A stretch of DNA of 33,319 nt from positions 1 to 33,319 of the forward strand of contig JAQXZD010000117.1 of NCBI GenBank assembly GCA_029227035.1, written 5' to 3'. Positions within the stretch are counted from its first letter, which is position 1, and the number at the start of each line of letters is the position of its first letter. A program made the translations under genes and the position numbers. Source of the stretch: Lachnospiraceae bacterium. GTDB taxonomy: Bacteria; Bacillota; Clostridia; Lachnospirales; Lachnospiraceae. The notes under the pieces were generated by a model, which did no database searches, was not told the DNA's origin, and was given only the letters and a program-made list of their open reading frames with translations. This document shows, one piece after another, positions 1-33,319 of the stretch.

Positions 1-823
1 AAAAGTGCAGGAAGACGTCAAGGATCAGGTCATCATCATCCCTCGCATCTATACCAACAAACCAAGAACCACCGGAGAAGGATACAAGGGCATCGCCTCC
101 CAGCCGGATCCGGAGAAATCTCCGGATATGATAGAAGGGCTGATTGCCATGCGTAAAATGCATATCCGCGCCATTGAGGAAAGCGGTCTGACCTGTGCTG
201 ACGAAATGCTCTATCCTGAGAACTGGGGCTATGTAGAAGACCTTCTCTCCTATGTGGCAATCGGAGCCCGTTCCGTGGAAGATCAGCAGCATCGCCTTAC
301 CGTCAGCGGCTTTGATGTGGCATCCGGCATGAAGAATCCAACCAGCGGTGATTTTTCCGTTATGCTCAACTCCGTTTATGCTGCCCAGCATCCGCACCAC
401 TTTGTTTATCGCGGATATGAGGTGGAGACAACAGGCAATCCTCTGACACACGTAGTTCTCCGCGGTGCCGTCAGCAAACACGGAAACACTACCCAGAATT
501 ATCACTACGAGGATTTGATTCGCCTCCATGAAATGTACGAAAAGATGGATGTCATCAACCCTGCGGCGATTATCGATACCAACCATTCCAACTCCGGCAA
601 ACAATTCAAGGAGCAGATTCGTATTGCAAAAGAGGTAATGCATAACCGTCAGCTCTCCTCAGATATCCGTAACCTGGTAAAGGGACTGATGATTGAAAGT
701 TACATTGAAGAAGGCGCCCAGAAAATCGGTGACCATATCTATGGAAAATCCATCACAGATCCATGTCTTGGATGGGAAGATTCCAAGCAACTGATTTACG
801 ATATTGCAGAAATGAATGCATAA
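1..823 (+). CDS. 3-deoxy-7-phosphoheptulonate (DAHP) synthase, class I (AroF/AroG/AroH type), 5'-partial
   Basis: Condenses phosphoenolpyruvate with erythrose 4-phosphate, the first step of the shikimate pathway to aromatic amino acids; cytosolic, metal-dependent. The frame is open to the left edge, so the first GTG at position 5 is not the real start. Compared with E. coli AroG (about 350 residues), roughly the first 80 residues lie outside the window. Family signatures seen: KPRTT near the start, GAIGARS-like 'AIGARSVEDQQHR', the 'HVVLRG' strand, 'IIDTNHSNSGKQ' and the C-terminal 'YGKSITDPCLGWEDS'. It is the only plus-strand gene and runs convergently into the hydrogenase-like gene, with a shared terminator between them. 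Which feedback type (Phe, Tyr or Trp) it is cannot be decided from this part. Confidence 0.95.
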   Translation, partial: KVQEDVKDQVIIIPRIYTNKPRTTGEGYKGIASQPDPEKSPDMIEGLIAMRKMHIRAIEESGLTCADEMLYPENWGYVEDLLSYVAIGARSVEDQQHRLTVSGFDVASGMKNPTSGDFSVMLNSVYAAQHPHHFVYRGYEVETTGNPLTHVVLRGAVSKHGNTTQNYHYEDLIRLHEMYEKMDVINPAAIIDTNHSNSGKQFKEQIRIAKEVMHNRQLSSDIRNLVKGLMIESYIEEGAQKIGDHIYGKSITDPCLGWEDSKQLIYDIAEMNA

Positions 824-853
824 AAAAGTCCCGGCATATGCCGGGATTTTTTA
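822..853. terminator. Bidirectional rho-independent terminator
   Basis: An 8-bp perfect palindrome (CCCGGCAT/ATGCCGGG, 830-845) is flanked by a run of A on the left and a run of T on the right, so it can end transcription from both sides. It lies between the convergent DAHP synthase and hydrogenase-like genes and directly follows the DAHP synthase stop codon. Confidence 0.88.
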
Positions 854-856
854 TGC

Positions 857-2794
857 TTATTTTTGCGCCATCAGACTCAATACTTCTTTTACCTGATTTG
901 CCGTGGTAAAGATAATATCCGAAGACGCGCTGATTTCTTCCGAAGCCGCAGCCAGATTCTGCGTGCGGTCATTTACTCCGGTTAAAATCTCAGAAAGTTT
1001 CTGTACCTCTTCAAAAATCTCTTTGATGGACTCCATAATCTGATCCTGATTCTCACTGCTCTTGGCTGCCGTTCCCTTGGAATCCGCTGCAAGATGATTA
1101 ATCTCATCCGCCACTACCGCAAAGCCCTTTCCGACCTCACCTGCACGCGCCGCCTCAATGCTGGCATTTAACGCAAGCATATTGGTCTGGGATGCAATGG
1201 AAACCACCTCTTCATTATTGGCCTTAAGCTGCCGGATTACGGATTCAATAGTACGAAGCCGTGCGTCCAGTTGCTCGCAGAAAGAAGAGATTTCTGACAT
1301 CTCGCCGGAGATGGCACTGCTCTCCTCTGCATTGCTCTCATTGCCGCTCTTCATGTCATCCAGAGATGCATATAAGCCCTCAAACAGTTCATTTACCTGT
1401 GCAACCGATTCTGCAATCAGCTTGTTCTGCTCTTCGACTTCCTTCTTTTCTCTTCTGACAACCTCAGTCAGCTTATCGGACTCTTCCTTTTCCAGCTCCA
1501 CTTCACTCTTAATATAGTGAATACAATTTTCCTTCCGGTTAAATCCATTGTGAATAGCAAGAACCATATCCTCACAGGTCGGATATCCGCAGCACTCACA
1601 GTTAATCTTTCTGGATTCCGGAGTCAGCTTGTTCATCTCTTTGTAGATAGCTTCCTTCTGTGCCTGTGTCGGAATATCATATTTACATTCCTTGGAACGA
1701 TCTGTGTACTTGCGCAGATAATCATCCAGATTCAACTTTGCGAACTGTTTATTCAGCTTTGCAAAACGCTGCGCCGGTGTGAGCTTTCGCGCCCAGGCTC
1801 CGTTCTTACCGTTCTTCTTGGATGCCGCCTTAATCTCCTGTACCGCAGAAAATGCAGTATCCGTATTGGCACGTTCCTCTTCCACGCCGGTACCGTACAG
1901 ACATCCCGCCTCACAATTTAAAGCATCCACAAACAAAGCCTTGTTCTTTCCGGAGAGAATATTGCCCTGCTCTCTCTCGAAATACTTATAAACCCGCTTC
2001 TCGCCCTCTACCTGACGGATATAAACATCCTCTCCCAAAAACCAGTACACATTCTCTTTCAGTCCGCCCGGCATCGGATAGATGGAACCAAGTCCGTATT
2101 CAATCTCATCCTTTGCAAGCTGTCCCTTGATTCCATGCTCTCTGATGTACTTCATCAGATGGTCAAACGTCACATTGTAAGATATGTACCCCTTATTGTT
2201 TGGATCGTCAATCTCGTTTTTCTTGGCAATACACGGACTGATAAATGCCAGCTTATCCGTGATGCCCAGCTCCTTCTTCGCATAAATGGCCGCGCACATC
2301 ATCGGACTCTGAACCGGAAAAAGCTTCGGAAGCAGCTCCGGTACATAGCGCTCAATATATCCCACAATTGCCGGACAAGGCTGTGAAATGCCTCCTGTAA
2401 AATTATACTTCTGAATATAATTCAGATATCCCCACGTTGTAATATCAGCCCCAAAAGATACATTAATGATTCGATTTACCCCAAGTCCCTTCAAACCGCC
2501 GAGCACGCTCTCGTACTCCTGCGGATAATTTGCCTTGAATGCCGGTGCGACCAAAAGTGAAATTCTCTCTCCCGCAGCAAGATCCGCAAAGAATCTTTCC
2601 GTATCATCGACAAACTCTCTTGCATGATGCTCACAGGCGTCAATACACGCCCCGCACGCGATACACTTCAAAGGATCGACATCTATACTGTCGACACCAT
2701 CCTTCTCCACCGCAATACAGGCTCCGATACACTAACACTCCCGAATACACCGATTGCATCCCACGCACTTATCGTTTGTGTAAATCAACTGCAT
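857..2794 (-). CDS. [FeFe]-hydrogenase-like sensor fused to 4Fe-4S domain and methyl-accepting signalling domain; in-frame TAG near the N terminus
   Basis: Domains in order: a two-cluster ferredoxin region; a hydrogenase large-subunit domain with the H-cluster cysteine motifs 'QPCPA', 'SPCIAKK' and 'NCEAGC'; a small 4Fe-4S domain ('[10 protein letters not shown]'); a coiled coil; and a chemotaxis signalling hairpin ('[13 protein letters not shown]', 'GFAVVADEI'). No membrane segment is visible, so it should be a cytoplasmic redox or H2 sensor signalling to CheA/CheW or similar partners, as proposed for sensory [FeFe]-hydrogenases. The natural start is the second ATG at 2792-2794, six bases after GGAGGA, giving 645 codons, but codon 21 is TAG (2732-2734). 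Without readthrough the longest product starts at GTG 2710 (617 residues, weak GGAG upstream) and lacks the first Fe-S motif. It may therefore be a recent pseudogene, a reinitiated protein or a sequence error. Confidence 0.82.
2732..2734 (-). other. In-frame amber codon inside the ferredoxin motif
   Basis: On the coding strand the reading frame from ATG 2792-2794 gives a CxxCxxCxxxC motif ('[11 protein letters not shown]'), then TAG, then '[12 protein letters not shown]' continuing unbroken into the hydrogenase-like domain. Both sides look like real protein, so a single base change explains the stop (for example from TCG or TAC). A programmed readthrough cannot be excluded. Confidence 0.8.
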
Positions 2795-2832
2795 CATTTG
2801 TCCTCCTTTGTTTTTAGCTATTACCTAAAATG

Positions 2833-2862
2833 AGTATACCATATATTGCCTGTTTTCCGCAA
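2833..2862 (-). promoter_or_regulatory. Putative sigma-A promoter of the hydrogenase-like gene
   Basis: On the minus strand, TATACT (-10, 2833-2838) is preceded by TTGCGG (-35, 2857-2862) with an 18-bp spacer. The -10 is good and the -35 weak. It is placed about 40 bases upstream of the GGAGGA and ATG at 2794, supporting the upstream start. The sequence AAAAGTTGCG occurs twice here (about 2855-2890), which could be an operator or chance. Confidence 0.5.
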
Positions 2863-2911
2863 CTTTTACGCGGTTTTTTCGCAACTTTTCGGTGTTTTTA
2901 CGTCCATTTTT

Positions 2912-3454
2912 CTAGCCATAAATCCTTCCGATGACAAACCCCAGCAACTTCGTTCCGATTACCGCCTCCAGCACGCATCCAAACAGTATCAGGACAAGAA
3001 CAGCCGACACGTATGCGGCTTTTTTCAGCTTCACATTTTTCTGATGATAAAAATGCCCCGGTTCCATATGAAGAAGCAAAAGCAAAGCAGCCAGATACAA
3101 AAATCCCTGCGGAATCCATGACGCAAAAAAGAACACAAACCCTGCCGGTCCCATATTCAGCACGCACGCCGCAAGAAACACCCCCATCGTAAAAAAGAGT
3201 CCGCAACGCAAAATAAGGGGAAGGATTTTTTTCACCGGCGTATAGGATAAAATCCATACCAGTGAAAAAAACTTTCCCCGCTCCCACAGAATATTTGCAA
3301 GCAGCGAACTGCTGTCCCACTCGGTTCCGGCAAAAGACTTCATATGATATTCATTCAGAAATCCGTAAGTCGTAAAATACTCGTATCCGAAAAAAGCGGC
3401 ACATAAAATTCCTGCCATGCAAAAACAAATTCCAATGATGATTTCTTTTTTCAT
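2912..3454 (-). CDS. spoIIM: SpoIIM-like integral membrane protein
   Basis: SpoIIM is a mother-cell membrane protein that works with SpoIID and SpoIIP in septal peptidoglycan thinning during engulfment. This 180-residue protein has about five hydrophobic segments (roughly 4-24, 62-98, 99-115, 116-128 and 147-170), the pattern of the SpoIIM family, with the typical 'IPQGFLYLAALLLLLH' segment before a basic loop and a final 'CVLEAVI' helix. It is a little shorter than Bacillus SpoIIM (about 214). The neighbour upstream is an ADP-ribose pyrophosphatase; a similar nudF-spoIIM neighbourhood is known in Bacillus. The start is ATG with a weak GGATGG. Identification rests on topology, short motifs and context, so an unrelated membrane protein remains possible. 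Confidence 0.6.
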   Translation of the reverse strand: MKKEIIIGICFCMAGILCAAFFGYEYFTTYGFLNEYHMKSFAGTEWDSSSLLANILWERGKFFSLVWILSYTPVKKILPLILRCGLFFTMGVFLAACVLNMGPAGFVFFFASWIPQGFLYLAALLLLLHMEPGHFYHQKNVKLKKAAYVSAVLVLILFGCVLEAVIGTKLLGFVIGRIYG

Positions 3455-3491
3455 ATTCCATCCGAAAAAACTTTTCTTTTCAGAATATGTC

Positions 3492-4031
3492 CTAACTTTT
3501 TATTTTATTACTGTAAGCCATAATTGCCGCAACCGTTTTTCCGTCCTGAATCTTTCCCTCGTAAATCATATTGCAGAGTTCTTCCAGAGTATAAATCTCC
3601 ACATCGATGGACTCTGCATCATCCAGATGACGGACTCCCAGCTCCAGATTCTTTGCCACATAGACATCAATGAATTCATCACAAAATGCAACCGTCGTGC
3701 GAAGGGACAGAAGATATTCCACCTGTGCACTCTTATAACCGGTCTCTTCCTCCATCTCCCTTGCCGCGCAAAGTCCGGTATCTTCCGTCCTGCTGTCCCT
3801 GCATCCTGCCGGAATCTCCAAAGTCTCCCTCTCCAACGCATTGCGGTACTGACGAACCATCACAATTCTTCCATCCGGAAGCACCGGCAGAATTGCGGCA
3901 GCTCCCATCCGATGGGATACAAAATCCCACTCCTCCCGGGTACCGTTCGGAAACTGCATCGTATCCTTATAAATGTCCAGAATCGTTCCCTTATACATCA
4001 ATTCTCTTTTTAAACGCTTCATTCTTTCCAT
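3492..4031 (-). CDS. nudF: ADP-ribose pyrophosphatase, NUDIX hydrolase
   Basis: Hydrolyses ADP-ribose to AMP and ribose 5-phosphate, clearing a reactive metabolite in the cytosol. At 179 residues it has the usual family length. The NUDIX box is seen at about residues 77-100, ending in the metal-binding 'AAREMEEETGY'; the spacing from the first Gly to the first Glu is one residue longer than the textbook GX5E. The N terminus 'MYKGTILDIYKDTMQFPNG' matches the dimer-forming domain of the NudF/TrgB group. ATG 4031 follows AAGGAGG at a good distance. It is the first gene of a two-gene unit with the SpoIIM-like gene, 37 bases apart. Confidence 0.88.
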   Translation of the reverse strand: MERMKRLKRELMYKGTILDIYKDTMQFPNGTREEWDFVSHRMGAAAILPVLPDGRIVMVRQYRNALERETLEIPAGCRDSRTEDTGLCAAREMEEETGYKSAQVEYLLSLRTTVAFCDEFIDVYVAKNLELGVRHLDDAESIDVEIYTLEELCNMIYEGKIQDGKTVAAIMAYSNKIKS

Positions 4032-4049
4032 GATTGCCTGCCTCCTTAT

Positions 4050-4097
4050 AAAAATAAGGAAAGTCTTGGAAACACTTGATTTCCAATCCTTTCCTTA
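4050..4097 (-). terminator. Terminator after rny
   Basis: A long hairpin: AAGGAAAG (4056-4063) pairs with 4089-4096 and TTGGAAA (4066-4072) with 4080-4086, separated by a 2x2 internal loop and closed by a 7-nt loop. On the minus strand it is followed by TTATTTTTAT. It ends rny transcription just before the nudF ribosome binding site. Confidence 0.62.
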
Positions 4098-4119
4098 CAT
4101 TTCATTTCTTCATCCAAAA

Positions 4120-5667
4120 TCACTTTGCGTAGTCAACGACGCGGGACTCCCGAATAACATTAACTTTTATCTGACCCGGATATTCCAGTTCAGATTCAAT
4201 CTGCTTCGAGATATCTCTCGCAAGCAGAACCATGTCTGCATCGCTGATCTGTTCAGGAACAACTAAGATACGAATCTCTCTACCTGCCTGAATAGCAAAA
4301 GACTTCTCTACTCCCTTATAACCATTTGTAATATCCTCAAGCTGCTGTAAGCGGTTGGAATATGTTTCCAGTGTCTCTTTTCTTGCTCCCGGTCTTGCAG
4401 CACTGATTGTATCCGCTGCCTGTACCAGACAAGCAATCAAGCTTTCCGGCTCCACATCGCCATGATGTGCTTCCACCGCATTGATAATAAGAGAAGACTC
4501 CTTATACTTTCTGCACAGTTCAACACCAAGCTGAATATGAGAACCTTCCATATCGTGATCAACAGCCTTACCGATGTCATGTAACAGACCTGCACGCTTT
4601 GCCATACGAACATCCTCGCCGATTTCAGCAGCAAGAAGTCCTGACAACTGTGCAACTTCAATGGAATGCTTCAAAGCATTCTGTCCATAACTGGTACGGA
4701 ACTTCATCTTACCCAACAGGCGAACCAGTTCCGGATGGATTCCGTGAATACCGACTTCAAGGACGGCAGCTTCACCTTCCTCACGAATCATGGTCTCCAC
4801 TTCCTTCTGTGCTTTCTCAACCATTTCCTCAATACGAGCCGGATGAATACGCCCGTCTACAATCAACTTTTCAAGTGCGATTCTTGCCACTTCTCTTCGA
4901 ATCGGATCAAAACTTGATAAGATAACTGCCTCCGGAGTATCATCAATAATCAAATCCACACCGGTCATTGTCTCAAGAGTTCGAATGTTTCGTCCCTCTC
5001 GTCCAATAATACGTCCCTTCATCTCATCATTTGGAAGCTGTACAACCGAAATTGTTGTCTCAGCAACGTGATCCGCAGCACATTTCTGAATGGCGGTAAC
5101 AACATACTCTTTTGCTTTCTTGTTAACCTCCTCTTTCGCCTGCGCTTCCATTTCCTTGATCATCTTTGCAGTGTCAATCTTCACATCTTCTTCAACGGTC
5201 TTTAAGAGATATTCTTTTGCTTGTTCAGAGGTTAATCCGGAGATTCTCTCCAGTTCCTGCACCCGCTGTTCATTGAGCTTTGCTATCTCAACTTTCTGCT
5301 TCTTCAGCTCTTCGTCTCTGGCATTCAGACCGACCTCACGCTTTTCCAATGCTTCAAGCTTCTTATCCAGATTTTCTTCCTTCTGGACAATTCTACGCTC
5401 GTTGCGCTGAATCTCATTTCTGCGCTCTTTAATCTCCTTGTCCAACTCGTTCTTGGAACGGATGGTCTCTTCCTTGATTTCAAGAGTCGCTTCACGCTTC
5501 TTGGTCTCCGCCTTCTTGACTGCCTCGTCGATTATGCTTCTCGCCTGTTCCTCTGCATTTCCAATCTTGGTACTTGCAACCTTCTTGTGATATTCCGCAG
5601 AGATAAACCATACGGCAACCGCAGTAACAATAATTGCGATAACAACAGCAATAATTAACTGTGGCAC
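4120..5667 (-). CDS. rny: Ribonuclease Y
   Basis: Membrane-anchored endoribonuclease that starts decay and maturation of many mRNAs in Firmicutes. The 515 residues show an N-terminal membrane helix (about 3-24), a long charged coiled coil (about 30-150, rich in E/K/R), a KH RNA-binding domain with the GxxG loop in '[11 protein letters not shown]', and an HD domain with the catalytic '[12 protein letters not shown]' followed by 'AHHGDVEP' and '[15 protein letters not shown]'. Length and order are typical of the family. The start is GTG 5665-5667 with AAAGGAGG eight bases upstream. It is monocistronic: its own promoter precedes it and a terminator follows it. Confidence 0.97.
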
Positions 5668-5680
5668 AGGAGCACCTCCT
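5668..5680 (-). promoter_or_regulatory. rny: rny ribosome binding site inside a small hairpin
   Basis: The Shine-Dalgarno AGGAG can pair with CTCCT lying between it and the GTG start (5-bp stem, GTG loop). This would hide the ribosome binding site, and it makes the GTG at 5665-5667 the only well-placed start. The stem is short, so the effect is uncertain. Confidence 0.4.
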
Positions 5681-5756
5681 TTATTAAGTTTTCATTGTAC
5701 ATATAACAAAAAAGAATTCAAGATTGCTTTCTATGTCATAATTTTACAATATAATA

Positions 5757-5785
5757 ATATTATCCTTTTTACTTAAGCATGTCAA
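5757..5785 (-). promoter_or_regulatory. rny: Sigma-A promoter of rny
   Basis: On the minus strand a perfect TTGACA (-35, 5780-5785) and TAATAT (-10, 5757-5762) are separated by 17 bp. The predicted leader is about 80 nt. Confidence 0.75.
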
Positions 5786-5987
5786 GCTATACCGTTTTGG
5801 AATTAATTTCGTCCATCATTGACATTTGTTTGACAATGTTTCAGTGTGTCATGCGCACTTCTTTTTGGTCGAAAACCATTTCTACCCTACGGACTGGATT
5901 GGGTTTATATTTTCCCTCTCACTAAAATTTGAGCTCCGCAGTTTTTCCTAACGCTTTCTTCGGTGTAGTATATGATGTTTAATATTT
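5786..5987. other. AT-rich intergenic stretch without a recognisable gene
   Basis: Between the leucine-rich-repeat gene and the rny promoter nothing protein-coding is seen. No convincing terminator follows the leucine-rich-repeat gene. TTGACA-like words occur near 5818-5840 without a good -10 partner. Confidence 0.5.
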
Positions 5988-7133
5988 TTACTTCACAATC
6001 CGTACTGTCGCTTCCTGTCCCTTGTCCTTTAATAACTTTTTGTAATATTTTAACTTAGCTGCAGGAACTTTGATCTTTGCATTCTCTGATATACCCAAAA
6101 AAGCATACTCTCCTACATAGTTTAATTTTTTTGTTTTTATGTTAATTGTCTTTAGTTTGTTACATTCACAAAATGCAGCATACCCAATGCTCTTTACATT
6201 TTTGGGAATTGTAACACTGGTTAATTCTCTACACTTCATAAAAGCATTTTCCCCAATGCTCTCTACTTTTTGGGGAATTGTAATACTTTTTAATGCCCCA
6301 CAATCTACAAATGCAGAATCCCCGATACTCTTTACACTCCCTGAAATTTTGATACTCTTTAATGCAGAACAACTAGAAAAAGTACTATCTTCGATGCTCT
6401 TTACACCTTCAGGAATTTCGATACTTGTTAATGAATTGCAACCCGAAAAGGCACAGACTCCAATACTCTTTACATTCTTTGGAATATTAACACTTTTTAA
6501 TTCACCACACCAAAAAAATGCATTAGCACCGATACTTTCTACGCTATTAGGGATTTTGACGCTCTTTAATGCCGAGCAGTGAGAAAAAGCAGCCTCTTCA
6601 ATGCTCTTTACTCCCTCTGGAATTTTGATACTCTTTAATGTAGAACAACCATAAAAGGCACCCTCTTCAATGTTCTTTACGCCTTTAGAAATTTTGACGC
6701 TTTTTAAATTATCACAATCCCGAAAAGCATAAGCTCCGATACACTCTACGCCCTTAGGAATTTCGACACATTTTAATCCATAACAATTGTTAAAGGCATT
6801 ACTTCCGATATTCTTTACACTTTTAGGGATTTTGATACTGGTTATCCCCCCACAATTCGTAATAGCAAAGCTCCCAATACTTGTCACCGGTTTGCCGTCA
6901 ATTTCATTCGGAAGCACAAGGTTAGCCAGCCTTCCACTATAGCTTGTAATCTCTACAGTATCATCCGAAGTATCCGCTGTTCCATTATCCGCTATGCGGT
7001 AATGATATCCATCTTCCGTAATCAGATCCTCTGCCTGTACCTGCATGCTATTTCCAGCTAAAATACCAATTGCACACAAGAAGCAAAACGCAAGCAAGGA
7101 ATATGTCTTTTTTCTTTTCTTTGCTTTCTTCAT
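5988..7133 (-). CDS. Secreted BspA-type leucine-rich-repeat protein
   Basis: A 381-residue protein with a basic start and hydrophobic signal peptide (about 1-34, 'MQVQA' end). It has about 12 repeats of 23 residues from about residue 80 to 335, of the form 'LKSVKIPKGVKNIEEGAFYGC'. This is the LRR_5/BspA type found in surface and secreted proteins of gut and oral anaerobes, often in binding roles. The last part ('AKIKVPAAKLKYYKKLL') is a common end cap of such proteins. No LPXTG anchor, wall-binding domain or membrane tail is present, so it is probably released or loosely bound. The gene and its flanks look richer in A+T than the genes on either side. The start ATG has GAGGAGG upstream. The ligand is unknown. 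Confidence 0.88.
   Translation of the reverse strand: MKKAKKRKKTYSLLAFCFLCAIGILAGNSMQVQAEDLITEDGYHYRIADNGTADTSDDTVEITSYSGRLANLVLPNEIDGKPVTSIGSFAITNCGGITSIKIPKSVKNIGSNAFNNCYGLKCVEIPKGVECIGAYAFRDCDNLKSVKISKGVKNIEEGAFYGCSTLKSIKIPEGVKSIEEAAFSHCSALKSVKIPNSVESIGANAFFWCGELKSVNIPKNVKSIGVCAFSGCNSLTSIEIPEGVKSIEDSTFSSCSALKSIKISGSVKSIGDSAFVDCGALKSITIPQKVESIGENAFMKCRELTSVTIPKNVKSIGYAAFCECNKLKTINIKTKKLNYVGEYAFLGISENAKIKVPAAKLKYYKKLLKDKGQEATVRIVK
6130..6890 (-). repeat. 69-bp tandem repeats encoding leucine-rich repeats
   Basis: About eleven degenerate units of 69 bp encode the 23-residue leucine-rich repeats. Words such as 'ctctttac' followed by 'ggaatttt' recur at this period. They are coding repeats, prone to gain or loss of units by recombination. 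Confidence 0.75.
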
Positions 7134-7340
7134 CCTTTTTATCCTCCTCTTTCTCGCTCAATGTTTCTTTTCGCACATCGGAAATTTTTCCCTAAATATA
7201 GCATAAAGCCTACATTATGCGAACCGTTACCGCGACACCTTTTCTACCTAAAACAATTTCATATTCTGTATTCAAAAGTGGAAGAAATCAAGTTGCCTGT
7301 TTCTAATATTAGATTACTTACTTTCTAAAAGTATGTCTAT

Positions 7341-7943
7341 CTATATTTTCATCTGTTTTAATATGTCACTGCTCTGAAACCCTCTTCGCAAAAGGTACTG
7401 ATAAGTCCTTCGAAATTCCTTCTCATCTGCTTCTCCGGGGCTGTAATGACGTTTCTTAAGAAGATTTGCAATCTGCTCCGTCTCATCTGACTGATATTCT
7501 TCATCCAGTGCTTCTTCTATCAGTTCGCTTTTGATTCCTTTCTGAAGCAGCTTTGTCCGAATCTGCCGCCTGCTCATCTTCTCCATCTGCAGCCGTACAA
7601 ACATGCCTGCATAACGGCGGTCATCCAGATAATGAAAGTCTTTCACATATGCAATGGCGGCATCTATACATTCCGACGGATATCCGCCCATCCTGAGTTT
7701 CTCACGAAGCTGATACTCCGTCCTGTCCATCCGTTCCAGAAGATGCATGGCTCTGCGTTTTGCACGTCTGGTCAGGACTTCGTGAATCAGCCGGGAATAA
7801 TCTTCCTCCGAAACAGACTCTCCCTCTTTCAGATGGAACTGCTTTATCTCCGACCGGTAAAGAAGAAGTTCTTCGCCGTTATCCAACCGGACTTTCTGTT
7901 TTCCTTTTTTGTCCGCGGGAACAATCTCCGTAACCATCTGCAT
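7341..7943 (-). CDS. recX: Regulatory protein RecX
   Basis: Modulates RecA filaments by binding in the filament groove. The 200-residue protein is all-helical and basic, with the family's three-helix tandem repeats: 'LLERMDRTEYQLREKLRMGGY', 'YLDDRRYAGMFVR' followed by 'RRQIRTKLLQKGI', and the terminal 'YQYLLRRGFQSSDI'. It starts five bases after the recA stop on the same strand and should be co-transcribed with recA under SOS control. Firmicute RecX is often a longer form (about 260), so this is a shorter version with a reduced N-terminal part. Confidence 0.92.
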   Translation of the reverse strand: MQMVTEIVPADKKGKQKVRLDNGEELLLYRSEIKQFHLKEGESVSEEDYSRLIHEVLTRRAKRRAMHLLERMDRTEYQLREKLRMGGYPSECIDAAIAYVKDFHYLDDRRYAGMFVRLQMEKMSRRQIRTKLLQKGIKSELIEEALDEEYQSDETEQIANLLKKRHYSPGEADEKEFRRTYQYLLRRGFQSSDILKQMKI

Positions 7944-7948
7944 CGGCT

Positions 7949-9004
7949 TTATTCTTCCTCATCTGCCGGTTCCGGATTCTTCGGTTCCTCCGTCTCCGGT
8001 ATGTTCTCCTCCTGTGCAAAATAGTGCTCTCTGACTCTCTGCTCAATCATATCGCAGAACTGAGGATTCTCGCGCAGATAAGTCTTGGCATTCTCACGTC
8101 CCTGTCCAATCTTATCGCCCTCATAAGCATACCATGCACCGGATTTGTTGATGATGCCAACATTCGCAGCCAGATCCAGAATATCTCCTTCCTTGGAAAT
8201 TCCCTTTCCGAACATAATGTCAAACTCTGCCTCTTTAAAAGGCGGTGCGACCTTATTCTTAACCACCTTGACTCTTGTGTGGTTTCCAATGACTTCTCCT
8301 GCCTGCTTCAAGGCCTCCACTCTTCGGACATCCAGCCGGACGGAAGAATAGAACTTAAGCGCACGTCCACCGGTTGTTGTCTCCGGATTTCCGAACATGA
8401 CACCCACCTTCTCACGAAGCTGATTAATAAATATTACGATACAGTTGGACTTACTGATGATACCGGTAAGCTTTCGCAACGCCTGACTCATCAGTCTTGC
8501 CTGCAGTCCCACGTGGGAATCTCCCATATCTCCGTCAATCTCAGCCTTCGGAACAAGAGCCGCAACGGAATCCACAATCACGATATCCACAGCTCCGGAG
8601 CGCACCATCGTCTCCGTAATCTCAAGCGCCTGCTCTCCGCAGTCCGGCTGTGATATGTAAAGATTATCAATATCCACCCCGATATTCTTGGCATATACCG
8701 GATCCAGTGCATGCTCCGCATCAATAAATCCCGCAATGCCTCCCTGCTTCTGCACTTCCGCAACACAGTGAAGCGCAACCGTGGTCTTACCACTGGATTC
8801 CGGTCCGTATATCTCCACAATACGTCCCTTCGGAAGTCCTCCAAGTCCCAGAGCAATATCCAGACTCAGGGAACCGGTTGGAATCGTCTCCACATTCATG
8901 TTCGCCGAATTGTCTCCCAGCTTCATGACCGAACCCTTACCATACTGTCTCTCGATCTGCGCGATTGCCGCATCCAATGCCTTTAATTTATCTTCCTTTG
9001 CCAT
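7949..9004 (-). CDS. recA: Recombinase RecA
   Basis: DNA-dependent ATPase that forms filaments on single-stranded DNA, carries out strand exchange and triggers LexA self-cleavage. At 351 residues it is of normal length. Seen: Walker A 'GPESSGKTT' at 67-75, 'IDAEHALDP', the Walker B strand '[12 protein letters not shown]', the L2-loop region '[19 protein letters not shown]' and an acidic C-terminal tail ending in 'PADEEE'. ATG 9004 follows AAGGAG. Promoter and LexA box lie directly upstream; recX follows. Confidence 0.99.
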
Positions 9005-9020
9005 AATAATCTCCTTCTTA

Positions 9021-9034
9021 CGAACTTATGTTCG
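9021..9034 (-). promoter_or_regulatory. recA: LexA (SOS) box of recA
   Basis: CGAACTTATGTTCG matches the Gram-positive LexA consensus CGAAC-N4-GTTCG perfectly. It sits between the predicted transcription start and the ribosome binding site, so bound LexA would block early elongation or initiation. Confidence 0.88.
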
Positions 9035-9047
9035 TTTTTATGTTCTA

Positions 9048-9076
9048 ATAATAGTATAACTCTTTTCTGTTGTCAA
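9048..9076 (-). promoter_or_regulatory. recA: Sigma-A promoter of recA
   Basis: Minus strand: TTGACA (9071-9076), 17-bp spacer, TATTAT (9048-9053). The LexA box begins about 14 bp downstream of the -10. Confidence 0.85.
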
Positions 9077-9099
9077 CCTAAATTTCAAAAATGGGAAAA

Positions 9100-9131
9100 T
9101 AAAAAGAACAGTCACACTTGCAACTGTTCTT
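9100..9131 (-). terminator. Terminator after trxA
   Basis: AAGAACAGT (9104-9112) pairs perfectly with ACTGTTCTT (9123-9131), followed on the minus strand by TTTTTATTTT. It ends the prfC-trxA unit just before the recA promoter. Confidence 0.85.
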
Positions 9132-9146
9132 ATTATACTTATGCTC

Positions 9147-9476
9147 TTATTCTGCGTCAAGCAGAGTTTCCAGATATTCCTGAATCGTTTCCCGGCTCTG
9201 TAATCCGATCATCCGTTCCTGAAAAATTCCATACTTCATGAATACCAGTGTCGGAATGTTGGTAACCTGATAGTTCAGTGCCAGTGCCGGCTGCTCGTCC
9301 ACGTTCACCTTACAGATTTTGACACGGTCACCGTACTCCTCGGCAAGCTGATCCACAATGGGTGACTGCATCTTGCAGGGACCGCACCAGTCTGCCCAGA
9401 AATCAATGAGCACCGGAACCTTCGCCGCCAAAACTTCTTCTTCGAAATTCTCTTTTGTCAACTCAACTACACCCAT
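9147..9476 (-). CDS. trxA: Thioredoxin
   Basis: Small cytosolic dithiol-disulfide oxidoreductase. At 109 residues it has normal length and the active site WCGPCK at 30-35 after 'VLIDFWAD', then the cis-proline region 'VTNIPTLVFMKYG'. It starts 10 bases after the prfC stop with AGGAGG between, so the two genes form one transcript. The link between release factor 3 and thioredoxin is probably only transcriptional. Confidence 0.96.
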   Translation of the reverse strand: MGVVELTKENFEEEVLAAKVPVLIDFWADWCGPCKMQSPIVDQLAEEYGDRVKICKVNVDEQPALALNYQVTNIPTLVFMKYGIFQERMIGLQSRETIQEYLETLLDAE

Positions 9477-9486
9477 GCCTGTCCTC

Positions 9487-11079
9487 CTAATTTTTGCTGA
9501 ACTCTGCCAGCTTTAATCCCTCGGTGCGGTCTAACGTCATACCGACACTCCATTCGTTTACAAACAGAAGGAGCGGATTGCCTTTCATGTCAATGACCTT
9601 CTTCATGTCAGAGGTTCCTGTCAGGTCATCCACATCAATCTCATCCTTATTCTCAATCCAGCGGATATGCTCATATGGCAGGTTCTCCAGCCTGATTTCC
9701 ACATTGTACTCATTCTCAAGACGGAATTTTAATACGTCGAACTGCAGAACTCCCACAACACCTACTATTATCTCTTCCATACCGCCTTTATATTCCTGAA
9801 AAATCTGAATGGCACCTTCCTGCGCAATCTGTGTCACTCCCTTGACAAACTGCTTGCGCTTCATGGAGTCAACCAGTCTTACCCTTGCAAAATGCTCCGG
9901 CGCAAAAGTCGGGATTCCCTCAAAGCAGAATTTGTCTTTTGCGGTGGTAAGTGTGTCTCCGATGGAAAAAATACCCGGATCAAAGATTCCTATGATATCA
10001 CCGGCATAGGCTTCCTCCACCATCTTACGCTCATCCGCCATCATCTGCTGCGGCTGGGCGAGCTTAATCTGCTTGCCACCCTGTACATGAAACACCTCCA
10101 TACCGGCGGTGAATTTGCCGGAACAGATACGCATAAATGCAATACGGTCGCGGTGATTCTTATTCATGTTTGCCTGAATCTTGAATACAAACGCCGAAAA
10201 ATCTTCCTGGAACGGATCCACGATACCGGTGTCCGCCACGCGAGCTGTCGGAGCATAGGTCATCTGCAGAAAATGCTGCAAAAAAGTCTCCACACCGAAG
10301 TTTGTCAGGGCTGAACCAAAAAAGACAGGGGAAAGCTCTCCCTTTGTAACCAGCTCCATATCAAATTCCGCACTGGCTCCGTCCAGAAGTTCAACTTCTT
10401 CATCCAGAATCGCCTTTTTCTCCTCTCCGATTTCCTGAATCAGAGCCGGATCATCAATATCGATAATCTTCTCCGAACCCTCTTTGGTTCCCTTCAGGGT
10501 ATCCGCAAAAGTCATGACTTTTCTGGTTCTGCGGTCATATACACCCTTGAATTCTTTTCCGGAACCGATTGGCCAGTTGATGGGACAGGTTGCGATTCCC
10601 AGCTCGTTTTCGATATCGTCCAGAAGCTCAAAGGTATCGTTTGCATCACGATCCATCTTATTGATAAAAGTAAAAATCGGAATATGGCGCATCACGCAGA
10701 CCTTGAAAAGCTTACGTGTCTGCGCCTCAACGCCCTTGCTTGCATCGATGACCATGACCGCCGAATCCGCTGCCATCAGGGTTCTGTAAGTATCCTCCGA
10801 AAAGTCCTGATGTCCCGGTGTATCCAGAATGTTGATACAGTATCCGTCATAATTGAACTGAAGAACCGAGGAGGTTACGGAGATTCCTCTCTGCTTCTCG
10901 ATTTCCATCCAGTCTGATACCGCATGCTTTGCAGTTGCCTTTCCCTTGACGGAACCTGCCTGATTGATGGCTCCTCCGTATAACAGGAATTTCTCGGTCA
11001 AAGTAGTTTTTCCTGCATCCGGATGGGAAATAATCGCAAAGGTACGTCTCTTTTCTATCTCTTTTCTTAAGTCGCTCAC
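9487..11079 (-). CDS. prfC: Peptide chain release factor 3
   Basis: Translational GTPase that recycles RF1/RF2 after peptide release. The 530 residues match E. coli RF3 length. Seen: G1 'HPDAGKTTLTEK', the switch-I 'RGISVTSS', G3 'DTPGHQDFSEDTYR', G4 'NKMDRD', then EF-G-like domains and the C-terminal RF3 domain ('NEWSVGMTLDRTEGLKL'). The start is taken as GTG 11077-11079, seven bases after GGAGG, giving 'MSDLRKEIEKRRTFAIISH'. An in-frame ATG at 11112 would add 11 unlikely residues and place the SD inside the gene. Confidence 0.95.
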   Translation of the reverse strand: MSDLRKEIEKRRTFAIISHPDAGKTTLTEKFLLYGGAINQAGSVKGKATAKHAVSDWMEIEKQRGISVTSSVLQFNYDGYCINILDTPGHQDFSEDTYRTLMAADSAVMVIDASKGVEAQTRKLFKVCVMRHIPIFTFINKMDRDANDTFELLDDIENELGIATCPINWPIGSGKEFKGVYDRRTRKVMTFADTLKGTKEGSEKIIDIDDPALIQEIGEEKKAILDEEVELLDGASAEFDMELVTKGELSPVFFGSALTNFGVETFLQHFLQMTYAPTARVADTGIVDPFQEDFSAFVFKIQANMNKNHRDRIAFMRICSGKFTAGMEVFHVQGGKQIKLAQPQQMMADERKMVEEAYAGDIIGIFDPGIFSIGDTLTTAKDKFCFEGIPTFAPEHFARVRLVDSMKRKQFVKGVTQIAQEGAIQIFQEYKGGMEEIIVGVVGVLQFDVLKFRLENEYNVEIRLENLPYEHIRWIENKDEIDVDDLTGTSDMKKVIDMKGNPLLLFVNEWSVGMTLDRTEGLKLAEFSKN

Positions 11080-11115
11080 AACATATCCTCCAAAATAATC
11101 TGCACACTGCATTTC

Positions 11116-11144
11116 ATTTTACTCTAAAAGAGCTGGATTTTCAA
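11116..11144 (-). promoter_or_regulatory. prfC: Putative sigma-A promoter of prfC-trxA
   Basis: Minus strand: TTGAAA (11139-11144), 17-bp spacer, TAAAAT (11116-11121), with a leader of about 30 nt to the GTG start. It lies in the short gap after spoIIIAH, where no terminator is evident. Confidence 0.62.
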
Positions 11145-11151
11145 CTGTTTC

Positions 11152-11766
11152 TTACAGGGGTGTAATGACAATTTTATCCGCAGACATTCCGGTCTTTCTC
11201 TTGACAATATCCTCCACCTGTGCGCGCTTTGCATCCGTCACATCTCCCATGTCAAGCACCACATCACAGGCATCCTCATTGATGCTGACCACCACATTGG
11301 TAAACCCCTTGGCTTCCAGCATCATCTCCGCAGCAGACTCCTTTTCCGCAATTTCCGTCAGGGTAATCATCTCGTCCACTGCCGCCTGTTTCTGGGCATC
11401 CTCCAGCGTCTCATTGTCAATGATTGCCTGAAGCGTTTCCCTGTTTTTGGAACGCACCTGCTCACGGTTCAGTTTGATTTTTGCCGCATAATCGGAAGTC
11501 ACCGGCGCACTGGTCAGAAGTGTCTCTCCCGGATTTTCAATTTCTTCCGTGGATGCCGTCGCAACAATTTCGCCGTCCGCATCCTCCGCAATATCATAAT
11601 CTTTTTCCGACAGGTTCTCTCCCACCGTGTAATCCGTATTTGCCACCGTTTTGGCATCCTCTTTAGCATCTCCGCTTTTTTTGTCATAAGTGACATATCC
11701 CGCAATTGCAATCAAAACCGCAAGCGTTGTAATAACCACCTGATTTTTATGTATCTTTTTCTTCAC
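11152..11766 (-). CDS. spoIIIAH: Stage III sporulation protein AH
   Basis: Mother-cell membrane protein whose C-terminal ring-building domain binds forespore SpoIIQ across the intermembrane space. The 204 residues show one N-terminal membrane helix (about 9-25), an acidic linker rich in D/E/T (about 30-90) and a C-terminal YscJ/FliF-like domain with 'AEMMLEAKGFTNVVVSI' and 'VEDIVKRKTGMSADKIVI'. The start is GTG, with AGGAGG upstream, two bases after the spoIIIAG stop. It is the last gene of the operon. Confidence 0.93.
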   Translation of the reverse strand: MKKKIHKNQVVITTLAVLIAIAGYVTYDKKSGDAKEDAKTVANTDYTVGENLSEKDYDIAEDADGEIVATASTEEIENPGETLLTSAPVTSDYAAKIKLNREQVRSKNRETLQAIIDNETLEDAQKQAAVDEMITLTEIAEKESAAEMMLEAKGFTNVVVSINEDACDVVLDMGDVTDAKRAQVEDIVKRKTGMSADKIVITPL

Positions 11767-11768
11767 CG

Positions 11769-12281
11769 TTATTCCTCCTGCACTGACATTTTAACTACTA
11801 TTACTTTATGCGCCTCGATATCAAATAATGACATTACCGCATTGGAAATTGCACTTACCACCCCGGGATTATCTCCTCCCTCCGCCACCACCACAACGCC
11901 TTTCACCCGCGGGCTCTCCCTTCGCACCACATACGGAGTCTCTTTATCCCCGCTATCGTAGACCACCGTTTCCTCTTCCCGCTTTTTTTCGTCGGTGGAG
12001 AGATTTTTGTCCACCTGCATGTATCCCTCATCCTCCAGCGTAATCATAACCCTTGTTTTTCCCGCCCCCTCCATACGGCTGATTAACGCTGCAAGCTGTT
12101 CTTCCATTTTTTCGGTATCTGTCTCCTCTTCCTTTGCCGTCTGCTGCGAATCTTCCGTATTTTCCGTTTCTTTCTTCTTTTCCGTGGGGAATGCGACAAT
12201 CATCACCAGTACTCCCAGCAGAATGAAAACCAGATAATCGGTTTTACTCCGTTTCTTTAGTTTCTCCAAGAAACTGTTCAA
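11769..12281 (-). CDS. spoIIIAG: Stage III sporulation protein AG
   Basis: Builds the large ring of the SpoIIIA-SpoIIQ channel. One membrane helix (about 17-34) is followed by a charged Glu/Lys/Thr linker and the ring domain ('RVMITLEDEGYMQ', 'VKGVVVVAEGGDNPGV', 'AHKVIVVKM'). I start it at TTG 12279-12281 because GGGAG lies eight bases upstream and 170 residues fits the family start. An in-frame GTG at 12302 has no ribosome binding site. Either way it overlaps the end of spoIIIAF by 38 bases or more, so translation is probably coupled. Confidence 0.9.
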   Translation of the reverse strand: MNSFLEKLKKRSKTDYLVFILLGVLVMIVAFPTEKKKETENTEDSQQTAKEEETDTEKMEEQLAALISRMEGAGKTRVMITLEDEGYMQVDKNLSTDEKKREEETVVYDSGDKETPYVVRRESPRVKGVVVVAEGGDNPGVVSAISNAVMSLFDIEAHKVIVVKMSVQEE

Positions 12282-12531
12282 ATATATTCTCTCCCTTCTC
12301 ACAATATTCGATTTTATCCATATCCTCCCGAATCTTCTCCAGCTCCTCCTTCACCTGATTCTGTGCCCCTTTGTTTACAAACACGCCAAGCGGCTGTATC
12401 AGAATGGCAATCACCAGGATACTGATAAAATAATCAAAATATTTCCGGTATTCCTCCTTTGGTGCCAGATAGGATAAGAGAAACAGAATTAGCATCAGTA
12501 AAAAATAATTTTTGACAAAATCCAGAATCAT
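12244..12531 (-). CDS. spoIIIAF: Stage III sporulation protein AF, short form
   Basis: Membrane component of the SpoIIIA complex. Only 95 residues: two membrane helices (about 7-24 and 32-52) with the family's 'YLAPKEEYRKYFDYFISILVI', then a short charged tail. The Bacillus protein is about twice as long with a soluble C-terminal domain that is missing here. The frame ends cleanly inside spoIIIAG without sign of a frameshift. ATG 12531 has GAGGAGG, which overlaps the spoIIIAE stop. Confidence 0.85.
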   Translation of the reverse strand: MILDFVKNYFLLMLILFLLSYLAPKEEYRKYFDYFISILVIAILIQPLGVFVNKGAQNQVKEELEKIREDMDKIEYCEKGENIFEQFLGETKETE

Positions 12532-12540
12532 CCTGCCTCC

Positions 12541-13662
12541 TCAACAAATAAAACCGGACGCCGCACCAATGACGGAGATAGTGATAAAAAACAAAAGCAT
12601 GATATCCAGTATCAGCGTCAGATAAAGGGAACTGCCCCTTGCAACATCCTGCACACATTTTGCAATTCTCCTGTCGCAAAATGGCCAGAGCACGGCCGCC
12701 GTCACACGGTACATGGCATAAAAGCAAAAGACTTTTAAAAGCGGCACAAGCCATAGGACCAAAAGCAGGACAAGCGCCGCCGCACCGACACTGTTCTTAA
12801 TCATGATGCCGCATCCCACCAGAATCTCACCGGCTGCACCAAAGGTATTTCCCACCCCCGGCACCGCCTCCAGTCCGTGATAAAGGCTGCTGGCCGCAAG
12901 CCGGTCCTTTGCCGGAGCCAGAAGCGACTGCACCACGCCCAGTCCAACCACCGCTGCAACGCCCATCTTCATCAGCAGACGGATTCCGTCCTCTATCAGC
13001 TTTGCCAGCTTGGACAGCTTCGGTTCCTCAAAAAAATGATCCAGAAGCAGAATCAGCACAAAAACAGGTATTCCAGGAAGAAACACGAACTTCATTCCAA
13101 GCTCCAGCAGATAAATCAGTCCGAACGCAAGCTCATAAAAGGCTCCTGCCGAGGCTCCGCCTCCCGTCAGCATTAAGGTTGCCGCATAGGTGGGAATAAA
13201 GGCAGTCATAAAAGAGACCACTTTTTCCACCCCGGCCTCCACCACTTCCCCAATCATGGAAAATGATTGCAAGAGCAACAGCATAATGCCTGTGTATACC
13301 GTAAAAAATCCAAGCTCCGACACATATCCCTTCTTTGTCACCAGCACTTTTCCGAACAGGGCAAAAATAAAGGATACACTGAGGATTTCCACAAACATCG
13401 GTCCCGCCTTTTCCAGTTCATAGAAAAGAAGGTCAAATACATAATCCCCCAGCATTTCTTTGTCAATGCCCTCCATCCCCTTCTCCGTAAAAGCACTCAC
13501 CAGACTCTCAAAATCAATCTTATCGGTTCCGATTTCCAACTGCTCATCCACTTCTTCCAGCTCCAGTTCCTCCAGAATCTCTTCCGTATAATCCTGCGCC
13601 CATACAGTCTGCGGCTTCGCAAAAAACATCACAAGAAGCACAAATGCGACCACCTTTTTCAT
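12541..13662 (-). CDS. spoIIIAE: Stage III sporulation protein AE
   Basis: Polytopic membrane protein of the SpoIIIA complex with predicted transporter-like topology. The 373 residues begin with a signal peptide (about 1-22, ending 'TVWAQ'), then an acidic segment, then about eight membrane helices. Typical segments are 'GGGASAGAFYELAFGLIYLLE' (first 20 residues) and 'AVPGVGNTFGAAGEILVGCG', which are strongly conserved in the family. Excellent ribosome binding site (GGGGGAGG). It stands 30 bases after spoIIIAD. Confidence 0.95.
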   Translation of the reverse strand: MKKVVAFVLLVMFFAKPQTVWAQDYTEEILEELELEEVDEQLEIGTDKIDFESLVSAFTEKGMEGIDKEMLGDYVFDLLFYELEKAGPMFVEILSVSFIFALFGKVLVTKKGYVSELGFFTVYTGIMLLLLQSFSMIGEVVEAGVEKVVSFMTAFIPTYAATLMLTGGGASAGAFYELAFGLIYLLELGMKFVFLPGIPVFVLILLLDHFFEEPKLSKLAKLIEDGIRLLMKMGVAAVVGLGVVQSLLAPAKDRLAASSLYHGLEAVPGVGNTFGAAGEILVGCGIMIKNSVGAAALVLLLVLWLVPLLKVFCFYAMYRVTAAVLWPFCDRRIAKCVQDVARGSSLYLTLILDIMLLFFITISVIGAASGFIC

Positions 13663-13692
13663 TCCTTCACCTCCCCCTTTGTTTTTATCTCC

Positions 13693-14070
13693 TCAGGTAA
13701 GAGCTTCCAAAGCTGTGACCAGATACATGAGCTGCGGCAGACCTAACGCAATAATGGAAAGCTTTGCAAAGATTTCTATCTGGTTTCCGACGGAGGAATA
13801 CCCGGCTTCCCTGCAGACCGACACGGAAAAGTCTGCTATGTAAGTGATTCCAAGCATTTTTAAAAGCGCCAGAAGATACGTTTTCTCAATCGGAAGTTTT
13901 TCCAGTATTCCCGACAAAAAATCCGCAACCGCCTGAAATCTTCCAAGAGCATAGACAAAGATGATGACAGATGCCGCCACCGCAATCAAAAACGAAAACT
14001 CTCCCTTTTCTTTTTTAAAAAGCAGTGCAAGAAACACCGCCGTTATTCCAATCAATCCGATTTTTGGCAT
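13693..14070 (-). CDS. spoIIIAD: Stage III sporulation protein AD
   Basis: 125-residue protein with four predicted membrane helices, ending with 'YSSVGNQIEIFAKLSIIALG', which is typical of SpoIIIAD. It starts two bases after the spoIIIAC stop, indicating coupled translation. It resembles SpoIIIAC and is thought to act with SpoIIIAE in the mother-cell membrane complex. Confidence 0.93.
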   Translation of the reverse strand: MPKIGLIGITAVFLALLFKKEKGEFSFLIAVAASVIIFVYALGRFQAVADFLSGILEKLPIEKTYLLALLKMLGITYIADFSVSVCREAGYSSVGNQIEIFAKLSIIALGLPQLMYLVTALEALT

Positions 14071-14072
14071 GA

Positions 14073-14267
14073 TTACATGGCAAAAAGCGTCTCCATGGTC
14101 TCAAACAATTCACTGATTCCCGGCACAATCCAGAACAAGACTATCAAAAGCCCCGCAAGACTCATCAGGAACGCCTGCTCCTCCCTTCCGCTATGTTTTA
14201 AAATCTGGCTGAGCACCGCAACCACGATTCCAACTGCCGCGATTTTAAATATAATCGTTACACTCAT
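14073..14267 (-). CDS. spoIIIAC: Stage III sporulation protein AC
   Basis: 64-residue protein of two membrane helices joined by a short polar loop ('QILKHSGREEQAF'), as usual for SpoIIIAC. ATG 14267 follows AAAGGG, 13 bases after the spoIIIAB stop. It is part of the mother-cell channel complex needed for late forespore gene expression. Confidence 0.93.
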   Translation of the reverse strand: MSVTIIFKIAAVGIVVAVLSQILKHSGREEQAFLMSLAGLLIVLFWIVPGISELFETMETLFAM

Positions 14268-14280
14268 AACATCCCTTTCC

Positions 14281-14796
14281 TTAAATCAAAAGAATCACAA
14301 GCATCAGGCCGCTAAGCATGCCAACGGGCATGTACACCCTGCGTTTCTTACGGTACTCCTTTCGCTCCCGCTCCAGACATTCCTCCATACGTCTTCTGCA
14401 GACCTCAATACAGCGCAGACTCTCCTGACTGCTTGTTCCAAAAAAGGCTTCTGCAGATGCCATCAGAATTTCCCGTGCTTCCCCCCGGATTTCCTGCACC
14501 GGACAATTTTTCTCCATGGCTGCCCGCCATGCTGCCTGCCCTCCCGCATATTGATTTTCCTGCAAAAGCTTTTTCAGATCTGCCAGAAAGTCAGACAGTT
14601 GCTCCTGTCCGATTTCAAACCCTTCCAGGAAATCATATAAACGGACATGTCCAACCTCCACGGCATAGGCAAATCCGGCGAACAGACGAATACAGGCTTC
14701 CATGAATGCCTGTCTTTTCCTTTGTGCCTGTGTCCACCGGTACAATCCCATCAAACACCCCAGTAAAATCAGTAACATTCCAAGCAGCTTTCTCAC
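14281..14796 (-). CDS. spoIIIAB: Stage III sporulation protein AB
   Basis: 171-residue protein with an N-terminal and a C-terminal membrane helix and a helical cytoplasmic middle, related in fold to GspF platform proteins of type II secretion. It probably recruits or works with the SpoIIIAA ATPase. The start GTG overlaps the spoIIIAA stop in GTGA, so translation is coupled. Confidence 0.92.
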   Translation of the reverse strand: MRKLLGMLLILLGCLMGLYRWTQAQRKRQAFMEACIRLFAGFAYAVEVGHVRLYDFLEGFEIGQEQLSDFLADLKKLLQENQYAGGQAAWRAAMEKNCPVQEIRGEAREILMASAEAFFGTSSQESLRCIEVCRRRMEECLERERKEYRKKRRVYMPVGMLSGLMLVILLI

Positions 14797-15698
14797 AATC
14801 CTCTTCCTCCGTCACTGATACGAATTTTTCTGCTTCCGTCCTCTTCCCTTGACAGTCCAATCAGCTTCACTTTTCCAAGAAGCTTTTTTAATTTTGTCTG
14901 CTCCAGCCTTTCAAGAACTTCCTCCCTGCTGCCTGCGTGAACTGTTCCGATTACCGCCACCCCGCATTTTGTGCTCTCTGCCACCGCCTCAAAATCTCCG
15001 TCTGTTCCAAGCTCATCCACAGCAATCACTTCCGGTGACATGGAGCGAAGAAGCATCCGCATTCCCTGCTCCTTGGGACAGTTGTCAAGCACGTCCACCC
15101 GGGGACCCAAATCATTCTGTGGCACACCCCTGTGACATGCCGCAATCTCAGACCTCTCATCCACAACCCCGATTTTCAGTCCCCTGTGCCCGCTGTCTCC
15201 AAGAGATAAGAGCCGGATGCAGTCCCGCAGATAAGTGGTCTTTCCAACCCCCGGCGGCGCATACAAAAGGGTGGGATAAATGCTGTTTCCGCAGTACAGT
15301 CTGGGGACAATTTCCTTTGCACAGCCTTTTAACTCATGCGCAATGCGGATGTTTAATCCGTTGATATCCGACAGAAGATTCATCTCATTCCACCGCCCTT
15401 TTTTGCGATAGCTGGTTCTGCCGGATACCCCGATACGATGTCCTCCCTCCACCGTGAAGAACCCCTGCCTCAGTTCCTCTTCAATGGCATAAATGGAATA
15501 TCCGCTCAGATAGTTTAGCATCTCCTGAAGCTGTCCCCTGTCCATTCTTCCGAAGGTACGGCTTGCCGCGTCGGTATATCGGATTTCCAACGGTTGTCCC
15601 ACCCGCACGCGAACTTCTTCCGCTCCACATAACATTCCTTCGCTGAGCTCTTCCCGCAGTTGCAGCGGGAAATATTGCAGCAGTTGCATTTCTTTCAT
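14793..15698 (-). CDS. spoIIIAA: Stage III sporulation protein AA, ATPase
   Basis: Secretion-type ATPase of the mother-cell SpoIIIA machine. The 301 residues show Walker A 'APPGVGKTT' at 147-155, 'GVVDERSEIA' and Walker B 'VIAVDELG' at 224-231. The length equals that of Bacillus. The start ATG 15698 follows GAGG. It is the first gene of the eight-gene operon; a sigma-E promoter is expected in the 93 bases upstream, but I could not find a convincing one. Confidence 0.96.
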   Translation of the reverse strand: MKEMQLLQYFPLQLREELSEGMLCGAEEVRVRVGQPLEIRYTDAASRTFGRMDRGQLQEMLNYLSGYSIYAIEEELRQGFFTVEGGHRIGVSGRTSYRKKGRWNEMNLLSDINGLNIRIAHELKGCAKEIVPRLYCGNSIYPTLLYAPPGVGKTTYLRDCIRLLSLGDSGHRGLKIGVVDERSEIAACHRGVPQNDLGPRVDVLDNCPKEQGMRMLLRSMSPEVIAVDELGTDGDFEAVAESTKCGVAVIGTVHAGSREEVLERLEQTKLKKLLGKVKLIGLSREEDGSRKIRISDGGRGL

Positions 15699-15720
15699 AA
15701 TCTACCTCATGTTCGTAAAT

Positions 15721-15754
15721 GAAAAAAGTCATAGGACACTTTGTCCTATGACTT
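15721..15754 (-). terminator. Strong terminator after argS
   Basis: A perfect 13-bp stem (15726-15738 with 15742-15754) with a 3-nt loop is followed on the minus strand by TTTTTT. It separates the filament-argS operon from spoIIIA. Confidence 0.93.
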
Positions 15755-15791
15755 ATACTTATGCTATATATTCTGTTTTATGCCTGATTAT

Positions 15792-17579
15792 TTACATCCG
15801 ATCCGGTGCAGAAAATCCCAGAATATCAATACAGGTTTCCAGCACTTCTTTCGTCAGCATGAGAAGACCGATGTATGACTGCTGAATCTGTGCGTTCTCC
15901 TCGGAAAGAATCTTGGTTCCGTGATAGAATCCGTTAAACGCATTTGCAAGCTCGTAGATATATGCACAGATTTTGTGCGGTGCCTTCTCATCAAAAGCAC
16001 CCTCCATCATGGCATTAAATCCGCTGAGTGCCAGCATCAGATTCTTTTCGCCCACAGAATGAGCTGCCTCTATGCCACCTTTCGGCAGAGTATTTCCGGC
16101 TGACTCATACTTCTTTAAAATGGACTTGATTCTTACGATCGTGTAAAGAATATATGGTCCGGTATTTCCCTCAAAGGAAGTAAATCTCTCCATATCAAAG
16201 ATATAATCCTTGCTCGCCTGATTGGAAAGATCGCCGTACTTAACTGCGGCAAGCGCAACCGTCTTTGCCGTCTGCTTTGCCTCTTCCTCCGAGATATCCA
16301 GACTTTCTTTTTCCTTCTGGTTCTCGGTGATTTTTTTCAGCATCTGCTCGTTAATCTCATCCAGAAGATATTCCAGACGCATCACACCGCCGTCTCTGGT
16401 CTTAAAAGGCTTTCCGTCCTTGCCGTTCATGGTTCCGAAGCCTATGTGCTTCAATTCCACGTCTTCTCCCACCAGTCCGGTTTTGCGCGCACAACGGAAT
16501 ACCTGGGTAAAATGCATGCTCTGTCTTGCATCCGCAAGATAGATAATTGCATCCGGATGATACTCCTTCACACGCATGACGATGGTTGCCAGATCCGTGG
16601 TACTGTACAAAGACGCTCCGTCCGACTTTAAAATGATACAAGGCGGAATCTCTTTGGCATCGGTATCCTCCTTCACATCCACCACCAGTGCGCCCTCACT
16701 CATATAGGCATAGCCTTCATCCTTCATCTTCTGCACCATATCCGGCACATACGGCTGTGCATCCGATTCTCCCTTCCACAGCTCAAAGGAGACATTGAGA
16801 TTACTGTAATTGCGCTTTAAGTCTGTCACGGACACATTCAGGATATGCTGTAAAAGTGCCTGATAGCCTCTTCTGCCCTGCTGAAGCTCATGGGTTGCCT
16901 GCAGTGCTGCCGCCTTAAAGTTCTTATCTTCCTTGGATTTGCCGCTGGCCGTCGGATAAATATCTTCCAGCTCCGATATGGTAAACGGTGCTTCCTTTGG
17001 GTATTCTCCGGTATAGTTTTCATCAAAATATACCAGCTCCGGTTTTCTCTCCTTAAGTTCCACAATAATCAAGCCCATCTGAAGTCCCCAGTCTCCCAGA
17101 TGCACATCACCGATCATATTGTGGCCCATAAATTTTCCGATACGCTTTACACTCTCGCCGATAATTGCCGAACGCAGATGTCCCACATGAAGTGGCTTTG
17201 CCACATTCGGTCCGCCGTAATCCACGATAATCGTCTTCGGATTCTTTGCTTTCTCACATCCGAACCGTCCGCTGTCCTCTTTCATGTCGCTGACATATCC
17301 GGCAAGGAACTCCGGTGAGAGCTTTAAATTGATAAAGCCCGGCTTTACGGATTCTGCGCTTTCAAACATTTTATTTCCCTTAAGTCCCTCTGCAATCTTA
17401 TCGGAAATCATAAATGGGGCACATTTATATTCCTTTGCCGCCGCCATTGCTCCGTTACACTGATACTCGCAGAGATCCGGTCTGTTTGACAATGTCACCT
17501 TACCATATTTTGCATCATATCCGTTCTCCGTAAATACTGCGGTCACTTCATCCGTGATCATATCAATTATTTTTTTCAT
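15792..17579 (-). CDS. argS: Arginyl-tRNA synthetase
   Basis: Charges tRNA-Arg; class I synthetase. At 595 residues it shows the HIGH motif as 'HVGHLRS' at 131-137 after 'VDYGGPNVAKPL', the catalytic-domain signature 'LKSDGASLYSTTDLATI', the 'GFGTMNGKDGKPFKTRDGG' segment that replaces KMSKS in this group, and the ArgRS-type anticodon-binding end ('LLMLTKEVLETCIDILGF'). The start ATG lies 29 bases after the pilT-like gene, suggesting co-transcription. No T-box leader is visible. Confidence 0.97.
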   Translation of the reverse strand: MKKIIDMITDEVTAVFTENGYDAKYGKVTLSNRPDLCEYQCNGAMAAAKEYKCAPFMISDKIAEGLKGNKMFESAESVKPGFINLKLSPEFLAGYVSDMKEDSGRFGCEKAKNPKTIIVDYGGPNVAKPLHVGHLRSAIIGESVKRIGKFMGHNMIGDVHLGDWGLQMGLIIVELKERKPELVYFDENYTGEYPKEAPFTISELEDIYPTASGKSKEDKNFKAAALQATHELQQGRRGYQALLQHILNVSVTDLKRNYSNLNVSFELWKGESDAQPYVPDMVQKMKDEGYAYMSEGALVVDVKEDTDAKEIPPCIILKSDGASLYSTTDLATIVMRVKEYHPDAIIYLADARQSMHFTQVFRCARKTGLVGEDVELKHIGFGTMNGKDGKPFKTRDGGVMRLEYLLDEINEQMLKKITENQKEKESLDISEEEAKQTAKTVALAAVKYGDLSNQASKDYIFDMERFTSFEGNTGPYILYTIVRIKSILKKYESAGNTLPKGGIEAAHSVGEKNLMLALSGFNAMMEGAFDEKAPHKICAYIYELANAFNGFYHGTKILSEENAQIQQSYIGLLMLTKEVLETCIDILGFSAPDRM

Positions 17580-17608
17580 ACTGATGTCTCTCTCCTATAT
17601 CTTTTTAT

Positions 17609-18691
17609 TTATCTGACTTTCCGGGCTACCTGTTCCGGATTTGCCGCATAACCCACCGCAACATCCGCGGTAATCCTGCCGCTTTGGCACAGGGCAATCA
17701 GGGATTGATCCATGGAAATCATTCCTTCCGACGCAGAAGTCTGAATCGCATTGTCAATCTGATAACTCTTATTGTCACGAATCATATTTTTGATTGCATT
17801 GTTCACATGCATAATTTCAAAAACAGGAATCATTTTTCCATCCACGCCGGGCACAAGCTGTTGCGAAACCACGGTGATAAGCACCGTCGCAAGCTGTGTG
17901 CGGATCTGCTCCTGCTGCTGGGATGGGAAGGAATCGATAATGCGGTCTATGGTATTGACCGCCCCTCTTGTGTGCAGCGTTGCCAACAGAAGGTGTCCGG
18001 TCTCTGCCGCAGTCATGGCAGTACGTATTGTCTCATAGTCACGCATCTCTCCAAGCTGAATGACATCCGGTGCCTGCCTGAGACATGCCCGCAACGCCGA
18101 CAGATAATCGTGGGTATCGATTGCAATCTCCCTCTGGCTGATCAACGATTTGTTGTTGCGATGCAGATACTCAATCGGATCCTCCAGCGTCACTATATGC
18201 GCCGACCGCTCCTGATTGATTTTGTCAATGATGCAGGCCTGGGTGGTAGACTTTCCGCTTCCCGCCGTACCGGAAAAAATCACCATGCCGTGCTGCTCCT
18301 TTGCGATTGCCATGACCTCATCCGGTATCTGCAGACTGTGATAATCCGGTATCTCAAACTGCACAATTCGGATGACCGCAGCCATGGAACCTCTCTGCCG
18401 GAATGCATTGACACGGAATCTGGCAAGTCCCATCCTCGCAAAGGAGAAGTCATCATCCCCTTCTGTCTCATATTTGTGCATATCCCGCTGTGCCATCGTA
18501 TAGATTGCCTGAATCAGTTCCTTGGTCTGATCCGGGAATACTTTTTCCTCGGAAATGCATTTGATCACGCCCTCCACCTTATAGCTTACCTGTCCTCCGG
18601 CAATGATGAAAAGATCCGAAGCTTTGTCTGCCACCGCTTTTTTCAAATATTCTTCCATCAACTGCTGATAATAACTGGTCTCAATTTCCAT
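17609..18691 (-). CDS. pilT: PilT-type type IV pilus ATPase
   Basis: Hexameric cytoplasmic ATPase of the retraction (PilT) family. The 360 residues include Walker A 'GTAGSGKST' at 141-149, the Asp box around 'VTLEDPIEY', Walker B 'QLGEMRD' at 212-218, the His box 'TGHLLLATLHT' at 231-241 and 'AIKNMIRD' at 299-306. The last is a version of the AIRNLIRE motif that marks PilT rather than the assembly ATPase PilB. It starts three bases after the preceding small gene, whose stop region provides the ribosome binding site. It is the only filament ATPase in the operon. Confidence 0.93.
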   Translation of the reverse strand: MEIETSYYQQLMEEYLKKAVADKASDLFIIAGGQVSYKVEGVIKCISEEKVFPDQTKELIQAIYTMAQRDMHKYETEGDDDFSFARMGLARFRVNAFRQRGSMAAVIRIVQFEIPDYHSLQIPDEVMAIAKEQHGMVIFSGTAGSGKSTTQACIIDKINQERSAHIVTLEDPIEYLHRNNKSLISQREIAIDTHDYLSALRACLRQAPDVIQLGEMRDYETIRTAMTAAETGHLLLATLHTRGAVNTIDRIIDSFPSQQQEQIRTQLATVLITVVSQQLVPGVDGKMIPVFEIMHVNNAIKNMIRDNKSYQIDNAIQTSASEGMISMDQSLIALCQSGRITADVAVGYAANPEQVARKVR

Positions 18692-18694
18692 CTT

Positions 18695-19105
18695 CTACTC
18701 CTCCATGAAATCGTCTACATCAAACAATTCCATATATTCTTCCGGCTCCCACCGGGTGGTCTCTTCCAGCTCCCACCGGTGCACCTTATATTCTTGTCCG
18801 GTGACTTCCACCACCACACTTAATACCTGTGTATCACTCACCGGACAACTGTATGCATAGAGATCTCCTTTTTGCACCACACCATCATCCACAATTCCGG
18901 CTCTGAGATTGCCGAGAATTCTCTCCGCCTCGCAGTCTGCCTGATAATAGGCCGTGACGGAATCATAGCTTTCCTCTGCCAGCCTCTCATCCGCCTTCAC
19001 CGTAGCCAGAACCAGCATGGAAAAAACCGTAAGACAGAGCACGGAAAAAATCACGAGAAGGGAACTTCCGCCCACCGGAGCCGGAACATTTGTCTTCTTA
19101 TTCAT
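18695..19105 (-). CDS. Small single-pass membrane protein, pilin-like (unidentified)
   Basis: I do not recognise a family. The 136 residues have a short polar start with 'VGGSSLL', one hydrophobic helix (about 14-36) and an extracytoplasmic domain with a Cys pair (about 58 and 87) and a very acidic C terminus ('YMELFDVDDFMEE'). This resembles PilX-type minor pilins that keep a long N-terminal helix. It overlaps the preceding gene by eight bases and lies between other pilin-like genes and pilT, which is the main reason to propose a filament role. Confidence 0.7.
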   Translation of the reverse strand: MNKKTNVPAPVGGSSLLVIFSVLCLTVFSMLVLATVKADERLAEESYDSVTAYYQADCEAERILGNLRAGIVDDGVVQKGDLYAYSCPVSDTQVLSVVVEVTGQEYKVHRWELEETTRWEPEEYMELFDVDDFMEE

Positions 19106-19535
19106 CCTCTACCTCCTGCCACGCAACTTCCATGGAAGAAATCTCTCTCCCGTTCTCTGCATCCGAAACCGTAATCTCTCCATAACTGCACAGTTTTCCG
19201 ATATCCTTTTGTACAAAAGAAGCCTCGAACCCTGCCTCTTCTTCCGCGGAGGCAGGATTCCAATCGGAATCGTAATACAGGATTATCCCATCCTCTTTTA
19301 CTTCTCCGCCAATCCTATCGCATACCGCATCCAAATCTCCATGGTATGCCTTTAGCGTCTCCGCAAGCGTCTGACTGACATTCATGGCATGATTTTCTTC
19401 CGACAAATGCACGGATATGCTTCTTGCTTTTACAAAAGCCTGTACACACAGTGCGGCTGCCAGTGCGAACACCAGCACCATAATCACCTGCTCCATCAAA
19501 ACCAGCGGAGCCTTGCTTTGCTTTTCCTGCATCAC
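19098..19535 (-). CDS. Minor pseudopilin-like membrane protein
   Basis: 145 residues: basic leader, then 'KAPLVLMEQVIMVLVFALAA'. This places a Glu five residues into a long hydrophobic helix, like the +5 Glu of type IV prepilins, although the usual Gly before the cleavage site is missing (Ala-Pro instead). The remainder is a soluble domain with beta-strand character ('GIILYYDSDWNPAS'). It overlaps both neighbours (ATGA-type overlap with the upstream gene). Function inferred from context and N terminus. Confidence 0.7.
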   Translation of the reverse strand: MMQEKQSKAPLVLMEQVIMVLVFALAAALCVQAFVKARSISVHLSEENHAMNVSQTLAETLKAYHGDLDAVCDRIGGEVKEDGIILYYDSDWNPASAEEEAGFEASFVQKDIGKLCSYGEITVSDAENGREISSMEVAWQEVEDE

Positions 19536-20053
19536 TTATCCTCCTGCCCGCTCCGCACAGCCATATTCAGGCTGCTTTCACTTCCATCTTCATTAGTGAC
19601 GGTAAAGGTGATCAGACTTCCCTCTTTTTGAATCTGAAGTCCTTTTGCCGCCAGTATCTCACTCCCGTCCTCCGGCGCAAGCCCACCGTCCTCCGCACAC
19701 AAAACTTCACGGATATATCCGTCATAATAGTAAATCTTCGTATAGAATCCCGGTACTTCTCCGTCCTCCCCGACAAACTGCAGATAGAGCGTATTCGTTT
19801 CATCCGCCCCGGCATCTGTCCTGTCCGAAAAGCTTCCCACAAATATATTGCCTGTACTGTCACTGTGCCGCAGTTTTGCCGCAAGATACTGTACGCCGGT
19901 TCTCTGATTGTAAGCAGCCCGGTCCCTCTCCACCAGTTTCTCATAGGAGGAAGCGCCAAACAGCAAAACCAGAAGAATACACCCGGCAAATACCGCAAAT
20001 AACAACAGCACATAGACACCATCCATATGATGCCTTGTTGTCTCTCTCTTCAT
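19532..20053 (-). CDS. Minor pseudopilin-like protein (possibly DUF4860 type)
   Basis: 173 residues with one N-terminal membrane helix (about 13-33), then 'YNQRTGVQYLAAKLRHSD' and a strand-rich domain with 'TLYLQF', 'YTKIYYYDGYIREVLC' and 'SLITFTVTNEDGS'. Such proteins accompany GspF and PilT in clostridial loci; I recall the name DUF4860 for a similar family but cannot verify it here. There is no Glu in the helix and no clear prepilin cleavage site. ATG follows a GGAAGTGGAA stretch 11 bases after the upstream gene. Confidence 0.68.
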   Translation of the reverse strand: MKRETTRHHMDGVYVLLLFAVFAGCILLVLLFGASSYEKLVERDRAAYNQRTGVQYLAAKLRHSDSTGNIFVGSFSDRTDAGADETNTLYLQFVGEDGEVPGFYTKIYYYDGYIREVLCAEDGGLAPEDGSEILAAKGLQIQKEGSLITFTVTNEDGSESSLNMAVRSGQEDK

Positions 20054-20064
20054 ATTCCACTTCC

Positions 20065-20400
20065 TTATTTACTGACAACCGTAATTTCCGGCATGACATT
20101 ATCCGCAAAAATCTCATAAAACACATCATACCTGTCATGATCAATCTGCAGACCGTAATGTTCTTCCATATAATCGATTGTGGCAGGATAACTGCCTTCT
20201 ATGGCATAACAGTTTAAGACCGCCTTCTGTATGCTGTCCTGCATCTGCTTTAAACTTTCCGCCTCCTGCCTGCTGCTGACGTTTCCTGCCGCCACCAGCA
20301 ATATGCCAGCCGCCGCAATCATACAAAACGGCATAACCAGATATTTCAGCAGCGTATCCAGTTTTCGCAAAAAATGTTTTCCCATGTTCTCATCCGTCAC
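20065..20400 (-). CDS. Small pilin-like membrane protein
   Basis: 111 residues: one hydrophobic helix (about 20-40), then an amphipathic stretch 'QMQDSIQKAVLNCYAIEGSYP', shown here as its first 20 residues plus one in the gene. The pattern 'CYAIEGSYPATIDYMEEHYGL' (residues about 69-89) strongly resembles the start of the globular part of pseudopilins, where 'A...EG.YP..L..L' is common. Start GTG (or an ATG five codons later), three bases after the GspF-like gene. Probably a filament subunit. Confidence 0.72.
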   Translation of the reverse strand: MTDENMGKHFLRKLDTLLKYLVMPFCMIAAAGILLVAAGNVSSRQEAESLKQMQDSIQKAVLNCYAIEGSYPATIDYMEEHYGLQIDHDRYDVFYEIFADNVMPEITVVSK

Positions 20401-20403
20401 TTT

Positions 20404-21450
20404 CTATCCGATGGATGCCATAATATTCATAAGCGGAATCATCACGGACAAAAGAATCACACCAACCAGAATGGAGGTGATAATCACGATTGTAGGCTCT
20501 ATCCTGGACACTGCCCCGTCAATGGTTCGCTCCGCATCCTCCTCAAGTCTTCCCGCAATCTCAACCATAATGTCATCCCCTGCACCGCTTTTTACACCAA
20601 GGGAAATCATTCTGCAGTACATTGCCGGAAAGATATCTGCCTTTTTCAGAGAATCCGCCAAAGGCTCACCCTGTTCCAGATTTTCCAGGCACTGTTCATA
20701 GCCGGCTCTCACCTTTCTGGAATCCTCATGGAAATCCATTGCGGTACGCATGGCATCTTCAATGGCAAGACCACTCATCATCCCCATGGAAAGAGCCGAA
20801 GCAAAACGCGCCATTCCCACTTTGCGAAAGACTCCCCTGTCTCCAAAGCAGCTTTTCAGCCATCCCGTCAGCTTTGCCCGAAGACCGTCGGAAAAATAGA
20901 GAACCAGAACAGCGACTGCAAAAATCCCCATCACAATGCCAAGTACCGGAAGCGCTGAAGACAGCACCTCTCCAAACCGCAGCAGGCCCGCCGCCATGCC
21001 TGTCATACTGCCACCGAGCTGTCTGTATACCGTATCAAAAATCGGGAGCACACGCACCAGCAGAATTCCAATAATCAAGAGCATCAGTATGAGTAAAATA
21101 ACCGGATACAAAATGGCGCTCCGGATACGCTCCGACAACTGCCTCTGCCTCTCATAATAATCGGCAAGTGCTTTAAATGCCGCTTCCGTGCGTCCGGTCT
21201 CCTCCCCGGTTCTCGCCATGTAAACCACATAATCCGGAAAACATCCGCTCTGTTCCATGGCATCCGACATCTGTAATCCATTATCCACCTGCTCACTCAT
21301 CCCCAGCAGAAGTTTCTTTGCCTGTGCATCCTCTTCGTCTTCTGCCAGCATCTGCAGTCCATCTCCTATGGAGATGCCTGCATGAAGCAGGAGGGAAACC
21401 TGCAGGCAGAATGCCGACAGATAATCATTGGATAAGTTCATTTTCTTCAT
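20404..21450 (-). CDS. pilC: GspF/PilC-type inner-membrane platform protein
   Basis: Platform protein of type II secretion or type IV filament machines, coupling the cytoplasmic ATPase to pilin movement. The 348 residues contain two GspF domains ('FCLQVSLLLHAGISIGDGL' and 'FASALSMGMMSGLAIEDAM'), each followed by the typical 'LEEDAERTIDG...EP' or 'ALADYYERQRQL' segment and hydrophobic helices; the final helix ends 'PLMNIMASIG'. The start chosen is ATG 21450 ('MKKMNLSNDYLSAF'); an upstream in-frame ATG at 21498 lies inside the terminator-like hairpin. It is the first gene of the filament-argS operon. Confidence 0.92.
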   Translation of the reverse strand: MKKMNLSNDYLSAFCLQVSLLLHAGISIGDGLQMLAEDEEDAQAKKLLLGMSEQVDNGLQMSDAMEQSGCFPDYVVYMARTGEETGRTEAAFKALADYYERQRQLSERIRSAILYPVILLILMLLIIGILLVRVLPIFDTVYRQLGGSMTGMAAGLLRFGEVLSSALPVLGIVMGIFAVAVLVLYFSDGLRAKLTGWLKSCFGDRGVFRKVGMARFASALSMGMMSGLAIEDAMRTAMDFHEDSRKVRAGYEQCLENLEQGEPLADSLKKADIFPAMYCRMISLGVKSGAGDDIMVEIAGRLEEDAERTIDGAVSRIEPTIVIITSILVGVILLSVMIPLMNIMASIG

Positions 21451-21474
21451 AGCTGTTCCATCCTTTGCCTGATT

Positions 21475-21504
21475 TAAAACAGGCCTGTGAAAAATCACAA
21501 GCCT
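21475..21504 (-). terminator. Terminator-like hairpin before the filament operon
   Basis: Positions 21481-21490 pair with 21495-21504 (10 bp with one G-U on the minus strand), followed by GTTTTAAA on the minus strand. It would stop transcription from the transglutaminase gene; the T-tract is short, so it may be leaky. Confidence 0.55.
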
Positions 21505-21518
21505 TATTACTTTGAGCC

Positions 21519-21703
21519 GAATTATTCACAAACACCACAAGCCACAGACCAGTTGTGCAATGCACACCTTTCGCTGCTTTGCAGCTTTTGTCTGAGGCTG
21601 TGTGGTGGGTGAATTCTATTCACCCGCCAAGTGAATCATAAATTCGTCTTACAAGCAAGCTTGACGCCCGAATTACGATTTCACTTGGTCCTGTGAATAA
21701 TTC
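21519..21703 (-). other. Highly structured intergenic element with 12-bp terminal inverted repeats
   Basis: GAATTATTCACA (21519-21530) is repeated as its exact reverse complement at 21692-21703. Between them are nested hairpins: 21533-21549 with 21590-21607 (imperfect), 21573-21577 with 21581-21585, an 8-bp stem 21607-21614/21618-21625, and a 9-bp stem 21627-21635/21680-21688 enclosing a further stem-loop. No reading frame of note is present. It begins two bases after the transglutaminase stop. It could be a 3' UTR RNA, a structured ncRNA, or a small palindromic repeat (MITE- or REP-like); no transposase is nearby. Confidence 0.7.
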
Positions 21704-21705
21704 AG

Positions 21706-22593
21706 TTAATATGCATACTTTGCTTTATAATTGCTTCCGTCTCCGATATACTTCATTATCGAAGAACTGGAGTTGGAGGAAGATGCAAAAGTCGGATCCA
21801 TCCGGTTCCACTTCTCTCCGTCAAAATAGATGACATTGTCAATCCAGCCTTCCTTTTCGGAATATACGCTGATCCATGCATGATAAGCCGAGCCCGCATA
21901 ACCGATTACAAGCTTTGTCGGAACTCCCTGACTGCGAAGCATCGCCGTCATGGTAGCGGCATAGTCAAAGCAGATTCCCTTCTTTGACTTATATACGGAA
22001 TCCAGATTCGGCAGATATCCGCTTTCCACATTCTTTGCCTTCTTCTTGTCATACTTGAAATAATCAATGGTCCAGTTGTAGATTTTTTCGACCTTCTTCA
22101 TCTCTTTAGATGTATTCTTGCACAGAGACTTCGCCTTCTTCACACACTTGGTGCTTGAAGTATAATTTACAAACTGATTCGACATCAAAAACGGAGACTG
22201 CGCATCCTTGAGCTTCGCATTAAAACTCTGGGAAGCGGCGGTTGCATAGCTGTTGCCCGACACGTTCGTATACACCGTCACCTTATAATCCCCGTTTCCC
22301 TCTGAGAGCGGAAATGTTGCCCATTTCTTAGGCTTTATATTGTAAGTATATGTCACACCGGTTGGACACTTAACCTGTGCCTTCAGCTTTACCTTGGTGG
22401 ACTTCTTATACTTTACCATGACATATCCCTCCGTAATGTTGGAATAGTCAATGACCACCTGCGAGTTTTCCTGCACGCTCTTGCCGGAGGCTTTCGGGGT
22501 GATCACCTTTGCTTCCGTGCTCATGCCGCCTGCCAGGAAAATCAGACAGAATACCAGTATCAGAGCTGTCATTCTCTTGATTCTTTTTCCCAT
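21706..22593 (-). CDS. Secreted transglutaminase-like (papain-fold) protein
   Basis: A 295-residue protein with a signal peptide (about 1-28, ending 'MSTEAKV') , an N-terminal beta-rich region (about 30-130) and a C-terminal transglutaminase-like core. The likely triad is Cys208 in 'GICFDYAATM', His238 in 'YHAWISV' and Asp266 in 'RMDPTF'. Such domains in bacteria may act as proteases, crosslinkers or amidases; the substrate is unknown. Start chosen at ATG 22593 (after AAAGGAG); 20 upstream in-frame codons are less likely. It follows gtfB by 68 bases on the same strand, with its own probable promoter. Confidence 0.85.
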   Translation of the reverse strand: MGKRIKRMTALILVFCLIFLAGGMSTEAKVITPKASGKSVQENSQVVIDYSNITEGYVMVKYKKSTKVKLKAQVKCPTGVTYTYNIKPKKWATFPLSEGNGDYKVTVYTNVSGNSYATAASQSFNAKLKDAQSPFLMSNQFVNYTSSTKCVKKAKSLCKNTSKEMKKVEKIYNWTIDYFKYDKKKAKNVESGYLPNLDSVYKSKKGICFDYAATMTAMLRSQGVPTKLVIGYAGSAYHAWISVYSEKEGWIDNVIYFDGEKWNRMDPTFASSSNSSSSIMKYIGDGSNYKAKYAY

Positions 22594-22643
22594 AAAGTCT
22601 CCTTTCCGGCCTTGCGCCATTGCATTTTTCTCCACTTTTTTAC

Positions 22644-22672
22644 AGTATAACACGTTTTTCTTTATCTGAAAA
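22644..22672 (-). promoter_or_regulatory. Possible promoter of the transglutaminase-like gene
   Basis: Minus strand: TTTTCA (22667-22672), 17-bp spacer, TATACT (22644-22649), straddling the gtfB stop codon. The -35 is only fair. Confidence 0.42.
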
Positions 22673-24008
22673 GGGAAATTTGCTCCTCCGCCATGGCCTC
22701 TTTCCGCTGCATTTCCAGATGCTTCTCCATAAGATGATTATCTTCCAGAATGGCACGGATGTCCTCCAGCATACGGTCTGAATCTGCTGCCGGATAGATA
22801 TGCTCCGATGCCGTATACTCCCTCCTGTGCGCCGTCTCTTCAAAGGCAAATATGAGCTGATTCTGCAAAAATGCACGCCGGAGTGCCGACACAATTTCCC
22901 CATAATGATTGATGTCAAAGTACCAGTCACAGCGCTCAAACAGCCGGTCCAGAAAATTCATTTTCACATTCGGATACAGCGTAACATTGTCGTATTCTCC
23001 CATTGCCATAAGCTTGGAAGACATCTCCGTGAGCGCCGCAATGTGAAAATGCAACATCGGCAAAGCCTCTATAACCTTCCGGCACTGTTCAATGTTATCG
23101 GAATTCGTACAGATCAGTGCCTCTCGTCCATGCCTGTTCTCCCGCTCAAAAGGATACAGATATCCCTGCAGATGCAAAACCTCCGGATTTGCTCCAAGCT
23201 CCAGAAGCTTCTCGTATGCCGCGCGGTTCTGTACCATAACGGCTCCGGTACCGCTTCTTTTTTCCAGAATCCCTACCATATTTCCCGGAATATCCTCCCG
23301 CTTTGGCTCCTGCCAGAACAGTACATGGTTCCTGTCCGGATTCCGTAACCTCTCCGAGACGAAAAACGAAGTGGACAGCGTATTGAAAAAAATCCGCTGA
23401 TTTTCCAATCCCGCAGCCTTTAACGCATAGACGGCAAAATCCGTTTTGTTGTTAAAAATGCGCACCTTGTCCCCGTCATTTAAGATAATGTCATTCGTTA
23501 CATAATTTTCGACAATCTTTTCCTGTCCCTCTGCCGAAAAATAGGTTTTGGTAACCTTCTGTCCCTTTTCATTAAAAACCGTTCTTGCATACAGTGCCCC
23601 ACAGGAATTGTAGTGATCGCTGGAACGCACGACGCCTCTCTCGTCCAGCCAGTCCACCACCTTCACCAGCCGCTTATTCTTCGGTTCCGTATAGAAAATT
23701 CTGCCCCTTTCACGGTAGAGGTCATACACCTGCGCCTGCGTATTGTTGCCTTTAATCTCCCAGTAATCCGGCACAGGTATCTGATTGAAATACCGCGGTC
23801 TTCCAAAGGAATCCGGTGCATTTTTATAATCTCCCAGGAAATAATCATATACGGATTTTGCACCCTCCGGCAAAAATCCCTCATCCTCCAATATCACTGT
23901 ATGAAATTTCTGTCCGGACAGGAGAAAGGAAGTATAAAGCTTCCGGCTTTCCTCCGAAAAATTGTCCATCAGGAGCAGGAAGTCATTTCCTGCAACAGAT
24001 TTTTCCAT
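22662..24008 (-). CDS. gtfB: Accessory Sec glycosylation partner GtfB
   Basis: Non-catalytic or weakly catalytic partner that binds the serine-rich acceptor and, with GtfA, forms the O-GlcNAc transferase for SRR adhesins. The 448 residues start near 'ESRKLYTSFLLSGQKFHT' and carry 'VILEDEGFLPEGAKSVYDYF', an N-terminal pattern of the GtfB family, and end in a GT-B-like half ('YDNVTLYPNVKMNFLDRLFE', 'CDWYFDINHYGEIVSALRRA'). ATG 24008 has GAGGAGG and overlaps gtfA by 40 bases. It is last in the aSec operon; no asp4 or asp5 follows. Confidence 0.9.
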   Translation of the reverse strand: MEKSVAGNDFLLLMDNFSEESRKLYTSFLLSGQKFHTVILEDEGFLPEGAKSVYDYFLGDYKNAPDSFGRPRYFNQIPVPDYWEIKGNNTQAQVYDLYRERGRIFYTEPKNKRLVKVVDWLDERGVVRSSDHYNSCGALYARTVFNEKGQKVTKTYFSAEGQEKIVENYVTNDIILNDGDKVRIFNNKTDFAVYALKAAGLENQRIFFNTLSTSFFVSERLRNPDRNHVLFWQEPKREDIPGNMVGILEKRSGTGAVMVQNRAAYEKLLELGANPEVLHLQGYLYPFERENRHGREALICTNSDNIEQCRKVIEALPMLHFHIAALTEMSSKLMAMGEYDNVTLYPNVKMNFLDRLFERCDWYFDINHYGEIVSALRRAFLQNQLIFAFEETAHRREYTASEHIYPAADSDRMLEDIRAILEDNHLMEKHLEMQRKEAMAEEQISLFR

Positions 24009-25477
24009 TGATTCTCCACCTCCTCTGTCAGATACCGCTCTGCAATCCGGTATGAGTGTTCACAAAAAGCTTCCAGATCTGCCTCCGTAAACAGCCGCAC
24101 TATGGCTTCCGCAAGTTTGCCAATACGCAGTTTGGAATCCATCTCACTGCCCGCTTCAATCAGGTATCCGTTCTTTCCGTCTTCGATAAAAGTCTGGTTT
24201 CCATAGCGCACATCAAAACCAATAATGGGAAGTCCCGAGCCTGCCGCCTCTAAAAGTGTCAGCCCGAAGCCTTCGCTGGTGGAACCGGACAGATATGCCT
24301 CATAGCCTGCATAAACCTCTGCCAGATTCTGCTGTCCGCATAAACGCACATAGTCCGTACACCGCAGACGTCTGATCTGTTTTTGCAGTCTTTCTTCCTC
24401 TCCACCTTTTCCGTAAATGTCCAGTGTCAGATCCGGAATCTGTTTTCTCGCTTCACAGACCGCTGCAACCAGCCAGTCCACGTGCTTTTCCGAGGCAAGT
24501 CTGGATGCTGTAATCAAAGCATGCTTTTTCCGCCCATTCTTCGGATACACCAGTCGGTCCAGACTGCCCACCGGAATCGTTACAACACACGGCGTAATCC
24601 CATAATACTTCTGAAACTGTTCCCTGAGCAGCGTGTTCTGCGCGTCGGTTGCCGTCACATAAAACGCCACGCGCCTGTGCTGCGAAAATGCATACTCATA
24701 ATAATTGTTCCAAAGGATATTGACTTCATCCGTACTGCCCTCACTGAAGTGATCCGCATGGATAACGATTCCGATTTTGGCAGATCCTGCATTCTGCATG
24801 ATTGCCTGCCCGATTCCGGTGGTGCGGTCAATCAAAACCACATCTTGCTCCGTCAGGGCAAGCTTCGACACCATATATCCCACCAGCTCTTCCTTCGAGC
24901 AGATCAATCGATCCGGAAACTGATACATCACCACATCATTATCATTGATTTCTTCATATGCCACGGTTCCGTCTTCATTGAAAAAGCGGCGCTGGTACAG
25001 ATGCGCCCTGCCGTCCAGCGGTGCATAATATTCCGCATAAATGCGGCAGTAGGTATAGTAATCCTTCCGGATTAATTTTCCTCTCGATACAATTTCCACC
25101 CGGTGCACCAGATTGCTTTTTTCGTCTGTCAGATAAACCATGTAGAAAATGTCTTCTTCCGAAAATTCATACTTTGCCTTATTTCCCTGCCGCGTAAACG
25201 TATATTTCCGGTCCGAAAACTGTTTTTCAAGGTCTTTTAAAGAAAAAGAAACCGGTGCAATCTTACAGTCCGAAAAAAAAGTATAGAGCCACAAAACCTC
25301 CGAATCCAGGAAACCGATATTCTTTGTCATATGTTCAATGTTTTCCTGCGGAAACATATCCGTAAACACAAATTTTGCATCCTGTCCGATTCTTCTTAAA
25401 ATATTCGCCCGGTATGCCTGTGCATATTCCACTCCGCTGGATGCCCAGCCGATTCCAAGATTAAAATTGTAGACCAT
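23969..25477 (-). CDS. gtfA: Accessory Sec glycosyltransferase GtfA
   Basis: Catalytic GT4-type subunit that adds the first N-acetylglucosamine to Ser/Thr of the SRR adhesin in the cytosol. The 502 residues begin with the family hallmark 'YNFNLGIGWASSGVEYAQAY', continue with a beta-meander acceptor-binding domain (about 80-190), and end in the UDP-sugar-binding half with 'SRLASEKHVDWLVAAV', 'SEGFGLTLLEAAGSGLPIIG' and 'FIEDGKNGYLI'. ATG 25477 is chosen over GTG 25483 because homologues start close to it and AAAGGG sits at fitting distance. It starts 26 bases after secA2. Confidence 0.93.
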   Translation of the reverse strand: MVYNFNLGIGWASSGVEYAQAYRANILRRIGQDAKFVFTDMFPQENIEHMTKNIGFLDSEVLWLYTFFSDCKIAPVSFSLKDLEKQFSDRKYTFTRQGNKAKYEFSEEDIFYMVYLTDEKSNLVHRVEIVSRGKLIRKDYYTYCRIYAEYYAPLDGRAHLYQRRFFNEDGTVAYEEINDNDVVMYQFPDRLICSKEELVGYMVSKLALTEQDVVLIDRTTGIGQAIMQNAGSAKIGIVIHADHFSEGSTDEVNILWNNYYEYAFSQHRRVAFYVTATDAQNTLLREQFQKYYGITPCVVTIPVGSLDRLVYPKNGRKKHALITASRLASEKHVDWLVAAVCEARKQIPDLTLDIYGKGGEEERLQKQIRRLRCTDYVRLCGQQNLAEVYAGYEAYLSGSTSEGFGLTLLEAAGSGLPIIGFDVRYGNQTFIEDGKNGYLIEAGSEMDSKLRIGKLAEAIVRLFTEADLEAFCEHSYRIAERYLTEEVENQWKNLLQEMTSCS

Positions 25478-25503
25478 TTTCACCCTTTCCTTCCTCTTAC
25501 ATG

Positions 25504-27837
25504 TTATGGCAGCACCACCTGAATCTTTCCTTCCCCATCCACGAAAACACTGCTTAAAAGTACATTTCGCACAATTTCTCTTCGAATTGTCTGCTCCATA
25601 TCACGAAAGGATTCCAGCGCCTCCTTCTGGTACTCATATACCGGATTCCGCTGTGCCGAACTTCTTCCCATTACCGCCGACTGGAGCTGCTGCAAATAAT
25701 CCACCTGCTCCACCCATGCATCATCAATTGCCGTCAGTATGGCTTTTCTGATAAAACCGTTCATCACATCTTCCACCTTGAAGGATCTGGACTTTTTATA
25801 TAATTCATCCCATGCGCGTTTCTCAAGATACACTTCCACATCCTTTTTCCGTTTGAGATTTACGCTTCCGTCCGTATCCTTCAGTTCATAGGAGATATTA
25901 TCCAGAATATAACGGTTTATATCTGCCTGTGTCAATTCCTTTTTCTCCGTGACGAACTGCCGGATATTGCTCTTTGCCATCTCCAGAATTGTGGTTCTGT
26001 TAATAATTTTTCCATCCAGCAGACTGTTACGCATCGCATACATAAGCTCCCGCTGCTTTTGGAGTACCTGATCATACTCCACCGCCTGCTTTCTTGCCAT
26101 GACTGCGAATTCTTCCCCGACCCGCTGCGCCTCATCAATGATTTTCCTTTGCCTGCGCGGGCTCAGCTTCTTTTTCCCATCCAGATATTCTTCCAGATTG
26201 GACGGACCGTTCATCTGCACCACATCATCATAAAGCGAAACGTAAAAGCGGCTGAATCCCGGATCTCCCTGTCTGCCTGCCCTGCCTCGCACCTGACGCT
26301 CCTGTCTTACATTCTCCATGCGTCCGATTCCGATCACCGCCAGACCTCCAAGCTCCTTGACGCCCTCTCCCAGCTTGATATCCGTTCCTCGTCCCGCCAT
26401 GGAGGTTGCAACCGTTACCGCATTCCTCTGCCCGGCTTCGCTGATGATTTCCGCCTCCCAGAACACATTGTTGGCATTCAGTACATTGTGCGGAATCTTT
26501 TCTTCCAGCAGAAGTCTCGACATAATCTCCGTCTCCGCAATGGTCGACACCACAATCAAAACCGGCTGCCCCGTGCCGTGAATCCGCAGGACTTCCTCTA
26601 GCGCATCCTGAAACAGATCTACCCGGTCACTGTAATAATGATCCGGAAAATCCTTTCTCTGTACTGGGTAATTCGGAGGTATGACTATGACCTTTGCCCC
26701 ATATACCTCACGCAGCTCCTCGCTGGCATCCGATATGGTTCCGCTCATCCCAGACATCTTCTCAAAAAGCATAAACAGATTCTTGTAAGTGATGGATGCC
26801 ATCGAACGGTTCTCCATAGTAGGCTGCATTCTCTCCTTGACTTCCAGTGCCTGATGCTGTCCTCCCCTTAACTTCACTCCCGGGAGCATGCGTCCGGAAC
26901 TGTTGTCCAGAAGCACCAGTTCCCCGTTCCCGGAAATCATATAATCTCTCTCCCGTTCAAAGAGCGTATGCGCCCGAAGCGCCAGTATCACATGACGGTT
27001 AATCTCGAAGTATTTTTTTCCATAAAAATTGTCAATCCTGAAAAATTCCTCGGCACGTTTTACGCCATCTTCCGTAAGCCAGACTTTTTTATCCTCCACC
27101 ACATAGTCAAGTTCTTCCTCCAGCGTGGTCACAAAGAAATCCGCAAGCTCATAGAGGTTCGACTGGACACGCGGCGCACCGGATATCACAAGAGGCGTCT
27201 GTGCCGCATCCAGAAGCACCGAATCCGCCTCGTCAATAATCACAAAATAAAGCTCCCGCAGAAAGCGCTCCTCCGCCGTCTTGACCAGATTATTCAAAAG
27301 GTAATCAAAACCGAACACTCCATGAGTGGTGTAGACAATATCCGAATCGTATATTTCCTTTTTCTCTGCGTTTGTAAACCGCTTATCCGCCTGTTTACTG
27401 ACACCTGCCGCAACGGTGAGTCCCATGAACCGGTATACCTGTCCCATCTCCTCACAGTCTCGGAGTGCCAGATATTCATTGGTGGTCATAAGAATCGTAC
27501 TTTTTCCGGTCAGTGCATTCAGATACAGAGGCATCGTTGCCACCAGTGTCTTTCCCTCGCCCGTATTCATTTCTGCCAGATACCCCTGATGAAGCGCAAT
27601 CGCACCAAGCACCTGCACATCATACGGAAATTTTCCAAGAATCCGGTAATCCGCCTCACAGACTGCCGCATATGCCTCCGGCAGCATATGATTCAGCTTC
27701 TCTCCCTTTTTCAGTCTTTCCTTAAATTCTACCGTCAGATGTGTCAATTGCTCATCCGTCAGTGCACGCATTCTGTCTTTGTGTTTTCTGACCTTACGAA
27801 GGATTCTATTCAGTTGTTTGATCTTTTTTGTCTGCAT
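25504..27837 (-). CDS. secA2: Accessory Sec translocase ATPase SecA2
   Basis: Motor ATPase dedicated to export of the glycosylated SRR adhesin. At 777 residues it is shorter than housekeeping SecA and lacks the C-terminal zinc-binding Cys motif, as usual for SecA2. Seen: 'AEMNTGEGKTLVATMP' (Walker A, 93-97), 'GFDYLLNN', 'VIIDEADSVLLDAAQTPL' (Walker B, 202-205), 'ATSMAGRGTDIKLG' and 'QVRGRAGRQGDPG'. The ATG overlaps the end of asp3 by 32 bases. The neighbours secY2, asp1-3, gtfA and gtfB define the SecA2-SecY2 type. Confidence 0.96.
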   Translation of the reverse strand: MQTKKIKQLNRILRKVRKHKDRMRALTDEQLTHLTVEFKERLKKGEKLNHMLPEAYAAVCEADYRILGKFPYDVQVLGAIALHQGYLAEMNTGEGKTLVATMPLYLNALTGKSTILMTTNEYLALRDCEEMGQVYRFMGLTVAAGVSKQADKRFTNAEKKEIYDSDIVYTTHGVFGFDYLLNNLVKTAEERFLRELYFVIIDEADSVLLDAAQTPLVISGAPRVQSNLYELADFFVTTLEEELDYVVEDKKVWLTEDGVKRAEEFFRIDNFYGKKYFEINRHVILALRAHTLFERERDYMISGNGELVLLDNSSGRMLPGVKLRGGQHQALEVKERMQPTMENRSMASITYKNLFMLFEKMSGMSGTISDASEELREVYGAKVIVIPPNYPVQRKDFPDHYYSDRVDLFQDALEEVLRIHGTGQPVLIVVSTIAETEIMSRLLLEEKIPHNVLNANNVFWEAEIISEAGQRNAVTVATSMAGRGTDIKLGEGVKELGGLAVIGIGRMENVRQERQVRGRAGRQGDPGFSRFYVSLYDDVVQMNGPSNLEEYLDGKKKLSPRRQRKIIDEAQRVGEEFAVMARKQAVEYDQVLQKQRELMYAMRNSLLDGKIINRTTILEMAKSNIRQFVTEKKELTQADINRYILDNISYELKDTDGSVNLKRKKDVEVYLEKRAWDELYKKSRSFKVEDVMNGFIRKAILTAIDDAWVEQVDYLQQLQSAVMGRSSAQRNPVYEYQKEALESFRDMEQTIRREIVRNVLLSSVFVDGEGKIQVVLP

Positions 27838-28270
27838 CTTCGTCCGTCATCTCCCAAATCACCATAGAATGAAAATGAAACTCCGTCACGCCGCCATTGA
27901 TAAGCTGAATCTCATAACTGTATGTCTTAAGGGGACACTGAAAATCCGTGACCCGGTCACGAATATTCAGATATCCCGCTTCATTCCCATACCGGTCATA
28001 AAACACAAGCCGCACCAGACAATGCTGTCCCTTTGGCACATCCATGTGGATGGAAAGCCGGTATCTGCTCTCTCCGTCTATCATCGGAAGCGCCGGTTCG
28101 ATATGCTGCATCTGAAAATTTGTCTTGGAATACCATCTCTTAATTATGGTTCCGGCCGGCATTCTGCTGTTTTTAAATTCAACATCCTCCGCATCATGAA
28201 AAATCACCTTGGAACCGTACAAATAAGTATCCGAGCAATACTCACTCCAACCAATCTTCCAATTTGCCAT
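27806..28270 (-). CDS. asp3: Accessory Sec protein Asp3
   Basis: 154-residue soluble protein; in streptococci Asp3 joins Asp1 and Asp2 in a complex that guides the adhesin to SecA2 at the membrane. Seen are the small beta-sandwich features 'YLYGSKVIFHDAEDVEFKN', 'LVRLVFYDRYGNEAG' and 'TYSYEIQLINGGVTEFHFHS', typical of Asp3. Its ATG comes immediately after the asp2 stop codon, and its 3' end overlaps secA2. It is weakly conserved in sequence, and position in the operon strongly supports the call. Confidence 0.9.
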   Translation of the reverse strand: MANWKIGWSEYCSDTYLYGSKVIFHDAEDVEFKNSRMPAGTIIKRWYSKTNFQMQHIEPALPMIDGESRYRLSIHMDVPKGQHCLVRLVFYDRYGNEAGYLNIRDRVTDFQCPLKTYSYEIQLINGGVTEFHFHSMVIWEMTDEDADKKDQTTE

Positions 28271-29776
28271 CTACTCTGTATCCTTTCTGTTATAGTCGTT
28301 CTCAAGAACCATATGATACTGATTGACAAACCATCTGACAATCTCCTGCGTATTATCATTATGCCTTCCGTGAATGCCCTTTCCATATATCTGCGCGCCA
28401 TCGGATTGCAGATGAGTCAGAAACATGTCATAGGCATCTGTATCGTAATCATCCTCCAGCATATAGGCAATGATAAATTTTGTTCTTCCCCAGTCACAAG
28501 AATCAAATTTGTCCCAGAACCTCTCATTCAGCCGCCGGACTGCATCATCATCCATGCCGCCCCCTTCTCTTTGCAGCACATCCAGAGAAGTCGGAAATCC
28601 GCCGGGACGCAGATACTGTTCATTTGCGGAAACATTTCCGATACTTGCCAGCGGCTTTCCCAGAATAATTGCATGAGGCCTGATATCACAGCCATAATAT
28701 ACCGCAGCGGTGGAACCCATGGAAAGTCCCGATAAAATCACCTGCTCCGAGCTAAAATTCAGTTTTTTCATATATTTTTTCAGGATGTCCGCAAGAAGCT
28801 TCTCATACTCCGCAGAACCCAGATAAAAGCTTCCGCCCTCCAGCCTTGCTTCCGAAATCAGCAGAAACGGACAACCCATTTTCCGCATCATATTGTATCC
28901 TTCGAAGCCTTCCATGGTCTTATAGCCGGAAAAATAGACATTCAGCGGTGGCTTTCTGTCACCCGGATCAAAATAGGCAAAGATTTCTTCCCTCTTTGAA
29001 GTGACATAACGAACCCCACCCGGCAGGAAATGTCCGTGGCTTCCTCTGGAATAACGGTCATGAAGCGCAATAATCCGAAGCTTTCCCTCGCCCTTTGCGC
29101 TGATGGAAGCAAAAATCGGTCCGTCTCCATGATTTCCCTCAATATGCACCACCTGCTCAAGCTGTGTTTCGTCAAATCTCCAATGATTAATTACCTTTGA
29201 GAGACTTCCCGATTGCAGTTGCGTAATTTCCAGCTCTATCTCCACATTCGCATCTTTCTGATACTCCAGCCATAAATCAATCATCTGGTTTTTTCTGACC
29301 GGTATATTATTTCGCCAGAAAGCAATCTGCTTCATTTCGCTGCCGAAATCTCCTTCCAGATTCACGGCATAATTGCCGTCCCACCAGACCGTTCCCCGAA
29401 AGCTTTGCGCCAGTTCCAGATTCTTCAGATTGTATTTTTCTCCGTAAGAAGCAGGAAAATAAAAGCGAAGCTCCTGCGACAAAAATTTCTGCATCTGCTC
29501 TTCCGGTATGATTTTTCCGTAACAGCACCCGCACAATTCCCGCAGTCTGTCCGTAAATTCCACATTCTCCGTAAGAAACAACGTGTATGCTTTCGTCACC
29601 TGCCGCAGGGGCTCATACTCATCCTCCATAGGCTGCCTGCCAATAAAAACCGCATCATAAGGATTCCCATCGGTTTCCTTAAAATGCCTTGCATAAATCC
29701 ACTCTGCTTCCTTTGGAATCACATAGCGATTATTCCAGTCTTCAGTTCCCAACTGTAATACACGAATCTTATCCAA
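28271..29776 (-). CDS. asp2: Accessory Sec protein Asp2, putative glycan O-acetyltransferase
   Basis: Asp2 is required for adhesin export and also O-acetylates GlcNAc on the adhesin. The 501 residues have a beta-rich N-terminal half and an alpha/beta-hydrolase C-terminal half. The nucleophile motif 'GLSMGS' places Ser at 352; 'YMLEDDYD' (Glu441) and 'HGRHND' (His472) can complete the triad, with the Glu-His spacing close to that of the S. gordonii enzyme (as I recall it). So the enzyme is probably active. The start is TTG 29774-29776, overlapping the asp1 stop; the ribosome binding site is weak, so translation is probably coupled. Confidence 0.93.
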   Translation of the reverse strand: MDKIRVLQLGTEDWNNRYVIPKEAEWIYARHFKETDGNPYDAVFIGRQPMEDEYEPLRQVTKAYTLFLTENVEFTDRLRELCGCCYGKIIPEEQMQKFLSQELRFYFPASYGEKYNLKNLELAQSFRGTVWWDGNYAVNLEGDFGSEMKQIAFWRNNIPVRKNQMIDLWLEYQKDANVEIELEITQLQSGSLSKVINHWRFDETQLEQVVHIEGNHGDGPIFASISAKGEGKLRIIALHDRYSRGSHGHFLPGGVRYVTSKREEIFAYFDPGDRKPPLNVYFSGYKTMEGFEGYNMMRKMGCPFLLISEARLEGGSFYLGSAEYEKLLADILKKYMKKLNFSSEQVILSGLSMGSTAAVYYGCDIRPHAIILGKPLASIGNVSANEQYLRPGGFPTSLDVLQREGGGMDDDAVRRLNERFWDKFDSCDWGRTKFIIAYMLEDDYDTDAYDMFLTHLQSDGAQIYGKGIHGRHNDNTQEIVRWFVNQYHMVLENDYNRKDTE

Positions 29777-31304
29777 CGAACTCTATAACCTCTCTCCATT
29801 TATCCAACAGTACACTTGTCGTAAATCTCTTTCCTATCTCGTAAGAAGCCACCACTGCCTGATTCCAGTTGGCCAGACCGTCCAGATAATAATCCAGAAA
29901 CTGCGGAAGCTGTGCCGTGTTTTTTAAAACCCTTCCGTTCTTTCCATCCTCAATAAACTGGGTTTCCCTGCATACAATCTGCGGTATTCCCATACTGATT
30001 GCCGTAATCTGCAGATACAGTTCCGGAAGCTTACGCAGATCCACAAGCAGTATCTGTTCCCTCATGCATTTGCTTACCGTAAGTTCATCCACACACTGTT
30101 CTGCGAAAAATCGTGACGCAAGCTTTCCCGGAAGCCTCTCCGCTTTAAGAGCACTTGCCGTTCTGCTTAAAATCTGCTCCGGACGGTCATACTCCGCTTT
30201 TCTGGTAAGCAGATGCACCTCTGCCCTGTTGTTTTTCAACAGATACTTTCCAAGCTGAACCACCAGCTCCACAAAACCGTCATCCTCGATTCCATCCACC
30301 GCTACCAGAATCTTCTGCACACTGAGCTGTCTGCTGATTCCCGGATCCACTCTGGAATCATAAGGGGTAATATCCATGATCTTATGTGCGAGTGTTCTGT
30401 CCATCTCCACAATCGCTTTTGTGTTCTCCTGCGAATCTGTAATGATATAGTTTGCCTCTCTTATCATTCCCATCACTTCCGGATGCTCCGTGATGCGATA
30501 ACGATCCATGTAAAAAGAGAGAATTGTCTTTCTCTGCATCATGATTTTTTCTATAAAATGCACATGCAGCCCATGCATGGCAACACAGAAGATATCCTTC
30601 TCCTCCGTGAGCCGCACATAAGAAAGAAATACCTCTTCAATGACCTCCTCCAGACAATCATAGTCCAGTCTGGAAAAACGTTTCTTCTGTTCTTCGTCAC
30701 CGTAACTGAGCAGATAATCCGGATACTTTGGATTAATCTCCACATGTCCGTCAGATTCGAAATACCGAAGTTTCCAGACTCCATTCTCCATCAGATAATC
30801 CCGATACACCGGTTTTCCGTCTTCATAAATGACGGTGGCAGACACAAAACCTCTGTCATCATAAATATTTCGCCTGCATATCTGTTCATCCTGATACATA
30901 TCAATACGAATCAGATTGCCGTCCTCACCAAATTCAAGCTGCGCATATTTCTTTCCCCTGCGCATCGCCACCACCACAAAGGGCGTATACAAATACTCAA
31001 TATCCTCCGGCCAGGTCAGACTGTGAAACGAAAAAACACGCACTTTTCTTCTTTGTATCTCCTGAATCGCATCAAAACACGACCAGTATGGTGCATGGTA
31101 AACGCTCTGCCGGTGCAGAAAATGTCTGAAATTCGGTGCATGTCCCAAAAGCAGAATACGATAAGGGCTGAATTGGCTTCTGTGAAACAACTGCATATGC
31201 TTCACTGTATCGTCAAACTCCGTGTGCATTCTCCGCTCCTGCCAGCTCTGCTCCCGTTCACTCCATTCATTTTCCCGATACCACGCCGGAACAAAATAAA
31301 CCAT
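29769..31304 (-). CDS. asp1: Accessory Sec protein Asp1
   Basis: Asp1 has a glycosyltransferase-like GT-B fold without known activity and forms the Asp1-3 complex. The 511 residues start 'MVYFVPAWYRENEWS', characteristic of Asp1, and have 'QFIEDGKNGRVL' near the C terminus, the same motif as in GtfA, consistent with descent from a glycosyltransferase. ATG 31304 follows AGGAG, 11 bases after secY2. Confidence 0.94.
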   Translation of the reverse strand: MVYFVPAWYRENEWSEREQSWQERRMHTEFDDTVKHMQLFHRSQFSPYRILLLGHAPNFRHFLHRQSVYHAPYWSCFDAIQEIQRRKVRVFSFHSLTWPEDIEYLYTPFVVVAMRRGKKYAQLEFGEDGNLIRIDMYQDEQICRRNIYDDRGFVSATVIYEDGKPVYRDYLMENGVWKLRYFESDGHVEINPKYPDYLLSYGDEEQKKRFSRLDYDCLEEVIEEVFLSYVRLTEEKDIFCVAMHGLHVHFIEKIMMQRKTILSFYMDRYRITEHPEVMGMIREANYIITDSQENTKAIVEMDRTLAHKIMDITPYDSRVDPGISRQLSVQKILVAVDGIEDDGFVELVVQLGKYLLKNNRAEVHLLTRKAEYDRPEQILSRTASALKAERLPGKLASRFFAEQCVDELTVSKCMREQILLVDLRKLPELYLQITAISMGIPQIVCRETQFIEDGKNGRVLKNTAQLPQFLDYYLDGLANWNQAVVASYEIGKRFTTSVLLDKWREVIEFVG

Positions 31305-31315
31305 AATACTGTCTC

Positions 31316-32521
31316 CTATATAAACATCCGGTATGAATCAAAACTTTTTATCGCCTGATATTCCCTGCCCAACGTACACCACATACCGGTCAAAAGCATC
31401 ATTGAGGACGGAAGCATCACCAGAGTTGACTCCATACTGCCCCGGTACTGAAGCAGAAGAGGCACCCCGAGACACATGCTCATAATCGTCGCGCTGAAGA
31501 AACTGATAATACAAAGTTTTCCCGCCAGATATCTTCTGGTATCCCTTCCTGCATGAATATTCAGCAGACAGTCTCCACTTTTCAAAAACTGCTCCGTAAG
31601 CTCCTTCGGATTTACCAGAATAAAGGAAAAAACAATCGTCAAAACATAGATAATCCCTATATATACTCCGATTCCAAGCGGCTTTGTCAGTACCATATTT
31701 TCATTCCACCAGGCTATCCTTTCACTTCCCGGAAACAGCATTGCCAAGCCTGTTCCGATAAGTTGCGGCAACATAAAAAATGCCGTGGAGAACATCACCG
31801 GCATCGTACCGATCGGGTTTAACTTGATTGCCAGATAATTCTTATCCGCATAAATATTATGTATGGAAATTCTCTGCAGCGGGATACGAAATTCCGCATT
31901 CTCCATAAATACAATTACCAAAACAACCGCCGCTGAGATCACGAGCGGAAGCCCCATCTCTTTTAAGGTATGTCCCTGCAAAGTTGCAACAATTCCGTCA
32001 ATGATATTCATATAAATAAGTGCCGTCTGCCCGCCGATTCCATACTTTCTGTTTCTCTCCGAAAGCCACAGAATAATCATAACGCCGGTCACCATCTGCA
32101 AAACGGTAATCCCCTGCGCCAACAGAAGCTCTTTTCCGACTGCCTTATATTCCAGTTCCCGCACATGAAAAGCTGCCTGAATTACGGCAATAAGCAAGGT
32201 TCCGGCAAGGATCATTTTGTTCATTTTTTGCATGGACACCCGTTCATTTGTCCCTGCTTTTTTGTATGCAGCATACACCTGTATAAATATCGAGGACAGC
32301 ATATACGGAGAAACTCCAATTGCAAACAGGGAATACCGGTAAGTATCTCCCCCGATAATCTGCATCAGAAGATCCTCTGCACTGATAGTCTTATCTATGT
32401 ATGCCGCTGTATCAATGCCGTACAGAGGAATCTCCCTTCCCGCCAGATACAGAAGCAAAATCAAAAAAGTATATAAAAGTTTATATTTTACGATACTGGT
32501 CTTTTTTTCCAACTTACTCAA
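31316..32521 (-). CDS. secY2: Accessory Sec channel SecY2
   Basis: Dedicated translocation channel for the SRR adhesin. The 401 residues show about ten membrane helices and SecY family features: 'YLAGREIPLYGID' at the first helix, 'IFIQVYAAYKKAG', 'GIGGQTALIYMNIIDGI', 'NPIGTMPVMFSTAFFMLPQ' and the terminal helices. It is shorter than SecY1 and has reduced cytoplasmic loops, as for SecY2. The start is TTG 32519-32521 with only a weak GAGAG upstream; an in-frame TGA shortly upstream limits other choices. It follows the adhesin gene by 65 bases. Confidence 0.95.
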   Translation of the reverse strand: MSKLEKKTSIVKYKLLYTFLILLLYLAGREIPLYGIDTAAYIDKTISAEDLLMQIIGGDTYRYSLFAIGVSPYMLSSIFIQVYAAYKKAGTNERVSMQKMNKMILAGTLLIAVIQAAFHVRELEYKAVGKELLLAQGITVLQMVTGVMIILWLSERNRKYGIGGQTALIYMNIIDGIVATLQGHTLKEMGLPLVISAAVVLVIVFMENAEFRIPLQRISIHNIYADKNYLAIKLNPIGTMPVMFSTAFFMLPQLIGTGLAMLFPGSERIAWWNENMVLTKPLGIGVYIGIIYVLTIVFSFILVNPKELTEQFLKSGDCLLNIHAGRDTRRYLAGKLCIISFFSATIMSMCLGVPLLLQYRGSMESTLVMLPSSMMLLTGMWCTLGREYQAIKSFDSYRMFI

Positions 32522-32542
32522 ATCTGTTCTCTCTCATACAAA

Positions 32543-32578
32543 GGAATGACCACCTCATCCGAAGCGGCCATTTCCATT
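32543..32578 (-). terminator. Hairpin between adhesin gene and secY2, possible leaky terminator
   Basis: GGAATGACCA (32543-32552) pairs with GGCCATTTCC (32566-32575), nine pairs with one bulge and one G-U, with a loop of about 13 nt. On the minus strand it is followed by TTTGTATG, a poor T-tract. It may lower secY2-asp-secA2 expression relative to the abundant adhesin, or protect the adhesin mRNA end. Confidence 0.42.
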
Positions 32579-32586
32579 TTCATCTT

Positions 32587-33319
32587 TTATTTTTCAGTGG
32601 AGTCATCTTTCTTCTTTTTCTTTCTTCCTGCTCCAAACAGACCTGCCACGGCTGCAATTGCCGTTCCTGCCCATGTCAGCGGAAGCGTGTCTCCTGTCTC
32701 CGGATTGCCTGATAACGGAACATCCTCATCCTCTATGTCTACCGTTTCCTCCGGATCGGTCACCGCAAGCGGTACCGGTGGTTCATCAATATCTACAAGT
32801 TCCTCTTCTTCCGGCGCATCCGTTGTTGGAACATCCTCATCCGGGATATCCGTTGTCGGAACATCCTCATCCGGAATTTCTATCGTCTCACTGGTGCTGG
32901 AGCTGTTCGAAGTACTGGTACTCTCACTGGTACTTTCGCTCGAATAACTCGTGCTGCGGCTGGTACTGTTCGAAGTGCTGGTGCTACCGCTGTTTGAGGT
33001 ACTATTTGATGCGCTCCTGCTCTCACTGCTTGATGCACTCTGACTCTGACTTGTACTTGCCGATGTACTCTGGCTCGTTGAAGTGCTCTGACTTAAACTT
33101 GTACTCGTTGATTCACTTTCACTGCTTGAAATGCTCTCGCTCACACTTGTACTCGTCGATTCACTTTCACTTGCTGATACGCTCTCGCTTACACTTGTGC
33201 TCGTCGATTCACTCTCACTGACGCTCGTACTCGTTGATTCACTTTCACTGCTTGAAATACTCTCGCTCACACTTGCACTGGTCGATTCACTCTCACTTAC
33301 GCTCGTACTCGTTGATTCA
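32587..33319 (-). CDS. Serine-rich repeat (SRR) surface adhesin, C-terminal part (5'-partial)
   Basis: Cell-wall glycoprotein that is the presumed cargo of the neighbouring aSec system. The frame runs open through the right edge, so the signal peptide and binding domain are not visible; the GTG at 33270 is an internal codon. The 244 visible codons contain about 140 residues of Ser/Thr/Glu repeats ('SESESTSTSVSE' units), a duplicated acidic linker ('IPDEDVPTTD' twice), 'VDIEDEDVPLSG', and the wall anchor NPETGD, followed by a hydrophobic helix and a basic tail 'GRKKKKKDDSTEK'. The motif has Asn in place of the Leu of LPXTG. Confidence 0.93.
   Translation of the reverse strand, partial: ESTSTSVSESESTSASVSESISSSESESTSTSVSESESTSTSVSESVSASESESTSTSVSESISSSESESTSTSLSQSTSTSQSTSASTSQSQSASSSESRSASNSTSNSGSTSTSNSTSRSTSYSSESTSESTSTSNSSSTSETIEIPDEDVPTTDIPDEDVPTTDAPEEEELVDIDEPPVPLAVTDPEETVDIEDEDVPLSGNPETGDTLPLTWAGTAIAAVAGLFGAGRKKKKKDDSTEK
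32822..32881 (-). repeat. Tandem 30-bp duplication encoding the acidic linker
   Basis: Two adjacent 30-bp copies share 'ggaacatcctcatccgg' and encode 'IPDEDVPTTD'-like decapeptides just before the wall-anchor region of the adhesin. Confidence 0.8.
32890..33319 (-). repeat. Ser-rich coding repeats of the adhesin
   Basis: Short degenerate units of about 12-36 bp encode 'STSVSESE'-like peptides, most regular at 33100-33319, where units such as 'ctcgttgattcactttcact' recur, and degenerate towards 32890. They continue beyond the right edge, so the total length is unknown and such arrays are often misassembled. Confidence 0.85.

Follow-up and report, generated by a model that had tools for sequence, protein, structure and literature searches.

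The window analysed here, an entire contig of 33319 bases (G000:C117), carries an accessory Sec (aSec; SecA2/SecY2) locus of working type that we assign, with a probability of about 0.87, to a distinct gut-anaerobe branch, partly kept by descent and partly exchanged. The identities and order of its genes, the intactness of key residues, its membership of the branch and the horizontal spread of that branch were established by computation. The branch is little described and, judging from sequence, did not arrive recently from streptococci or staphylococci. The aSec systems and serine-rich repeat (SRR) adhesins have been studied in Bacilli. A 2019 survey of gut SRR proteins (SRRPs) names Lactobacillales, and neither 'clostridi' nor 'lachnospir' occurs in the accessible part of its text (PMC6973325); a metagenome study, in the portion available, labels Asp1-3 as Streptococcus-specific (PMC7676259). 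However, Asp2 is present in 28 of the 29 Pseudobutyrivibrio species sampled and is scattered in other genera, and therefore Streptococcus-specific marker calls can mislead.

The locus and its surroundings

The host belongs to the Lachnospiraceae, as the preliminary description had supposed, and its genus is probably Roseburia; spore genes are found on the contig too. The assembly consists of 121 contigs and is 85.6% complete, with 2.6% contamination. Open reading frames, curated NCBIfam models and trees confirmed an aSec/SRR adhesin locus on the minus strand at 22662-33319, in the expected order: gtfB, gtfA, secA2, asp3, asp2, asp1 and secY2, then the adhesin, represented by its C-terminal portion. 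The locus had been called complete, which holds for all seven machinery genes; the N-terminus of the adhesin is absent, as the contig ends there. All features given below are on the minus strand.

Asp1 (29769..31304; 412 bits vs a cut-off of 136.1), Asp2 (28271..29776; 526.9 vs 210.75) and Asp3 (27806..28270; 126.7 vs 67.25) are encoded side by side, and each exceeds its NCBIfam cut-off. So do the export motor ATPase SecA2 (25504..27837; TIGR03714, 1000.3 vs 930 bits), with GEGKT at residue 93 and DEAD at residue 202, the O-GlcNAc transferase GtfA (23969..25483; 716.4 vs 574.6) and the glycosylation chaperone GtfB (22662..24008; 495 vs 338.3). Asp1, Asp2, GtfA and GtfB have homologues with solved structures, among them PDB 5e9t chain A for GtfA and 5e9u chain B for GtfB. 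Asp2 carries Ser352 (in SGLSMG), E441/D442/D443 and His472, in motifs common to 6lnw and 6oyc. These Ser-(Asp/Glu)-His residues match by motif, rather than by direct alignment, the catalytic triad of S. gordonii Asp2 as numbered in the accessible part of PMC5578698. No extra glycosyltransferase was recognised beside the locus on this contig.

The accessory translocon channel SecY2 (31316..32521) was identified by phylogeny. It falls below the cut-offs of both SecY2 models in NCBIfam, narrowly for TIGR02920 (245.5 vs 249.6 bits) and clearly for PRK12417 (272.8 vs 353 bits), and in a SecY tree it joins 18 other SecY2 proteins, apart from 15 housekeeping SecY proteins, with a support of 100. The SecA tree separates 32 SecA2 proteins, including that of the window, from 17 SecA1 proteins with the same support. 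The grouping with housekeeping SecA/SecY that the preliminary description had named as counter-evidence is thus not what the trees give. It had also called for a second secA and secY in the genome: housekeeping SecA is present, and no housekeeping SecY was found in the 85.6%-complete assembly. A further SecA_DEAD match, the third in the genome, was rejected as a SecA and named by eye as a RecG-like protein. The housekeeping secY probably lies in an assembly gap, which is the likeliest reading because SecY and SecY2 occur together in each of the 15 relatives tested and because the secY stretch of a near relative, with its neighbours, had no match in the incomplete host genome, although this last search, run without a positive control, shows little.

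The adhesin fragment (32587..33319, 243 aa) is cut by the contig end inside its repeats. Its repeat part covers 146 residues, 52% of them serine, and is accompanied by repeated acidic-VPLx motifs and a sorting-type terminus made up of NPETG, a hydrophobic stretch and KKKKK. The fragment scores above the cut-off of the LPXTG_anchor model (18.2 vs 15.9 bits) and below that of LPXTG_double (39.4 vs 48), and its anchor is predicted to be of the usual kind, with an LPXTG-like motif. Matches to MSCRAMM ClfA/Sdr proteins, which stem from the serine repeats, are far below cut-offs, and this identity was rejected. A profile of 14 signal peptides of relatives gave a single match in the 85.6%-complete host genome, and this match (E 0.887) was rejected as the missing adhesin start and taken as chance. 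A terminator-like hairpin of 12 pairs, found by pattern matching between the adhesin stop and the secY2 start (32545..32572), is a possible attenuator.

Downstream of gtfB lie a gene for a transglutaminase-like, probably secreted protein (21706..22653), not counted as part of the aSec system, and a type IV pilus-like cluster (17609..21498) coding for a PilT-family ATPase, a DUF4860 protein, small proteins and a T2SSF protein. The transglutaminase-like gene recurs next to aSec loci, accompanied by the pilus-like cluster. The spoIIIA genes are at about 11.8-15.7 kb, and their end is about 7 kb from gtfB rather than the roughly 12 kb first given. As to the endospore-forming host proposed earlier, spore genes are indeed present, with SpoIIIAA and SpoIIIAE above Pfam cut-offs, but all five matched SpoIIIA proteins are below NCBI cut-offs.

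A separate branch in gut anaerobes

In a five-protein tree, 28 gut-anaerobe rows, the window among them, are split from five others with a support of 100/100; the five stand for the rest of aSec (Staphylococcus, Enterococcus and Lactococcus, plus G582 on a long branch), with no Lactobacillus or named Streptococcus row. The trees were computed under LG+G4 without mixture, and 14 of the 33 rows have an unusual composition. Wider sampling shows the system to be rare. Its distribution in the host genus is patchy, with nine of 62 species carrying it, placed at four points of the tree. Single clades were rejected both for the host genus (p 6.6e-6) and for the Lachnospiraceae (p 1.5e-44). Between families and phyla, SecA2 is more conserved than SecA1: the lachnospiraceous G238 shares 78% of SecA2 vs 56% of SecA1 with Pseudoramibacter, and 69% vs 51% with the actinobacterium Olsenella. 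On sequence grounds, the system has crossed to both of these genera. The origin first suggested, old inheritance or transfer from Bacilli, thus needs changing: the tree sets the branch apart from the five non-gut rows with full support, and gut anaerobes pass the system horizontally to one another.

Of the 80 relatives fetched, 49 retain the gene order secY2-asp1-asp2 and 13 have asp2 before secY2; the other 18 were not judgeable. Pseudobutyrivibrio, whose aSec genes are mentioned in one clause in the accessible text of PMC6912079, belongs to the same gut branch as the window but differs in having asp2 ahead of secY2, away from asp1 and asp3; all 13 such loci, among the 62 judgeable ones, come from records of that name. 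Another record named Pseudobutyrivibrio (L094) shows the common order and clusters elsewhere. Compared with the streptococcal GspB/Fap1 type (solved chains 5vae, 5e9t, 6lnw and 6oyc), the window has the same Asp1-3, SecA2, SecY2, GtfA and GtfB and the same Asp2 catalytic motifs; in contrast, its compact operon leaves no room for asp4/asp5, which S. gordonii possesses according to the part of PMC5076819 available, and Streptococcus by name is absent from our trees.

It is most improbable that the clostridium recently acquired an aSec island from streptococci, staphylococci or lactobacilli. Annotated sraP-type loci of S. epidermidis (NZ_CP121525.1) and S. chromogenes (NZ_CP046029.1) do have the identical order secY2-asp1-asp2-asp3-secA2-gtfA-gtfB, as the preliminary description had pointed out, with an adhesin frame upstream, and aSec is carried on Bacilli plasmids (16 records). 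However, the staphylococcal loci are on a separate branch of the tree, the fully supported split sets the gut rows apart, and the Asp2 of the window is 45-61% identical to 12 other aligned relatives, vs 36% to G582 and 34-42% to the plasmid copies. The GC content is also even over all parts of the window (43-49%) and gives no sign of foreign origin. Purely vertical inheritance in Lachnospiraceae with many losses is improbable as well. It would fit Pseudobutyrivibrio, with its near-universal Asp2 and its three tree rows in one clade, but not the four tree positions of the host genus, given that SecA1 unites the five host-genus rows sampled. Ancient duplication and loss could explain part of this scatter, but not the reversal of SecA1 and SecA2 identities.

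We regard it as quite unlikely that the contig bearing the locus arose by misassembly or contamination, despite the fragmented and incomplete host assembly and the lack of argS/spoIIIA after the block in near relatives G730 and G732 within the stretches read. The same block of gtfB, transglutaminase and pilus genes is present in G732, G732 and G730 are also closest to the host by housekeeping SecA (91% and 93%, respectively), and the GC content is level. The incomplete adhesin might indicate a decayed or non-functional remnant, which is very unlikely: the other seven frames are open and full length with key motifs intact, the break is a contig end inside repeats, and the adhesin frames of G730 and G732 likewise run off contig ends.

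Signals and anchors of the adhesins

Bensing reportedly found in 2007 that glycines of the hydrophobic core of GspB route cargo to SecA2/SecY2. The gut branch offers a natural test of the parts of this cargo-routing signal, as the relatives of the window keep the glycine core and lack KxYKxGKxW. The latter motif was absent from all 38 gut-branch adhesin frames examined, vs its presence in three of four Bacilli controls; the adhesins of the annotated S. epidermidis and S. chromogenes loci have KLYKxGKxW signals. A glycine-core regular expression, which superseded an overly strict one (seven hits), matched 32 of the 38 frames. Three more fit the core by eye (L131:11691, L146:11749 and L146:14230), and the remaining three are not true starts (a wrong frame, a run of N and a cut start) but were kept in the KxYKxGKxW count. 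The expression matched none of the four Bacilli controls, yet these also show GG within the hydrophobic stretch, and it is therefore no measure of features common to both groups. The gut-branch signals are short, 32-49 aa for 14 measured starts with start codons chosen by eye, vs 55-101 aa for SRRPs in the accessible part of PMC6973325, where Lactobacillus reuteri likewise exemplifies the use of aSec and SRR adhesins by a gut commensal.

The adhesins of relatives mostly end in a hydrophobic tail with acidic-PLx motifs in place of LPXTG. NPxTG was found in just three of 55 distinct C-ends that passed a filter requiring at least four K/R among the final 15 residues; 17 loci were subsequently inspected unfiltered. 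LPGTG occurs additionally in L083, which the filter had removed. A class-B-like sortase gene adjoins the adhesin gene in some relatives, and in Pseudobutyrivibrio a sortase gene often lies ahead of it.

Proposed function

By analogy with S. gordonii and other species, glycosylation, acetylation, export and anchoring are likely functions of the locus. GtfA, held by GtfB, would add GlcNAc to the serine-rich repeats on the cytoplasmic side, SecA2 and Asp1-3 would deliver the glycoprotein to the SecY2 channel, and Asp2 would O-acetylate the GlcNAc while export proceeds. A putative sortase would then anchor the adhesin through NPETG, yielding a long stalk that presents a binding region outward. The locus is most likely retained by descent in Pseudobutyrivibrio and exchanged among gut anaerobes in the host genus and outside the Lachnospiraceae.

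More tentatively, and with rather more doubt than confidence, this may be a second great aSec branch with its own substrate code, in which a short signal with a GxxxGxxxGG-like core would alone route the glycoprotein, and attachment would use the non-LPXTG acidic-PLx motifs and hydrophobic tail, partly by means of the linked class-B-like sortase. Such a module might spread across families and phyla, sometimes beside a transglutaminase and type IV pilus-like cluster acting on the same surface fibre.

No Pfam domain exceeded a cut-off in the adhesins of seven relatives. A candidate binding region, for which an AlphaFold model (mean pLDDT 63.2, pTM 0.42) was too weak to interpret, is common to the adhesins of Pseudobutyrivibrio, a Lachnospiraceae relative (L077) and Schaedlerella, the latter two matching the first row at 30% and 27% identity, respectively.

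The locus in the window and its genomic setting

The window is one entire contig of a 2.40-Mb assembly in 121 contigs, with an estimated completeness of 85.6%. Its minus strand codes for a serine-rich adhesin, represented by its last 243 residues (32587-33318) with the N-terminal part lying beyond the contig end, followed by secY2 (31316-32521), asp1 (29769-31304), asp2 (28271-29776), asp3 (27806-28270), secA2 (25504-27837), gtfA (23969-25483) and gtfB (22662-24008). Pfam and NCBIfam models identified the products of asp1, asp2, asp3, secA2 and gtfA, while GtfB was recognized by NCBIfam and had no Pfam match. SecY2 is the sole machinery protein below its NCBIfam cut-offs and was placed by a tree of 34 sequences, in which it joins 18 other SecY2 proteins, as opposed to 15 housekeeping SecY, with a support of 100. 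Similarly, SecA2 joins 31 other accessory SecA2 proteins, apart from 17 housekeeping SecA. The preliminary description had regarded both as accessory rather than housekeeping proteins, which the trees bear out. A terminator-like hairpin, a pattern match only, is found between the adhesin gene and secY2. From secY2 to gtfB, adjacent genes overlap or are at most ~20 bases apart, and asp4 or asp5 genes could therefore not fit between them. The accessory Sec (aSec) locus is real, with its seven machinery genes in the order first described; it is complete except for the start of the adhesin, and to that extent the initial label of a complete locus does not hold.

SecA2 retains both GEGKT and DEAD. 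In Asp2, Ser352, His472 and the acidic run 441-443 are retained in motifs common to the solved homologues 6lnw and 6oyc, and correspond by motif to Ser362, His482 and Asp/Glu452 of Streptococcus gordonii Asp2, position 452 being printed both ways in the sections of PMC5578698 used here. GtfA and GtfB align with the solved pair 5e9t/5e9u over most of their length. Judging from these sequence features, the locus most likely works like other aSec systems.

The same contig harbours the genes of SpoIIIAA, AB, AD, AE and AG (11.8-15.7 kb). They had been reported as an operon about 12 kb from the locus in an endospore-former; the genes are present, but ~7 kb from gtfB. As all five proteins score below the NCBI cut-offs, the evidence reaches spore genes, not sporulation. 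A separate housekeeping SecA was found in the genome as expected; housekeeping SecY gave no match in this incomplete assembly, and neither did a 3.9-kb secY stretch of a near relative in which we recognized by eye frames resembling rpsE, adk and map. Of the relatives tested, 15/15 have a single SecY and a single SecY2, and we read the absence of SecY as an assembly gap. Elsewhere in the window, the product of a minus-strand gene (857-2710) combines the large-subunit domain of an [FeFe] hydrogenase with the signalling domain of methyl-accepting chemotaxis proteins and is possibly a hydrogen sensor. Another minus-strand gene (5988-7133), flanked by recX/recA and the RNase Y gene, codes for a BspA-type protein with leucine-rich repeats.

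Distribution and horizontal spread

The Asp2 model TIGR03712, above its cut-off, served as the marker of presence, and all samples except that of Pseudobutyrivibrio include the window's own genome. Asp2 was detected in 10 of 295 genomes (4 of 130 genera) of the order, in 2/391 of the class (the window's own and one Pseudobutyrivibrio) and in 2/398 of the phylum (the window's own and G582, a genome of another family). Within the host genus, 9/62 species genomes have it (4/30 among good ones), and in Pseudobutyrivibrio 28/29 (21/21 among good ones). Given the low counts in the order, class and phylum samples, aSec is rare beyond particular Lachnospiraceae genera. Scanning 84,980 species genomes yielded 385 pattern stretches, 330 of which encode an Asp2 relative of any branch. 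Only the best 80, each sharing 49% identity or more with the Asp2 of the window, were retained, and statements on relatives are therefore biased to its kin. Among these 80, the order secY2-asp1-asp2 is found in 49, of which 42 keep the order of all seven genes, while asp2 precedes secY2 in 13 and 18 could not be judged. All 13 asp2-first loci are in Pseudobutyrivibrio records, some with several kb containing further adhesin genes in between.

The preliminary description had proposed old inheritance or transfer from Bacilli. A bootstrapped tree of concatenated SecY2, Asp1, Asp2, Asp3 and SecA2 (33 rows, 2355 columns), also run in a quick version, puts 28 gut-anaerobe rows (hereafter the gut branch), including the window's, on one side (100/100), as opposed to two staphylococci, Enterococcus, Lactococcus and G582, which we took to belong to the Bacilli. 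Host-genus rows occupy four separate positions; a single host-genus clade was rejected (p 6.6e-6), as was Lachnospiraceae as one clade (p 1.5e-44). The Lachnospiraceae genome G238 shares 56% identity with Pseudoramibacter in housekeeping SecA (SecA1) and 78% in SecA2, and 51% and 69%, respectively, with Olsenella (Actinomycetota). Holdemanella is nested in the gut branch, and its identities to the window's proteins differ by a few points only (SecA1 52%, SecA2 56%), which is weaker evidence. The window and its host-genus mates show the opposite pattern (SecA1 85-93%, SecA2 57-71%). Judging from the tree split, the rejected clades and these identities, gut anaerobes have exchanged the aSec module horizontally, and the sampled Bacilli are not a recent source of it, which calls for a change to the origin first proposed; the tree gives no ancestral side. 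Named isolates of three other families carry gut-branch aSec loci, namely Olsenella porci (L123, Actinomycetota), Pseudoramibacter porci (L117) and Holdemanella porci (L113). The metagenome-assembled genome ERR6760081_bin.35 has two loci (L086 and L128) from different parts of the gut branch, which may be real or result from binning.

Adhesins of the gut branch

The repeat part of the window's adhesin is 52% serine, and its C-terminus has NPETG, a hydrophobic stretch and KKKKK. Its start is absent from the contig, and a profile built from relatives' signal peptides did not find it elsewhere in the 85.6%-complete assembly. In the near relatives G730 and G732, adhesin frames likewise run past contig ends; hence, the repeats most likely caused the break during assembly. 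By its sequence, the anchor is of the usual kind, and the window, taken alone, is an ordinary member of the family. Since its signal is not in the assembly, the case for a variant depends on its branch, not on the window.

According to the 2019 review PMC6973325, serine-rich repeat proteins have signals of 55-101 residues (typically ~90) and an AST domain, and are anchored by LPXTG. In contrast, the signals of gut-branch relatives are probably short and have a glycine core and no KxYKxGKxW. None of 38 serine-rich frames that are open on their N side in these relatives has the latter motif, while 3/4 Bacilli controls have it or YKSGKxW. The glycine-core signal was found in 32 of the 38 frames by pattern and three more by eye, the other three not being true starts. 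Fourteen aligned starts give the consensus MxKKKVxxxLKGxAAAGxAxGGASxxxDANVVYAAEL, in which two glycines are invariant. Counted to the YAAE-type site from start codons picked by eye, they are 32-49 residues long; an upstream stop codon holds the longest possible signal below 55 residues in 8/14, while the other six (L077, L121, L126, L140, L242 and L243) could have a longer one. Pseudobutyrivibrio 'accessory Sec system proteins' occupy one clause in the part of PMC6912079 considered; beyond it, we found no description of aSec in Lachnospiraceae in the portion of the open-licence PMC literature covered, and earlier reports may exist. The value of the locus lies in the branch that it indicated, that of gut anaerobes, with a module that moves horizontally and adhesins with different signals.

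The C-termini also differ from the LPXTG type of PMC6973325, as most have a PLx motif and a hydrophobic tail. Among 55 distinct filtered ends from outside the Bacilli, NPxTG occurs in three (G730, G732 and L144), and 50 lack a real xPxTG and have PLx, a loose pattern also present in the NPxTG ends, among their final 130 residues; two of the 50 fit the xPxTG pattern solely through VPLAG. Two ends have neither, and LPGTG was seen in L083, a locus that the filter removed. In most of the 50 PLx ends, acidic residues precede PLA or PLG, there is a hydrophobic stretch, frequently rich in tryptophan, and the tail is basic. A third kind ends in VPLQV without a hydrophobic stretch (L117, L123, L125, L129, L138 and L142; 7 of 17 loci viewed, including L140, with VVLQV). 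These adhesins are devoid of LPXTG and of an evident mode of attachment.

In L144, a sortase-domain gene is one gene away from the NPETG adhesin. Eight Pseudobutyrivibrio loci (L087, L109, L111, L121, L131, L135, L146 and L147) have a gene for a related sortase (TLSTC, YGHN) ahead of the adhesin gene, which none of six others with that region visible has (L096, L098, L104, L106, L107 and L120); adhesin tails are similar in Pseudobutyrivibrio loci with and without it. A non-LPXTG sorting signal in gut-branch adhesins is plausible from these sequences. The sortases of the eight loci are class-B-like, and the adhesins there lack LPXTG and have acidic-PLx motifs. Two host-genus loci (L240 in G694 and L242 in G745) have extra genes ahead of the adhesin, including GtfA/GtfB-like paralogues; one in L242 encodes a GT2 glycosyltransferase domain. 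Proteins encoded there resemble what we take to be the Nss/Gtf3 start motif, with no Pfam match in L240.

The transglutaminase-like neighbour

Directly downstream of gtfB, a transglutaminase-like gene is followed by a PilT/T2SSF/DUF4860 pilus-like cluster (17609-22653, minus). Among 85 loci examined, 36 contain gtfB and extend 3 kb or more past it, and six of these (L069, L084, L101, L127, L144 and L148) have a related transglutaminase gene there, for a chance expectation of ~0.1 if a 3-Mb genome with two copies is assumed. The six tree rows with this neighbour require five changes. G730 probably has the link as well, via a second adhesin divided over two contigs. The association may be functional or reflect a common hot spot for surface genes. 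At least one transglutaminase copy is present in 22/62 host-genus genomes (E 1e-20), and contig C118 of the window's genome harbours a related cluster, with no aSec in the 16 kb of surrounding sequence that was read.
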